Source: Comamonadaceae bacterium
GTDB lineage: Bacteria > Pseudomonadota > Gammaproteobacteria > Burkholderiales > Burkholderiaceae_C
NCBI GenBank assembly: GCA_947476285.1
Contig: CANJPU010000017.1
Coordinates: forward strand, 1-64,000
Length of the DNA stretch: 64,000 bases
Reading direction: 5' to 3'
The notes below the pieces were generated by a model. It worked only from the letters and a program-made list of their open reading frames with translations. It was not told the DNA's origin and made no database searches. The translations under genes and the position numbers were made by a program. Shown piece after piece: positions 1-64,000 of the stretch; within the stretch, counting starts at the first letter, position 1, and each line of letters starts with the position of its first letter.

Positions 1-72
1 GCAGGGATCGCCCGCAGTGCGGACTTTGTGAGAGACTTCATTTCGGTGGTTCCTTTCTTTGCTTGCTAGGCA

Positions 73-92
73 CCCGCATGTTCACATGCGGG
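73..92. promoter_or_regulatory. perfect 8-bp inverted repeat upstream of the repeat-protein gene
   Basis: The arms CCCGCATG (73-80) and CATGCGGG (85-92) are perfect complements around a 4-nt loop. An AAAGGAG ribosome-binding-like string follows at 95-101, but no good ATG sits just behind it. It could be a 5'-UTR hairpin or the terminator of a gene to the left. No T-run follows on either strand. The rest of bases 1-72 shows nothing I can name. Confidence 0.45.
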
Positions 93-166
93 CGAAAGGA
101 GCCGCCACCCTCAGCTCATCTGTTCAACAAGTTCTGGGACATCGCCCGCAGGCCAGGTTCGGCTAC

Positions 167-3100
167 ATGGCGGCCAATGACACCGACTTCATTCAGCTCC
201 TCTATCACACCATTCTGGGCCGCGAAGGAGAGCCGGCAGGCGTCGCTTACTACCTTAACTTGCTCACCACTGGCAAGGCAGACCGAGCCACCGTTGCCAT
301 CTGGATCTCTGAGTCGCAAGAAAACGCAGCCCGAATGGGTGACAAGCACTATGTGGCCTACGACGTGGGCCACCTGTATGACTACACCGCACCGCCACCC
401 CCTGCTGGCGAGCCCGGCCTGGACAATGCGGCTCCCGGAACTGTGGTGCCGGCTGCGCAATTCACCAACGAAGACACCAACCTCACGTTCTCCGTAGCCA
501 ACGCCAACCCCATCACCGTTTACGACATCGATGCGGGCACCGCAGCCATGAAGGCCACTCTGGCCGTCACGCACGGCACGCTGACCTTGAAGTCAACCAC
601 CGGTCTCACCTTCTCCAGTGGCGACGGCACCACCGACGCATCCATGGCTTTCACTGCTGCTTCCATCGTGCAGTTGAACGCCGCCCTTGCGGGTTTGATC
701 TACACGCCCGACCTCAACTACAACGGCACCGACGCACTCACCGTCTATGTGAACGACCTCGGCAACAGCGGTATCGGCGGCCCTCTGAGCGATACCGACA
801 CGATTGCCATCACGGTCAATGCGGTCAACGATGCGCCGGTCAATACGCTGCAGGCCACCTCGCAGACCTTCGACCAGGACACCACGCGCACCTTCTCCAG
901 CAAGAACAGCAACCTGATCTCGATTGCTGACACCGAGGCGACCAGCGCGCAGGTGACTCTCAGTTCCGCCCATGGCAACCTGACCTTGTCGACCACCAGC
1001 GGCATCAGCTTCACTGACTCCCAGGGTGACCACACCATGGTGTTCACCGGCACCATCACCGCCATCAACACCGCGCTGGCCGGGCTGAGCTATGCTCCCG
1101 ACTCGAAGTACAGCGGGACGGACACGCTGACCATCACCACATCAGACTTGGGCGTCGCTGGCTCTGGCGGCACCAAGACCGACTCCGACACTGTGGCCCT
1201 CACGGTCGTCTTTGTTGGCCCGCCCAATACTGCGCCGGTCAACACGCTGGCTTCTGCCTCGCAGACCTTCGACGAGGACGTCGCACGCACCTTCTCCAGC
1301 AAGAACAGCAACCTGATCTCGATTGCTGACGCCGAGGCGACCAGCGCGCAGGTGACCCTGAGTTCCGCCCATGGCAACCTGACCTTGTCGACCACCAGCG
1401 GCATCAGCTTCACTGACTCCCAGGGTGATCACCAGATGGTGTTCACCGGCACCATCACCGCCATCAACGCCGCACTGGCCGGGCTGGGCTACACCCCCGA
1501 CGCCAACTACAACGGCACGGACACGCTGACCATCACCACCTCTGACCTGGGCGCCACCGGATCGGGCGGCACACTGACCGACACCGATTCAGTGGCCATA
1601 ACTCTGAACGCCGTCAACGACGCACCGGTCAATACGCTGGCGTCCGCCTCGCAAACCTTCGACGAGGACGTCGCACGCACCTTCTCCAGCGGCAACGGCA
1701 ACCTGATCTCGATTGCCGACACCGAGGCGACCAGCGCGCAAGTCACCCTGAGCACAGCCCACGGCAACTTGAGCCTGTCTGGCACCGCGGGCATCAGCTT
1801 CACTGACTCGCAGGGCGACCACCAGATGGTGTTCACCGGCACCATCGCCAACATCAACACCGCGCTCAATGGACTGGTCTACACCCCCGACGCCAACTAC
1901 AACGGCACGGACACACTGACTATCACCACCTCTGACCTGGGCGCTACCGGATCGGGCGGCACGCTCACCGACACCGACGCAGTGGCCATCACCCTGAGCC
2001 CGGTCAATGATGCGCCGGTCAATACGCTGGCGTCCGCCTCGCAAACCTTCGACGAGGACGTCGCACGCACCTTCTCCAGCGGCAACGGCAACCTGATCTC
2101 GATTGCCGACACCGAGGCCACCAGCGCGCAAGTCACCCTGAGCACCGCCCACGGCAACTTGAGCCTGTCTGGTACCACTGGCATCACCTTCACTGACTCG
2201 CAAGGCGATCATCAGATGGTGTTCACCGGCACCATCGCCAACATCAACACCGCGCTCAACGGACTGGTCTACACACCCGACGCCAACTACAACGGCACGG
2301 ACACACTGACTATCACCACCTCTGACCAGGGCGCTACCGGATCGGGCGGCACACTGACCGACACCGATTCAGTGGCCATAACCCTGAGCGCCGTCAACGA
2401 CGCGCCGGTCAATACAGTGCCTAGCGCGCAGTCCACCACCTTGAACACGGCAAAGACCTTCTCCAGCGGCAACAGCAACCTGATCTCGGTTGCCGACATC
2501 GACGCAACCAGCGCTCAAGTCACCCTGAGCTCGACTCACGGCAATCTGACATTGTCGACCACCAGCGGCATCAGCTTCACTGACTCCCAGGGTGATCACC
2601 AGATGGTGTTCACTGGCACCATCTCCGCCATCAACACCGCATTGAATGGTTTGGTGTACACCCCTGACACCAGTTACACGGGGACTGACACACTGACCAT
2701 CACCACGTCAGACCAGGGCGCTACCGGATCTCCCGGCGCCCAGACCGATGCCGATTCAGTGGCTATCACCATCACAACCACAAAAGGCACAAGCGGCGCA
2801 GACACCCTTGTCGGCACCTCAGGGACCGACACCTTCACACCCCTCGGAGGCGTTGACACCATGACAGGCAATGGCGGGACGGACACCTTTACGTTCGGCC
2901 CGGGCGACACGGCTACACCGTCAGGCACCGTGTTCGACACCATCACGGATTACAGCGCCGACACGATCGACTTCGGTGCGACTGCCATCACGCAAGGCAC
3001 GAACACGACGGCAGGAACCGCGAACGGACATGCCGCCGTCGCGTCGGGGGTTGTCACCTTCCAGCCTAGCGATAACACTCTGGCCGAGCGCGTCATCGCC

Positions 3101-3325
3101 GTGAATGACGCATTGGACGACATTAACGATGACGGCGGAAGCACAGATGCAGTCGCCGGCGAGGCGCTGGTCTTTGCATTCGGTTCCGACTCCTACATCT
3201 ATATCTCCGACGGCGTGCTGGGCATTGGCGCCAACGACGTGCTGATCAAGCTGACGGGCATTGCCGGCAGCGGCTCCACCGATCAGCTCACCATCAGCGG
3301 CGGAGACATCACAGGCCTGGCCTGA
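167..3325 (+). CDS. DUF4214 / cadherin-VCBS-like repeat secreted protein with RTX-like C-terminus
   Basis: Predicted secreted or surface protein of 1052 aa. Residues 5-50 match the DUF4214 pattern (FIQLLYHTILGRE...GVAYYL). From about residue 220 there are five Ser/Thr/Asn/Asp-rich repeats of 130 aa, each opening with a VNDAPVNT-type motif and carrying conserved DSQGDHQMVF and YNGTDTLTITTSD blocks, as in VCBS/cadherin-like adhesin repeats. Residues 871-905 carry glycine-aspartate strings (GTSGADTLVGTSGTDTF, GGTDTFTFGPGD) like degenerate calcium-binding RTX nonapeptides. There is no Sec signal peptide, and together with the RTX-like tail this suggests type I secretion, although no T1SS genes lie nearby. 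I chose the ATG at 167 because DUF4214 proteins usually start right before this domain; the reading frame is open back to a TTG at 59. Neighbouring repeats are nearly identical in DNA. Function (adhesion or S-layer-like) is inferred. Confidence 0.8.
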   Translation: MAANDTDFIQLLYHTILGREGEPAGVAYYLNLLTTGKADRATVAIWISESQENAARMGDKHYVAYDVGHLYDYTAPPPPAGEPGLDNAAPGTVVPAAQFTNEDTNLTFSVANANPITVYDIDAGTAAMKATLAVTHGTLTLKSTTGLTFSSGDGTTDASMAFTAASIVQLNAALAGLIYTPDLNYNGTDALTVYVNDLGNSGIGGPLSDTDTIAITVNAVNDAPVNTLQATSQTFDQDTTRTFSSKNSNLISIADTEATSAQVTLSSAHGNLTLSTTSGISFTDSQGDHTMVFTGTITAINTALAGLSYAPDSKYSGTDTLTITTSDLGVAGSGGTKTDSDTVALTVVFVGPPNTAPVNTLASASQTFDEDVARTFSSKNSNLISIADAEATSAQVTLSSAHGNLTLSTTSGISFTDSQGDHQMVFTGTITAINAALAGLGYTPDANYNGTDTLTITTSDLGATGSGGTLTDTDSVAITLNAVNDAPVNTLASASQTFDEDVARTFSSGNGNLISIADTEATSAQVTLSTAHGNLSLSGTAGISFTDSQGDHQMVFTGTIANINTALNGLVYTPDANYNGTDTLTITTSDLGATGSGGTLTDTDAVAITLSPVNDAPVNTLASASQTFDEDVARTFSSGNGNLISIADTEATSAQVTLSTAHGNLSLSGTTGITFTDSQGDHQMVFTGTIANINTALNGLVYTPDANYNGTDTLTITTSDQGATGSGGTLTDTDSVAITLSAVNDAPVNTVPSAQSTTLNTAKTFSSGNSNLISVADIDATSAQVTLSSTHGNLTLSTTSGISFTDSQGDHQMVFTGTISAINTALNGLVYTPDTSYTGTDTLTITTSDQGATGSPGAQTDADSVAITITTTKGTSGADTLVGTSGTDTFTPLGGVDTMTGNGGTDTFTFGPGDTATPSGTVFDTITDYSADTIDFGATAITQGTNTTAGTANGHAAVASGVVTFQPSDNTLAERVIAVNDALDDINDDGGSTDAVAGEALVFAFGSDSYIYISDGVLGIGANDVLIKLTGIAGSGSTDQLTISGGDITGLA
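824..2778 (+). repeat. five tandem ~390-bp repeats within the secreted-protein gene
   Basis: Units start at about 824, 1223, 1613, 2003 and 2393 with a strict 390-bp period from the second on. The units at 1613 and 2003 are almost base-for-base identical, and whole blocks are also shared with the 1223 and 2393 units. Such identity above protein-level need points to recent amplification or gene conversion, so copy number may vary between strains and may be collapsed in short-read assemblies. Confidence 0.85.
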
Positions 3326-3333
3326 CGCACGGC

Positions 3334-3361
3334 TGCCCCAAGGCCTAGCGGCACTGGGGCA
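3334..3361. terminator. short hairpin between convergent genes
   Basis: TGCCCC (3334-3339) and GGGGCA (3356-3361) can pair across a 16-nt loop just after the stop of the repeat-protein gene and before the stop of the convergent hydratase gene. There is no T-run, so its role as a terminator is weakly supported. Confidence 0.3.
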
Positions 3362-3378
3362 AGCTTCTCAACGCGAAC

Positions 3379-4542
3379 CTACGCGGTCGTCACACGAGCC
3401 AAAAGCTCGACGACCGCGTTTCCTTTTGCGGTCACTTCCCCTAGCTGATTTTCAACGAAGACTTCCAGGTCCACCAAGTGGGCCTTTCCTTCAACTCGCT
3501 TGTCGATGATCTTTGCCCGGCACCAGGACACATCGCCAAACACATTGGGCCGGCGTATCGCCACGTTCAAGCGCCGCAAAAATCCATCGTCGCCCATCCA
3601 GTTGCTCATAAGCTGTCCCATCCACGAAATGCGCTGCGTGCCCACGTCGTAGCCGCCGGGCATACCGACTTCACGCGCCATTTTTGATTCGGCATGGCCA
3701 CGGGCTGCACTGTCTTGCGCGCCTGTCTCGGGGTTGATGTAGGCGTCGGCCGGGTGGCGTTTGCGCTGCATGTGGGCCATGCGGTGCGCCTGGTAGCTGT
3801 GGCCGCCACCGGCGTACCAGCAAATCATGTCGGTGATGTTGAGCGGCCCTTTGAGCATGGGCTGCACCATGCTGCCCACCACCACGTCTTCCCAGTAGCG
3901 TGGCGCCGCGCCGCGCAACTCCTCGGTTTCAATCTGATGGGCGATGCTGGCAAGTTCTTCCTGCGTGTAGCGGTGCGGATCACGTGCCTCATATTTGAGG
4001 CCGCCCGCAGCTTTGGCCCTGGCCGTGCGCGCGGTGTGGCCCAGGGCGCGGCAGACCAACTCACCATGCTGGTTGGTGTAGAGCACCTCGCCAGTCTGGA
4101 TGATGAAGCTGCTGGCTTTGCTGCCGTGTTTTTCCACCGCGTCAAGCAGGTGCGCACGCACAGTGAAGCTGTCACGGTGGCGGATCGGCTTGTACCACTC
4201 GAAATCTGTGCCGCCATACATCCACTGGATGCCGCGCAGCTTGGGGGCGACCACTGTCGTGTCGATGGTGTAGAGAAAACATCCAGGCGCAAGGCCTGAC
4301 TTCCAGCGCGTGCCCGCGCCGTAGGCAGGGTCGCAGAACAAGGGGTTCTCATCGCCCAGACCCCAGCAGAAGTGGCGCACAGAATCAGGCGATGCTTCGG
4401 TGTTCCAGGTCTGCCCGGTGCGGCGCAGGTCCACACCGATCAGGCTGCGGGCTTCTTCCAGTGCGCCCGCCCAGAGTGCGGGCGCCTGGCTCTGGGGTGC
4501 TCGGGTTGAGGGGTCAGAAGGCGGCGGAATGGTTGTGCTCAT
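3379..4542 (-). CDS. FAS1-like/MaoC-type acyl-CoA dehydratase (hydratase)
   Basis: Predicted 387-aa cytosolic acyl-CoA hydratase/dehydratase of the hot-dog superfamily. The N-terminal half (about 50-170) has the FAS1-like dehydratase N-domain look (SVRHFCWGLGDENPLFCDP, then GGTDFEWYKPIRHRDSF). The C-terminal half has a second hot-dog-like segment (DVVVGSMVQPMLKGPLNITD, and later FGDVSWCRAKIIDKRVEG). Related large proteins accompany CaiB/BaiF CoA-transferases in degradation of unusual carboxylic acids. The stop lies 54 nt from the stop of the convergent repeat protein, and the double-domain CoA-transferase is directly upstream (30-nt gap), so co-transcription is likely. The substrate cannot be read from sequence. 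Confidence 0.78.
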   Translation of the reverse strand: MSTTIPPPSDPSTRAPQSQAPALWAGALEEARSLIGVDLRRTGQTWNTEASPDSVRHFCWGLGDENPLFCDPAYGAGTRWKSGLAPGCFLYTIDTTVVAPKLRGIQWMYGGTDFEWYKPIRHRDSFTVRAHLLDAVEKHGSKASSFIIQTGEVLYTNQHGELVCRALGHTARTARAKAAGGLKYEARDPHRYTQEELASIAHQIETEELRGAAPRYWEDVVVGSMVQPMLKGPLNITDMICWYAGGGHSYQAHRMAHMQRKRHPADAYINPETGAQDSAARGHAESKMAREVGMPGGYDVGTQRISWMGQLMSNWMGDDGFLRRLNVAIRRPNVFGDVSWCRAKIIDKRVEGKAHLVDLEVFVENQLGEVTAKGNAVVELLARVTTA

Positions 4543-4572
4543 ACGCGAAATAAGTAAAGCGGCAATCGAGCC

Positions 4573-6930
4573 TCAAGCAATCACACCCGAAGCCTTGAGT
4601 TGCGCGATCTCGTCGGCAGGCAGGCCCAGCAGTTCGCCAAACACAAAATCGTTGTGCTCGCCCGGCAGCGGGCCGCTGCGATCGATCTGCGGCTTGAAAT
4701 CCGAAAAACGCCACGGCGCGCGAAAGACATCTTCACGGCCATACACCGCAATGTCCACCGCCGTCTTGAGCTCGCGTGCTTCGAAGTGCGGATCACGCCA
4801 TTGCTCTTGTATGGAAAGAACTGGCGATGACGCGATGCCGCGAGCGCGCAGACGCGCCACCAGTTCATCGCGGTCATGCATGCGAGTCCAGTTGGCCAGC
4901 GCGCCATCCAAATCGGCCACATGCTGCAGCCGACCCGCCTGCGTTTGAAACCGCACATCGGCCGCCCAGGCCTCTCCACCTGCCAACTCAAGCAAAGCCC
5001 GCCACTGCGAATCGCTTGCCGCCGCGATAGTGAGCCAGGCATCTTCACCCGCTGCCGGATAAATGCCGTGCGGGGCCAGATCAGGATGGCGGTTACCCAT
5101 GGTGGGTGTCTGCCGGCCCTGCACCTGGGTGTCGAGCAAATAAGGCCGCAGCGTGCCCATCAAGGCCTCCACCTGCGACACATCCACATAGCAGCCCTGC
5201 CCTGTGGTACGCGCATGGCGCAAGGCGGCCAGCACCGCCACCAGCGCATGCACCGATGCATTGGGGTCGCCCAGCGCGAAGTTGAGCGCGCCTATGGGTG
5301 CCTCGCCCGGGTAGCCCACCAGTGCCTCCATGCCGGCAAAGCTGGCCATGGTGGGCGCATAGGCGCGCATGCTGGCGAGCTCGCCGAACTGGCCCGCAGC
5401 CGACAGGGCCAGCATCACCAGGCGCGGATTCACCGCCTTGAGATCGTCATAGCCCAGGCTGGTGCGCTCCATGGAGCCGGGCGACATGTTCTCCACCACC
5501 AGGTCGCTCATGGCCACCAGGCGCTTGAGCAAGGCCACCGCGCGCGGCTCCTTGGCGTTGAGCGTGATGCCCAGCTTGCCGTGGTTGATCTGGTGGTACA
5601 TGGGCGACATCTCTTGCGAATTGCCCTGCACGATCTGGCCATCGCGCATGATGCGGCCTGATAGGCGCAGGTTGTCCGGCCGTTTGCCGTGCTCCACCTT
5701 GATCACCTGCGCGCCCAGCTCGCCCAGTATCGTGCCCACCCAGGGCGCCGACCAGACCCAACCGAAATCAATGACACGCATGCCCGCCAGCGGACGGGCC
5801 GGGTCTGCGCCCAGGCCTGAGGGACGCACCGACGCGCCATCGCGCAGCAGTGTGGATGCGATATCGGTGGCGCCGTCGCTGCGCGAATGTGTCACCTTGA
5901 ATGGCAGCGCCGGTACACGCACCGCTTTGCCGGCCACCTGGCCTTCGACCAAAAATTCCCGCTTGGTGAAATGCTGTGTGGCCAGTACTTCGGAAAAACC
6001 GCGTATCGGCGAGACGATGAGGTTGTTTCGATGGGCCAGCGCTTCGAGTTCGGCCATGGTGTGCTGCGCCAGCCAGGGCAGCATGAGCTGATCGACTTCA
6101 TCAGGGTATTGCCGCCCCATGGCGCGCAAATCTTGGTAGCGCGGCTCTTGTGCCCATTGCGGATTGCCCATCACCGCCACCAGCCGCATCCATTCCTCGC
6201 GGGTGCGGCCGCAGATGCAAACCTCGCCATCCTTGCAAGGCAAAATCACAAAGGGATAAGCACCGCCTGAGCCCGATGCCCGCCGCCCGCTTCGCTGCCA
6301 CAGCAGGCCGTGGTGAATATAAAAGCGGCAGTTGCCCGCCACATAACTGGCCAGCACTTCAGCCAGCGACACATCCACGATGCGCCCGCTGCCACGCTCA
6401 TCGCGAGCGGACAAGGCCATCAGGCAACCAGCCGCCAGCATCGCACCCGATTGATGTTCCAGAATGCCGGGCGGCAGCGACAAGGGCGAGCGCCCCGGCT
6501 CACCCAGCACCCATGCACTGCCGCTCAAGGCCTGTGCATCAAGGCCTACGCCGACAAATTTTGAGTAGGGTCCGTCCAGGCCGAAGGGTGTCGCCAGCGC
6601 GATGATGAGTGCAGGCAGCCGCGCATGCAGATTCGCCACCGGCCCAGCCAATGCCTCAAGGCTTTCGCGCTCATCGGCGATCAGGATGTCGCAGTCGGCG
6701 AGCAAAGCATCGAATGCCGCACCGCTGGCAGGACAATCCGCGCTCTGTTTGCCATCGGCCAACACCTGCAGGCCGAGCTGCACCGGGCTGGCGTCGCTCA
6801 CGCCTGACGCGGCTGCGTCATGGGCAATGAGGCGGGTGACTTGCGCACCCATGCGCGAGAGCAGCCAGCCCGCATAGGCCGCGCTGATGCCGCTGTTTGA
6901 AAACTCAATGACGCGCAGGGGTTTGTTCAT
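4573..6930 (-). CDS. double-domain CaiB/BaiF (family III) CoA-transferase
   Basis: Predicted transferase moving CoA between carboxylic acids. The 785-aa length is about twice the family norm (about 400), and the protein contains two tandem CaiB/BaiF domains. Residues 1-360 open with LRVIEFSNSGISAAYAG and contain DVSLAEV; residues about 380-785 open with GMRVIDFGWVWSAPWVG, then GELGAQVIKVEHGKRPD and DVSQVEA, ending in the usual PLPGEHNDFVFGELLG. The second domain has an Asp in ALGDPNASVH where the family carries its catalytic Asp. The matching stretch of the first domain (GILEHQSGAML) lacks one, so domain 1 may be non-catalytic (inference). It lies 18 nt downstream of the Bug-protein stop and 30 nt upstream of the hydratase gene, an apparent operon. 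Confidence 0.85.
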   Translation of the reverse strand: MNKPLRVIEFSNSGISAAYAGWLLSRMGAQVTRLIAHDAAASGVSDASPVQLGLQVLADGKQSADCPASGAAFDALLADCDILIADERESLEALAGPVANLHARLPALIIALATPFGLDGPYSKFVGVGLDAQALSGSAWVLGEPGRSPLSLPPGILEHQSGAMLAAGCLMALSARDERGSGRIVDVSLAEVLASYVAGNCRFYIHHGLLWQRSGRRASGSGGAYPFVILPCKDGEVCICGRTREEWMRLVAVMGNPQWAQEPRYQDLRAMGRQYPDEVDQLMLPWLAQHTMAELEALAHRNNLIVSPIRGFSEVLATQHFTKREFLVEGQVAGKAVRVPALPFKVTHSRSDGATDIASTLLRDGASVRPSGLGADPARPLAGMRVIDFGWVWSAPWVGTILGELGAQVIKVEHGKRPDNLRLSGRIMRDGQIVQGNSQEMSPMYHQINHGKLGITLNAKEPRAVALLKRLVAMSDLVVENMSPGSMERTSLGYDDLKAVNPRLVMLALSAAGQFGELASMRAYAPTMASFAGMEALVGYPGEAPIGALNFALGDPNASVHALVAVLAALRHARTTGQGCYVDVSQVEALMGTLRPYLLDTQVQGRQTPTMGNRHPDLAPHGIYPAAGEDAWLTIAAASDSQWRALLELAGGEAWAADVRFQTQAGRLQHVADLDGALANWTRMHDRDELVARLRARGIASSPVLSIQEQWRDPHFEARELKTAVDIAVYGREDVFRAPWRFSDFKPQIDRSGPLPGEHNDFVFGELLGLPADEIAQLKASGVIA

Positions 6931-6948
6931 GAATGTCAGGAACAGGAC

Positions 6949-7944
6949 TCACTCAGGCTGAATGCCCGCGCCGCGAGCAAGCTCGGCCCACTTGCGCGTC
7001 TCGCCTATCACCCACTCGCGCAATTGGGCCGGGCTGTTGGGCGCGGCGTCCACGCCCATGGCGGTGAGGCCGTCCACAAACTCCTTGTCGCGCAAGATCT
7101 TGACCATCTCTTCATTGAGCCGGCGCACGATGGGCTCTGGGGTTTTGGCGGGCGCGAAGGCGGCGATGAATCCCACCAGCTCATAGCCGGCAACGCCCTG
7201 CTCTGCCAATGTGGGCATATCAGGCATGGTGGCCGAACGGCGCGCACTTGACACACCAAAGGCCTTCACAGCGCCTGAGCGCACATGCGGCAGCATCAGT
7301 GCAATGTCGCCCAGCAGCATGCTGATCTGGCCGCCGCGCAAATCGGTCAGGGCTTGCGCATTGGACTTGTAGGGCACGCTCAGGATATCGGTGCTGGTCT
7401 TGGCCTTGAACAGCTCAGAGGCCAAACGCGCCGACCCGGTGCCACTGCCAAAGCTCAGCTTGCCAGGGTTGGCCTTGGCGTAGGCGATGAATTCCTGCAG
7501 GTTTTTCACCGGCACGTCGTTGTTCACGCACAAGACCAGCGCGGCGATGCCCAGACGCGAGATCGGCTCAAAATCATTGATCGGGTCATAGGGCATGTTC
7601 TTTAGAAAGCTCGCATTGCCCGCATGCGTGGTGTTGGTGCCAATCAAAATCGTGTGGCCATCGGGCGCAGCGCGCGCCACAGTCTGGGCTGCGATCACGC
7701 CACTGCCGCCGGGCATGTTCTCTACCGTCACTGAAGTTCCCAGCGCCTTGCCCAAGCGATCGCTCAAACGCCGCGCAAGAGTGTCGGTCGCGCCGCCCGC
7801 ACCCACCGAGACAATCATGCGGATGGGCTTGCCAGCGAAGGGGCTGGGCGCTTGTGCCAAAGCCGGCAGCGCGCACAGAGCGGCCAGAGTCAATGCGATG
7901 TTGGCCAGGCCTTGGCCCAGGCGATGACGAGTCAATGGATTCAT
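6949..7944 (-). CDS. Bug/TctC-family periplasmic solute-binding protein
   Basis: Periplasmic extracytoplasmic receptor of the Bug (tripartite tricarboxylate transporter receptor) family, which bind small carboxylates; many in Burkholderiales are orphans without TctAB, as here. The 331-aa product has a Sec signal peptide (hydrophobic ANIALTLAALCALPALAQA, cleavage after AQA), then the family opening KPIRMIVSVGAGGATDTLAR and conserved GTNTTHAGNASF and PYDPINDFEPISRLG motifs. I chose the ATG at 7944 over the longer open frame because it starts the signal peptide and has a GGAG ribosome-binding site about 10 nt upstream. Its place between a hydratase and a CoA-transferase suggests it senses or delivers the acid degraded by this cluster (inference). 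Confidence 0.88.
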   Translation of the reverse strand: MNPLTRHRLGQGLANIALTLAALCALPALAQAPSPFAGKPIRMIVSVGAGGATDTLARRLSDRLGKALGTSVTVENMPGGSGVIAAQTVARAAPDGHTILIGTNTTHAGNASFLKNMPYDPINDFEPISRLGIAALVLCVNNDVPVKNLQEFIAYAKANPGKLSFGSGTGSARLASELFKAKTSTDILSVPYKSNAQALTDLRGGQISMLLGDIALMLPHVRSGAVKAFGVSSARRSATMPDMPTLAEQGVAGYELVGFIAAFAPAKTPEPIVRRLNEEMVKILRDKEFVDGLTAMGVDAAPNSPAQLREWVIGETRKWAELARGAGIQPE

Positions 7945-8002
7945 GCTTGTGTCTCCGAAAGAGTTTTGTGTTGGTGTGAAATGAATTGTGTGGGCCTGCA
8001 CC

Positions 8003-8851
8003 CTATTGCGCCCGCGCCTCAAAGGTGATTTGCCCGCCATCGTCGCGTGCAAGCAAGCGCCAGGCGTCGCGATCGGCCCAGGCTTGCAATGCAAGCGCGT
8101 GGCCGCAGTACATGGGTGCGAGGTTGCGGCAAGTCAATGAAGCCGGCTCGCGTTGCGCCACCGAGCGAAACAGCTCCAGCAGGAACATGGTGGGAATGCT
8201 GCCGTTCACGACCAGTGCAGGATAGCCTTCGACCCGGGTTGCATAGGCCAGGTCGTAGTGAATACGGTGAGGGTTGTCGGTGATGGCCGAGTAGCGAAAC
8301 AGCATGCGCTCATCGGGCACAAGCGTGCGGCTGGCGGCGGGGCCGACTTCAGGTGCGCCCTGCGGGGCTGCAGCAGGTGCAGCAGGCGCAACAGCCACAA
8401 CAGGCTGGGCCGGCGCCTCTTCGCGCAAAACATAGTCCACGCATTCAATGACAGCGGGCTGGTCTGATTGCCCGGTGAATATCCGGTGCTCGATCTGAAC
8501 CAGCGCAAACCTGCCGGAGCGCCCCTGCTTGATTTGCGGCGCGCTCTGACGTGATTCGCGCCTGACATGCGCGCCCAGTGCAATATCGGAGACGAATTGA
8601 ATCTGCCGCCCACCCATCATCAGGCGCGGCAGGCCCAGATCAGGCAGCACAAAACCCAGATAGCCGGCTCCATCGGCGCGCAGTTGCGACTGGCGCGTTG
8701 GTGCGTTGAACAGCATCACATGCCAACCGCGCGGCAATGCACTGCCTTCGCGCAGAGTGGCAGGGTCGCGCTCAAGCATGGCCGCCAGTCGGCGGGCCAG
8801 TGGCAGGCTGCACACATCATCAGCGTGCTCGACGGGCGATGGCGATTGCAT
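8003..8851 (-). CDS. FAS1-like acyl-CoA dehydratase (mesaconyl-C4-CoA hydratase-like)
   Basis: Predicted 282-aa acyl-CoA hydratase with two hot-dog-like regions separated by an Ala/Pro-rich linker (about residues 175-195). The C-terminal part has the hallmark RYSAITDNPHRIHYD followed by VEGYPALVVNGSIPTMFLLE, close to the motif of mesaconyl-C4-CoA/3-methylfumaryl-CoA hydratases and HTD2-type dehydratases. I chose the ATG at 8851; the frame is open to 8944, but that extension lacks family-like sequence. The start overlaps the end of the upstream GntR gene by 32 nt and has no good Shine-Dalgarno, which fits translational coupling. The exact substrate is unknown. Confidence 0.75.
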   Translation of the reverse strand: MQSPSPVEHADDVCSLPLARRLAAMLERDPATLREGSALPRGWHVMLFNAPTRQSQLRADGAGYLGFVLPDLGLPRLMMGGRQIQFVSDIALGAHVRRESRQSAPQIKQGRSGRFALVQIEHRIFTGQSDQPAVIECVDYVLREEAPAQPVVAVAPAAPAAAPQGAPEVGPAASRTLVPDERMLFRYSAITDNPHRIHYDLAYATRVEGYPALVVNGSIPTMFLLELFRSVAQREPASLTCRNLAPMYCGHALALQAWADRDAWRLLARDDGGQITFEARAQ

Positions 8852-9710
8852 TGGAAGGCTTATGTTTTTGTACGCGCGATGAGGCCGCTTTGGTGGGTAC
8901 TTCTGCTGCGGCTGCTGCCACCGCCGCCTGCAGATACTGGGCATAGGCCTGCACGTCGCGCTCGGAGCGGCGCCGCGCGGCTTCGGCGTCCTGGGCTTCT
9001 ATGGCCTGAAGGATGCGCAGATGGGCGTGGGTGACGAGTTGGCGGATCTCTTCGGTCGCGAAGTTCTTGATGCGCGAGGCCTCCAGCATCATCTCTGAGA
9101 TCGACGCGGTGAACGCATGCAGCAAATCGTTGTGGCTGGCCGCTGCCAGCGCAGAATGCCAGTTGGCGTTCTCTTCCAGAAAACGCGGCACATCGGTCTG
9201 CGCGGCCGCTGCAAGGCGCGAAGAAATCTCTTTGAGCCTGGCCAGATCGTCTTCAGTGCGGTTGCGCGCGGCAAGGTACGCCACCATGGGTTCGAGCGCC
9301 TGGCGTGCCTCCACCAGCGCGCTCAGCACCACACTGCGCCCTTTGGCGAACAACTGGATGTGATTGGCCAAGAGCGCATCGGTGGGCTGCGAGACCACCG
9401 AGCCGCCATAACGCCCGGCTTTGGTTCGCACCAGGCCCTGGGCCTCAAGTATGCGCAGCGCCTCGCGCACCGAGCCACGGCTGATGCCGCTGGCCAGCAC
9501 CAGTTCGCGCTCGGTCGGCAAGGCCGAACCAGGTGGAAACAGGCCACTGAGAATTTCGGACTGAAGGCGTTGCGCCAGTACTTCGCATGACTTGGGCACG
9601 TTGATCACGCTGAGCTTGCCCAGCATGCCCTTGGCCGCTGCTACTGGCTTCTCAACGGGTGGCGAAGCAAGGGGGCGCGATCGGGGTGGCTTCGGTTTGG
9701 CGACAGGCAT
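8820..9710 (-). CDS. GntR-family (FadR subfamily) transcriptional regulator
   Basis: DNA-binding regulator of 296 aa. After a basic, proline-rich N-terminal extension of about 35 aa comes a winged-helix domain (about 45-110: LPTERELVLASGISRGSVRE, then ALRILEAQGLVRTKAGRYGG), followed by an all-helical FCD effector domain (about 125-250). FadR-subfamily proteins with FCD domains usually bind small organic acids or acyl-CoAs and control adjacent catabolic genes. The gene overlaps the hydratase gene downstream, which supports a role in controlling the 3.4-10 kb acyl-CoA cluster. The C-terminal tail is Ala-rich then basic and looks disordered. Confidence 0.88.
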   Translation of the reverse strand: MPVAKPKPPRSRPLASPPVEKPVAAAKGMLGKLSVINVPKSCEVLAQRLQSEILSGLFPPGSALPTERELVLASGISRGSVREALRILEAQGLVRTKAGRYGGSVVSQPTDALLANHIQLFAKGRSVVLSALVEARQALEPMVAYLAARNRTEDDLARLKEISSRLAAAAQTDVPRFLEENANWHSALAAASHNDLLHAFTASISEMMLEASRIKNFATEEIRQLVTHAHLRILQAIEAQDAEAARRRSERDVQAYAQYLQAAVAAAAAEVPTKAASSRVQKHKPSNAIAIARRAR

Positions 9711-9766
9711 AGGCAGTGAATGTAGTGCCAGCCGCCCCTTGAGTCAATTGTTCGACCATAGAAATT

Positions 9767-10786
9767 TCACACAAGCAACTTGACCAACTGTTTTCCGAAA
9801 TTGCGCCCTTTGAGCAGGCCAATGAATGCCTCGGGCGCTGACTCGATGCCCTGCGAGATCGACTCTCGCGGTCGCAACTTGCCTGAGGCCACCAGCATGG
9901 CCAGTTCCTTGAGCGCCTCCGGCCACACCTGAGGGTGCTCGGTGACGATGAAGCCCTGCAGCATCAGCCTTTTAGTCAGCAGCAACTGGGGGTAAGCCAT
10001 CGGCAGCGGCTGGCCGTCATAGCCGGCGATCAGCCCGCACAGTGCGATTCGGCCGAAGTCGTTCATACGCAGCATCACCGCATCGAGCAGCATGCCGCCG
10101 ACGTTCTCAAAGCAGCCATCGATACCGCTGGGGCAGGCCTGCTTGAGCGCCTTCGACAAGGAGATCGCATCCTTGTGTTCGCGGTAATCCAGGCACGCAT
10201 CAAAGCCAAGTTCGTCCACTGCGTATCTGCATTTCTCGGGGCCGCCGGCAATGCCTACCACCCGGCAGCCACGCACCTTGGCCAGCGCGCCAAATGCACT
10301 GCCTACTGCGCCGGTAGCTGCGCTGACCACCACTGTCTGGCCAGCCTGCGGCGCAATGATCTTCACCAGCCCATACCAGGCCGTGACACCGGGCATGCCC
10401 ACTGCGCCCAGGTAGTGCGACAGTGCAATCTGCGAGGTATCCAGCCTGCGCAGTGCACCGCGCTGCGCGGCATCCACCACGCTGTACTCCTGCCAGCCGC
10501 CCATGCCAGAGACTTTGTCGCCAACCTGGCATTTTGGTGACCGGCTCTCCACCACCTCACCCACCGTGGCGCCCTCCATTACTTCGCCCAATGGCTGCGG
10601 CGGCATGTAGCTGCGCGCATCGTTCATGCGACCACGCATGTAGGGGTCCAGGCTCAGAAAATGGTGTTTCACCAGCACCTGCCCGTCCTGCAAGGGCGCG
10701 GTGGGTGAAGCGACCAAGCTGAAGTTATCGGCCGTGGCCTCGCCGCGCGGGCGGCTGTGCAGGATGATTTGTTTGTTCGTCGGCAT
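9767..10786 (-). CDS. NADP-dependent medium-chain oxidoreductase (YncB/CurA-like)
   Basis: Zinc-independent medium-chain dehydrogenase/reductase of 339 aa, the prostaglandin-reductase-like group that reduces enones with NADPH. Visible are the N-terminal ASPTAPLQDGQVLVKHHFLS, the core SLDPYMRGRMNDARSYM, the Rossmann motif VVSAATGAVGSAFGALAKV, then GIAGGPEKCRYAVDELG and CFENVGG, all typical of the family. I chose the ATG at 10786 (MPTNKQIILHSRPRG) over the longer open frame because AGGAGG sits 6 nt upstream. It is part of the minus-strand run between the thioesterase and GntR genes. The physiological substrate is unknown. Confidence 0.85.
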   Translation of the reverse strand: MPTNKQIILHSRPRGEATADNFSLVASPTAPLQDGQVLVKHHFLSLDPYMRGRMNDARSYMPPQPLGEVMEGATVGEVVESRSPKCQVGDKVSGMGGWQEYSVVDAAQRGALRRLDTSQIALSHYLGAVGMPGVTAWYGLVKIIAPQAGQTVVVSAATGAVGSAFGALAKVRGCRVVGIAGGPEKCRYAVDELGFDACLDYREHKDAISLSKALKQACPSGIDGCFENVGGMLLDAVMLRMNDFGRIALCGLIAGYDGQPLPMAYPQLLLTKRLMLQGFIVTEHPQVWPEALKELAMLVASGKLRPRESISQGIESAPEAFIGLLKGRNFGKQLVKLLV

Positions 10787-10833
10787 AAGGTGCCTCCTGG
10801 TGGGTGGTGGCGTGAGGGTGCCGACTGACCTGC

Positions 10834-11247
10834 TCAATCCGTCGGAATCTGGCTTTCCGGACTGGTGATCTTGCGTTTGACGTACTTGAATGTGCCGGTG
10901 GCGTGGGCGCAGGCGCGGCCTTCGCTGTCGAAGACCGTGCCTTGCGCGAAGGCCATGGTGCCGGTTCGGTGAATCAGGCTACCACGGGCAATGAGTTTGC
11001 CTCGGGCGGGCTGCAGGAAGCTGGTTTTCAGCTCGATCGTGATCGTGCCCATCTCCTTGGCCATGCTACGCCCGGCCGCAGCCAGCGTCACGTCCAGCAG
11101 CGCCATGCAGGCGCCGCCGTGCACCACTTCAAATGAGTTGAGGTGCTCAGGCAGTGGATCGTAGTGAAACTCTGACTCGCCGTTCTCGTGGGAGATCAGC
11201 GCAAAGCCCATGTGGCGCGAGAATGGAATGTCGATGGGGAATGTCAT
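10834..11247 (-). CDS. PaaI-type hot-dog thioesterase
   Basis: Predicted acyl-CoA thioesterase of 137 aa, the usual size for a single hot-dog domain. The central helix segment FEVVHGGACMALLDVTLAAA is the PaaI/YiiD signature (HGG-x-x-MALLD), followed by ELKTSFLQPARGKLIARG and MAFAQGTVFDSEGRACAHAT. It likely releases free acid and CoA from dead-end or excess acyl-CoAs in the surrounding beta-oxidation genes. The oxidoreductase gene starts 47 nt downstream. Confidence 0.85.
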   Translation of the reverse strand: MTFPIDIPFSRHMGFALISHENGESEFHYDPLPEHLNSFEVVHGGACMALLDVTLAAAGRSMAKEMGTITIELKTSFLQPARGKLIARGSLIHRTGTMAFAQGTVFDSEGRACAHATGTFKYVKRKITSPESQIPTD

Positions 11248-11294
11248 GTTTGCGCTGATCTTGAATGTGTTCGACCTAGGTTCAATGGCCCATG

Positions 11295-11495
11295 TTACTC
11301 ACAGTCCAGGCGCGAGCGCACCCAGATCATCACCGCGCCGATCAACGCAGCAGCCCCGCCCAGCGTGATCAGAGTCCACGCGCTTACGGCTGCGCGTGAC
11401 ATGCTCGCCAGCCCCAGAACCAGCGCAAACAGCCCGGCGTAGATCAGTATCCAGGACCAACGGTCGAGCAAACCACAGAGCTTCTTGCTGTCCAC
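11295..11495 (-). CDS. small two-helix membrane protein
   Basis: A 66-aa protein with two predicted membrane helices (about 14-32, WILIYAGLFALVLGLA, and 38-58, AWTLITLGGAAALIGAVMIW) and charged ends. It starts at GTG with a strong GGAGG 7 nt upstream, and the start shares its G with the TAG stop of the acyl-CoA dehydrogenase gene (TAGTG), so it is almost certainly translationally coupled to it. I do not recognise a family. Association with the dehydrogenase is by position only. Confidence 0.7.
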   Translation of the reverse strand: MDSKKLCGLLDRWSWILIYAGLFALVLGLASMSRAAVSAWTLITLGGAAALIGAVMIWVRSRLDCE

Positions 11496-13321
11496 TAAAA
11501 AGCCTCCGGCGACATCTGCGCGCAGGTCGCGTCGCGGCTGCTTGCCACCTGCAGCCAGGCGCCTATCTTGGGCAACTCATAGGCAAAGAAATAACGCGCG
11601 GCCGATTGCCGGCCTAGCTCGGCCGGTGTGCTGGCGGCGCCCTGCGGCAAAGCCAGCGACACCTCCAGCCAAATCCAGGCCAGCACCATGTGGCCGAAGC
11701 CCTGCATGTAAGGCACCGCATTGGCAAGTGCTTCTGCGGGATTGCCGGTGGACCAGGCATTGCGGGTGGCATCGCGCACTTGCACCAGCGCTTGCGCGAG
11801 TGCATCCGCATGGCCGGCCAATGCCGGCACCTGCAGCGCACGCGCCACGCAGGCCTCGATCCGCCCTGCCAGCAATTGCAAGCCGCGACCGTCCTCCATC
11901 AAGACCTTGCGGCCCAACAAGTCTGCCGCCTGAATGCCGTGCGTGCCTTCGTGAATCATGTTCAGGCGATTGTCACGCCAATACTGCTCCACCGGGTAGT
12001 CGCGCGTGTAACCGTAGCCGCCATGCACCTGGATCGCCAGCGAGTTAGCCTCCAGGCACCATTCGCTGGGCCAGCTCTTGGCAATGGGCGTGAGCACTTC
12101 TAGCAACAAGCGGGCATCGTCCGCCTGCTGCGCATCGCCGGTGTGTTGCTCATCGACGAGGCGCGCGCAGTAGAGCATCAGCGCCAGTGCGCCTTCGCAG
12201 TAGGACTTTTGCGCCAGCAGCATGCGCTTGACGTCGGCATGTTCGATGATGCGAACCTGCGGGCTGGAAGCGTCCTTGCCAGATGGGCCGGCCAGTCGGC
12301 CCTGCGGCCGGTTTCTGGCGTAGTCAAGCGATGCGTGGTAGCCCGCCATGCCCAGCATGGTCGCGGCCATGCCAATGGCGATGCGCGCCTCGTTCATCAT
12401 GTGGAACATGCAGCGCAAGCCCTCATGCGGGCGGCCCACCAAGTAGCCGATTGCACCGGCTTGGCCCCGCACAGGAAAACGGCCTTCACCAAAATTGAGC
12501 AATGTGTTGGTGGTGCCGCGCCAGCCCAGCTTGTGGTTGAGACCGGCCAATGCCACATCATTGCGCTCTTGGGTAAGCGAGCCATCGGCGTCCACCAGTT
12601 TCTTGGGCACGATGAAGAGCGAGATGCCGCGCGTGCCGGCAATCAGCTTGCCATCGGGCCCCGGTATCTTGGCCAGCACCAGGTGGATGATGTTCTCGGT
12701 CAACTCATGCTCGCCCGACGAGATCCACATCTTGTTGCCGGTGATGCGGTAGCGCGGGCCGAGCGGGTCGCCCTCGAAGCCTTCGCCATCGGGCAGCGCG
12801 CGGGTGATGATGTCCGACAGCGACGATCCGGCCTGCGGCTCGGACAAGCACATCGTGCCGCTCCAGCGTCCGGAAAATTCATTGTGCGCAAACACCTGCT
12901 TTTGCATGTCGGTGCCGTGCGTTTGCAGCAAGTTGGCATTGGCCACGGTGAGCATGCTCGAATTGATGCTCACCGAAGCCATGGAGAAAAAACTGTGCGC
13001 CGCCGCTTCCACCAGGTAGGGAAGCTGCATGCCGCCGATGTCATGGTCTTGCGCGGCGCTGAGCATGCCCGATTGCGCGAAGGCCTTGTGCGCCTCGTGG
13101 GTGGCTTGCGGCAGGATCACCCGCTCGCCATCCCAGCGCGGCTCTTCGGTGTCCACCGTGCGGTTGAAGGGCGCGTACTTCCAGCGGGCGATTCGCTCGC
13201 AGGTGTCCAGCACTGCATCGAAGGTTTCGCGCGAATGGTCGGCAAAGCGCGGGCGCGATGTCAGCGCTTGTGCCTTCAGCCAGTCATACAGCAGAAAATC
13301 CAGAGTGGGACGCAGTGACAT
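11495..13321 (-). CDS. acyl-CoA dehydrogenase (long, C-terminally extended type)
   Basis: FAD-dependent acyl-CoA dehydrogenase of 608 aa, first oxidation step of beta-oxidation. Visible motifs are GTMCLSEPQAGSSLSD (FAD/substrate loop), YRITGNKMWISSGEHELTEN, LNHKLGWRGTTNTLLNFGEG, the QVHGGYGYTRDYPVEQYWRD C-terminal block and NMIHEGTHGIQAADLLGRK. The extra C-terminal part (about 480-608) is typical of the 590-610 aa subfamily with an added helical domain. The Glu in MIHEGTHGIQ lies where related enzymes carry their base. It is 15 nt downstream of the thiolase stop and ahead of a coupled small membrane protein, so it belongs to the thiolase-dehydrogenase operon. Confidence 0.92.
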   Translation of the reverse strand: MSLRPTLDFLLYDWLKAQALTSRPRFADHSRETFDAVLDTCERIARWKYAPFNRTVDTEEPRWDGERVILPQATHEAHKAFAQSGMLSAAQDHDIGGMQLPYLVEAAAHSFFSMASVSINSSMLTVANANLLQTHGTDMQKQVFAHNEFSGRWSGTMCLSEPQAGSSLSDIITRALPDGEGFEGDPLGPRYRITGNKMWISSGEHELTENIIHLVLAKIPGPDGKLIAGTRGISLFIVPKKLVDADGSLTQERNDVALAGLNHKLGWRGTTNTLLNFGEGRFPVRGQAGAIGYLVGRPHEGLRCMFHMMNEARIAIGMAATMLGMAGYHASLDYARNRPQGRLAGPSGKDASSPQVRIIEHADVKRMLLAQKSYCEGALALMLYCARLVDEQHTGDAQQADDARLLLEVLTPIAKSWPSEWCLEANSLAIQVHGGYGYTRDYPVEQYWRDNRLNMIHEGTHGIQAADLLGRKVLMEDGRGLQLLAGRIEACVARALQVPALAGHADALAQALVQVRDATRNAWSTGNPAEALANAVPYMQGFGHMVLAWIWLEVSLALPQGAASTPAELGRQSAARYFFAYELPKIGAWLQVASSRDATCAQMSPEAF

Positions 13322-13336
13322 AACGGTCAGATTGGC

Positions 13337-14512
13337 TCAAAGAACCTCAAAAACCCCCGCTGCACCCATGCCTCCGCCGATGCACATGGTGACGCAGACC
13401 TTCTTTGCGCCGCGCCGCTTGCCCTCGATCAGCGCATGGCCGGTCAGGCGCTGGCCCGACATGCCGTAGGGGTGGCCCACGGCAATGGCGCCGCCGTTCA
13501 CGTTGAGCTTGTCGGCAGGAATGCCCAGCCGGTCGCGGCAGTAGATCACCTGAACCGCGAAGGCTTCGTTCAGCTCCCACAAATCGATGTCGTCTATCTT
13601 CAGGCCCAGGCGCTTGAGCACCTTGGGCACGGCGAACACCGGGCCTATGCCCATCTCATCAGGCTCACAGCCGGCCACCGCAAAGCCAAGGAATCGGCCC
13701 AACGGCTTCATGTTGTGGCGGCTGGCATAGGCCTCGCTCACCACCACGCAGGCACCGGCGCCGTCGGAATACTGGCTGGCGTTGCCCGCGGCAATCACGC
13801 CACCTGGCACTGCCGGCTTGATGCCGCTGATGCCTTCCTTGGTGGTGCCCTGGCGGGTGCCTTCGTCTTTGCTCACCGTCACTTCCTTGGTGCGCAAGCC
13901 CAGCACAGGATCGGTCACGCCGGCTTGCACTGTGATGGGCGCAATCTCGGCGTCGAACAAGCCCGCCGCCTGCGCCGCGCAGGCCTTCTGCTGGCTTGCC
14001 GCGCCGTACTCGTCCATCACATCACGGGCAATGTTGTAGCGCTTGGCCACGTTCTCGGCGGTCTCCAGCATGGGCATGTAGATGGCGGGCTTGACGCGGT
14101 CGAGCTCGATATCTTTGAGCATGTGCATGTTCATCTCCTGCTGCACGCAAGAGATGCTTTCCACACCGCCGGCTACATACACCTCGCCCTCGCCAGTCAT
14201 GACGCGCTGCGAGGCAATTGCGATGGTTTGCAGGCCCGATGAGCAAAAGCGATTGAGCGTCATGCCCGAGACGCTGACCGGGCAGCCCGCCGCCAGCGCG
14301 ATTTGGCGGGCGATGTTGGAGCCAGTCGCGCCCTCGGGGTTGGCGCAACCCATCAGCACGTCTTCAACTTCAGCAACGTCCACGCCGGCTCGCTGCAAGG
14401 CATGCTTGACGACATGGCCGCCCATGGTCGCGCCATGGGTCATGTTGAATGCGCCTTTCCAGCTTTTGGCCAGAGGCGTGCGGGCGGTGGAGACGATAAG
14501 GGCTTGGGTCAT
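13337..14512 (-). CDS. acetyl-CoA C-acyltransferase (thiolase)
   Basis: Thiolase of 391 aa that cleaves 3-ketoacyl-CoA to acetyl-CoA and a shortened acyl-CoA. The nucleophilic Cys is at about 90 in [19 protein letters not shown], the active-site His in [17 protein letters not shown], and the second Cys near 380 in [17 protein letters not shown]. The length matches the family. It sits 30 nt downstream of the fadB-like gene and 15 nt upstream of the acyl-CoA dehydrogenase, giving a complete beta-oxidation set. GHPYGMSG replaces the common GHPxGxTG, a mild variation. Confidence 0.93.
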
Positions 14513-14542
14513 GATGGGCTCTTTCCTGATTTGTGTAGAGTA

Positions 14543-16642
14543 CTAGTTGAATGTCTTGCCTTGCGCGGCCAGCCGAGCCAGCAGCGGCGCGGGTTGCCAG
14601 AATTTCGCGTCGTCATGCGGGTTGCGCGCGAAGCGCTTCATCGCCTGCACCACGTTGAACAAGCCCACTTCATCGGCATACAGCATCGGGCCTCCGCGAT
14701 GGATGGGAAAGCCGTAGCCGGTGAGGTAAACAATGTCGATGTCGCTGGCACGCGAGGCAATGCCCTCTTCGAGAATGTGCGCGGCCTCATTGACCATGGA
14801 GAACACCAGGCGCTGCACGATTTCCTCGTCGGGTATGTTGCGTGGCGTGATGCCTAGCTCTTTGCGGTGGTCTTCTAGCATCTTGTTGACCAGTGGCGAG
14901 GGGATCGCGTCGCGCTTTCCCGGCAGGTAGTCGTACCAGCCTGCGCTCACCTTCTGGCCGAAGCGGCCCAGCTCGCACAGCTTGTCCGCGCTGCGGCTGT
15001 ACAGCATGTCGGGGTACTCCACAGCCCGGCGCTTGCGGATGGCCCAGCCGATGTCATTGCCTGCCATGTCGATCATGCGAAACGGACCCATCGCAAAGCC
15101 AAAGCGCTCGACGGCCTTGTCCACCTGCTGCGGTGTGGCGCCTTCGTCCAGCATGAAGCCGGCCTGCCTACTATATTGCTCAATCATGCGGTTGCCGATG
15201 AAGCCATCGCACACGCCCGAGACCACTGCCGTCTTCTTGATCTTCTTGGCCAGGCCCATCACCGTGGCCAGCACATCCTTGCCGGTCTTGGCGCCGCGCA
15301 CCACTTCCAGCAGCTTCATCACATTGGCCGGGCTGAAAAAATGCGTGCCAATCACGTCCTGCGGCCGCTTGGTGAACGCTGCAATCTTGTTCACGTCCAG
15401 CGTGGATGTGTTGGACGCCAAGATAGCGCCGGGCTTCATCACTTCGTCCAGCTTCTCAAAGACCTTCTGCTTGACGCCCATTTCCTCGAACACAGCCTCT
15501 ATCACCAGATCGGCGTCCTTGATATCTTGGTAATCCAGCGTGGTGGACAGCAAGGCCATGCGCTGCTCGTACTTGTCCTGCTTGAGCTTGCGTTTGCTGA
15601 CCTGGGCTTCGTAGTTTTTGCGAATGGTGGCAATGCCGCGGTCCAGCGCGTCTTGCTTCATCTCCAAAATTTTCACCGGTATGCCGGTGTTCAGAAAATT
15701 CATGGCGATGCCCCCGCCCATGGTGCCCGCGCCGATCATGGCAACCGATTTGATCGGCCGCTGAGGTGTGTCGCTCGGCACGTCAGGGATTTTTGATGCC
15801 GCACGCTCAGCAAAGAACAAATGGCGCAGCGCCCGGCTCTCTGGCGTGAGCATCAAGTTCACAAAGGCTTCGCGCTCACGCGCCCGACCCTCATCGAAGC
15901 CCAACGTAGCTGCCCATTGCACCGCATCCAGGCACTTCAGAGGCGCGGGCAAGCCCTTGGCCATGCCCGCCACCATGTTGCGCGCAAACTGGAAGTAGGC
16001 GTCACTCCTGGGGTGGCTGCAGGGAAGATTGCGCACCAGCGGCAGCGGTCGCACATCGGCCACCGAGCGCGCCAGGGCCAGCGCATCATCCATCAGGCTG
16101 GCGGGCGACGCCGCCATGCGGTCAAACAGCTTTTGTCCTGGCTGCTGAGCCAGCATTTCGCTGGGCACGGCCTCGCCGGTGACGATCATGTTGAGCGCGG
16201 TCTCTGGGCCCAGCACGCGCGGCAGGCGCTGCGTGCCGCCCGCGCCGGGCATCAGGCCCAGCTTGACTTCCGGCAGCGCGATGGATGTGCCCGGCGCGGC
16301 AATCCGGTAATGGCAGGCCAGGGCCAGCTCCAGCCCGCCGCCCATCGCCACCGAATGCAGGGCCGCCACCACCGGCTTGGTCGCGTTCTCGATCATCAAG
16401 ATGATGGAGCCGAGATTGGGCTCGGCCATTGCCTTGGGTGAACCGAACTCGGTGATGTCGGCGCCGCCTGAGAACGCCTTGCCCCCACCGGTGATGACCA
16501 CGGCCTTCACTGCGGAGTCGGCCATCGCCTTGTCCAGCCCGTCGGCCACCGCGACGCGGGTGGCATAGCCCAGGCCGTTGACCGGCGGATTGTCTAGCGT
16601 GATCACGGCGACGTCGCCTTGCAGCTTGTATTGCGCGGACAT
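14543..16642 (-). CDS. FadB-like enoyl-CoA hydratase/3-hydroxyacyl-CoA dehydrogenase
   Basis: Bifunctional beta-oxidation enzyme of 699 aa. Residues 1-180 are a crotonase domain ([16 protein letters not shown], the oxyanion-hole segment [44 protein letters not shown]). From about residue 295 there is an NAD-binding hydroxyacyl-CoA dehydrogenase domain ([20 protein letters not shown]), then [19 protein letters not shown] and [10 protein letters not shown], and a C-terminal helical dimerisation domain. I chose the ATG at 16642 because it starts the crotonase domain and has AGGAG upstream; the frame stays open another 65 codons without homology. It leads the thiolase and dehydrogenase genes. Confidence 0.93.
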
Positions 16643-16888
16643 GTGAGGCTCTCCTGAGAAACGAGAATGAAACGGATGTGCTTTTTTGGATTGTATGGCG
16701 CCCGGCCCTGAGCCCTGTGACGAGGCTGGATGGGCTGGATTTCCCTTGGAAGTAGCGCCAAAACACTCGTTCGTTCCAAAAATCTGTCGCTTGGTGACTT
16801 TCTCGGTCATCGCACAGGTTGGCAATGAACACTGCATTCACGGCAGGCAGCGTGTGCCCGCCGAATCTTCACTCAACAGGAGCTTCTC
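16643..16888. promoter_or_regulatory. divergent intergenic region, fadB-like gene and VCBS-ferritin gene
   Basis: A 246-bp region between divergently transcribed genes, so it must hold promoters for both. TTGGAA (from about 16745) and TTCCAA (about 16774) form a spaced inverted repeat around CACTCGTTCGTT, which might be a regulator site. I see no convincing -35/-10 pair, and this assignment is tentative. Confidence 0.4.
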
Positions 16889-18589
16889 ATGGGCAGATCA
16901 TCTAGCAAGAATCACGCGCCAGTGCTGTCTGGGACATCCGCGTCACTTCAACTCACCGAAGGCGACTCCGGGGCCACGCTATTTAGCGGTTTGAATCTCA
17001 CCGACGCCGACAAGGGCACCTATTCGGGTGCCTCGCTCAAAGTGCTCAACAGCAACCACGACGGCAACGACATTTTGTCCATCAACTTCGGCAGTGGAAG
17101 AGGTCAGTTCAGCTACAACGCTGCCACCCACGAGCTGCTTTACGGCTTCGGCTCCACATCAGCCACCGTGATCGGCCAGATCGACAGCATCAACAACGGC
17201 CAGGGCACGGACCTTTGCATCGTCTTCAATTCAAAAGCCACCGCCAGTCTGGTGGACAAACTGATCGACAAGATCTCTTTCGCCAATGCCGACGACAGCC
17301 CCACCGAAAGCCGCACCCTCACCTTGCAGGTGACCGACCCGGCCGGCGCAATGGCGCAGGCTACGCAGGTGGTGGGGATCACGCCGGTCAATGATGCGCC
17401 GGTGATCTTGGCTGGCGGCAATTCGGGCACCGTGACGTTTGAGGAGACCGCCGCCTATGCCCCCACTGCCACCGCACACGGACAACTGATCGCGTTTGAT
17501 CCTGATGCGGGTGACACACTGCATTGGGCAGTGATCGAGCCACGGTTTGAGCCAATGTGGGTCAATTTCCAAACCGCAGGCCAGTTCGAAATCGACAGCG
17601 CCACCGGCCAATGGAGCTTCTCCGTGCCTTCGGAGCTCGTGCAAACCGGCGTCTCTGCCACGTATGAAGTGTCCGTGACCGATTCAGCCGGCGCCGTGGA
17701 CCATATCGCGGTGACGCTTGTGGGTCAGGTGGTTACTCCCACCGTGGCCCCATGGATCCCCGAGGATCCTCTCGTCGTAGCTGGTCGCCTCCTGCGCGTC
17801 CAAGGCAACGTCGTGCAAGCCCAACTGTGCGAGGGCGCCGACTGGACGCAAGGACCTTGCCCCCAGGCTGACGCACTCGACGCACCGACGCGCCGCGCCC
17901 TCGAAGCCCTGTGGCTGCACGACGCGCAAATGGAGCACGCCTCGGTTCCCGCCTTCGCCCGCATCTCCTGGATGCTGGCCGCTGCAGGTGCCCCTGCCGA
18001 GCTGATGGAGTGGAGCATTCAGGCTGCGCGCGAAGAAGTCGAGCACGCCAGGCAGTGTTTCGCCCTGGCCGCCGGCTACGGCGAGCGCACCCATTCTGTC
18101 AAGCCCATGCCCGAGCTGATGCGCCGCGGCCTGGAGATTCAAGGCAATGTGCTGGTCACCCTGGCCACCGAGAGCCTGAACGACGGCTGCCTGATGGAAG
18201 ATTTCGCCGCCGACATGGCCCATGCCAGCGCGCAGGTGTGCGAAGAGCCAGTCACCAAGGCCCTGCTGGCACGCATTGCCATTGAAGAGCGCTCGCACGC
18301 TGAGTTCTCTTGGGAAGTGCTGGCCTGGGCGCTGCAACGCAGCCCGGCCACCGTGCTGCCGGCGGTGCTCACTGCCATCAGCAAGCTCGACCAAATCGCG
18401 CGCCCGGTTGCGACCACCGCAGACTGCCTGCCGCTGGTGGCGCAAGCCAACGCAGAACAGCTGGTCAAGCATGGCCGCCTGACCGATGCGCATCTGCAGG
18501 TGCTGTGGGATCAGCGCTTGGTGGCCACGCGCACGCGCCTGGACCAGTTGCTGGCATCGATCGCCCCACGGCTGGCTCTGGCGGCCTGA
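16889..18589 (+). CDS. VCBS/cadherin-like repeats fused to a ferritin-like domain
   Basis: A 566-aa protein with unusual architecture. Residues 1-290 are adhesin-like: NHAPVLSGTSASLQLTEGDS, VVGITPVNDAPVILAG and LIAFDPDAGDTLHWAVIEP are typical of VCBS/cadherin-like modules. Residues about 335-500 are a helical ferritin-like domain with four carboxylate/His helices: QMEHASVPAFARIS, AREEVEHARQCF, ATESLNDGC and IAIEERSHAEFSWE, a pattern that fits a di-iron site (E, ExxH, E, ExxH). The start has AGGAG 8 nt upstream. No Sec signal or clear RTX tail is visible, so its location is unknown. It is the only plus-strand gene in this block, and its TGA abuts the convergent livF TGA with no gap. Its function (iron or redox chemistry tethered outside the cell) is speculation. 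Confidence 0.8.
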   Translation: MGRSSSKNHAPVLSGTSASLQLTEGDSGATLFSGLNLTDADKGTYSGASLKVLNSNHDGNDILSINFGSGRGQFSYNAATHELLYGFGSTSATVIGQIDSINNGQGTDLCIVFNSKATASLVDKLIDKISFANADDSPTESRTLTLQVTDPAGAMAQATQVVGITPVNDAPVILAGGNSGTVTFEETAAYAPTATAHGQLIAFDPDAGDTLHWAVIEPRFEPMWVNFQTAGQFEIDSATGQWSFSVPSELVQTGVSATYEVSVTDSAGAVDHIAVTLVGQVVTPTVAPWIPEDPLVVAGRLLRVQGNVVQAQLCEGADWTQGPCPQADALDAPTRRALEALWLHDAQMEHASVPAFARISWMLAAAGAPAELMEWSIQAAREEVEHARQCFALAAGYGERTHSVKPMPELMRRGLEIQGNVLVTLATESLNDGCLMEDFAADMAHASAQVCEEPVTKALLARIAIEERSHAEFSWEVLAWALQRSPATVLPAVLTAISKLDQIARPVATTADCLPLVAQANAEQLVKHGRLTDAHLQVLWDQRLVATRTRLDQLLASIAPRLALAA

Positions 18590-19291
18590 TCAGACCTCCA
18601 GCCATTCCTTGCGAATGGACGCCTCAGCGCCAAGGGCCTGGGGCGTACCTTCAAACACAATGCTGCCATGGCCCATGACCGCCACCCGGTCAGACACGGC
18701 CATGGCGATGTTGAGCTTTTGTTCGATGAGCAGCACCGAAACGCCGTGCGACTTGAGTTCCCTCAGATAGCGCGCGACCATCTCGACGATGCGGGGGGCC
18801 AAGCCCTCGGTGGGTTCATCAATGATGATGAGCTCGGGCTCGCCCATCAGGGTTCGGCACAGGGTCAGCATCTGCTGCTCGCCGCCTGAGAGCACGCCGG
18901 CCGGTGTGTCACGGCGCTCAAGCAGTGCGGGAAACATGGCGTACATGTCAGCGAAAGACCATCGCCCGGCCTTGCGCTTGGATTTTTGTCCCAACATCAG
19001 GTTCTGGTGCACCGTGAGCACGGGAAAGACGTCGCGATTCTCTGGCACGTAGCCAATCCCCAGACGCGCGATCTCATGGGGCTTCATGCCCAGTGTCTGC
19101 ATACCCTTCCAGTGCACATCCCCCGTGCATTGCACCAGCCCCATGATGGCCCGCGCCGTGGTGGAGCGGCCTGACCCATTGCGCCCGAGCAGTGCCACGA
19201 TCTCACCCTGCCCCACCTGCAGGTCAACACCATGCAGCACATGGCTCTTGCCGTACCAGGCGTGAAGATTGGAGACTTGTAGCATCTTCAT
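18590..19291 (-). CDS. livF: branched-chain amino-acid-type ABC transporter ATPase, LivF
   Basis: Second ATPase of a HAAT (LivFGHM) importer, 233 aa. It has the signature LSGGEQQMLTLCRTLM, Walker B ELIIIDEPTEGLAPRIVE and the LivF-specific RDVFPVLTVHQNLMLG. The Walker A reads GRNGSGRSTT, with Arg (residue 42, codon CGC) in place of the near-invariant Lys. Some LivF-like proteins of this bacterial group appear to share this, so it may be a lineage feature rather than a lesion; its catalytic effect is unknown. The start overlaps the livG stop by 4 nt (ATGA). Confidence 0.9.
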   Translation of the reverse strand: MKMLQVSNLHAWYGKSHVLHGVDLQVGQGEIVALLGRNGSGRSTTARAIMGLVQCTGDVHWKGMQTLGMKPHEIARLGIGYVPENRDVFPVLTVHQNLMLGQKSKRKAGRWSFADMYAMFPALLERRDTPAGVLSGGEQQMLTLCRTLMGEPELIIIDEPTEGLAPRIVEMVARYLRELKSHGVSVLLIEQKLNIAMAVSDRVAVMGHGSIVFEGTPQALGAEASIRKEWLEV

Positions 19292-20055
19292 TTCCGCTCA
19301 TCCAGCGGTGCGCCAAGATACGCTTCGCGCACGCGCGCATCGCTGCGCACAGCATCGGGCGTGTCAAAGGCAATGACTTCACCGCGCACCAGCACGGCAA
19401 TGCGATCAGCCAGGGCGAAGGCCACGCTCATGTCGTGCTCCACCACCACCAGGGTCTTGCCAGTAGTGGCATGCAAGATGAGATCGATGAAGCGAGTGGT
19501 TTCACTGCGGCTCATGCCGGCGGTGGGTTCGTCCAGCAAGATCACGCTGGCCCCGCCGGCAATGGTGATGCCCACCTCCAGCGCCCTTTGCTCCGCGTAG
19601 GTGAGCTCGCCGGCGGGCACATCGCGCCTGCGCTCCAGGCCGACCAGCGCCAGCACTTGCTGCGCCCTGTCGTTGACATCGTGCAAGTTCGATAGAAACT
19701 TCAGAAACGCATATTTGTAGCCCAAACTCCAGAGCGCGCCGCAGCGCAGATTCTCGAATGCGCTCAGGCTCGCGAACACATTGGTCACCTGAAAACTGCG
19801 CGCCAATCCCATGCGATTGATCTCGAAGGGCTCGCGCCCGTCGATGCGCCGGCCGTTCAGCCACACCTGCCCGCCCGTGGGCGCAAAGCGGCCGCTGATG
19901 AGATTGAACAAAGTGGATTTGCCGGCACCGTTGGGCCCTATGAGTGCCACACGCTCGCCGGTGTTCACAGCCATGCTGGCGCCGCGAATGATCTCGGTCT
20001 TGCCAAAGCGCATGCGCAAGTCGATCAGTTCCAGTACGGCGGGCGAGGGGCTCAT
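19288..20055 (-). CDS. livG: branched-chain amino-acid-type ABC transporter ATPase, LivG
   Basis: First ATPase of the HAAT importer, 255 aa. It has canonical Walker A GPNGAGKSTLFNLISG, signature ELTYAEQRALEVGITIAGG (YAEQR in place of LSGGQ, usual for LivG), Walker B VILLDEPTAGMSRSETTRFI and the H-loop VVVEHDMSVAFALADRI. I chose the ATG at 20055 because GGAGG lies just upstream and the start overlaps the livM stop (ATGA). It partners LivF, LivM and LivH; neighbouring ligase and beta-oxidation genes suggest the solute may be a carboxylic acid rather than an amino acid (inference). Confidence 0.92.
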   Translation of the reverse strand: MSPSPAVLELIDLRMRFGKTEIIRGASMAVNTGERVALIGPNGAGKSTLFNLISGRFAPTGGQVWLNGRRIDGREPFEINRMGLARSFQVTNVFASLSAFENLRCGALWSLGYKYAFLKFLSNLHDVNDRAQQVLALVGLERRRDVPAGELTYAEQRALEVGITIAGGASVILLDEPTAGMSRSETTRFIDLILHATTGKTLVVVEHDMSVAFALADRIAVLVRGEVIAFDTPDAVRSDARVREAYLGAPLDERK

Positions 20056-21299
20056 GGGCGCGCCTCCATTGCAATGGCCTGCCACTTGCGCGCGAACTGC
20101 CGGCGCGTGAGCTCAAACAAACCCAGCCCGGTCAGCAAGACCAAAGCCGCGCCAAGCCACGCGTCTGGCGCAAGGGTGTCAAGCCGCAAGCCCATGAACT
20201 CAAGCTGCGGCCCCAGCGTGTCATGCTGCCTGCGGTGGTAGACCAGCTCTATCAGCACCGCAGTGCCGGCCAGAAAGACAAGGCCCGAGCCGGCCAGCGC
20301 AAGATACGCTGCCCACACTTGCCGCAGGCGCCCGCTTGCGGCCAGGCGCCAGTTAAGCACCACAACGCCGGCAATTCCACCGGGCGCATACATCACCATC
20401 AGCACAAAGGCCAGGCCCAAGTACAGCAGCCAGGCCTGAGTTAGCTCAGACAGAAAAACATAAGCCAGCACCATCAAAATGGCGCCAATGATGGGACCAA
20501 AGAAGAAAGTGGAGCCACCCAAAAAGGTGAACAGCAGATAAGCGCCCGAGCGCGGACCGCTGAGCACTTCAGATGTGACGATCTCGAAATTGAGCGCGGC
20601 CAGGCCGCCCGAAATGCCAGCAAAGAAGGCAGCGATCACGAAGGCCAGATAGCGCACCTTGCGTGCGTCATAACCCACGTATTGCACCCGCTCGGCGTTG
20701 TCGCGCACTGCATTGAGCATGCGGCCCAGCGGGGTGCGGGTGAAGGCGAACATCAGCGCGGTGCAGACAAAAGCATAGATCGCCACCAAGTAATACAACT
20801 CGATGCGAGGCCCCAGGCTGATGCCCAGTACCGGCTGCCCCTGCACCCTGTTGCCGGGCAAGCCGCCCTCGCCGCCGAAGAAGCCGGGAAACATCAGCGC
20901 CATGGCCCACACCAGTTCGCCCACGCCCAGCGTGATCATCGCGAACGTAGTGTGTGCCTTCTTGGTCGTGACCCAGCCCAGCAGCAGGGCCACAAGCAGG
21001 CCTGCAATGCCGCCCGCGATCGGCACCAGGCTCACCGGCACAGGCAACACACCAGCGCCCGCCAGATTGAGCGTGTGCATCGCAAGGTAAGCACCCATGC
21101 CTGAATACACCGCATGACCAAAGCTGAGCATGCCGCCCTGCCCCAGCAAAATGTTGTAGGACAAGCACACGATAATGGCGATGCCCATCTGCGTGAGCAG
21201 GCTTTGCGCGAGGCTGCTGCGCAGAACCAGAGGCGCCATCAACAGGGCCAGCGCGAACAGCGCCCATGGCAACCACGTGAGGCGGCGGTGCGTGCTCAT
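20052..21299 (-). CDS. livM: branched-chain amino-acid-type ABC transporter permease, LivM
   Basis: Inner-membrane permease with many hydrophobic segments. Diagnostic are CLSYNILLGQGGMLSFGHAV (residues about 48-67) and the later GGEGGLPGNRVQG loop. At about 415 aa it is longer than most LivM proteins (about 330-360), because it carries an extra C-terminal pair of helices (LALAGSGLVFLAGTAVLIEL and LGAALVLLTGLGLFELTRRQ). The start is uncertain: ATG 21299 (MSTHRRLTW) is preferred with GAGG 11 nt upstream, while ATG 21320 overlaps the livH stop region. It is tightly coupled to livG (ATGA). Confidence 0.88.
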   Translation of the reverse strand: MSTHRRLTWLPWALFALALLMAPLVLRSSLAQSLLTQMGIAIIVCLSYNILLGQGGMLSFGHAVYSGMGAYLAMHTLNLAGAGVLPVPVSLVPIAGGIAGLLVALLLGWVTTKKAHTTFAMITLGVGELVWAMALMFPGFFGGEGGLPGNRVQGQPVLGISLGPRIELYYLVAIYAFVCTALMFAFTRTPLGRMLNAVRDNAERVQYVGYDARKVRYLAFVIAAFFAGISGGLAALNFEIVTSEVLSGPRSGAYLLFTFLGGSTFFFGPIIGAILMVLAYVFLSELTQAWLLYLGLAFVLMVMYAPGGIAGVVVLNWRLAASGRLRQVWAAYLALAGSGLVFLAGTAVLIELVYHRRQHDTLGPQLEFMGLRLDTLAPDAWLGAALVLLTGLGLFELTRRQFARKWQAIAMEARP

Positions 21300-21312
21300 A
21301 GCGCCGGGCGCC

Positions 21313-22260
21313 TCATGCATCGCGCGTGCCTAACAGCCCGCGCGGCCTAAAGATCAACATCAGCACCATGAGCAGATAAGGAAGAATTGGCGCGGTCTGG
21401 CTGAGCTTTAGGCTCCATAGCGCGTAGCCAGGGCTTTGTTGCGTGATGCTCAGGCCGGCGCTGGCCGCCAGGCTCATCAGCGATGCGTCGATTCCTACTG
21501 CGAATGTCTGCAGCATGCCTATCGCAATCGACGCGGCAAACGCACCGGCCAATGAGCCCATGCCCCCCACCACCACCACCACGAAAACCACCGAGCCCAC
21601 AGTGGCGGCCATGCCTGGCTCTGTGACAAAGGCGTTGCCGCCAATCACGCCGGCCAGGCCGGCCAGGCCGGCACCAGCGGCAAACACCAGCAGAAACACC
21701 CGAGGCACATCATGGCCCAGCGCCTGCACCATATCTGGATGGGTGATGGCCGCCTGTATCACCAGGCCGATGCGGGTGCGTGTGAACACCAGCCACATCG
21801 CCAGCAGCATCAGCGACGCCACCAGCATCATGAAGCCACGATAGGCTGGGAACTGCGTTCCATAGAGCGTGAACAGCGGCCCAGACAACACCGCCGGCAC
21901 GCGGTAATCGACAGAGCTGGTGCCCCAGATCAGTTGCACCACTTCGAGAATGATGATGGACAGGCCAAAGGTAGCCAGCAGTTCGGTCACGTTGCCCTTA
22001 CGGTGCAAGCGGCGCAGACAAAAGCGCTCGAATGCAGCGCCAAGTAGCGCCAGCAACAGCGGCGCCAACAGCAATGCAGCCCAGTAGCCCAGCCACTGCG
22101 AGCACGCATAGGCCAGGTAGGCGCCCAGCATGTAGAAACTGGCATGCGCGAAATTGAGCACACCCATCATGCTGAAGATGAGCGTCAGGCCCGAGCTGAG
22201 CATGAACAACAGCAAGCCGTAGCTCAGGCCGTTGAGCAAAGAGACGACGAAGAATTCCAT
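21313..22260 (-). CDS. livH: branched-chain amino-acid-type ABC transporter permease, LivH
   Basis: Inner-membrane permease of 315 aa, partner of LivM. It begins MEFFVVSLLNGLSYGLLLFM and contains GVLNFAHASFYMLGAYLAY, the LivH/LivM-type signature (NFAHGxxYMLGAY), and LLATFGLSIIILEVVQLIWG. About eight membrane segments are visible. It is the first gene of the livHMGF block; no periplasmic LivK gene is present in the window, so the binding protein must be encoded elsewhere or be another protein. Confidence 0.92.
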   Translation of the reverse strand: MEFFVVSLLNGLSYGLLLFMLSSGLTLIFSMMGVLNFAHASFYMLGAYLAYACSQWLGYWAALLLAPLLLALLGAAFERFCLRRLHRKGNVTELLATFGLSIIILEVVQLIWGTSSVDYRVPAVLSGPLFTLYGTQFPAYRGFMMLVASLMLLAMWLVFTRTRIGLVIQAAITHPDMVQALGHDVPRVFLLVFAAGAGLAGLAGVIGGNAFVTEPGMAATVGSVVFVVVVVGGMGSLAGAFAASIAIGMLQTFAVGIDASLMSLAASAGLSITQQSPGYALWSLKLSQTAPILPYLLMVLMLIFRPRGLLGTRDA

Positions 22261-22293
22261 TTCAAACGGGCGAGCAGGTGGGCAATGTACCTG

Positions 22294-22322
22294 TCATCGC
22301 GGACTTGATCCGCAATCCATGA
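22294..22322. repeat. REP-like palindromic intergenic element
   Basis: Between the ligase stop and livH start, GCGGA (22299-22303) and TCCGC (22309-22313) flank CTTGA inside TCATCGCGGACTTGATCCGC. I recall very similar intergenic elements (a hairpin around GATCAAGTCCGC with a GATGACA end) being dispersed in many proteobacterial genomes. Only one copy is in this window, so its repeat status is from memory. Confidence 0.45.
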
Positions 22323-23954
22323 TCACCCCGCCGTCGGCAATTGGTAGTCCTTGAGCAGCTCCCTCAGCCGCGTCTTGAGCATCTTGCCGGTGGCGCCCAA
22401 TGGAATCGCATCAACAAACACCACGTCGTCCGGAATCTGCCACTTGGCTGTCTTGCCTTCGTAAAACTTGAGCAGCTCTTCGCGGGTGAGTTCGGCGCCG
22501 GGTTTCTTGACCACGACCACGATGGGCCGCTCGTCCCACTTGGGATGGCGCATGCCGATGCAGGCGGCCATGGCCACTGCCGGGTGCGCCACCGCGATGT
22601 TCTCCACATCGATGGAGCTGATCCACTCGCCGCCGGATTTGATGACGTCCTTGCTGCGGTCGGTGATCTGCATGTAGCCATCGGCGTCGATGGTGGCGAC
22701 ATCGCCCGTGGGGAACCAGCCGTCAACCAAGGGGTCTCCACCCTCACCCTTGAAATATTCACGCAAAATCCAGGGGCCCTTGACGTGCAGGTCGCCGGGT
22801 GTCTTGCCGTCCCAGGGCAACTCTTTGCCATCATGGTCAACAATGCGCATGTCCACGCCATAGATCGCACGGCCTTGCTTGAGGCGAATTTTCATCTGGT
22901 CCTCGGTGGACATGGTCAGATGCTTGTTCTTGAGCGTGCACAGCGTGCCCAAGGGGCTCATCTCGGTCATGCCCCATGCGTGCAGCACTTCTACGCCGTA
23001 GTCGTCGCGGAAGGCATCGATCATGGCCGGCGGGCAGGCCGATCCACCAATCACCGTGCGCTTGAGCGTGGAGAACCGAAGCTTGTTGGGCTTCATGTGG
23101 CCCAGCAGCATCTGCCACACCGTGGGCACGCCAGCCGCGTAATTCACGCCCTCGGCCTCGATCAGCTCATAGACAGATTTGCCATCGAGCGCCGGCCCAG
23201 GAAACACCAACTTGGCCCCGACTAACGCAGCCGAATAGGGAATGCCCCAGGCATTGACGTGGAACATCGGGACCACCGGCAAGATCGAATCGCGGGCCGA
23301 CATGCACATCACATCAGGCAAGGCCGCGGCGTAGGCATGGAGTGTGGTGGAGCGGTGGCTGTACAAAGCCGCCTTGGGGTTGCCGGTGGTGCCACTCGTG
23401 TAGCACATGCTCGACGCCGTGTTTTCGTCGAACTGCGGCCATTCATAGGCAGTGGGCTGCGCGCCAATCCAGGCTTCATAGCTCACCAGATTGGGAATGC
23501 CGCTGTCAGCCGGAAGCTTGTCAGCGTCGCACAGCGCGACATACTTGCCAATGCCGGGGCAGCGGGCATGAATTGCCTGCACCAGTGGCAGGAAGCTCAT
23601 GTCAAAGCACAGCACCTTGTCCTGCGCGTGGTTGGCAATCCAGGCGATCTGATCGGGGTGCAAGCGCGGATTGATGGTGTGCAGCACCCGGCCCGATCCG
23701 CTGACGCCAAAATAAAGCTCCAGGTGCCGGTAGCCGTTCCAGGCCAGCGTGGCGACCCGCTCGGAAAACGGCAGCTTCATGGCGTCCAGCGCGTTGGCCA
23801 ATTGGCGTGAGCGCAATGCCACCTCGCGCCAGGTGTAGCGGTGAATGTCGCCTTCCACGCGGCGCGACACAACTTGTGCGTCGCCGTGATGGCGCTGCGC
23901 AAACTCAATCAATGAAGATATCAAAAGCGGTTGGCTCTGCATCAGGCCCAGCAT
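22323..23954 (-). CDS. acyl-CoA synthetase (AMP-forming, medium/long-chain type)
   Basis: Adenylate-forming ligase of 543 aa that activates a carboxylic acid to its CoA thioester with ATP. Motifs are MCYTSGTTGNPKAALYSHRS (P-loop), HAWGMTEMSPLG (A5), GWFPTGDVATIDADGYMQIT (A7), DRSKDVIKSGGEWIS (A8) and the catalytic Lys region PLGATGKMLKTRLRE near the C-terminus. I chose the ATG at 23954 because AAGGAG lies about 8 nt upstream. It is 62 nt upstream of livH on the same strand, so transporter and ligase probably form one uptake-and-activation unit feeding the beta-oxidation genes. Confidence 0.92.
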   Translation of the reverse strand: MLGLMQSQPLLISSLIEFAQRHHGDAQVVSRRVEGDIHRYTWREVALRSRQLANALDAMKLPFSERVATLAWNGYRHLELYFGVSGSGRVLHTINPRLHPDQIAWIANHAQDKVLCFDMSFLPLVQAIHARCPGIGKYVALCDADKLPADSGIPNLVSYEAWIGAQPTAYEWPQFDENTASSMCYTSGTTGNPKAALYSHRSTTLHAYAAALPDVMCMSARDSILPVVPMFHVNAWGIPYSAALVGAKLVFPGPALDGKSVYELIEAEGVNYAAGVPTVWQMLLGHMKPNKLRFSTLKRTVIGGSACPPAMIDAFRDDYGVEVLHAWGMTEMSPLGTLCTLKNKHLTMSTEDQMKIRLKQGRAIYGVDMRIVDHDGKELPWDGKTPGDLHVKGPWILREYFKGEGGDPLVDGWFPTGDVATIDADGYMQITDRSKDVIKSGGEWISSIDVENIAVAHPAVAMAACIGMRHPKWDERPIVVVVKKPGAELTREELLKFYEGKTAKWQIPDDVVFVDAIPLGATGKMLKTRLRELLKDYQLPTAG

Positions 23955-24038
23955 TGCAAACTCCTTGGCGTTAAGCGTCAAACACCCGATCGTAGTACCT
24001 GCCGCCACATGACGGAAGGGACAAACCCCCGATCGAAC

Positions 24039-25220
24039 CTATGACGCAGTGGAATGCGGGGTTTCCATCGGCCTGAAATGCAGCGTGATGACCGTGCCCT
24101 TCCCTATCTCGGATCGAATCTCGACGGAGCCACTGATGGATTGCATGACCCGATGACAGAACATCAGCCCCATGCCGGTGCCGCCTGAGTTGGCCCGGGT
24201 GGTCACCGGCTCGCGCGTCAACTTGGCCAGCACCTCTGGCGGGATGCCGGGGCCGTTGTCGGTGAAGCGAATCCAAGGCCGGGCGATTGCACCGCGCGGG
24301 TCCTTCACGCCTACTTCCACCAAGAGCCGAGGCTGCGGCATGCCACGCATGGCGATCATCGCGTTCTTGGTCAGGGTGCACAGCACAAGATAGAGCAAAT
24401 CGCGCCGCCCCGGCAGGCTGAAGTCCTCGAACACCAGGCTATTGGCCCAGGCGCGCTCACGGCCATCGAACGGAAACTCGTCCAGCAGCGAAGCCACCAA
24501 TGCGCGGGCACTGACGCTCTGCATGGCAGAGCCCGGATAGGCATCGCGTGCAGACTGCACGAAGGTGGACACCAGCGACTGGCAGTAAAGCGCGCGCCGC
24601 TCTGCGCGTTCTAGTGCGGCGATCAGCTCGCCGGTGTGGTGCTCAGTGAACTGTGCCACGCCGGTTTCCACTCCTGCCTGTGGATGCAGATAGCGAGTGG
24701 CCACCGTGTTTACGCAGCCGCGCACCGTGGCCAGCGGGGTGTTGAGCTCGTGCGCCAGAAAACCCAGCGTGTCGCGCAATGCCGCCACCCGCCCTTCGTT
24801 GAGCGCGCGCTCGAAGGCCTGCGCACGGTACAGTGTGGACGCTTCGCGCAGCGCCTCGCGCGTGCTGGCCTCTTCCAGCGGCTTTTCAAGAATGCGCAGC
24901 ACCTTGCCCTGGTTGACTGCGGCAATCGCAACATCTTTCTCGGCGTAGGCAGTGGCCAGCAGCCGGATAATGTGCCGAAAATCCCGCTGCACCGCACTCA
25001 GCAGCTTCATGCCGTCTTGGTCAGGCATGCGGTAATCTGTGACCAGCACGGCAAACTCTTTGCCTCTATTGGCCAGCAACTCCAGAGCCTGCACCACACC
25101 ATCGGCAGTCACTACCTGGAACTCGTCGCCGAAAGTGCGGGCAAACCATTTGCGAGAAGAGGACTCGTCATCGACGAAAAGAATCGACGCGCCTTCGTCG
25201 GCCAGGCTGGATGGAACCAT
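24039..25220 (-). CDS. receiver-histidine kinase (PhcR/PhcQ-like), third gene of signalling cassette
   Basis: A 393-aa protein with an N-terminal receiver (residues 12-125; acidic pair VDDE at 17-19, phospho-Asp 62 in VTDYRMPDQDG, Lys 113 in LEKPLEE) followed by a histidine-kinase core: His 157 in LGFLAHELNTPLATVRG, N-box LCTLTKNAMIAM, G1 DNGPGIPPEV and G2 GTGMGLMFCHRVMQ. It has no DNA-binding output domain. The receiver-then-kinase order resembles the PhcR/PhcQ proteins that work with the PhcS sensor in Ralstonia and Cupriavidus, from memory. Only 3 nt separate it from the stop of the CqsS-like kinase, so they are co-translated and probably form a phosphorelay. Its output target is not in the window. 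Confidence 0.85.
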   Translation of the reverse strand: MVPSSLADEGASILFVDDESSSRKWFARTFGDEFQVVTADGVVQALELLANRGKEFAVLVTDYRMPDQDGMKLLSAVQRDFRHIIRLLATAYAEKDVAIAAVNQGKVLRILEKPLEEASTREALREASTLYRAQAFERALNEGRVAALRDTLGFLAHELNTPLATVRGCVNTVATRYLHPQAGVETGVAQFTEHHTGELIAALERAERRALYCQSLVSTFVQSARDAYPGSAMQSVSARALVASLLDEFPFDGRERAWANSLVFEDFSLPGRRDLLYLVLCTLTKNAMIAMRGMPQPRLLVEVGVKDPRGAIARPWIRFTDNGPGIPPEVLAKLTREPVTTRANSGGTGMGLMFCHRVMQSISGSVEIRSEIGKGTVITLHFRPMETPHSTAS

Positions 25221-25223
25221 GTA

Positions 25224-27749
25224 CTAAATTTCGGTGATCGTTGAATGTGCCAAGGCATATGCTCTCAGCGCTTGTTGTGCATCTTCAGAAGCCGACTTGA
25301 TCTGTGCCAACCAGTCGGGCTGCATAGGCCAGCTCTTGGACTCGAGCGCTGGCACATAGATGCTGCGGGTCACTCGGTAGAGCCCCTGCGCGCCCGCCTC
25401 GCCGCTGATGCCCAGCATGGAGTGCATCGCATCCAGGCAAGCCTTGAGGTCTTGCGCCTGCGCGGCGTCCTCTAGCTGACCCAGCAGCCGGCTCAACTCG
25501 GGCAGGTAATCTGAGAGCAATTCGGACAGCATGCCGATGCGCCGGTAGCTGTCCAGGCGCATCTGGTCCAGCGCGGCGCCTTCGGTCTGGGCAGACACTG
25601 GGGCGGCGGCGGGGTAGTCGGGCTGGGGTGCGTTGGGATCATGAGACCCGGTCAAGCGCCTCAGCCTTGCATACAGCACATGGGCATCGACTGGTTTGGT
25701 GATGAAGTCATTCATGCCCGCGCTGGCTGCCTGCTTGAGGATGTCGTCGGCTGAATGGGCACTCAAGGCCAGGATGGGGATGTCCTTCCATGATTCGCTG
25801 CTGCGGCGAATGGCCTGCGTGGTCTCCATGCCGCTCATGCCGGGCATGTTCAGGTCCATCACGATGGCGTCGCAGTGCCCGGCCCTTTGCAACTGGTTCA
25901 GCACCTCCTGGCCATGGGCTGCCTCGGCCACGGTGGCGCCCGCGTGGCGCAGGTAGGCGGCCACTGATTTGCGGTTGTAGGGGTTGTCATCGGCCAGGAT
26001 GATGTGCCGCCCCGCCAGCACCGCGTGCGCCTTGGCGCGCCCTGGCGCCAGCAGCGCGCGGTGCAAGGCCTGCAGCAACTGCAGGCAATCGGAAGGCTTG
26101 CTCACGAACGCATCCATGCCGGCCTTGGCAGTCTTGACGCTGGCCAGGTGCGCTGGCTCGCTCGAATAGGCCACGATGCGCACATCGCGGTTGAGCGGCG
26201 CGGCCTGACCCTGGCGCAGCCTCTCGGCCACGCCATAGCCATCGAGCAGCGGCATGTTTAGATCAAGCAGTACCAGATCAAAGCGCTGAATGGACAGCGC
26301 CTCCAGGGCGATCAGCCCATCGGCCGCCTCCTGCAGTTGCGCCTGCAGGGGCTCCAGCTTGGCCAGCGTGGCTTTGCGCTGCAGCGCATCGTCATCGACG
26401 ATGAGAATGCGCTTGCCGGCAAAGGCGGCGCGCGCTGCCTCCAGCACGCTTTGGCGGTGGGCCTCGTAGTCTTGCGCGCTTGTGGGCGGAAAGCTCAAAG
26501 TGAACTCGGTGTACTGGCCCAACTCGGATTGGCAGGCGATGTCGCCGCCAAAGGCCCTCATGACGCGCCGGCAGTAGGCCAGGCCCAGGCCAGTGCCGCC
26601 GGATTTGCCCACCGAGCGAAACGGCTGGAACAGCCCGGTCAGCACCTCCGGGGCGATGCCCGGGCCGCTGTCGCGCACCTTGACCTGATGCTCGCCCACG
26701 CTCAGGTCGATGCGCGCATCGGGGTAGAGCGTGAGGTAGTACAGCGCGTTCTTGATCAGGTTGAACAGCACGAACAAGTAGGCCGTCTCGTCGCCCCGGA
26801 AGGTGAAGTCGGCCTCAATGCGCACGCCCAGGCGGGCCCGGTCGGCCTCGCTGTCGAAGGCATATTCTTCAACCGCTTTCTGGGTGGCCTGGGCGGCACT
26901 GAGGTAGCCAAAGGATGCCGCGTCCATCGGCTTGGCGTTGACCTCATCGAGCGTCATGTCGATCACCTGCAGGCCGCGCCTGACCGCCACTTCGCTCTCG
27001 GCCAGATGCCGGTACAGGGTGTCGATCTCGCGTGGCGCCAGGCTGTAGCTCTGCTCGGTCGTGCTGGGCGCGGGCAGCGCCTGCTGCATGCCCTCAAGAC
27101 TGTGCTTTATTTGGCTGAACGGGTTGCGCATCTCGTGGGCGATCGAGCCGGCAAGGGCTTGGGTTGTCCGCAGTTTGCGCTCGGTGTCAATCTGCTCAGT
27201 GGAGAACTTGAAGAGATTGCCCCCAATGACAATCAGCGCGAACGCCGGCAATTGCGCAATGAGATCGACCGGCAGCTTGGGGTTGGTGGTTGTGCCCATG
27301 TAGACGGCTGCTGCCAGGCCGACGCCAAGGAAAAGCATGACCAAGGTGTTGCGCCAGTCAGTCAGCAAAACCAGGAAGCTGAGAATGATGAACGCATTGG
27401 AGATGGCCGGCACACCGCCGCCTCTTTGCAGTGCGGTCAGCACAGTGAAAAATGGCAGGCAAAACAGCAGCGCGAAATAAGAATAGCCAATGTAGTAGGG
27501 CTTGAGTTTCTCGGACCAACGGTCTTTGAGCGCGAGCAATGAAAATAGCGCGAAAGCGATGAACCGCAAAATCACATCGTCGAAAAGCTGAGGGTTGGGG
27601 CGAGTGAACCGCACGAGATAGAACAGCCCCACCGACGCCGCGCCCACATAGCCCATGTACTTCAGGCGTGGTGGCCCGTAGGCGTGATAGACCTTGTAGT
27701 GCTCGTAGGTGCCGCTGAATATATTGATCATGCAGGTGTGTTCATTCAT
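25224..27749 (-). CDS. CqsS/LqsS/PhcS-like six-helix hybrid sensor kinase with two receivers and HPt
   Basis: Inner-membrane hybrid histidine kinase of 841 aa. Residues 30-180 form six membrane helices without a periplasmic domain (GYVGAASVGLFYLVRF, VILRFIAFALFSLLAL, IGYSYFALLFCLPFF and others), the layout of the quorum-sensing kinases CqsS, LqsS and PhcS. The kinase core follows: His 205 in LAGSIAHEMRNPFSQIKHS, N-box LFNLIKNALYY, G1 RDSGPGIAPEV, G2 GGTGLGLAYCRRVM. Then come receiver 1 (Asp 496, VLLDLNMPLLDG), receiver 2 (Asp 632, IVMDLNMPGMSG) and an HPt domain (His 776, AMHSMLGISGEAG). CqsS itself has one receiver; the second and the HPt are additions. Its ATG overlaps the stop of the acyltransferase gene (ATGA). 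It probably senses a small lipid-like signal made by that enzyme (inference). Confidence 0.85.
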   Translation of the reverse strand: MNEHTCMINIFSGTYEHYKVYHAYGPPRLKYMGYVGAASVGLFYLVRFTRPNPQLFDDVILRFIAFALFSLLALKDRWSEKLKPYYIGYSYFALLFCLPFFTVLTALQRGGGVPAISNAFIILSFLVLLTDWRNTLVMLFLGVGLAAAVYMGTTTNPKLPVDLIAQLPAFALIVIGGNLFKFSTEQIDTERKLRTTQALAGSIAHEMRNPFSQIKHSLEGMQQALPAPSTTEQSYSLAPREIDTLYRHLAESEVAVRRGLQVIDMTLDEVNAKPMDAASFGYLSAAQATQKAVEEYAFDSEADRARLGVRIEADFTFRGDETAYLFVLFNLIKNALYYLTLYPDARIDLSVGEHQVKVRDSGPGIAPEVLTGLFQPFRSVGKSGGTGLGLAYCRRVMRAFGGDIACQSELGQYTEFTLSFPPTSAQDYEAHRQSVLEAARAAFAGKRILIVDDDALQRKATLAKLEPLQAQLQEAADGLIALEALSIQRFDLVLLDLNMPLLDGYGVAERLRQGQAAPLNRDVRIVAYSSEPAHLASVKTAKAGMDAFVSKPSDCLQLLQALHRALLAPGRAKAHAVLAGRHIILADDNPYNRKSVAAYLRHAGATVAEAAHGQEVLNQLQRAGHCDAIVMDLNMPGMSGMETTQAIRRSSESWKDIPILALSAHSADDILKQAASAGMNDFITKPVDAHVLYARLRRLTGSHDPNAPQPDYPAAAPVSAQTEGAALDQMRLDSYRRIGMLSELLSDYLPELSRLLGQLEDAAQAQDLKACLDAMHSMLGISGEAGAQGLYRVTRSIYVPALESKSWPMQPDWLAQIKSASEDAQQALRAYALAHSTITEI
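25662..25743. repeat. 82-bp perfect direct repeat, copy 1 (in sensor-kinase receiver 2)
   Basis: Identical base for base to 29096-29177. It encodes the end of receiver 2 (AASAGMNDFITKPVDAHVLY and flanks). Sequence on both sides diverges, although the HPt part remains similar at protein level. Confidence 0.92.
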
Positions 27750-28464
27750 GCAGCCAGACGGATCATTTCCATTTGGGCCTGCAACTTTTCTTCATCGGTG
27801 CTCGCCAGTGCCATTAGCACTGAAGGCACATGTCCGTGTATGAGGGAAATGGGGTCTGCGTTGCCTTCCTGGGCCTCTTTTATTAGAACCGAGAAACCGA
27901 ACCGTCTATAGAGACGACTGAGCAAAGGCGTGCATGCAGCGAAAAGGTTTTCGATGCTGGTTGTGCGAACAAGATGCAGTAGTGTCAGGTAAAGGCAACG
28001 TTTGAGGGCATCAGGCCCGCTGCGATATTCGGGTGCCAAGGCCAAGCGCCCGACCTCCCAACTGGCATCGTAAAAGCGAGCTGGGACAAGTGGTTTGTCC
28101 GCAAGCAAGGTCTCGCACGGTGCTAATCCACGGTCCATTGGAATGAGACGAATTGTCCCGATGAATACCCCCCGCAGCACGAAAGCACCGACAAATCCAT
28201 TTTCGTCTCTTTTTTTTCGCGGGCCAGGAATTGGGGGTCCGCCCGGACCCCGGCTGGCAGCCGAATCTCTTCACGCAGGTGGGCCACACGGGAAATATCC
28301 GCCAGGCCTTGCAGGTGGCAAAACCCCAACTCGCTGACAGGAACATCGATGCGCCCTGGGCGGACGTCGGCCACAGGTTCAGCAAAGTGCGGAAGTTGAA
28401 CCGGCACTTCATAAAGCGCCGGCCTCTGGCCATGAAACGATGGCGATGCCCAATGGGTGTCCAT
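27746..28464 (-). pseudogene. LuxI/FeeM-like acyltransferase (putative signal synthase), split by a frameshift
   Basis: Two frames together encode one GNAT-like acyltransferase of about 239 aa. Frame one runs from ATG 28464, with GGAGG 9 nt upstream, through LADISRVAHLREEIRLPAGV to FLAREKK. At a run of eight A (plus-strand T at 28210-28217) the homology moves to the -1 frame: RDENGFVGAFVLRGVFIG, TIRLIPMDRGLAPCE, WEVGRLALAPEYR and LYRRFGFSVLI, ending at 27746. This motif order (RxIP, then WEVGRLAL, then RFGF) resembles autoinducer synthases and N-acyl amino acid synthases. Restoring one A would give a continuous gene. It could be a real null mutation, a sequencing error, or slippage at A-AAA-AAA. 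The stop overlaps the sensor-kinase start (ATGA), so the two were selected as a pair. The substrate is unknown. Confidence 0.72.
28210..28217 (-). other. A8 homopolymer at the acyltransferase frameshift
   Basis: Read on the minus strand, the run is in frame as GAA AAA AAA GAG. A -1 shift gives AGA GAC GAA AAT, which continues into the conserved acyltransferase C-terminus. The run is an A-AAA-AAA heptamer followed by G, usable for ribosomal or transcriptional slippage, and is also a common place for indel errors. Confidence 0.8.
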
Positions 28465-28520
28465 TTTTATTTACCTCCCTTGTGGCCGTCATCCGGCAAG
28501 ACCGACGCGGCCACCGCTAA

Positions 28521-28548
28521 TTATCACCAAATTACATGGCAACGCAAC
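28521..28548 (-). promoter_or_regulatory. candidate sigma-70-like promoter of the signalling operon
   Basis: On the minus strand TTGCGT (28548-28543), a 16-nt spacer and GATAAT (28526-28521) lie about 57 nt upstream of the acyltransferase ATG. The -10 is 5/6 to consensus, the -35 only 3/6. The local AT-richness stands out in this GC-rich region. Confidence 0.4.
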
Positions 28549-28569
28549 TGTGAAGCGGGGTGCCGATAA

Positions 28570-28584
28570 CGCGACCTGGTCGCG
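28570..28584. promoter_or_regulatory. 15-bp palindrome, possible operator
   Basis: CGCGACC-T-GGTCGCG is a perfect 7-bp-arm palindrome about 22 bp upstream of the candidate -35 of the acyltransferase operon. The position suits an activator site. It is not a clear match to a lux box. Confidence 0.4.
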
Positions 28585-28639
28585 CAGTGGGCACACCGTA
28601 GGCGGTGGCCCGCTTTCCCAGGTGTTGACCGAACCCAGA

Positions 28640-29704
28640 TCAGGCGCTCGATCGTTGCGCCGCCGCATACGCTGTCATCTCCCGCTGCATGTGTGTAGCG
28701 CAATGTCTGAGATGCGCGACCCAATCGGCCTGGTCAGGCCAGGCCCCGCGCTTTCGCATCTGCTCGTGGATCCCGCTGGCGAGCTGGTGCAGGCCCCGGC
28801 CGCCAGCCTCGCCGCTCATACCCGAAATCGCGTGCAGTGTATCGAGACAGGCGTGGAAATCGCCCGCGCGGGCAGATCGTTCGAGCTTGTCGGTCCAGCG
28901 CATCAGTTCAGGCAAATGCACGGTCACCAGTTCGTCGAGCATGCCGATTGAGCGGCAAACCTCCAGGCGCTGAAAGTCGATATCACCTGACGTGGGCCAG
29001 GGTTGCGCCAATGAGCGTGCGTCGACGCTGCGCCTACTCAGTGCCTCTTGGGGCGCCACGGCTTGCCTCGCGTCACCATCGGCGAGGCAACGCCCCAGCC
29101 TTGCATACAGCACATGGGCATCGACTGGTTTGGTGATGAAGTCATTCATGCCCGCGCTGGCTGCCTGCTTGAGGATGCCGGTGCCCACGGGGCTGATGAC
29201 GAAGGGGCTCAGAGTCTGCAGGGCGACGGTGTCTTCGAAGGCGACTCTGGATTGGGCTTGCGCGGCTAGGTTGGTGAGGGTGGGGGAGAGGGTGACTTTG
29301 CAGGTGAGGGATTGGAATGTCGCACCCGACGCCAGGGCTTGCAGACTCGCGTGGAAAGCCGATCGAGTTGCTGCATCGTCCGCTACGTCATCGGTCCGCC
29401 GTTTGATTGAAGAGGCCGATTTCTTGAGGTTGGGGCTTCCTGAAACAAGCTCGACTACTTCAAATGAGTAGAAATAATCGGGACCCAGGCGCCCTTTATC
29501 CAACGGCAGTCCCCGGTACTGCGGAAACACCTCCCCATCCGCCCCAAAGTTTTCCTTCCCCAGCCTCACCGTCTCGTAGACATGCACCCCACCATCGATC
29601 GCACACAGCCGATCGACTTCGCGGTCGAGTTTGGTTTTGGCGCGCTCGCAGCCGGCCAAGCCGACCAAGATCAAAATCGTGAGACTCAATGTGATGAAAC
29701 GCAT
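28640..29704 (-). pseudogene. chimera: lipoprotein N-terminus fused to receiver tail plus HPt of a sensor kinase
   Basis: One open frame of 354 aa that joins two unrelated genes. Residues 1-175 are a lipoprotein: signal TLSLTILILVGLAGC with lipobox Cys 19, then LDREVDRLCAIDGGVHVYET and FGADGEVFPQYRGLP. From about residue 176 the sequence is the end of a receiver domain (ILKQAASAGMNDFITKPVDA), without its phospho-Asp, followed by an HPt domain (CLDTLHAISGMSGEAGGRGL) related to the tail of the sensor kinase at 25224-27749. The start has AAGGAG about 8 nt upstream. A lipoprotein signal would place the HPt outside the cytoplasm, so the fusion is most likely a rearrangement product. Whether any function remains is unknown. 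Confidence 0.75.
29096..29177. repeat. 82-bp perfect direct repeat, copy 2 (in lipoprotein-HPt chimera)
   Basis: Identical to 25662-25743. Its right edge (29177) is exactly where the open frame switches from kinase-derived to lipoprotein sequence, so it marks the recombination joint. Confidence 0.92.
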
Positions 29705-29766
29705 GGGATGCTCCTTGAGCGGCGCGCTTGGGGGCGCTTGGCCAGGCTGGTTGTAAAATGAACACC

Positions 29767-29817
29767 AATGACGTCATTATCGATGCAAATATCAAACTAT
29801 TGCAAACAAGAGTTTGC
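29767..29817. promoter_or_regulatory. AT-rich intergenic region with two inverted repeats
   Basis: Between the divergent chimera gene and the rhomboid gene, AATGACGTCATT (29767-29778) is a perfect 12-bp palindrome and GCAAAC-AAGA-GTTTGC (29802-29817) is a 6-bp-stem hairpin. Both are plausible regulator sites in a divergent promoter region; no factor can be named. Confidence 0.4.
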
Positions 29818-29865
29818 TAATGACCTCTTCTTGAGCCGCGCCAACGCCAGTTGCGAGACCGACGA

Positions 29866-30459
29866 ATGCAAAACCTGACAAACGCCTTGCTCAGCGTGAT
29901 CGACAGCGCCATCGACAGCCCGCCTCTGCTGGGTGCGATGCTGTTGTTGCTGTGGAGCGTGCATGCGATCAATGCGTTGCTGGCCTATCGGCTGAACGTG
30001 TTTGGCATTTATCCGCGGCGCTCAGTTGGGCTGCGGGGCATTTTGTTTTCGCCGTTTCTTCACGGCAGCGCCGGCCACTTGTTCTTCAATTGCATTCCGC
30101 TGGTGGTGCTGGCCACCTTGATCCTGGTGAACGGCCAGGCCTTCTTCTTTCAGGTGACGGCGATGATCGCCGTGCTAAGTGGCGTGTTGACCTGGTTACT
30201 GGGCCGAAGGGCCTTTCATGTGGGCGCCAGTTCAGTGATCATGGGGTACTGGAGTTTTCTGCTGGTCGATGCGGTGCTGCAGCGTTCTGCGCTGTCAATC
30301 GTGCTGGCGGCCTTGTGCCTCTACTACTTCGCGGGCATGTACACCAACATCTTTCCCAGGGAAGAGAAGACCTCCTGGGAAGGGCATTTGTTCGGCCTCT
30401 TGTCTGGCGTCGCGGTGAGCTATGTGCTGGTCCGCGGCTGGGTGCCGGCCCTTGGGTGA
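29866..30459 (+). CDS. rhomboid-family intramembrane serine protease
   Basis: Inner-membrane protein of 197 aa with about six hydrophobic helices. Rhomboid features are all visible: [14 protein letters not shown] (His and Asn of helix 2, residues about 67-80), the nucleophile motif in [15 protein letters not shown] (GxS, Ser near 122) and the catalytic His in [17 protein letters not shown] near 175. The Ser-His dyad is therefore intact. I chose the ATG at 29866 because it begins a natural amphipathic N-terminus ([13 protein letters not shown]). It lies 67 nt upstream of selO on the same strand. The substrate is unknown. Confidence 0.85.
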
Positions 30460-30526
30460 AGGCATGCGCCTTCGGGCAATGCCCCTGTTGGATACGGGCC
30501 CAGGCCGTGCCCCTGACAATCGGCCC

Positions 30527-32014
30527 ATGGATCAAGCCGTCGCCACCCCCACTGAACAATTAGACCTAGGCCTTGCCCTGCCCTGGCAAAACAGCTTCGC
30601 CAGCCTCGGCCCGGCCTTCTACACCGAGCTCATGCCCAGCCCCCTGCCCTCCCCCTATGTGGTGGGTGTGAATGACGCACTGGCGCGCGAGCTGGGCCTG
30701 GCCCCCGATGCGCTCAGATCGCAGGCAGGCGTTGAGGCCTTCACAGGCAACCAGCCGATCGCCGGGTCGCAGCCGCTGGCCAGTGTCTACAGCGGCCACC
30801 AGTTCGGTGTGTGGGCCGGCCAGTTGGGCGATGGGCGGGCCATCCTGCTGGGTGAGGCGCACACGGCCGCCGGGCCGCGCGAGATTCAGCTCAAGGGCAG
30901 CGGGCGCACGCCCTACTCGCGCATGGGCGATGGGCGCGCGGTGCTGCGATCGAGCATTCGCGAGTATCTGTGCTCCGAGGCGATGTGGGGCCTGGGCATT
31001 CCCACCACCCGCGCGCTGATGGTCACCGGCTCTGACGCACCGGTGCGGCGCGAAGAGATGGAAACCTCCGCCGTGGTGACGCGGGTGGCGCCCAGCTTCA
31101 TGCGCTTTGGTCACTTTGAACATTTCAGTGCCCGCAATCAATTGGACGAGTTACGCACCTTGGCCGACTATGTGCTTGACAGGTTTTACCCGCAGTGCCG
31201 CAGCACCGACAAGTTCGCCGGCAACGCCTACGCTGCGCTGCTGGAGCAGGTCAGCGAGCGCACCGCCGCGATGGTGGCGCAGTGGCAGGCGGTGGGCTTT
31301 TGCCATGGGGTGATGAACACCGACAACATGAGCATTCTGGGCCTGACCATCGACTATGGCCCCTTTCAGTTTCTCGATGCGTTTGACCCCGGCCACATTT
31401 GCAACCACAGCGATGACCAAGGCCGCTATGCCTACAACAAGCAGCCCAACATCGCTTACTGGAATCTCTTCTGCCTGGGCCAGGCGCTGCTGCCTTTGAT
31501 TGGCGATCAAGACCTTGCCCTGGCCGCGCTGGAGTCGTACAAGCAACTGTTTCCGCGCGAGTTGGAATTGCGCATGCGCGCCAAGCTGGGCCTGCCAGAC
31601 GCTCAGCCGCAAGACCGCGAGTTGATCGAAGGCATCTTGGCACTGCTGGCCGCCGACAAGGTGGACTACACCATCTTCTGGCGCAGGCTGTCCATGCATG
31701 CGGCGGGCGAGCCCGCGTCTCTGGTGCGCGATCTATTCCTACAGCGCGAGGCCTTCGACGCCTGGTCACTACAATATTCAAAGCGGCTGAGCACAGAATC
31801 GGCGCCGCAGATGCTGCGAACCAATCCAAAATACGTGCTGCGCAACCATCTGGGTGAGTTGGCCATTCGGCAAGCGAAACTAAAGGACCATTCTGGTGTC
31901 GAAGACCTGCTGGCACTGTTGCAAGCTCCGTACGATGAGCACCCGGGCCACAACGACAAGGCCGGGTTTCCGCCTGACTGGGCCACACAAATTGAAATAA
32001 GCTGCTCCTCATGA
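30527..32014 (+). CDS. selO: protein adenylyltransferase SelO (YdiU/UPF0061)
   Basis: Pseudokinase-fold enzyme that transfers AMP from ATP to Ser/Thr/Tyr of target proteins in redox stress. The 495-aa length and motifs fit: [80 protein letters not shown]. The C-terminus ends Cys-Ser-Ser, with Cys at the antepenultimate position where eukaryotic selenoprotein O has selenocysteine. I chose the ATG at 30527 ([11 protein letters not shown]) over upstream starts because the conserved N-terminus follows it. The stop overlaps the msrB start (ATGA), pairing two redox-linked proteins. Confidence 0.95.
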
Positions 32015-32430
32015 CATTCAAGATTCAGAAAACCGATACGCAGTGGAAAGAAGTGCTGGCGCAAAAAGGCGCTGAGCGCGGCGCCTTCGATGTCACTCGC
32101 CATGCATCCACCGAGCGGCCCTTCACAGGCAAGTACGAAGCGGTATGGGCAGACGGCAGCTACCACTGCATCTGCTGCGGCGCCAAGCTGTTCGATTCCT
32201 CAACCAAATTTGATGCCGGCTGCGGATGGCCGAGCTTTTCATTGGCGGTGCCAGGCGCCATCAAGGACATCAGCGACATGAGCCACGGCATGCTGCGCAC
32301 CGAGACCGTCTGCGCCGATTGCGGCGCCCACCTGGGCCATGTGTTTCCTGATGGGCCTACCCCCACTGGCCTGCGCTATTGCATGAACTCAGCCTCGCTG
32401 GATTTTCAGCCTGGCAAACAAGACAAGTAG
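32011..32430 (+). CDS. msrB: peptide-methionine (R)-S-oxide reductase MsrB
   Basis: Reduces methionine-R-sulfoxide in proteins, 139 aa. Two CxxC zinc pairs are present ([12 protein letters not shown] and [15 protein letters not shown]), with the fold motif [10 protein letters not shown] and the catalytic Cys in [13 protein letters not shown]. No signal peptide, so it is cytosolic. Its start codon overlaps the SelO stop by ATGA, indicating translational coupling; both proteins act in oxidative stress protection. Confidence 0.96.
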
Positions 32431-32439
32431 GCTGCATTC

Positions 32440-32985
32440 ATGAAGTTGCTGATTGATTTCTTTCCCATCATTTTGTTCTTCGTGGCCTTCAAACTGGCCG
32501 GCATCTACGTGGCCACTGGCATTGCCATTGTGGCCACCATTGCCCAGATAGCATGGCTGCGCCACAGCACCGGCAAGATCGAGCCGATGCAGTGGGTGAG
32601 CCTGGGCGTAATCGTGCTGTTTGGCGGTGCCACCATCGTGGCGCAAAACGAAACCTTCATCAAATGGAAGCCCACTGTGCTGTACTGGCTGATGGGCGCG
32701 AGCTTGATGGCTGGCCTTTTGTTCAAGAAGAACCTGCTCAAATCGCTCATGGGTTCTCAGATTGATTTGCCCGAAGCCGCCTGGCGCGTCACCAACTGGA
32801 GTTGGATCGTCTTCTTCGCCATCATGGGTGTGCTCAATCTGTGGGTGGCCTTCACTTTTGATACCGACACCTGGGTCAACTTCAAACTCTTCGGCGGCCT
32901 GGGCCTGATGGTGGTCTTCGTCATCGGTCAGGCGCTGTACCTGGGCCGCTACATGAAGACGGACGAAGCACCCAAGCAGCCTTGA
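32440..32985 (+). CDS. yciB: inner membrane septation protein YciB (IspZ)
   Basis: Integral membrane protein of 181 aa with five or so helices (LLIDFFPIILFFVAFKLAGI, VSLGVIVLFGGATIVAQN, NWSWIVFFAIMGVLNLWVAF and others). The opening MKLLIDFFPIILFF, the central TFIKWKPTVLYWLMG and the late TDTWVNFKLFGGLGL are diagnostic of YciB, which helps keep cell-envelope integrity and links elongation and division complexes. It starts 9 nt after msrB, in the same operon. Confidence 0.95.
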   Translation: MKLLIDFFPIILFFVAFKLAGIYVATGIAIVATIAQIAWLRHSTGKIEPMQWVSLGVIVLFGGATIVAQNETFIKWKPTVLYWLMGASLMAGLLFKKNLLKSLMGSQIDLPEAAWRVTNWSWIVFFAIMGVLNLWVAFTFDTDTWVNFKLFGGLGLMVVFVIGQALYLGRYMKTDEAPKQP

Positions 32986-33007
32986 TCTGAATCGAAATTA
33001 GCTCGAA

Positions 33008-33304
33008 ATGCCTACCGGAATCACGGCTGACGCCTTGCGTCAGCGCCTCACGGAACGTTTGGCCCCTACTGCTGTCGAAGTCATCGATGAAAGCAGCGCC
33101 CATGCAGGCCATGCCGGGGCCGATGGCAGCGGCTCTGGCACACACTTCCGGGTGCGAATCGGCTCGGCTCTCTTCGCCGGCCTCTCGCCAGTGGCACGCC
33201 ACCGGCTTGTGTATGATGCGCTGCAAGATTTTCTCGACCGTGGCCTGCATGCCTTGGCGATTGAAACCCAGATCACTTCCCAGATTCCTTCCTCTTCCTC
33301 CTGA
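33008..33304 (+). CDS. BolA-family protein
   Basis: Small protein of 98 aa with the BolA fold: HFRVRIGSALFAGLSPVARH followed by LVYDALQDFLDRGLHALAIE. BolA proteins partner monothiol glutaredoxins in Fe-S cluster handling and regulation. The usual loop His is preceded here by a glycine/alanine-rich insert (SSAHAGHAGADGSGSG). It lies 22 nt after yciB and 17 nt before the PPIase gene, likely the same transcript. Confidence 0.9.
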   Translation: MPTGITADALRQRLTERLAPTAVEVIDESSAHAGHAGADGSGSGTHFRVRIGSALFAGLSPVARHRLVYDALQDFLDRGLHALAIETQITSQIPSSSS

Positions 33305-33321
33305 CATCCAAGGCAATTCCC

Positions 33322-34101
33322 ATGAAGACATTCATCCTGTCCGCCGCGGCAGCCGCCGTACTCGCCCTGAGCGTGCCCGCCCTTGCGCAGAACGTCGCCA
33401 TCGTTAATGGCAAGCCCGTGCCAAGCTCACGCGTGGAGGCATTGAAGCTGCAGTTGGCCAAGAGCGGCCGCCCTGTGGGCGCCGAAATGGACGGCCAATT
33501 AAAGGACGAAATCATCGCCCGCGAAATCTTCATGCAAGAGGCGCAAAAACGCGGCCTGGACGCCACCGATGATTTCAAGGCGCAAATGGAACTCGCCCGC
33601 CAGACCCTCTTGATTCGTGAGCTGTTCGCCGACTACCAAAAGTCCAGCCCAGTCACTGATGCCGACATCAAGGCCGAGTACGACAAGTTTGCCTCGGCCA
33701 ACGCCGGCAAGGAATTCAAGGCCCGCCACATCCTGGTGGAAAAAGAAGACCAGGCCAAGGCCATCATCGCTTCGCTCAAGAAGGGCGGCAAGTTCGATGC
33801 GATCGCCAAGAAAGAGTCCAAGGACCCGGGTTCAGGTGCCAATGGCGGCGATCTCGATTGGGCAAATGCCAACAACTATGTGCCCGAGTTCTCCGGCGCA
33901 CTGACCAAGCTGAAAAAGGGCCAGACCACCGACGCACCGGTCAAGACCCAGTTTGGCTGGCATGTGATCCGCCTGGAAGACACGCGCGACGCGCAGTTGC
34001 CCCCGTTTGATTCAGTCAAGCCGCAGATCGCCCAGCAGTTGCAGCAGCAAAAACTGGGCAAGTTCCAGGAAGACCTGCGCGGCAAAGCGAAGATCGAGTA
34101 A
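33322..34101 (+). CDS. periplasmic parvulin-type peptidyl-prolyl isomerase
   Basis: Periplasmic folding catalyst of 259 aa. It has a Sec signal peptide (ILSAAAAAVLALSVPALAQ), a SurA-like N-terminal helical region (about 20-125), then a parvulin domain at about 130-230: FKARHILVEKEDQAKAIIAS, FDAIAKKESKDPGSGANGGD, LDWANANNYVPEFSGAL, and GWHVIRLEDTR. It resembles PpiC/Cbf2-type isomerases. It ends the bolA-containing run, and a GC-rich hairpin follows. Confidence 0.93.
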   Translation: MKTFILSAAAAAVLALSVPALAQNVAIVNGKPVPSSRVEALKLQLAKSGRPVGAEMDGQLKDEIIAREIFMQEAQKRGLDATDDFKAQMELARQTLLIRELFADYQKSSPVTDADIKAEYDKFASANAGKEFKARHILVEKEDQAKAIIASLKKGGKFDAIAKKESKDPGSGANGGDLDWANANNYVPEFSGALTKLKKGQTTDAPVKTQFGWHVIRLEDTRDAQLPPFDSVKPQIAQQLQQQKLGKFQEDLRGKAKIE

Positions 34102-34108
34102 GGCCGAT

Positions 34109-34128
34109 GCGGGGGGTGAGTCCCCCGC
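34109..34128. terminator. GC-rich hairpin between convergent genes
   Basis: GCGGGGG (34109-34115) pairs with CCCCCGC (34122-34128) around a 6-nt loop, between the stops of the PPIase gene and the convergent DUF1624 gene. There is no T-run, but position and stem strength suit a bidirectional terminator. Confidence 0.5.
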
Positions 34129-34136
34129 CCTTCGCG

Positions 34137-34871
34137 TCACCTCCAGCGCGCCACCAGCATCAGCGCGCCCATCAGCACAGGCTGGTGCAGCATGTACCAC
34201 GACAGACTCCAACGGCCGAGCCAGGCCAGCGGCCCGCTTTGGCGTGGCATGCGGCTTGTGACCCATGCACGCCTGTGTCGCAGCAGCAGTTGCCCGCATG
34301 CAAGGCCCCACCACATCGCGCCCAGCCACGGCGTAAGCGGCACATAGTCTTCGGTGATCGGTTTGCGGCTGACTAGGCCCAGCCAGTTCCAAGCCTGAGA
34401 GTTCAAGAAGTCCAGCGCCGGCCACTGCGCGTGCGCCAACTCGGCCAGCGGCTTCAGTGCAAACATGATCGCACCTGCCAACCACAGCCACTGACCCCAC
34501 CTCGCCGAGAACCGCGTCAGGATCAACATCAGCGCAATCCCGTGCAGCACGCCGAAGTAGATATAGGTCTTGGGGAACATCCAGTACGAGCCGGCTGAAA
34601 CCAGCAGTGCACAGGCGGTGACCTGAGCCCAGCGCGTCCAGAAGCGCGGCCAGCTCTGGCCCTGTTCCACCGCCACCGCCTGACCCAGCCCCGCGCAAAA
34701 CAGAAACAGACTGACGATGGCCGTGCGCTGCCAAGTCCACAGTGGATCGTGGTAGAAATCCTGCCTGATGTAACCGAAGTAGTTGAGGTCAAAGCAGAAA
34801 TGAAAGACAGTCATCCACACCACGGCCAAACCGCGCAGTGTGTCGATGCTGTCAAGACGTGAGCGGGTCAT
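34137..34871 (-). CDS. DUF1624 / heparan-alpha-glucosaminide N-acetyltransferase-like membrane protein
   Basis: Polytopic membrane protein of 244 aa. It starts with SRLDSIDTLRGLAVVWMTVF and HFCFDLNYFGYIRQDFYHDP, diagnostic for DUF1624, the bacterial relatives of acyltransferase-3/HGSNAT proteins. Later SLFLFCAGLGQAVAVEQGQS, YFGVLHGIALMLILTRFSAR and a closing LSWYMLHQPVLMGALMLVAR fit. I chose the ATG at 34871 because the family starts at this point. It overlaps the upstream DUF2189 gene by 20 nt. The substrate is unknown. Confidence 0.85.
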   Translation of the reverse strand: MTRSRLDSIDTLRGLAVVWMTVFHFCFDLNYFGYIRQDFYHDPLWTWQRTAIVSLFLFCAGLGQAVAVEQGQSWPRFWTRWAQVTACALLVSAGSYWMFPKTYIYFGVLHGIALMLILTRFSARWGQWLWLAGAIMFALKPLAELAHAQWPALDFLNSQAWNWLGLVSRKPITEDYVPLTPWLGAMWWGLACGQLLLRHRRAWVTSRMPRQSGPLAWLGRWSLSWYMLHQPVLMGALMLVARWR

Positions 34872-35703
34872 GTCCAGACGTGGCTGCGGTGTCGCTTGCT
34901 CGCCAGGCGATGCTGCCCCTGTACGCGTGCCAACTTGCATGCCCCAGCCACGGCCCGACCAGTATCAGGCCCAGCGACCATGGCACCATCAAGGCCGCCA
35001 GCACCAGCAGCACGATCAACATGCCCCACAACAACATGGGGCCGGGCCGGCTGGTCACCACATGGATGCTGGCGATACCTGCCGATATGGCGTCAGTGTT
35101 TCGGTCCAGGATCATCGGGATGGAGACAACGCAGGTGGAAAACACCAAGCCCGCAAACACACCCCCGACAACCAGATACGCCGCGACGAACTGCCAGTTT
35201 TTGGGGTTGAAGACGGCCTGCAAGACGCTGGCCGTGGTGGGCATGCCCGTGTTGAAGAACACCGCAAACACCACCAGTGAAGCCCGGCCCCACAAGAGCT
35301 CAAGCAACAAGAGAACCAACACCAACATCGCCATGCTGCCCATGCGGCGACTCCAACAGGTGAGTGACTCGCCAAAGCTTTGCGGCAAGCCAAGCTCCCG
35401 GCGTCGGCTCGCCTCATACAAGCCCATGGCCAGGAACGGCCCCACCAGAAAGCAGCCCGAGACGAAGGACAGTGTGTACTGCGGCGAGTTGCGAAAGATC
35501 GCACCCAGCATCAGCGCCATCAACCAGAAGCAGATGCCATAGAACAACGCAATGCCGCGAGCCGCCGGTAAATCGGCCCATCCAGCGCGTAGCCATCGGA
35601 AGGGGTCTGACAGGCCCAGCGGTCTGACTTCGCGCACGGGCTTGGCTGCGCCCTGAGAGCCTGGAGCCGATTGATCGACAGAGGATTCAGTGGGCGAATT
35701 CAT
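34852..35703 (-). CDS. DUF2189 membrane protein
   Basis: Membrane protein of 283 aa with about six helices. The N-terminal GLSDPFRWLRAGWADLPAAR and the helices GIALFYGICFWLMALML and FLVGPFLAMGLYEASRRRE match DUF2189, an uncharacterised family of proteobacteria. The C-terminal HASWHAYRGSIAWR is also typical. Its 3' end overlaps the DUF1624 gene, so the two are probably translated together. Function unknown. Confidence 0.85.
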   Translation of the reverse strand: MNSPTESSVDQSAPGSQGAAKPVREVRPLGLSDPFRWLRAGWADLPAARGIALFYGICFWLMALMLGAIFRNSPQYTLSFVSGCFLVGPFLAMGLYEASRRRELGLPQSFGESLTCWSRRMGSMAMLVLVLLLLELLWGRASLVVFAVFFNTGMPTTASVLQAVFNPKNWQFVAAYLVVGGVFAGLVFSTCVVSIPMILDRNTDAISAGIASIHVVTSRPGPMLLWGMLIVLLVLAALMVPWSLGLILVGPWLGHASWHAYRGSIAWRASDTAATSGHDPLTS

Positions 35704-35712
35704 TGCGGCTGG

Positions 35713-36024
35713 TCATGCTGCCTTAGGCATCACTTCCTTGTCAATACGCCGCGCGATCGCCTTTTCAGCCGCCTTTATTTCGTAGGCCGTCTGCAAGTTC
35801 ATCCAGCTTTGCACGTCACCGCCAAAATAGCGAACCAGTCGCATGGCCGTATCCACCGTCACTCCGCGACGCTCCAACACGATATCGTTGATGCGCGAGG
35901 CCGGCACCTTAAGCGCTTGCGCAAGTGCATTGGCGCTCATGTCGAGTGGCTTCAAATAGTCTTCACGCAGGACTTCGCCCGGATGCACAGGACGAAGAGC
36001 GTTTTTGGATGCGGCAATAGGCAT
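35713..36024 (-). CDS. HigA-type antitoxin (XRE helix-turn-helix), orphan
   Basis: Protein of 103 aa with the HigA/VapI signature: RPVHPGEVLREDYLKPLDMS, an HTH ALAQALKVPASRINDIVLER, and VTVDTAMRLVRYFGGDVQSW. HigA neutralises the HigB ribonuclease and represses its own operon. No HigB-like gene lies on either side (purL upstream, DUF2189 downstream), so it is an orphan here, either a degenerate module or a stand-alone regulator. I chose the ATG at 36024, 13 nt downstream of the purL stop. Confidence 0.85.
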   Translation of the reverse strand: MPIAASKNALRPVHPGEVLREDYLKPLDMSANALAQALKVPASRINDIVLERRGVTVDTAMRLVRYFGGDVQSWMNLQTAYEIKAAEKAIARRIDKEVMPKAA

Positions 36025-36037
36025 GGCGAACTCTATC

Positions 36038-39000
36038 TCAAGTGCCCCTGTCAATCCAGCGCCGTGCATTGTGCCAAATCCGCATCCAAGGGCTGAAGGC
36101 GCTCTTATCCTGGTTGGTCCAGCTCATTTGAATGTTGCGAAACACCCGCTCAGGGTGGGGCATCATGGCGGTGAAGCGGCCGTCCGCGGTGGTGACTGCG
36201 GTGAGGCCGCCGGGGCTGCCATTGGGGTTGAAGGGGTAGGCCTCGGTGGGTGCTCCGTGGTGATCGGTAAAGCGCATGGCGGCAATGGCCTTCGCCTGGT
36301 CGCCGCGGTAGGCGAAATTGGCAAAGCCCTCGCCGTGCGCCACTGCGATGGGCAGGCGCGCACCGGCCATGCCAGCGAAGAACAAGCTGGGCGAATCCAG
36401 CACCTCCACCTGCGACAGGCGGGCCTCATAGCGTTCGCTGCGGTTGGTAGTGAAGCGCGGCCAGTCCTGCGCATCGGGGATGATGTCGGCCAGCTCGGCC
36501 AGCATCTGGCAGCCGTTGCACACGCCCAATGCGAAGGTATCCTGCCGATCAAAGAACGCCTTGAACGCATCGGCCAGTTGTGAATTGAACATGATGCTGC
36601 GGGCCCAGCCGATGCCGGCGCCCAGCGTGTCGCCATAACTGAAGCCGCCACATGCGACGAAGCCTTTGAAGTCTTGCAACTTCGCTCGGCCGCTTTGCAG
36701 ATCGGTCATGTGGACGTCAAACGCATCGAAGCCGGCTTCGGTAAATGTGTAGGCCATCTCCACATGCGAATTGACGCCCTGCTCGCGCAGGATCGCGACT
36801 TTGGGGCGAGCCAGGTGGATGGCTGGCGCGCTGCTCAATTGAGTCAATGCAGTCAATGCAGCCGGCAGCACCACATGCAGACCAGGATCAGCAGGCTCAC
36901 CAGCGGCTGCATGCTCGGCGTTGGCACCCACAGGGTTGTCTCGCTGCTGGCAGATTTTCCAGCTCACGCTGTCCCATACCTGATGCAGATCGTGAAGGCT
37001 GGACGAGAAAACCGACTTGGTGTCGCGCCACACTTGCACTTGACCCTTGCCCACGTCGATGCTCGATGATGCGGGCCGCGTCATGCCCACAAAATGACTG
37101 TGCCGAGACAAGCCGTGTTCGCGCAGCACCTGCATGACCTCGTTGCGCCGGGGTGTTGCCACCTGTAGCAGCACACCGAGTTCTTCATTGAACAAAGCCC
37201 GCAAGGTGAGCTCTTCGCGCCGGGCGCTCACCTGCCCGGCCCAGTTCTTGGCGTCGCCGTATTCGGCCTTGCTGTCAGCGATGCCGTCGCCTTCGGTCAC
37301 CAGCATGTCGACGTTGAGCGACACGCCCACATGACCGGCAAAGGCCATCTCGCAAGCGGCCGCAAAAAGCCCGCCGTCGCTGCGGTCGTGGTAGGCCAGT
37401 ATGGCGCCCTGCGCGCGCAAGGCATTGACCGCATTGACCAGGCTCACCAGGTCTTGTGCGTCGTGCAAGTCTGGCACTTCGTTACCCGTCTGCTCCAGCA
37501 CCTGCGCCAGGATGCTCCCGCCCATGCGCATGCGGCCGTGGCCCAGATCGATCAGCACGAGCGTGGTGTCCTGCGCGGCGTCCAGTTGGGGTGTCAAGGT
37601 GCCACGCACATCGGACAGCGTGGCAAAGGCCGAGATGATCAGGCTGACCGGCGAGGTGACCTTGCGCCGCTCCTGCCCCACACTCCACTGCGTGCGCATG
37701 GACAGGCTGTCCTTGCCCACGGGAATCGAAATGCCCAGCGCTGGGCACAACTGCATGCCCACGGCACGCACTGTCTCATAGAGCGCGGCGTCTTCACCGG
37801 CCTCACCACAGGCTGCCATCCAATTGGCAGAGAGCTTGACGCGGGCGAGTTCGATGGGCGCTGCCAGCAGATTGGTGATGGCCTCAGCCACCGCCATGCG
37901 GCCAGACGCTGGCGCGTCAATGACTGCCAGAGGCGTGCGTTCGCCCATGCTCATCGCCTCGCCGGCAAAGCCTTTGAAGTCAGCCAGGGTCACCGCGCAA
38001 TCGGCCACAGGCACCTGCCAGGGCCCGACCATCTGGTCGCGGTGCGACAGAGCGCCCACGGTGCGGTCGCCAATGGTGATAAGAAATCGCTTGGAGGCGA
38101 CTGTCGGGTGGGCCAGCACCTGAATGGCGGCATCCTGTAGCTTCACGCCTGTCAGGTCGATAGGCGCGAATTCGCGCTTCACAGTCTTGACATCGCGGTG
38201 CATCTTGGGCGGCTTTCCCAGCAGCACGTTCATGGGCATGTCAACCGGCAGGCCTTTGCTATGCGTCTTGTCATCTGCCACGGCCGGCAAGCCGGGCAGA
38301 TCCACAGCGCCCACGACCAGTTGCCGCTCTTGCGTGGCCACACCCACCACCGAGAACGGGCAGCGCTCACGCTCGCAAAAGGCCTGGAACTGCGCCAGCG
38401 ACTCAGGCGCGATGGCCAGCACGTAGCGCTCCTGGCTTTCGTTGCACCAGACTTCCTTGGGCGCCAGGCCTGACTCTTCCAGAGGAATGCGCCGCAGATC
38501 AAAGCGCGCGCCGCGCCCGGCATCGTTGCTCAGCTCGGGAAACGCATTGGACAAGCCGCCCGCGCCCACATCGTGAATCGCCAGAATCGGATTGGCCGCA
38601 CCTTCGGCCCAGCAATGGTTGATGACCTCTTGCGCCCGGCGTTCGATCTCCGGGTTGCCACGCTGCACCGAATCAAAATCAAGCTCGGCCGCATTCGCGC
38701 CTGTAGCCATGGAGCTGGCCGCACCGCCGCCCATGCCGATGCGCATGCCCGGCCCTCCCAATTGAATCAGCAAGGCCCCGGCTGGAAACTCAATTTTGTG
38801 CGTCTGACCAGCGTCTATGGTGCCCAGGCCGCCCGCGATCATGATGGGCTTGTGGTAGCCGCGCCATTCTTGTTGCGTCTGCCTGGATTGCGGATCAAGG
38901 TATGTTACCGGCTGCTCATACTCGCGAAAGTAGCCCAGCAGATTGGGTCGGCCGAATTCGTTGTTGAATGCCGCGCCGCCCAGTGGGCCTTCGGTCATGA

Positions 39001-40096
39001 TCTGCAGTGGGCTGGCAATGTGTTCGGGCTTGCCAAAGCGCCCGCCCCAGAGCTTGGACACGGTAAAGCCAGTCAGGCCTGCCTTGGGCTTGGAGCCGCG
39101 GCCGGTTGCGCCTTCGTCGCGGATTTCTCCGCCCGCGCCGGTGGACGCGCCGGGAAAAGGCGAGATCGCCGTGGGATGGTTGTGCGTCTCGACCTTCATC
39201 AGAACATGGTGCAGCGCATCTTGCTTTCGGTAGAGCGATGCGTCGCCAGAGCGTGCCATGAAACGCTCCACCGCCGAGCCTTCCATGACCGACGCATTGT
39301 CGGAATAGGCCACCACCGTATGCTGGGGGCTGACCTGGTGCGTGTGCCGGATCATGCCGAACATGCTGCGCTCCTGAGCAGCACCGTCGATGGTGAATGT
39401 GGCGTTGAAAATCTTGTGACGGCAGTGTTCGCTGTTGGCCTGCGCGAACATCATTAGCTCCACATCGGTGGGGTTGCGGGCCAGGCCACGGAAAGCTTCC
39501 ACTAAGTAGTCGATCTCATCATCGGCCAGCGCCAGGCCAAACTGGGTGTTGGCCCGCTCCAGCGCCGCCCGGCCGCCACCCAGAATGTCCACATGCTCCA
39601 TGGGCGCGGGCGCCAACTCGGTGAAGAGCCCGTGGGCTGCATCGCGGGTCAACATGACGCTCTCGGTCATGCGGTCGTGCAGCAGGCCGGCCATGGCCGC
39701 CAGCGCCGCCGCATCAGGCGCCGACTTGCCAAGCCAGCCGCTCTTGAACTGTATGCGCCATTCGGTGATGCGCTCGATGCGCTTGAGTGCGATGCCGCAG
39801 TTATGCGCAATGTCCGTGGCCTTGGACGCCCAAGGCGACACGGTGCCAAAGCGCGGCGTCACCACCAGCAGGCTGCCATCGGATGTGCCCTGATGCGGCG
39901 GGCCGTAGCGCAGCAGCGCGGCCAGGCGTTCTTTCTCGGGCGCTGTGGGTGCATGATCGGCAGCAACCAGATGGACAAAGCGTGCGCTGATGGCGACGAC
40001 TTTGTCCTGGATGGCCTGCAAGCTGGGAAGCAGTTGCTGAACGCGAAAATCGCTGAGGGCGTTGCCGCCCTCGAACTCGGTGATGTGCAGGGTCAC
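36038..40096 (-). CDS. purL: phosphoribosylformylglycinamidine synthase PurL (large, glutamine-dependent)
   Basis: Fourth step of de novo purine synthesis (FGAR to FGAM, ATP and glutamine). The 1352-aa length is that of the large single-chain PurL. It starts GTG 40096 with the usual [20 protein letters not shown]; the frame upstream lacks homology. The FGAM synthase core shows [38 protein letters not shown] and [20 protein letters not shown]; the C-terminal glutaminase shows [20 protein letters not shown], the Cys nucleophile in [19 protein letters not shown] and [20 protein letters not shown]. Complete. Confidence 0.97.
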
Positions 40097-40603
40097 AGTG
40101 AAGCCTGATAGGGATCGGGTGGCGGGTGGGCAATGATTGGCGGGGCCGCTGACTGGGGCCTTCCGTCTTACCGCGTATTTTAGCTTCGCCGGCGCCGCCA
40201 CCTAGCCGCTGTTTGCCCAACAGTGCCCTACCCGGCGATGTCCACACCACTGCGTAAGCTCGGCGCAAAGATTTCGCTAAGCAGCAAGGCGATGCTCGTA
40301 GTACGAGCCGCTCACCATCATCCAGGATCGCAAAACTCGCGGCCAGATTCGCAGAATCCGGCGGGGGTGAGGGCTGGATTATCCCCCAGACTGGGTGGGC
40401 AGTCGGCGTGCGCGTGACGGCGAGTCAGTCACTCAAAACCGTCTTTCGTGCCTTGCAGCCAGCGGCTCGGTCCTTGGGCGACTGCATCGAGATTACTTTA
40501 GACATAGTCGGGCTTGTCCATCTTTTCTCTTGCTTATCTTCGATCTCCAATTGCTGAATTTTCACATCAGCTATGGAGTACGTTTTTTTGGGAGCAAGAT
40601 CAG
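40097..40603. other. 507-bp gap upstream of purL
   Basis: No convincing gene. A perfect 15-bp palindrome GCTCGTA-G-TACGAGC lies at 40294-40308. The purL promoter must be in the left part. The right part (about 40425-40600) is AT-richer than its surroundings and has an open frame on the minus strand behind the toxin gene with no recognisable family, so it may be decayed accessory DNA. Confidence 0.5.
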
Positions 40604-40987
40604 CTACTTCTTGACCGACGACACGGCGTCCACAATGCCGCACACGTCGTCGAGCAACGCGGTGGCCTCGGCCAACATCTCGTGGTGCCCGCCGCCCCAC
40701 GCATGAGGCCTGCCCTCACGCTCGCGCCAGTCGAAAGACTTGGGCTGATGACCCAATACATAGGCTTGGCCCTTGGGCCCGTCGAACGGCAGCGCGAACG
40801 GGTTGTCCTTGTGGGAAGCAGAGTGCGTCATCGGAAAACCGATCACGATGCCGGTTTTGTCATTGAAGCTCTTGGGTGACAGGACCAGCATCGGGTGCTG
40901 GTCGGGAATTTCTTGTCCCTTGGCCGGGCTGTGATTGATGAAAATCACCTCAGCGCGGTCTGGGACCCACAGCGGATCCAGGGGCAT
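40604..40987 (-). CDS. MazF/PemK-family toxin (endoribonuclease)
   Basis: Type II toxin of 127 aa. The PemK-like pattern is clear: WVPDRAEVIFINHSPAKGQE followed by DQHPMLVLSPKSFNDKTGIV, IGFPMTHSASHKDNPFALPF and GQAYVLGHQPKSFDWRERE. MazF/PemK proteins cleave mRNA at short motifs. The ATG overlaps the antitoxin stop (ATGA), the usual arrangement. The encoded protein looks complete. Confidence 0.92.
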   Translation of the reverse strand: MPLDPLWVPDRAEVIFINHSPAKGQEIPDQHPMLVLSPKSFNDKTGIVIGFPMTHSASHKDNPFALPFDGPKGQAYVLGHQPKSFDWREREGRPHAWGGGHHEMLAEATALLDDVCGIVDAVSSVKK

Positions 40988-41241
40988 CAGAGGACCTCGC
41001 GCCCCACAGGTTCAAATGCCATGACCTCGCCCCCATGCCGCTTGGGATCGAAAGCAGTCAACCTTTCCTCCAGGGTAGGTCGGCGCCGCACTTTCTCAAC
41101 CACCAGGCGCCCCGCGTCGACAACCAGGCTGACGGGGGTGCCCTGCTCTACGCCGAGCGCCTTGGCCACCTCGCTGTTCAGGCGAAGCGCCAACCCGTTA
41201 CCCCATTGGTTGATCTTGGTCCGTTCACTGACCTCTGCCAT
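40987..41241 (-). CDS. MazE-type (AbrB-fold) antitoxin
   Basis: Antitoxin of 84 aa. The N-terminal AbrB/MazE swapped-hairpin DNA-binding domain reads TKINQWGNGLALRLNSEVAK then GVEQGTPVSLVVDAGRLVVE; the C-terminal tail (about 55-84) should bind and block the toxin. I chose the ATG at 41241 because GGAG lies just upstream and the MazE core starts there. The two proteins probably repress their own promoter at the repeat sites at 41277-41328. Confidence 0.9.
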   Translation of the reverse strand: MAEVSERTKINQWGNGLALRLNSEVAKALGVEQGTPVSLVVDAGRLVVEKVRRRPTLEERLTAFDPKRHGGEVMAFEPVGREVL

Positions 41242-41276
41242 AACCGACTCCCAATAGTGGTTGAAGTCGACACAGT

Positions 41277-41328
41277 GTATCAACATCCAAGTTTGTGTCA
41301 ACGGGGTTGATACTCACGGGGTTGATAC
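41277..41328. promoter_or_regulatory. operator array of the MazEF-type module
   Basis: Four 8-bp half-sites: GTATCAAC (41277-41284), GTGTCAAC (41295-41302), and GTTGATAC twice (41306-41313, 41321-41328). The first two are inverted relative to the last two, and the last two lie in a 15-bp tandem repeat. The location, 36-87 bp upstream of the antitoxin ATG, suits autoregulation. Confidence 0.6.
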
Positions 41329-41350
41329 TCCGTGTCGGCAGTAAATAGCT

Positions 41351-41490
41351 TGTCCGGTTTACAGCAAGTAATCTGTCCGGTTTGTGGAGCAGCGATGCAG
41401 CATGCCCCCATTAGCCGGACCCGCTACATGCAGGAGAACCGGAAGATGAGATTTCAAGAAGCTTATGAGGGCTGGAACGACGGTCGGCTG
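41351..41490 (+). mobile_element. remnant of an insertion sequence (ISNCY-like end and transposase start)
   Basis: Two direct copies of TGTCCGGTTT (41351-41360, 41374-41383) are followed by an AGGAG site and an ATG at 41446 that begins MRFQEAYEGWNDGRL. This closely resembles the first residues of ISNCY-type transposases as I remember them (MRFxEAYxGWxxxRL). After residue 15 (41490) the similarity stops. Only the left end of the element is present. The rest of the gap 41491-41624 shows no features before map. Confidence 0.6.
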
Positions 41491-41624
41491 AACCGGGCAA
41501 ACCCGCTGGCGGCGTTGCTCCTGTCTTGCAGGCATCAGCCTGCTGCGTCCTCACGCCTTGCCATCGGGATTGCCAGGCGCCCACTCGAGCGCGTCCAACT
41601 GCCGTTTCTAGGATAATTGAGCAC

Positions 41625-42428
41625 ATGAGCATTACATTCAAAGTAGGCGAGGAAGTACAGGGCATGCGCGTGGCCGGCAAGATGGCCTCCGAGGTGCTGG
41701 ACTTTCTCACGCCCCACATCAAGCCGGGCATCACCACCCGCGAAATCGACCAACTGGCCGCCCAATACATGAAGAAGCAGGGCTCGGTGTCCGCCACGCT
41801 GGGCTATCAGCCCTCTGGCTACCCCGCCTATCCGGCATCGCTGTGCACTTCGGTCAATCATGTGGTTTGCCACGGCATTCCCAATGAAAAACCGCTGCGC
41901 AAGGGCGACATCGTCAATGTGGATGTCACCGTCATCAAGGACGGCTGGCACGGCGACACCAGCCGCATGTTCATGGTGGGCGAGGTCTCCATCGCAGCCA
42001 AGCGCCTGTGCAGCCTGACCTTCGAGGCCATGTGGCACGGTATCGCGCGCGTCAAGCCCGGCGTACACCTGGGCGACATTGGCTATGCCATCCAGAAGTT
42101 CGCTGAAGGCAACGGGTTCTCTGTGGTACGTGAATTTTGCGGGCACGGCATAGGCAGAAACTTTCACGAAGAGCCGCAGGTGCTGCACTACGGCAAGCCC
42201 GGCACCCTGGACGAACTCAAGCCCGGCATGATCTTCACCGTCGAGCCGATGATCAACGCCGGTCGCCGCGAGGTGAAGGAATTGGGCAACGACGGCTGGA
42301 CCATTGTGACCAAGGATCACTCGCTGTCGGCACAATGGGAGCACACCGTGCTAGTCACCGAAAGCGGCTACGAGGTGCTCACCCTGTCGGCCGGCAGCCC
42401 GCCACCACCACCTTTCGTGAACGCTTGA
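41625..42428 (+). CDS. map: methionine aminopeptidase, type I
   Basis: Removes the N-terminal Met of nascent proteins, 267 aa. Metal ligands are visible: [19 protein letters not shown] (two Asp), [19 protein letters not shown] (His), [12 protein letters not shown] (Glu) and [12 protein letters not shown] (Glu). The substrate His lies in [15 protein letters not shown] chose the ATG at 41625 ([15 protein letters not shown]). The glnD ATG follows 5 nt after the stop, so the two are likely co-transcribed; this is a common neighbour pair. Confidence 0.97.
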
Positions 42429-42433
42429 AGCCA

Positions 42434-45067
42434 ATGGCCGCCACCGAGGCCATATTCGATCTGCGGACCTTGCGAGAGGCCTACAAGGCACGCAAGCAAC
42501 AGCTCATGGCCAAGCTGCAGGCCCAGGGCAGCTCCACCCGCGGCATACGAAAGCTGCTTGCGCAACTGTCCCAGGAAGCCGACCACACCCTTCGTGCCCT
42601 CTGGGACGGCTGCCACATGCCGGCAGGCTTTGCGCTGTTGGCGGTGGGCGGCTTTGGCCGTGGCGAGCTCTTTCCCCACTCGGATGTGGACGTGCTGGTC
42701 TTGCTGCCTGACCGCAGCCAGGCCGATCATGACCCGGCGCACCAGCAGCGCATTGAGAGCTTCATAGGCAATTGCTGGGACAGCGGGCTGGAGATCGGAT
42801 CCAGCGTGCGCACCGTCTCCGAATGCCTGGCCCAGGCCCAATCAGACGTCACGGTGCAGACATCGCTGCTTGAGTCCAGGTTGGTCACCGGCGACCCTGC
42901 TCTCTACGCCCTGTTCAACACCCGCTTCAGGGCCGCGATAGACCCCAAAGCCTTCTTCGTGGCCAAGACGCTTGAGATGCAGCAGCGTCACACCAAGTTC
43001 GAGAACACGCCTTATTCGCTTGAGCCCAATTGCAAGGAATCGCCCGGCGGTCTGCGCGATCTGCAGGTGATCCTGTGGGTGGCCAAGGCCGCAGGCCTGG
43101 TCAATAGCTGGGAAGAGCTGGAGCGCACCGGCCTGGCCACTGCTTTCGAAGTGCGCCAGATCAAGCACAACGAAGCCTTGCTCAGCCTGATCCGCGCACG
43201 CCTGCATTTCATTGCCAATAGGCGTGAAGACCGGCTGGTGTTCGATCTTCAGACCGCAGTGGCCGAGTCATTTGGCTACGCGACCACAGCCGTCAAGACC
43301 GGGGCATCAGCTACCGCAGCCCAGCCTCGTTTGCTGGTGCGTGCCAGCGAAGCGCTGATGAAGCGCTTCTATTGGGCCGCCAAAGCCGTGACGCAGCTCA
43401 ATCAGATATTGCTGCTCAACATCGAGGAGCGGCTCAGCCCCACCTTGCAAGAACCGCAGCCGATCAACCCACGCTTTTTCAACAAGGCTGGCATGATCGA
43501 GGTGGCCAGTGATGACCTGTACGTAAAGAACCCGCACGCCATCCTGGAGACGTTTCTGGTCTATGAAACGACGTTGGGACTGAAAGGCTTGTCGGCCCGC
43601 ACCCTGCGCGCGCTGTACAACGTGCGCGGCATCATGGATGGGCGCTTTCGCCGTGACCCTGTCAACCACGAAACCTTCCGCCAGTTGCTGATGCAACCCA
43701 AGGGAATCACGCATGCCATGCGGCTGATGAACCAGACCTCCGTGCTGGGCCGCTACCTGTGGGTGTTTCGCCGCATCGTTGGGCAGATGCAGCACGATTT
43801 GTTCCATGTCTACACGGTGGACCAGCACATCTTGATGGTGCTGCGCAATGTGCGGCGCTTCTTCATTGCCGAGCATGCGCACGAATACCCCTTCTGCTCG
43901 CAGCTGGCTGCCGGCTGGGACAAGCCCTTCATCTTCTACGTGGCCGCCTTGTTCCACGACATCGCCAAGGGGCGCGGGGGCGACCACTCGCAACTCGGAG
44001 CGCGCGAGGTGCGGCAGTTCTGCCGGCAGCATGAGATCGAACTGGAAGATGCAAAGCTCATCGAGTTTCTGGTGCGCGAGCATTTGTCCATGAGCCACAT
44101 CGCGCAAAAAGAAGACCTCAGCAACCCAGATGTCATCTCTGCTTTTGCAGGCCGGGTGGGCAATGAGCGCTACCTCACCGCGCTGTACCTGCTCACTGTG
44201 GCGGACATCCGGGGCACCAGCCCCAAGGTCTGGAACGCCTGGAAAGGCAAGCTGCTGGAAGACCTGTACCGCTACACCCTGCGCACCCTAGGCGGCCGGG
44301 CGCCCGATCCCGGAGCAGAGATCGAAGCGCGCAAGCGCGAAGCCCTGGTGCAACTCGCGCTCTATGCCCTGCCCTTCGAGGGCCACAAGAAGCTCTGGGA
44401 TGCGCTCGATGTGGGCTACTTCATGCGCCACGACGCGGGCGACATCGTGTGGCACACACGTCACTTGGCGCGCCACGCGGGCCATTCTAAGGCCACTGTG
44501 CGCGCCCGCATGTCGCCTGTGGGCGAAGGCCTGCAAGTCTTGGTGTACACGCCCGACCAGCCCGACTTGTTCGCGCGCATCTGTGGCTACTTTGAGCACG
44601 CCAGCTTCAGCATCCTGGACGCCAAGATCCACACCACCAAGGACGGCTACGCGCTGGACACTTTCCAGATCGTCAGCTCGATGTTGCCCGAGCACAGCCG
44701 CGAACTGATCAGCATGGTCGAATCGGAGCTGCAGCACACCTTGGAAAACGCAGGCCCGCTGCCCGTACCTAGCCGTGGTCGCGTCTCGCGTCGCGTCAAG
44801 AGTTTTCCCATCACGCCGCGGGTCACTCTGGCACCCGACGAAAAAGCCCAGCGCTGGCTGTTGTCAATTTCAGCCAGCGACCGGGTCGGCCTCTTGTACT
44901 CAGTGGCACGCGTGCTGGCGCGCCACAAGATCAACCTGCTTCTGGCCAAGGTCTCCACGCTGGGTGAGCGAGTAGAAGACACCTTCCTCATCGACGGCCC
45001 CGAGCTGCAGCACAACCGCCAGCAGATCGCGATTGAAACCGAGCTACTGCAGGCGCTGGCGTCGTGA
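42434..45067 (+). CDS. glnD: bifunctional PII uridylyltransferase/uridylyl-removing enzyme GlnD
   Basis: Nitrogen sensor that uridylylates or deuridylylates PII according to glutamine level, 877 aa. In order: nucleotidyltransferase (about 65-100, [20 protein letters not shown]), PII-UT linker domain, HD domain (about 500-620; [32 protein letters not shown]), and two ACT domains from about 700 ([39 protein letters not shown]). The chosen ATG at 42434 begins the conserved region. The stop faces the def stop with a 7-nt gap. Confidence 0.96.
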
Positions 45068-45074
45068 GCAAGCC

Positions 45075-48741
<3,667 letters not shown>

Positions 48742-48754
48742 GATGCGACCCTCT

Positions 48755-51700
48755 TCAAGCCGCCTCAGCCATCGACACGGCCGATTCCATATCGACCGCC
48801 ACAATGCGCGAGACGCCTTGCTCTTGCATGGTCACGCCAATCAACTGCTCGGCCATCTCCATCGCAATCTTGTTGTGGCTGATGAAAAGGAACTGGGTTT
48901 CGCGGCTCATGGCGATCACCAGTTTGGCATAGCGCTCGGTGTTGGCATCGTCCAGCGGCGCATCCACCTCATCGAGCAGACAAAACGGCGCGGGGTTGAG
49001 CTGGAAGATCGCAAACACCAGAGCAATGGCGGTCAAGGCTTTTTCGCCGCCAGACAGCAAGTGGATGGTCTGGTTCTTCTTGCCAGGCGGTTGCGCCATG
49101 ACCTGCACGCCGGAGTCGAGAATCTCATCGCCCGTCATCACCAGCCGGGCATTGCCGCCGCCAAACAGCTCTGGGAACATCTTGCCAAAGTGTTCGTTGA
49201 CGGTGTTGAAGGTGCCGGCGAGCAGCTCGCGGGTCTCGCCATCGATCTTTCGTATGGCGTCTTCCAGTGTGGCCATGGCTTCGTTCAGGTCAGCCGATTG
49301 CGCGTCAAGGAACTGCTTGCGCTCGCGCGCAGTGGTCAATTCATCAAGGGCCGCGAGGTTCACTGCGCCAAGTGCTGTGATCTCGCGGTGCAGCCGCTCT
49401 ATGTCCGGCTGCATGCCGCCAAGTCTGACCTTACCATTTTCAATCGATTTGGCCACAGCCTCCAGATCGGCCTGGGCATCGGCCAGCAATTGGTTGTATT
49501 GCTCGAAGCCCAGACGCGCGGCCTGCTCCTTGAGCTGGAACTCGGTGATGCGCTGGCGCAGAGGATCAAGCTCTCGCTCAAGCTGCAGACGGCGCTCGTC
49601 ACTGGCGCGCAGTTTGGCGGTGAGGTCATCGTATTCGCTGCGCTTGGCGCCCAGGGCCTGCTCGCGCTCCAGCTTCAAGGCCAGCGCGTTCTGCAGGCCC
49701 GCCTGCGCTGCTGCGTCGGTCAGGCGCGAGAGCTCTTCATGGGCACGCTGCTCTTCGGTGGCAATCGATGCGCTCTGCTGCGCTGCGGTTTCAATGGCGC
49801 GCGAAAGCTCCCCGCGCCGCGCCTCCACCGAGCGCTGCGAGAACTGCGCTTCCTGCGCCTGACGCTCCAGGCTGCGCTGCTGCTCGCGGCTTTCGGCAAG
49901 CTTGCGCTCGGCCTCAATCACGCGGTCGTCCAGTTGCGCATGGCGCTCTTGGCTGTCGGCAAGCTGCATGTCCAGCTCTTCGAAGCGTGCTTCCGATGTC
50001 ACCCGGCGCTCTTGCAGGTCTTCCAGGGCGGTGTCGATCTCGGCCATGTCAGCCGCAATCTGCTCGCTGCGGGCGCGCGTCTGCTCGGCCAATTGGGTCA
50101 GGCGCAGTGTCTCTACCTGCAGCTCATGCGAGCGTGCCTGGGTTTCGGCCGCTTCCCGCCGAACGCCCACCAGCCGCTGCGAAGCCTCGGTGTACGCGGC
50201 CTCTGCGCGCACCAGGGCCGAACGCGCTTCCTCGGCAATCAGCACCTGCGCACGAAGCTGCTTCTCAAGGTTTTCGATCTCCTGCTGGCGCGCCAGCAAG
50301 CCGGCCTGTTCGGAATCCTGGGCATAAAAGCTCACGCTGTGGTGCGTGACCGCATGTCCGCTTTGGACGTAAATCACTTCACCGGGCTGCAGCTTTTCGC
50401 GGGCGGCCAGCGCGTCCTCAAAGCTGCCTGCGGTGTAGCAGCCATGCAGCCAGTCGGCCAGCAGCGCCTTCTGGCCGGCATCATTCAGGCGCAACAGATC
50501 GGCCAGCCGGGGTAGCAGCGCCGGTGCCTCTGGCAAGGCGGCCTGCGGCGGGCTGTAGAAGGCCAGCTTGGCCGGCGGTGCATCCTTGCCAAAGGCGCGC
50601 ACCATGTCCAGGCGTGAGACCTCCAGCGAATTCATTCGCTCGCGCAATGCGGCTTCCAGCGCGCTTTCCCAACCTTGCTCGATGTGAATGCGGCTCCAGA
50701 GGCCTTGCAGTCCGTCCAGGCCGTGCTTGGCCAGCCAGGGTTTGAGCTTGCCGTCGGTCTTGACCTTCTCCTGCAGCGCCTTGAGCGCCTCCATGCGCGC
50801 GGACAGATCGGACTGTCTGTGGCCCTCGGTGTTCACTGTGTGCTGCAGGGTGCGCCTGTCTTCGTCCAGCCGGGGCACCTGATCTTGCAATTCATGCAGA
50901 CGGGCGTCCGCCGTTTGCGCGGCATTCTGGGCGGTGGCCAGTTGCGACTGCAGATTGACGAGGCGCGCCTCATCGGGCGCGGCCAGCGCGTTGCGGTCAG
51001 CGGCCAGGCGCTCGCGCCGCAGTGCGAGCTGGCGCGACTGCTCTTCGACGTTTCTCTGGTCGGCTGCCAAAACCTGGATTTGCTGCTGCACCTGCGCCAC
51101 ATGGCCGCGCTGCTCGTTGGATCGGGCCTGCGTCTGGCGCAGTGCTTCTTCCAGATCGGGCAACTGCTGGGCTTGCTCTTCGACCTGGGCTGCCAGCAAG
51201 GCTGCCTTTTCTTGCGCGTCCACACCTTGCGCGGCCAGCGTCTCGGTCTCGGCCACGGCTTCGTCATGGCGCGAAGCCCAGTGTGCAGTTTGCTCCTTGA
51301 GTTGCATCAGGCGCTGCTCGACCCGCTGGCGGCCCTCGACCACAAAGCGAATCTCGGCCTCCAGCCGGCCCACCTCGGCGCTGGCTTCATAGAGATGCCC
51401 CTGCGACTGATTGACCTGATCGCCGGCTGCGTAGTGGGCCTGACGGATGGTTTCCAGCTCGCTCTCGATGCGGCGCAGGTCGGCCACGCGCGATTCCAGA
51501 TCGTTGACCGACTTTTCGGCATCCATCTTCACCTTGGCCTGGTCAGCTTCGCTTTCAGCACGCCTGAGGAACCACTGCTGATGTTGCTTGAGTGTGACTT
51601 CCGATTGCAGCGCGTTGTACAGCTTGGCCACCTCGGCCTGCTTTTCCAGCTTGTCCAGGTTGGAATTGAGCTCACGCAGAATGTCCTCCACCCGGGTGAG

Positions 51701-52270
51701 GTTCTCGCGCGTGTCGGACAGGCGGTTTTCGGTTTCGCGGCGACGCTCTTTGTATTTGGAGACGCCTGCAGCCTCTTCCAGAAACAGCCTCAATTCTTCG
51801 GGCTTTGATTCAATGATGCGGCTGATGGTGCCCTGGCCGATGATGGCGTAGGCGCGTGGCCCAAGACCCGTGCCCAGGAACACATCCTGCACATCGCGCC
51901 GGCGCACTGGCTGGTTATTGATGTAGTAGCTGCTGGTGCCGTCGCGCGTGAGCACGCGCTTGACCGCGATTTCGGCAAACTGGGACCATTGGCCACCTGC
52001 GCGGTGATCGGCATTGTCAAACACCAACTCAACCGAAGCGCGCGAAGAAGGCTTGCGGCTGGTGGTGCCGTTGAAGATGACGTCCTGCATGGACTCGCCG
52101 CGCAACTCGCTGGCGCGCGACTCGCCCAGCACCCAGCGCACCGCATCCATGATGTTGGACTTGCCGCAGCCGTTAGGCCCCACCACGCCGACCAATTGGC
52201 CTGGCAGCATGAAGTTGGTCGGCTCAGCGAAGGATTTGAACCCGGATAACTTGATGGAATTGAGACGCAC
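48755..52270 (-). CDS. smc: chromosome segregation protein SMC
   Basis: Condensin ATPase of 1171 aa. It begins GTG 52270 with RLNSIKLSGFKSFAEPTNFM, then Walker A VVGPNGCGKSNIMDAVRWVL; long coiled coils (about 170-500 and 690-1010) surround a hinge near 520-650; the C-terminal head has signature IHLLSGGEKALTAIALVF and Walker B FCLLDEVDAPLDDANTERYA. The upstream open frame to 52453 lacks family sequence, so the GTG start is preferred. It leads the smc-zipA-ligA-def run. Confidence 0.96.
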   Translation of the reverse strand: MRLNSIKLSGFKSFAEPTNFMLPGQLVGVVGPNGCGKSNIMDAVRWVLGESRASELRGESMQDVIFNGTTSRKPSSRASVELVFDNADHRAGGQWSQFAEIAVKRVLTRDGTSSYYINNQPVRRRDVQDVFLGTGLGPRAYAIIGQGTISRIIESKPEELRLFLEEAAGVSKYKERRRETENRLSDTRENLTRVEDILRELNSNLDKLEKQAEVAKLYNALQSEVTLKQHQQWFLRRAESEADQAKVKMDAEKSVNDLESRVADLRRIESELETIRQAHYAAGDQVNQSQGHLYEASAEVGRLEAEIRFVVEGRQRVEQRLMQLKEQTAHWASRHDEAVAETETLAAQGVDAQEKAALLAAQVEEQAQQLPDLEEALRQTQARSNEQRGHVAQVQQQIQVLAADQRNVEEQSRQLALRRERLAADRNALAAPDEARLVNLQSQLATAQNAAQTADARLHELQDQVPRLDEDRRTLQHTVNTEGHRQSDLSARMEALKALQEKVKTDGKLKPWLAKHGLDGLQGLWSRIHIEQGWESALEAALRERMNSLEVSRLDMVRAFGKDAPPAKLAFYSPPQAALPEAPALLPRLADLLRLNDAGQKALLADWLHGCYTAGSFEDALAAREKLQPGEVIYVQSGHAVTHHSVSFYAQDSEQAGLLARQQEIENLEKQLRAQVLIAEEARSALVRAEAAYTEASQRLVGVRREAAETQARSHELQVETLRLTQLAEQTRARSEQIAADMAEIDTALEDLQERRVTSEARFEELDMQLADSQERHAQLDDRVIEAERKLAESREQQRSLERQAQEAQFSQRSVEARRGELSRAIETAAQQSASIATEEQRAHEELSRLTDAAAQAGLQNALALKLEREQALGAKRSEYDDLTAKLRASDERRLQLERELDPLRQRITEFQLKEQAARLGFEQYNQLLADAQADLEAVAKSIENGKVRLGGMQPDIERLHREITALGAVNLAALDELTTARERKQFLDAQSADLNEAMATLEDAIRKIDGETRELLAGTFNTVNEHFGKMFPELFGGGNARLVMTGDEILDSGVQVMAQPPGKKNQTIHLLSGGEKALTAIALVFAIFQLNPAPFCLLDEVDAPLDDANTERYAKLVIAMSRETQFLFISHNKIAMEMAEQLIGVTMQEQGVSRIVAVDMESAVSMAEAA

Positions 52271-52361
52271 GGCCCTGCCTGATGATGCTGACTGAATGGA
52301 AAAGCGCCGGTACAAGCCGGCGGCTGCCTGGGATGATACCGCGCTGCGCGACGGCAAGAAT

Positions 52362-53612
52362 CTACAGAATTTGGCCTGCCAGCATCCCCACAACCACCAC
52401 CGTATGCCCCAGCAAGCCCGGCGCCAGCGCGAGTGCATAGGCACGACCACCACTGGCCCAGGCCACCACGCAGCGGCTCAATCCATGGACCGCCAGAGCC
52501 ACCGACACTGCAATAAGGGTCGGCGGGTCTGCCTGGGGCGCCTGCGCCAGCACGGCCGTCACAGCCGCGTGCAGTTCAACCGTCGCGGCCAGCCAGGTGC
52601 CGACAAACAAGCCGGCGTGGCCCAGCCATAGCGAAAGCGCATACACAGCGGCCTGCACGCCAGTCAATGCAAGGGCCACCAGCGCAGCGGCGCTCAGACT
52701 GAACATGCGCTGTGCGTCCTCGGACGGCGCGCTTTCCGGCAGGGCCACGCTGCCTCGCATCAAGACCGCAGCCCAGGCAGCGGCCACGGCAGAGCCCACC
52801 AATGCAGGCAACCATAGCGCGCCGAGCCAAGTCGGCTGAACGGTCGCGGCCACGGCCAAGAGTTGCAGCAAGGTCGCCACGCACGACATCAATGCACCGC
52901 CGGCAGCCACGCGAGCCGGAGTTTTGCCTGCGCGCACCTCCATGCCCAAACTGCCGATAGTGGCGGTGCTGGACACAAAGCCCGACGCCAGCGCCGAGAG
53001 CATCAGCGCATTTCGGGCCAGCAGCAAACGGCGGCACAGATGGGCCAGCGCCTGTATGGCCAGCAAGACAGTGAGCAGTGTGGCAATGGTGCGCGGATTG
53101 AGCACCGGCCCCCACAGCGGGCGATCAGGCAGCAGCGGCACCGCGATCAGCGCAATCGCCCACAGCAGGATGCCGTCACGCAATTCGGCTGGCTGCAGCC
53201 AGATCCGGGCGAAGTGGTGCATGCGCTCGCGCCCAGCCAGGAGCGCCGTGACAATCACCGCCAGCGCCGCCGCCAACAGCACGCTCCAGGTGCACACAGC
53301 GCCGATCAAGTAGGCCAGCAAGAGTGCAATCTCAGTGGTGATGCCCGGGTCTGGCGATGGGTTGCGCCAGTAGGCGATAAGGCCCAGCGCAGCGATGAAG
53401 GCCGCGCCAAGCAGCGTTAGCTCAAGCTGCCCCATCAGCATGCACACAGCACCCATCAGCGAGGCCAGCGCGAAGCTGCGCACGCCAGCGGGCGCCCTGC
53501 CCGGCCCCTGGCCTTTGCGCCTTTCGCGCTCCACACCGATCAGCAGGCCGCAGCCCAGCGCTGCGGCCAATACTGCGGCGGCTTCTGAGAGGGGTGGAAA
53601 GGAATCAAGCAA
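52362..53612 (-). CDS. MgtC/SapB-type membrane protein with DUF4010
   Basis: Polytopic membrane protein of 416 aa. The N-terminal third has an MgtC/SapB-type core (LAAALGCGLLIGVERERRKG, AGVRSFALASLMGAVCMLMG, GITTEIALLLAYLIGAVCTW); the C-terminal two thirds match DUF4010 (LNPRTIATLLTVLLAIQALA, GFVSSTATIGSLGMEVRAGK). About twelve helices are visible. It is in the same direction as smc with a 91-nt gap. The transported or sensed solute is unknown. Confidence 0.85.
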   Translation of the reverse strand: MLDSFPPLSEAAAVLAAALGCGLLIGVERERRKGQGPGRAPAGVRSFALASLMGAVCMLMGQLELTLLGAAFIAALGLIAYWRNPSPDPGITTEIALLLAYLIGAVCTWSVLLAAALAVIVTALLAGRERMHHFARIWLQPAELRDGILLWAIALIAVPLLPDRPLWGPVLNPRTIATLLTVLLAIQALAHLCRRLLLARNALMLSALASGFVSSTATIGSLGMEVRAGKTPARVAAGGALMSCVATLLQLLAVAATVQPTWLGALWLPALVGSAVAAAWAAVLMRGSVALPESAPSEDAQRMFSLSAAALVALALTGVQAAVYALSLWLGHAGLFVGTWLAATVELHAAVTAVLAQAPQADPPTLIAVSVALAVHGLSRCVVAWASGGRAYALALAPGLLGHTVVVVGMLAGQIL

Positions 53613-53826
53613 GCGTGCAATCTGGCGTCGTCACAACTGCCAATACTAGTGCCCGCAAGCCTTCGGCCATCCCGCAATCGGCGTTTGATTGCAAAAAATC
53701 AGCAATTGATGGCTCAACATTGCCGGTTGGTTACTTTTGCGCATGTCGAGTCAACTGCCACACAACATCGGGAGGCTATTTGATCGGCCACCGGCACGCT
53801 ACCCATTCCTGCATTCGACATCCGCA
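53613..53826. other. divergent intergenic region
   Basis: 214 bp between the MgtC/DUF4010 gene and the unknown gene at 53827. It is AT-richer than the flanks and contains no gene I can support. It should hold promoters for both directions, but I see no clear box. Confidence 0.4.
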
Positions 53827-54600
53827 ATGAAACACAAATCATTCCTCAAGATTGCCACGACCGACCCACTCCCAATGCTGTGTGGTGTCTCAGGCGCAGC
53901 CTTGGGCGGCATCATCGGCATGGCCTTCGGCGGGCCTGTTGGCGGCGTGCTGGGGGGTGTCTGCGGGTTCACCTGCCTGCTGGCCGGGGCCGCCATTCGG
54001 CATGTGCAACTCAAGAGGGACCGCAAAGCCTTTGATTCCCTCATCAAGCGGGTGGACGGGCAGTGCGAGAAGGAGGACAAAGCAGGTCTGAGCGGGCTTC
54101 TTGATCTGGTGCATCGGTCCAGGCTGTCTTCCAAGGTGAAGAACGAGGTCTTTGCACATGTCAAGGACCAACTCCAGAGTCAGATCAACAGCAATCAGAC
54201 CGAGATTGAAGCAGCGAGAGTCTCCGCTCCAGCGCGTGCTGAAGGGTTAGTGGCCAAGAACAAGGAGATGCAAGAACTGCGGAAACTCATCGACGAGATG
54301 CAGCAGCAGAAACCGGCCAAGCGCGGCATCTTCAGCCGGATCATTAGTGCATTGACCGGAAGAGATGCGCCGCGTGGCCAGATTCCTCGGTTGATGGCTG
54401 CTTTTGATCAAAGCAGATCGTCTGCTGCGACGCCGCCCGCTACACAGCCTCGGGCCGCGACTTGCGATCCGAGCGTGCTGCCTGCTTCACTGGCACCATG
54501 GACAGAAGTAGGGTGCTCTACCCCGCGAAGCGGAGTTCCTGGTTCCGCGTCGCAAACTCCCACCGGCACTCCGCGCCGCGCCGCCACCCCCACCCCCTAA
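53827..54600 (+). CDS. unknown protein: glycine-rich membrane segment plus coiled coil
   Basis: A 257-aa protein I do not recognise. Residues about 14-55 are a hydrophobic, glycine-patterned stretch (AALGGIIGMAFGGPVGGVLG) like glycine-zipper membrane segments. Residues 60-180 are charged and helical, with a likely coiled coil (KDQLQSQINSNQTEIEAARV; MQELRKLIDEMQQQKPAKRG). The last 60 residues are Ser/Thr/Pro/Ala-rich and look disordered (ending TPTGTPRRAATPTP). ATG 53827 is the first start with plausible protein after it; the frame is open to 53737. It ends 26 nt before dapC. Composition differs from the housekeeping neighbours; it may be a lineage-specific or acquired gene. Confidence 0.55.
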   Translation: MKHKSFLKIATTDPLPMLCGVSGAALGGIIGMAFGGPVGGVLGGVCGFTCLLAGAAIRHVQLKRDRKAFDSLIKRVDGQCEKEDKAGLSGLLDLVHRSRLSSKVKNEVFAHVKDQLQSQINSNQTEIEAARVSAPARAEGLVAKNKEMQELRKLIDEMQQQKPAKRGIFSRIISALTGRDAPRGQIPRLMAAFDQSRSSAATPPATQPRAATCDPSVLPASLAPWTEVGCSTPRSGVPGSASQTPTGTPRRAATPTP

Positions 54601-54626
54601 CCCCAAGGGCCGCGATAATCGGCCCC

Positions 54627-55826
54627 ATGAACCCCCTCCTCTCCCGCCTGCAGCCCTACCCCTTCGAGCGGCTCAAGCAGCTTTTCGCCAGCGTCACGCC
54701 CAACCCGGCCTATCGCCCGATCAGCCTGGGCATAGGCGAACCCAAGCACGCGACACCGGAATTCATCAAGAAGGCCCTGGCCGCCTCGATGGAGGGGCTG
54801 GCGGTGTACCCGCCTACAGCCGGCACCCCACAACTGCGCGAATCCTTCAGCAGATGGCTCAAGACCCGGTATAGCCTGGAAGTCAACGCCTCAACCCAGG
54901 TGCTGCCAGTCAACGGCTCGCGCGAGGCTTTGTTTGCCTTCGCCCAGACGGTAGTGGACCCCAACAGACAGCCCATCGTCGTCTGCCCCAACCCCTTCTA
55001 TCAAATCTACGAGGGCGCAGCCCTGCTGGCGGGCGCTGAACCTTATTACGCCCCCAGCGACCCTGCCCGCAACTTCGCGGTGAACTGGGACAGCGTGCCA
55101 GAGCAGGTCTGGGCGCGAACCCAACTGCTCTTCGTTTGCTCGCCGGGCAACCCAACCGGTGCAGTGATGCCTCTGGACGAGTGGAAAAAGCTGTTCGAGC
55201 TGTCGGACCGCCATGGCTTTGTCATTGCCTCTGACGAGTGCTACAGCGAAATCTACTTCCGCGACGAGCCACCCCTGGGCGGCATGGAGGCCGCCGTGAA
55301 GCTTGGCCGAAGCGATTTCAAGAACCTGGTGTCCTTTACCAGCCTGTCCAAGCGCAGCAACGTGCCGGGCCTGCGCAGCGGCTTCGTGGCTGGCGATGCC
55401 CAGGTTCTCAAGCAGTTTCTTCTCTACCGCACCTACCATGGCAGCGCCATGAGCCCGGTGGTGGCCGAGGCCAGCATCGCGGCCTGGGGCGACGAGCAGC
55501 ATGTGGTGGACAACCGCGCGCTCTACCGCGCGAAGTTTGCGCAAGTCACCCCCGTGCTCAGCGCGGTGCTGGACGTGCGCCTGCCCGATGCGGGCTTTTA
55601 CCTGTGGGCCGGTGTGGGCGGCAGCGACATTGAATTCGCCCGGGACTTGCTGGCTCAATACAATGTCACCGTGTTGCCAGGCAGCTATCTTGCGCGCGAG
55701 GTGGGCGGCGCCAACCCAGGGGCCGGCCGCATCCGCATGGCCCTGGTCGCCGAAACCACCGAATGCGCCGAGGCAGCCCAGCGCATCGTCCAGTTTGTCC
55801 AGTCCAGATCTACGAAAATCAAATGA
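54627..55826 (+). CDS. dapC: succinyldiaminopimelate transaminase DapC
   Basis: PLP-dependent class I aminotransferase of 399 aa, making N-succinyl-LL-DAP in the lysine/peptidoglycan pathway. Visible are [70 protein letters not shown] and the PLP-Lys site [19 protein letters not shown]. Its assignment among aminotransferases rests on the adjoining dapD and dapE genes. Its stop overlaps the dapD start (ATGA). Confidence 0.93.
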
Positions 55827-56647
55827 CCCAACAGCTTCAGCAAATCATCGACAACGCGTGGGAGAACCGCGCCAGCCTTTCCCCCGCCTCCGCGCCAGCC
55901 GAAGTGTCGCAAGCCGTGGAGCATGTAATCTCCGAGATGAACAAAGGCAAACTGCGCGTGGCCACCCGCCAGGGCGTGGGCCAATGGACAGTGCACCAGT
56001 GGATCAAGAAGGCCGTGCTGTTGTCGTTTCGCCTGAAAGACAACGAGATCATTCGCGCAGGCGACCTGGGCTTTTATGACAAGGTGCAAACCAAGTTCGC
56101 CCATCTCTCGCCCGAGCAGATGGCCGCCACCGGCGTGCGGGTGGTGCCGCCGGCGGTGGCCCGGCGCGGCAGCTACATCGCCCGGGGCGCCATCCTGATG
56201 CCCAGCTATGTGAACATCGGCGCCTATGTCGATGAGGGCACCATGGTGGACACATGGGCCACCGTCGGCTCTTGTGCGCAGGTGGGCAAAAATGTTCACC
56301 TGTCTGGCGGCGTGGGCCTGGGCGGTGTGCTCGAACCCCTGCAGGCCAACCCCACCATCATCGAAGACAACTGCTTCATCGGCGCGCGCTCCGAAGTGGT
56401 CGAAGGCGTGATCGTCGAGGAAAACTCGGTGATCTCCATGGGCGTGTACATCGGCCAAAGCACCAAGATCTACGACCGCGCCACGGGCACCGTCACCTAT
56501 GGCCGCATCCCTTCGGGCTCGGTCGTGGTCTCTGGCAACCTGCCCAGCGCCGATGGCAAATACAGCCTGTACTGTGCAGTGATCGTCAAGCGGGTCGATG
56601 CGCAGACCCGCGCCAAGACCAGCCTGAACGAGCTGCTGAGAGACTAA
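55823..56647 (+). CDS. dapD: tetrahydrodipicolinate N-succinyltransferase DapD
   Basis: Transfers succinyl from succinyl-CoA to tetrahydrodipicolinate, 274 aa. The left-handed beta-helix is visible in hexapeptide repeats from about residue 105 ([60 protein letters not shown]). The C-terminal tail [20 protein letters not shown] is typical. The start overlaps the dapC stop (ATGA). Confidence 0.97.
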
Positions 56648-56678
56648 AGCCGTTTCGCCAACCAACAAAGGACCGAGC

Positions 56679-57836
56679 ATGAGCACGATGGAACGCATTC
56701 TTCGCCTGATGAGCGAGAAAAAGGCGTCGGACGTCTATCTCTCGGCCCATGCGCCGGCGATGATCAAAATCAACGGCCAGTGCCTGCCGATCAACAACCA
56801 GCTCTTGCCGGCCGATGCCACCAAGGCCTTGCTTGCCGAAGTGCTGCCAGCCAAGCGCATGGACGAACTCGAAGAGACGGGCGAGTTGAACATGGCCCAT
56901 GCGATTGCCGGCATAGGAAACTTCCGCATCTCGGCGATGCGCCAGCGCGGCAGCTACGCCGCGGTCATACGCTACATCACCACCGAGATTCCACCATTGG
57001 CATCGCTGTCGGTGCCCATGATTTTGGGCGATTTGATCATGGAAAAGCGCGGGCTGCTGCTGATGGTAGGCGCCACCGGCGCAGGCAAGAGCACCACGCT
57101 CGCTTCGATGATGGATTACCGCAACGAGAAAGTCTCGGGCCATATTCTGACCATCGAAGACCCGGTCGAATTCCTCTTCGTCAACAAAAAGTCCATTGTC
57201 AACCAGCGCGAGGTAGGCAGCGACACGGTGAATATGCAGACGGCACTGAAGAACGCGTTGCGCCAGGCGCCTGATGTGATTTTGGTGGGCGAGATCCGCG
57301 ACCGCGAAACCATGTCCGCTGCCATCGCCTATGCGCAGTCGGGCCATTTGTGTCTGGCCACCATGCATGCCAACAACAGCTACCAGGCGCTCAACCGCGT
57401 GCTGTCGTTCTACCCGGTGGAGGTTCGCCCCACCATGCTGGGCGATCTGGCCGCCGCCATGAAGGCCGTCGTGTCCCAGCGGCTTCTGCGCACCGTACAC
57501 GGCGGGCGCGTGCCGGCCATCGAGATCATGCTCAACACCAAGTTGATCGCTGAGCTGATCGAGAAAGGCGACTTCTCTGGCATCAAGGAAGCGATGGAAA
57601 AATCCATGGCCGAAGGATCGCAAACGTTCGAGCAAGACATCGCGCGGCTCATCATCGATGGCAGCGTCGACAAGAAAGAGGGCCTGGCCTACGCTGACTC
57701 GCCCACCAATCTGCAATGGCGCCTGCAAAATGATTTTGCCGGCAAGGACAAAGAGCATGTGGAAGACGGCGCTTCCGAGGCAGACATGGCCGATGAGCCT
57801 TCGTTCACCGAGATCACGCTGGACGTGAAGCATTGA
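56679..57836 (+). CDS. PilU/PilT-family type IV pilus retraction ATPase
   Basis: Hexameric secretion ATPase of 385 aa. It begins [20 protein letters not shown]; Walker [21 protein letters not shown]; Asp box [20 protein letters not shown]; Walker [21 protein letters not shown]; His box [20 protein letters not shown]. The [15 protein letters not shown] stretch (rather than the PilT form) favours PilU, and the acidic tail after 360 is also PilU-like. It sits between dapD and dapE, an unusual place for a pilus gene but conserved in this bacterial group as I recall. Co-transcription with the DAP genes is likely. Confidence 0.88.
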
Positions 57837-57840
57837 GGCC

Positions 57841-59001
57841 ATGTCCGAGACATTTTCGTCCGCGCTGGCTCTGACTGAGCAATTGATTTCCAGACGCTCA
57901 GTCACGCCCGATGATGCGGGCTGCCAGCAGATTCTGGGCCAGAGGCTGCGGGCCATGGGCTTTGCACTGGAAACCATCGCAAGCGGCCCGGATGACTTTC
58001 GCGTGACCAACCTCTGGGCACATCTGCCCGGGCGCAGCAGCAAGACCCTGGTGTTTGCCGGCCACACCGACGTCGTGCCCACTGGCCCGCTGGAGCAATG
58101 GTCCAGCGATCCTTTCACACCCTCGCACCGCGACGGCAAGCTCTATGGCCGTGGCGCGGCCGACATGAAAACCTCTATCGCCGCGTTTGTGGTGGCGGTG
58201 CAGGAGTTTCTGGCTGCGCATCCCGATCCATCTCTGTGCATTGCCTTGCTCCTTACCAGCGACGAAGAAGGCCCTGCAGTGGACGGCACCATCAAGGTGG
58301 TGCAGTGGCTGCAGGCGCGCGGTGTGGCGCCCGACTACTGCATCGTGGGCGAACCCACCTGCGTAGAACGCATTGGCGACATGATCAAGAACGGCCGGCG
58401 CGGCACCATGAGCGGCAAACTCACTGTCCAGGGTGTGCAAGGCCACATCGCGTATCCGCAATTGGCCCGCAACCCGATCCACCAGGCCCTGCCCGCCCTG
58501 GCCGAACTCGCTGCCACCGAGTGGGACCGCGGCAATGAGTTTTTCCAGCCCACCAGTTGGCAGATCAGCAACATGCATGGCGGCACTGGCGCAAGCAACG
58601 TCATCCCCGGCACCGTCACGGTGGACTTCAATTTTCGATTTTCCACTGAATGCAGCGCAGAGGGCTTGCAGGCGCGAACCCGCGAAGTGCTGGACCGGCA
58701 CGGGCTGGACTACGAGCTTGACTGGGTGGTCGGCGGGCATCCATTTCTCACGGCGCCGGGCGATCTGGTGCACGCGATCGCACAGGCGATTCGCGACGAA
58801 ACCGGCATCGAGACCGAGCTGTCCACCACCGGCGGCACCAGTGATGGGCGCTTCATCTCGCGCATTTGCCCCCAGGTGATCGAATTCGGCCCTGTCAACG
58901 CCACCATTCACAAGATCGACGAACATGTGCGCGTGGCCGACATCGAGCCGCTCAAGAACATCTATCGCCGCACGATAGAGCATCTCGAAGCCGCGCTATG
59001 A
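57841..59001 (+). CDS. dapE: succinyl-diaminopimelate desuccinylase DapE
   Basis: Zinc metallopeptidase of 386 aa that releases succinate from N-succinyl-LL-DAP. Metal ligands: [17 protein letters not shown] (His), [19 protein letters not shown] (Asp), [17 protein letters not shown] (catalytic and metal Glu), [20 protein letters not shown] and [20 protein letters not shown] with the C-terminal His in [13 protein letters not shown]. It starts 4 nt after the pilU-like stop, and its stop overlaps the prmB start (ATGA). Confidence 0.97.
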
Positions 59002-59861
59002 CACTGATCGAACTGGTCGAGGCGAGCGCCGCGCAGCTCGCCGATGCGGGTGTTGCTTTTGGCCATGGCACGGCCAACGCCTTTGACGAAGCAGCCTGGC
59101 TGGTGCTGTGGCAGATGGGTTTGCCGCTGGATGACCTCGATGGCGTGGCCGAGATGGCTGTGTCGCCGCAGCAGCAGGACACTGTGGCCGAGCTCATTTC
59201 GCAGCGCATTCACACGCGCAAGCCCGCCGCCTACCTCACCCGCGAAGCCTGGCTGCAAGGCGTGTCCTTCTACGTCGACGAACGCACCATTGTGCCGCGC
59301 AGCTTTATTGCCGAACTGCTGATGGATGGCGGCTTTGACTATTGGCTGAGCGAGCAAACCCTCCGCGTGCTGGACCTATGCACCGGCAACGGCAGCCTGG
59401 CGGTGCTGGCGGCCATGTGCTTTGCCGACGTGAGTGTCGATGCGGCCGACATCTCGCCCCCTGCGCTTGAAGTAGCCCGCATCAACATCGACCGCCACAA
59501 TCTGCAAGAGCGCGTCCACCTGATACAGTCCGACGGCCTGGATGCCGTGCAGGGCCTCTATGACCTGATCCTGTGCAACCCGCCCTATGTCAATGCCCAG
59601 AGCATGGCGCAGCTTCCTGCCGAATACAGGGCCGAGCCCGCGCTGGCCTTGGCAGGTGGCACCGACGGCATGGATTTCATTCGCAAGCTGATCACGCAGG
59701 CGCCCCACCACATGAGTGAATCGGGCGTGCTGGTACTTGAGATTGGCAATGAACGCGCCCACTTCGAACAAGCCTTTCCCCGACTTGAAGTCGTCTGGCT
59801 GGAGACCAGCGCGGGCGAAGACCAGGTGCTGCTGGCAACCCGGGCGAGCCTGTTGACATGA
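58998..59861 (+). CDS. prmB: 50S ribosomal protein L3 glutamine methyltransferase PrmB
   Basis: SAM-dependent N5-glutamine methyltransferase of 287 aa that modifies ribosomal protein L3. The SAM site is [20 protein letters not shown] and the catalytic NPPY is in [12 protein letters not shown]; the N-terminal lobe has [20 protein letters not shown] and [13 protein letters not shown], typical for PrmB over PrmC. The start ATG overlaps the dapE stop, so translation is coupled. It closes the dap operon. Confidence 0.95.
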
Positions 59862-59895
59862 TGTCAACCAGGGCCTGCCCACAACTGGAATTGAA

Positions 59896-61893
59896 TTGAT
59901 TGTTCTTCGTAATCTGATCCTTCGCCGCAGCGCGAAGGTGCTGCTGGACAATGTGTCCGTCACCCTCAACCCTGGCGAGAGAGTCGGGTTGGTGGGGCGC
60001 AATGGTGCGGGCAAATCCACCCTGTTTGGCCTGATCAACGGCACACTGCACGAAGACGGCGGCGACTTCTCCATGCCCTCGCACTGGCGGCTGGGCCAAG
60101 TGGCTCAGAACATGCCCGAGACAGAAGAGTCCGCCACCGACTTTGTGCTGGGCGGCGACACGCGCCTGGTCGAGTTGCGCGAGGCACTGGCACGCGCCGA
60201 GACTGCGCACGACCTGGACATGGACAACGCCGATCTGGGCATGGAGATCGCGCATCTGCACTCTGATCTGGCCGACGCGGGCGAGCACGACGCGGTGCCG
60301 CGTGCGCAGGCGCTGATCCTGGGCCTGGGTTTCAAGAGCAGCGAGCTCGACCAGAGCGTCAGTAGTTTCTCCGGCGGCTGGCGCATGCGCCTTCAACTGG
60401 CCAGGGCGCTGATGTGCCCGTCCGATCTGCTCTTGCTGGATGAGCCCACCAACCACCTGGACCTCGATGCCCTGGTGTGGCTGGAGGCCTGGCTCAAGCG
60501 CTATGCCGGCACCATGATCGTCATCAGCCACGACCGAGAGTTTCTGGACGCGGTCACCAACGTCACATTGCACATCGAACGCCAGCAGCTCACCCGCTAC
60601 GGCGGCAACTACAGCGCCTTCGAGACCCTGCGCTCCCAGCAACTTGAGCTTCAGCAATCAGCCTTCTCCAAGCAAAAGGAAAAGATCGCCCACCTGCAAA
60701 AGTTCATTGACCGCTTCAAGGCCAAGGCCTCCAAGGCCAAGCAGGCGCAAAGCCGGGTCAAGGCCCTGGAGCGCATGGAGAAAATCGCGCCGATTCTGGC
60801 CGATGCCGATTTCACCTTCGAATTCAAAGAGCCGGCCAATCTGCCCAACCCGATGCTCGCGATCAGCGATATGTCGTTTGGCTACCAGGCCACGCCCGAG
60901 CCCAGGACCATCCTGCGCCACGTCAGCCGCTCAGTCATGGCTGGCCAGCGCATCGGCATTCTGGGCGCCAATGGCCAGGGCAAGTCCACCCTGGTCAAGA
61001 CAATTGCCCACGAGATCGCCGCGCTGGGCGGCACCATTACCGAGGGCAAGGGCCTGAACATCGGCTACTTCGCCCAGCAAGAACTCGACGTGCTGCGCCC
61101 CCAGGACACACCGCTTGAGCATATGTTTCGGCTGGCGCGTGAGGCCGGGTCCAACTCTGGCGAATCCAGCCGCGAGCAAGACCTACGCAATTTCCTGGGC
61201 ACTTTCAATTTCAGCGGCGAGATGGTCAAGCAGACCGTGGGCACCATGAGCGGCGGCGAAAAAGCCCGGCTGGTGCTGGCCATGATGGTGTGGCAGCGCC
61301 CCAACCTGCTGCTGCTGGACGAGCCCACCAACCACCTGGACCTGGCCACACGCGAGGCGCTGTCGGTTGCACTCAATGAATTCGAAGGCACGGTGATGCT
61401 GGTCAGCCACGACCGCGCCCTGCTGCGCGCCGTCTGCGACGAATTCTGGCTGGTCGGCCGCGGCGAAGTGGCTGACTTCGACGGCGACCTGGATGACTAT
61501 CAGCGCTACCTGCTCGATGAGGCCAAGCGCCTGCGTGAGCTGGCGCGCCAGGATACAAGCGCAAGCCCGCAGCCGGTGGCGGCCGCTGCCCCTGCACCTG
61601 CGTTGGCCAATCCGCAAGAGCAACGCAAGCTTGATGCGCAGCAGCGCCAGCAACTGGCTGCGCGCGCCAAGCCGCTCAAGCGCGAGCTTTTGCAAACCGA
61701 TCAGCGCATGAATGAAGTGCATGCGGAACAAACCGCTCTGCAATCGCGCATGGCCACTGCGCAGACGCATGCCGACATCGCTGCAAACGGCAAGCAGCTC
61801 AAAAGTCTCGCCGATGAGCTGGAGTCACTGGAGGCGCGTTGGCTCGCTCTGTCAGAGCAGTTGGATGCGATGGAGCCGGCAAAATCGAGCTGA
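59896..61893 (+). CDS. ABC-F ATPase (YheS/Uup-like)
   Basis: Cytosolic ABC-F protein of 665 aa with two ATPase domains and no membrane part, a family acting on ribosomes. Domain 1 has GLVGRNGAGKSTLFGLINGT, SSFSGGWRMRLQLARAL and LLLLDEPTNHLDLDALVWLE; domain 2 has GILGANGQGKSTLVKTIAHE, GTMSGGEKARLVLAMMVWQR and LLLLDEPTNHLDLATREALS. The C-terminal coiled coil follows from about 555 (ERKLDAQQRQQLAARAKPLK). It starts at TTG 59896, with only weak RBS, 34 nt after prmB. Its 3' end overlaps the convergent kinase gene by 95 nt. Confidence 0.92.
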   Translation: MIVLRNLILRRSAKVLLDNVSVTLNPGERVGLVGRNGAGKSTLFGLINGTLHEDGGDFSMPSHWRLGQVAQNMPETEESATDFVLGGDTRLVELREALARAETAHDLDMDNADLGMEIAHLHSDLADAGEHDAVPRAQALILGLGFKSSELDQSVSSFSGGWRMRLQLARALMCPSDLLLLDEPTNHLDLDALVWLEAWLKRYAGTMIVISHDREFLDAVTNVTLHIERQQLTRYGGNYSAFETLRSQQLELQQSAFSKQKEKIAHLQKFIDRFKAKASKAKQAQSRVKALERMEKIAPILADADFTFEFKEPANLPNPMLAISDMSFGYQATPEPRTILRHVSRSVMAGQRIGILGANGQGKSTLVKTIAHEIAALGGTITEGKGLNIGYFAQQELDVLRPQDTPLEHMFRLAREAGSNSGESSREQDLRNFLGTFNFSGEMVKQTVGTMSGGEKARLVLAMMVWQRPNLLLLDEPTNHLDLATREALSVALNEFEGTVMLVSHDRALLRAVCDEFWLVGRGEVADFDGDLDDYQRYLLDEAKRLRELARQDTSASPQPVAAAAPAPALANPQEQRKLDAQQRQQLAARAKPLKRELLQTDQRMNEVHAEQTALQSRMATAQTHADIAANGKQLKSLADELESLEARWLALSEQLDAMEPAKSS

Positions 61894-63325
61894 GCTGCGC
61901 ACTGCCATCGCGCAGCTGAGAGCCATCGCCCACAGGCCGCGCCGGGGCGAACGCGACGCTGCACCGCCATCCCCGGCCATCGGCACCGCCACCGAGCGTC
62001 ATCCGTGCATCCATCAGCGCGGCATATTGCGAAACCAGCGCCAGTCCCAGGCCCACACCCTCGCCCAGCAACTGACCGGCCTGGCCCTGGGCGCCGCGCT
62101 TCATCAGCTCGAGCTGTTCGGCGCCGGGAAGGCTCGCACCGTTGTCCTCCACCGAAAGCACCTGGCCCGCGTCACTCTGGGTGACGGCCACCGTGACGGA
62201 AGGGTTGCCATCGGCATTGTCCACGCCGTAACGCAATGCGTTGTCCAGCAGGTTGTTCAAAATGCCATCGATCAACACCGCATCGCCTTGAGCCCACACG
62301 GCCGAATCGATGCCCACCGCACCCAGATCCACGCCAGCCAGATCGGCCCTGGGCAGAAAGCGCAGCACCGCCTCGCGCACCAGCTCGTCCAGCCGCACCG
62401 GCGCGAGGTGAAGGCCCGCCGCAGCCTCACTGGCCAGGGCCAAATCCAGCAGTTGATCCACCAGACGACTCGCCCGGGCCTGGCTGCTGGCAATGCGTTC
62501 GAGCTGATCGCGCCAGGCGGCAGGGTCTTTCTGCGCCAGGCCGTAATCAGCCAACGCACGTATTCCGGCCAGAGGTGTACGCAGCTCATGCGCCACATTG
62601 CCAGCGAATTCGCGCTGGGCGCGCACGCTGCGCTCAAGGCGCAGCAACATGGCGTTGATGGCCAGCGCCAAGCGCTCCACCTCGCGCGTGGTAGCCGACA
62701 CGGGCACAGGCGCCAGCGCGTTGGCTCCGCGGTCATCCACTGCGCGCTGCAATTCGCTCAGCGGCAACAGGTCTTGGGTGATGCGGCGGCGCACCCACAA
62801 GGTCAGCAACACCAGCAACAAAGCCTGAGGCCCCAGCGAATACAGCAGCAACTGGCGCAGCAGCGCCACCCTGCCCACCCGCGTCTCGGCCACGGTCACG
62901 TACAAGGGCGCTGGCGAGTCACGATACAGCGTGACCGCACGCAGACTCATACCCTTGAATTCAATATCAGAGAACTGGGGCACATGCTTGTCGGGGCTGA
63001 GCGCTGCATTCAGGCCGGCCTCACCGGCCACAACTCTTCCATCGGCCCCTCGAACGGAGAAGAACAGCGACTCAACCTGATCGAACAGCAGCGAGGCCAT
63101 TTCACGCTCAGTGAGGGTCAGCTCAAACGCCGCGCCTTCCATCTTGACGTTGGACGCCAGCACATAGGCGTCGTCAAGCAGCGAGCGGTCAAACGCCTTC
63201 TCATTGAAGAACTGCGCAACCAACAGCGCAACCAGCGCACCTGCAACCCAGGTCAGACCCAAGGGCACCATCACATCGCGCAGTACGCGCGTACCCAGCG
63301 ACGGGTGAGCTGCGCCAGATTTCAA
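61799..63325 (-). CDS. two-component sensor histidine kinase (TctE/QseC-like)
   Basis: Inner-membrane kinase of 508 aa. It has an N-terminal helix (VMVPLGLTWVAGALVALLVA), a periplasmic sensor part (about 45-160), a second helix near 170 (LLLYSLGPQALLLVLLTLWV), HAMP, H-box FAGNVAHELRTPLAGIRALA, N-box ILNNLLDNALRYGVDN and ATP-binding core with SVEDNGASLPGAE and LGEGVGLGLALVSQ. The last 50 residues are a low-complexity extension read antisense to the ABC-F gene. It overlaps the regulator stop upstream by 4 nt. TctE-like kinases usually sense tricarboxylates (family knowledge); the signal here is unknown. Confidence 0.9.
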   Translation of the reverse strand: MKSGAAHPSLGTRVLRDVMVPLGLTWVAGALVALLVAQFFNEKAFDRSLLDDAYVLASNVKMEGAAFELTLTEREMASLLFDQVESLFFSVRGADGRVVAGEAGLNAALSPDKHVPQFSDIEFKGMSLRAVTLYRDSPAPLYVTVAETRVGRVALLRQLLLYSLGPQALLLVLLTLWVRRRITQDLLPLSELQRAVDDRGANALAPVPVSATTREVERLALAINAMLLRLERSVRAQREFAGNVAHELRTPLAGIRALADYGLAQKDPAAWRDQLERIASSQARASRLVDQLLDLALASEAAAGLHLAPVRLDELVREAVLRFLPRADLAGVDLGAVGIDSAVWAQGDAVLIDGILNNLLDNALRYGVDNADGNPSVTVAVTQSDAGQVLSVEDNGASLPGAEQLELMKRGAQGQAGQLLGEGVGLGLALVSQYAALMDARMTLGGGADGRGWRCSVAFAPARPVGDGSQLRDGSAQLSSILPAPSHPTALTERANAPPVTPAHRRDF

Positions 63326-64000
63326 GCCTCGGTCTCCAGCAGATAGCCCAGGCCCCGCAAGGTGCGTATCTGCACGCCCGAGCCAGCCAGCTTCTTACGC
63401 AGCCGCGAGACGAAGGCCTCCAGCGAATTGTCAGCCAGGTGATCCTCAAACTCGGACAGTTTGGTCGACAGTGTCTTCTTGCTCACCACACGGCCTGCAG
63501 GCGTCATCAACTCCCAGAGCACATCGAACTCACGAGACGGCAGATCCAGATCGCGCCCATCCACCCGAAAGCGCCGCTCCAGGCGATCGAGCGACAGCAG
63601 ACCGAGCTGAACCTGATCCTGCGTACCCTGGCTGCGCCGCACCAGCGCACGCAACCTGGCCTCCACTTCGGCCAGATCAAAAGGCTTGCCAAGATAATCG
63701 TCGGCGCCAGCGTTCAGCCCGGCGATGCGGTCGTCCGTGCGATTGCGTGCCGTTAGCACCAGCACCGGCGTCGTGTCGCCGCGCGAGCGCGCAGCTCGCA
63801 ACGCGGACAGGCCACTGCCCAGGCCGCTGCGTTCATGCTCGGAGTGCGGCAAGTTCAAATCGAGCAAGACCGCGTCGAACGCCTGCACCCGCCACAAGTG
63901 ATCCGCCTCGCTCACCGTGCCTGCCACATCCACTCGGTGTCCGGCATCGTGCAGGCTGCGCAACATGACGTCGCGCAGCACCAGATCGTCTTCAACCAGA
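63322..64000 (-). CDS. OmpR-family response regulator (TctD/QseB-like), 5' end cut by window
   Basis: Receiver plus winged-helix DNA-binding regulator, partner of the kinase at 61799-63325. The window end removes the first residues: the frame runs open to 64000 and reads LVEDDLVLRDVMLRSLH, so only a few N-terminal residues are missing. The phospho-Asp is in AVLLDLNLPHSE, the Lys in GADDYLGKPFDLAEVEARLR; the C-terminal OmpR winged helix is TLSTKLSEFEDHLADNSLEA then FVSRLRKKLAGSGVQIRTLR. The kinase start overlaps the stop by 4 nt, so the two are translated together. Confidence 0.93.
   Translation of the reverse strand, partial: LVEDDLVLRDVMLRSLHDAGHRVDVAGTVSEADHLWRVQAFDAVLLDLNLPHSEHERSGLGSGLSALRAARSRGDTTPVLVLTARNRTDDRIAGLNAGADDYLGKPFDLAEVEARLRALVRRSQGTQDQVQLGLLSLDRLERRFRVDGRDLDLPSREFDVLWELMTPAGRVVSKKTLSTKLSEFEDHLADNSLEAFVSRLRKKLAGSGVQIRTLRGLGYLLETEA

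Follow-up and report, generated by a model that had tools for sequence, protein, structure and literature searches.

A conserved frame break at an A run in the synthase gene of a candidate signalling cassette that pairs a FeeM/LuxI-like acyltransferase with a CqsS/LqsS-type sensor kinase

Introduction

In the CqsA/CqsS, LqsA/LqsS(/LqsR) and JqsA/JqsS/JqsR systems, a synthase gene lies beside the gene for a six-helix sensor kinase (PMC3376566, PMC3566124), and CqsS and LqsS are described as sensor kinases with six transmembrane helices (PMC3376566). The phcBSRQ operon of Ralstonia and its relatives encodes, in order, a methyltransferase, a kinase, a receiver-kinase and a receiver (PMC8578825). 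Here we describe a locus with features of both arrangements, from a soil-type bacterium of the Ramlibacter-type Comamonadaceae. It lies in a window of 64,000 nucleotides (the whole stretch of DNA that was analysed, to which all positions refer).

The locus shares with the alpha-hydroxyketone systems the placing of a synthase gene beside a sensor kinase gene, and its sensor domain is homologous to that of kinases encoded near CqsA-like genes. Unlike those systems, it has a synthase that resembles FeeM/LuxI-like acyltransferases and not a PLP enzyme, the synthase is frameshifted, the output partner is PhcR-like, and no CqsA-like gene was found in the genome. With phcBSRQ it has in common the order of synthase, sensor and receiver-histidine kinase and a homologous third protein, but it has neither the methyltransferase nor a detectable PhcS-type membrane domain, and it is followed by an acyl-CoA ligase gene instead of a PhcQ-like gene.

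Acyl-type signals are read by histidine kinases in the LuxM/LuxN and AinS/AinR systems. The cassette synthase belongs to a family that we take to differ from that of LuxM, and we know of no recoding in LuxM/LuxN, AinS/AinR or FilI/FilR. The last of these also combines an acyl-type signal with a histidine-kinase reader (PMC3991700). The sensor domain of the cassette is different from those of all three. The synthase is like FeeM (PF21926) and LuxI enzymes in that the family match is over its cut-off and the AHL synthase TofI is a solved relative; it differs from them in its linkage to a sensor kinase and in its frameshifted gene.

The programmed frameshifts known from bacteria are mainly those of mobile elements and of a handful of cellular genes such as dnaX and prfB. 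The site described here is like those of dnaX and IS elements in being short, A-rich and in the -1 direction, and like bacterial frameshifting and slippage sites in general (dnaX, prfB, IS elements) in its conserved phase. In contrast to these, it lies in a signal-synthase-like gene, ahead of the whole catalytic core, and no stimulatory structure was found. Neither the pairing nor a recoded signal synthase was found in the portions of the open-licence literature that were searched, including PMC5009743, PMC3711429 and PMC4066793. Each part of the cassette belongs to a known kind; the surprising part is the proposed recoding.

Results

The synthase gene of the cassette is split between two frames

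The cassette consists of three closely packed genes on the minus strand (24039..28464), with the following features.

28210..28464, minus strand: zero-frame N-terminal piece of the synthase, 85 codons from the ATG at 28464, behind the ribosome-binding site GGGAGG, to ...AREKK
28205..28218, minus strand: slip site GAAAAAAAAGAGAC (A8); the zero frame reads GAA AAA AAA GAG, and the product would resume with AGA GAC one base back
28123..28209, minus strand: zero-frame continuation past the run, a dead end with a stop about 28 codons on
27746..28210, minus strand: C-terminal acyltransferase core, FeeM/LuxI-like, -1 frame, 154 aa; PF21926 at 30.2 bits (cut-off 27); TGA at 27746-27748
25224..27749, minus strand: hybrid sensor kinase, 841 aa; CqsS/LqsS-type domain, HisKA, HATPase_c, two receivers and HPt
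24039..25220, minus strand: PhcR-like receiver-histidine kinase, 393 aa; receiver, HisKA (under its cut-off) and HATPase_c
22323..24008, minus strand: acyl-CoA ligase gene, directly downstream on the same strand; named from sequence, with a putative role in the circuit

An earlier note on this DNA had described tight packing of the three genes, and this was confirmed on the minus strand: the synthase TGA (27746-27748) overlaps the ATG of the 841-aa hybrid kinase (25224-27749), and 3 bases separate the stop of that kinase from the ATG of the receiver-kinase (25220). The same note had treated the acyltransferase as a single intact gene. No one open reading frame encodes it; the coordinates given there cover both frames without stating the break, the conservation of which was missed. 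An Rfam search of positions 23500-30000 gave no match.

From the ATG at 28464, the zero frame holds 85 codons up to a run of A and closes, past the run, after codon 113. Neither the 113-aa zero-frame product nor its N-terminal piece alone matched a Pfam or NCBIfam family; by eye, the N-terminal piece aligns with the N-termini of in-frame homologues. All of the recognisable acyltransferase sequence is in the -1 frame after the run (PF21926, E 4.6e-7). We read the frame break as programmed -1 recoding, by ribosomal or RNA-polymerase slippage. The predicted slip product is a 239-aa FeeM/LuxI-like acyltransferase, and the predicted unslipped product is a short fragment without the catalytic core.

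The A run and its phase are conserved

A scan of genome contigs recovered two relatives, in a Ramlibacter metagenome bin (L011) and in Ramlibacter pallidus HM2 (L012), both split at an identical A8GAGACG. Searches with a synthase profile found the gene in at least 12 of 399 family genomes (best 6 candidates per genome scored), and in 43 of 60 genus genomes; in a second genus, 2 of 87 genomes had it, neither of them new. Among the best 10 or fewer candidates per genome in 399 order genomes and the best 15 or fewer in 266 class genomes, which hold few other family members, the synthase was found in its own genome alone. Since limited numbers of candidates were scored per genome, misses are possible. 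Removal of copies and doubtful rows gave a final set of 57 synthase genes. Left out were L114, which coincides with the second L106 gene; L116, a profile match without the N-terminal part, in a genome that carries the motif; L078 and L045, which duplicate L012 and L011; and, from the counts, L118, whose run is in frame and whose gene has another break.

Of the 57 genes, 44 have this A run, always out of frame in the same phase (slip genes); the other 13 are ordinary in-frame genes without the run. The run takes the form GAAAAAAAAGAGAC in 38 slip genes, a form ending ...GAGAT in five and a nine-A form, GAAAAAAAAAGGAC, in one, and the position of the zero-frame stop after it differs among relatives. 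The exact motif GAAAAAAAAGAGAY occurred 39 times in 38 of the 60 whole genus genomes, 39/39 at the synthase gene, and a reversed-pattern control occurred 0 times in the 60 genomes. Five synthase-bearing genomes are without the exact motif: G097 has the nine-A form, G796 carries L118, and G789, G797 and G809 have in-frame genes only.

These counts bear on two other explanations of the break. A homopolymer indel in a single draft genome would look alike, so that the gene might be a pseudogene or the break a sequencing error or assembly artefact. The recurrence of run and phase in 44 of 57 genes indicates that the break is neither chance nor assembly error; these genes include that of a named strain (L012), the break is found in single-contig genomes (G272 and G836), and both halves of the gene are under frame-specific constraint, as detailed below. 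The artefact reading is refuted in practice by the location of all 39 motif occurrences in the 60 genus genomes at the synthase gene, and we give it practically no weight.

The run could also be a phase-variable contingency tract, at which replication slippage toggles the synthase, the sequenced genomes being in the off-state. A homopolymer within the coding region and early in the gene would suit this explanation. However, such a switch should show many on-states, and 44 of the 45 run-bearing genes (those in which the profile match reaches the run) share one out-of-frame phase. The sole exception, L118, reads in frame through the run but has another break beyond it. We therefore consider phase variation very improbable and retain programmed recoding as the preferred reading.

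Constraint at and around the run

Slip genes read K-K-R-D at the run in 43 of 44 cases and K-K-K-D in one. In-frame homologues read [E/D]-x-x-[R/K]-D there, with Lys-Lys in 0/13, and thus Lys-Lys is not required by the protein. Slip genes write it as AAA AAA, followed by AGA (43 genes) or AAG (1 gene). In 43 of the adjacent kinase genes, AAA accounts for 10.5% of 883 Lys codons, and AGA and AGG account for 0.4% and 4.6%, respectively, of 2460 Arg codons. The presence of rare AAA and AGA codons at the slip site despite this low local usage indicates that selection acts on the nucleotides. AGG, though commoner than AGA, never directly follows the run in the 44 slip genes, so the bases past the run apparently are constrained too. 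Outside the slip sites, 430 kb of loci contained three A/T runs of 8 or longer, all of them T as oriented.

Differences between genes were counted by codon position on either side of the run. Over the upstream 45 codons in the zero frame, they were 0.453, 0.407 and 0.550 at positions 1, 2 and 3, and over the downstream 45 codons in the -1 frame they were 0.417, 0.332 and 0.581. In the other frames this pattern was lost, and amino-acid change was 0.786 on both sides, versus 0.623 (upstream) and 0.542 (downstream). Frame-specific constraint switches frame at the run, and both halves are constrained.

In a tree of the C-terminal part of the synthase (58 rows), the slip genes fall in one clade of 47 that also holds three nonslip members (L040, L109 and L118), and the remaining 11 in-frame genes lie across a 100/100 branch from it. 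A simple reading of this tree would be one gain of the slip and about three losses; the three members without it indicate that the slip is not indispensable.

Alternatively, the two frames could be translated apart, as an N-terminal protein and a C-terminal acyltransferase with a start of its own, and a product-frame start codon does lie upstream of the slip site in 12 of the 44 slip loci. In the other 32 no such start precedes the run, which speaks against separate initiation; moreover, the conserved R-D motif lies directly at the run, and the in-frame homologues are single proteins that span both parts (12 rows, 204 to 266 aa). We consider two proteins very improbable. Tests of each of these readings, namely sequencing error, pseudogene, phase variation and separate proteins, led to its rejection in favor of recoding.

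Ribosomal and transcriptional slippage

The sequence A_AAA_AAA, with -1 re-pairing of two lysyl-tRNAs, would fit a ribosomal model. RNA folding downstream of the run was assessed in the 44 loci by z-scores against shuffled folds, computed for two lengths at each of nine offsets. Folds of 50 bases starting 2 to 30 bases on had mean z-scores of -0.40 to -0.54, a weak lean to structure, and those at other offsets had mean z-scores of -0.26 to +0.38; 80-base folds gave no clear contrast between offsets. No consensus RNA structure was found after the slip site in ungapped rows (alifold energy 0 at all six offsets). Shine-Dalgarno (SD)-like 4-mers preceded the run in 4 of 44 slip genes and in 13 of 176 control windows. 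With no consensus structure and no SD block found, the usual ribosomal stimulators are missing. Such stimulators are not needed at every recoding site.

The rival to the ribosomal model concerns the mechanism only and falls inside our best explanation: RNA polymerase, not the ribosome, would slip on the run and make transcripts with an extra A. The run is a pure homopolymer of 8 to 9 A, neither a stimulatory structure nor an SD block was found, and productive slippage has been suggested for some eight-A IS elements (PMC1088944). On the other hand, the run does not exceed the ribosomal heptamer with the one fixed A that the Glu codon adds, and 43 of 44 genes stay at A8 though Lys codons there would extend it. 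In addition, an analysis of 108 bacterial genomes found selection against A/T runs to be evident, in a large share of them, only at length nine (PMC1088944). The choice between ribosome and polymerase is near even, and we rate slippage by the polymerase at slightly below an even chance.

The synthase resembles FeeM and LuxI enzymes

The assignment of the synthase in the earlier note to LuxI/FeeM-like acyltransferases is supported by a match to PF21926 (FeeM N-acyl amino acid synthase) over the cut-off and by TofI as the only significant PDB match. The -1-frame piece from the window scored 30.2 bits against the PF21926 cut-off of 27, and 9 of 12 in-frame homologues match at an E value of 1e-3 or below; some members, such as the L011 piece at 26.3, are just under the cut-off, and the FeeM match is modest overall. 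The AHL synthase TofI (3p2f), the only significant solved relative, was matched by profiles of 16 C-terminal cores and of 12 natural full-length in-frame homologues (E 2.6e-4 and 3.2e-5). The TofI alignment covers the R-D, R-x-x-P, E-x-x-R and R-x-x-R-R stretch, of which R-x-x-P and E-x-x-R are core motifs of LuxI AHL synthases. These synthases have an N-terminal acidic motif that binds SAM; the profile alignment to TofI extends N-terminally from the R-D motif by just a few residues. The score against the PEP-CTERM acyltransferase model TIGR03694 was far under the cut-off (15.7 versus 111.95).

The structure prediction that the note had proposed was run on the C-terminal core of the enzyme, but the AlphaFold model was poor (mean pLDDT 54, three sequences). 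A Foldseek search with it placed the AHL synthases RpaI and MesI first, without significance (best E 0.075). Because these matches are not significant, the search was not relied on.

The synthase gene is constantly paired with a CqsS/LqsS-type sensor gene

The note had named rare adjacency of the two genes as a refutation of its proposal, and the proposal passes this test. The pairing of synthase and sensor is constant: a sensor of the same family adjoins the synthase in 57/57 cases, with a partial view of four paired slip-locus kinases (L011, L035, L061 and L101) that run off their contigs. Taking the first ATG, GTG or TTG in range as the putative sensor start, the synthase stop overlaps this start in 25 of the 44 slip loci, and in another 15 the two are no more than 30 bases apart (40/44 in total); the distance in the other four is at least 110 bases. 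(In this count the first L106 gene was paired with the second kinase; its own begins at L106:1984.) Given such overlap or closeness, slipped ribosomes would also reach the sensor gene, and from this we infer that the slip may couple translation of synthase and sensor.

Pfam confirmed the two receivers and the HPt domain described earlier for the hybrid kinase, together with HATPase_c; HisKA was under its cut-off. The CqsS/LqsS-type membrane domain spans approximately aa 27 to 190 and is followed by the HisKA motif IAHEMR from aa 203, the receiver motifs LVLLD (aa 492) and DAIVMD (aa 627) and the HPt motif AMHSM (aa 774). The six helices ascribed to this domain agree with the family and with a low-confidence AlphaFold model (mean pLDDT 51, three sequences), but hydropathy alone gives fewer clear segments. 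The top NCBIfam match of the kinase is LuxN, to the kinase and receiver only and far under the cut-off.

A profile of 48 sensor domains matched at least 18 places outside the own genome in 399 order genomes (best 7 candidates per genome scored), with E values of 4e-7 to 3e-44. A CqsA-like gene is present in 15 of the 18 stretches fetched around these relatives, the three others being two short contigs and L151. Two seed proteins for the CqsA-like genes scored 430.8 and 397.5 bits over their first 300 residues against NF005526, the model for alpha-hydroxyketone-type autoinducer synthases (cut-off 428). The sensor-domain profile gave E values of 0.03 and 0.035, about 1 bit, against two PhcS-like kinases in a two-sequence search. 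Thus, of the CqsS/PhcS likeness put forward previously, the CqsS part is supported, as a CqsS/LqsS type, and the PhcS part is not.

In the own genome (draft, 95% complete), there were 0 matches to the CqsA-like synthase model NF005526. It encodes three sensors of CqsS/LqsS type: that of the window, one on C7 next to a FeeM-like paralogue that is in frame, and another on C29 that has no FeeM-like neighbour. Sensors of relatives are 564 to 580 aa in six loci, versus 819 to 868 aa in most, so the number of receivers probably varies. A search of the sensor domain against plasmids gave one weak match.

The third protein is PhcR-like

The receiver-histidine kinase has 41 to 63% identity to receiver-kinases of phc-type operons. 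At least seven relatives outside the cassette, other than the own match, were found in 300 order genomes (best 6 candidates per genome scored), and a phcB-like methyltransferase gene was present in 7/7 stretches fetched around them. By eye, these relatives have a kinase gene before and a receiver gene after, which is the phc order; one such run was scanned with Pfam. No match to a phcB-like gene was found in the window. The receiver-kinase is present in 35 of the 38 slip loci with enough downstream sequence and in 1 of 12 in-frame loci (L109, a member of the slip clade). Judged by these homologies, the cassette is a mosaic of a FeeM/LuxI-type synthase, a CqsS-type receptor and a PhcR-type output.

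Discussion

The cassette probably encodes a small-molecule, quorum-sensing-like circuit with a synthase read through programmed -1 recoding. Slippage at A8, in transcription or on the ribosome, would yield the 239-aa acyltransferase, and unslipped reading would yield the fragment without its catalytic core. The enzyme may acylate an amine to give a product that would be released. Family membership and constant linkage suggest that the product is bound by the CqsS/LqsS-type membrane domain, and the bound sensor would switch a His-Asp-Asp-HPt relay reaching the PhcR-like receiver-kinase. Slippage may set the dose of synthase and couple its synthesis to that of the receptor.

The enzyme might instead make a lipid, tailor a protein or make some other secreted product, with the sensor detecting something else and no cell-to-cell signalling. 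FeeM-type enzymes make N-acyl amino acids, which need not be signals. Against this reading, synthase and sensor occur together in 57/57 cases, the sensor domain is that of kinases found near autoinducer synthases, and the enzyme core resembles AHL synthases. We regard a nonsignal role as rather unlikely, and favor the quorum-sensing-like circuit.

If that circuit operates as proposed, a conserved frameshift in a signal synthase would represent a new way of controlling autoinducer dose. The gene will probably be annotated as broken by automated pipelines, and the circuit would be overlooked for this reason. The occurrence of one sensor family with both PLP-type and LuxI/FeeM-type synthases indicates that CqsS-type receptors are modular, and it suggests an as yet uncharacterised class of signal in an environmental genus.

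We offer a more specific version tentatively, as a conjecture with somewhat less than even prospects: the cassette could be a new acyl-type autoinducer circuit in which the slip is a ratio controller, with only slipped readings making synthase and reaching the overlapping sensor start, and in which the signal of some relatives is oxidatively tailored by a heme-oxygenase-like enzyme. In that case signal output would follow the conditions of transcription or translation (growth rate and lysyl-tRNA supply) in addition to cell density. Four loci (L037, L040, L100 and L109) have a separate gene between synthase and sensor. That of L037, the one scanned, encodes a member of the heme-oxygenase-like family of iron-containing redox enzymes (PF14518), and those of the other three resemble it by eye. 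This intervening redox gene suggests extra tailoring of the product in those relatives. Downstream sequence exceeds 5.3 kb in 38 slip loci, 21 of which have the acyl-CoA ligase gene as a same-strand neighbour approximately 4.2 to 4.9 kb past the slip site.

Chromosomal setting of the cassette

The cassette has the following neighbors in the window, the ligase and SelO-like genes being named from sequence.

22323-24008, minus strand: acyl-CoA ligase gene
28640-29704, minus strand: 354-aa ORF upstream of the synthase gene, with a lipoprotein-like N terminus, the tail of a second receiver, and an HPt domain
30422-32014, plus strand: SelO-like gene

The same pair of SelO-like and acyl-CoA ligase genes often adjoins the cassette in relatives, and a ligase gene on the same strand lies approximately 4.2 to 4.9 kb beyond the slip site in 21 of the 38 slip loci with enough sequence. 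The chromosomal site of the cassette is conserved, perhaps with a supplier of substrate among the neighbors.

The 354-aa ORF appears to be a fusion in which the lipoprotein N terminus is joined to the second-receiver tail and HPt domain. Over 90 bases, it is 97.8% identical to the sensor gene of the window, and it probably either is what remains of a sensor gene that was duplicated or arose by gene conversion.

In four relatives (L037, L040, L100, and L109), an additional gene was observed between the synthase and sensor genes. The L037 copy matched Haem_oxygenas_2 (PF14518), and by eye those of the other three loci resemble it.

Sequence following the A run

Among the 44 synthase genes carrying the A run in the out-of-frame phase, AGA follows the run directly in 43, while AGG, which is the commoner codon, was found at this position in none (0/44). 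One further member of the slip clade (L118, from genome G796, an assembly of uncertain quality) has its A run in frame and a second break further on.

Other CqsS-type sensors

The genome from which the window comes encodes a third CqsS-type hybrid sensor, 852 aa long, elsewhere (locus L014 on contig C29, about 6890 to 9448); FeeM-like, CqsA-like, and phcB-like genes were sought among its neighbors, and none was found. Locus L151 (around 4628 to 9407), whose host belongs to another family, encodes a CqsS-type hybrid sensor, preceded by a gene for a 438-aa protein and followed by a 285-aa gene. The first 300 residues of the 438-aa protein matched no NCBIfam family, and this locus is possibly one more synthase swap. 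At locus L152 (around 2588 to 4331), reading by eye suggested that the same six-helix domain is fused to a nucleotide-cyclase-like region rather than to a kinase.
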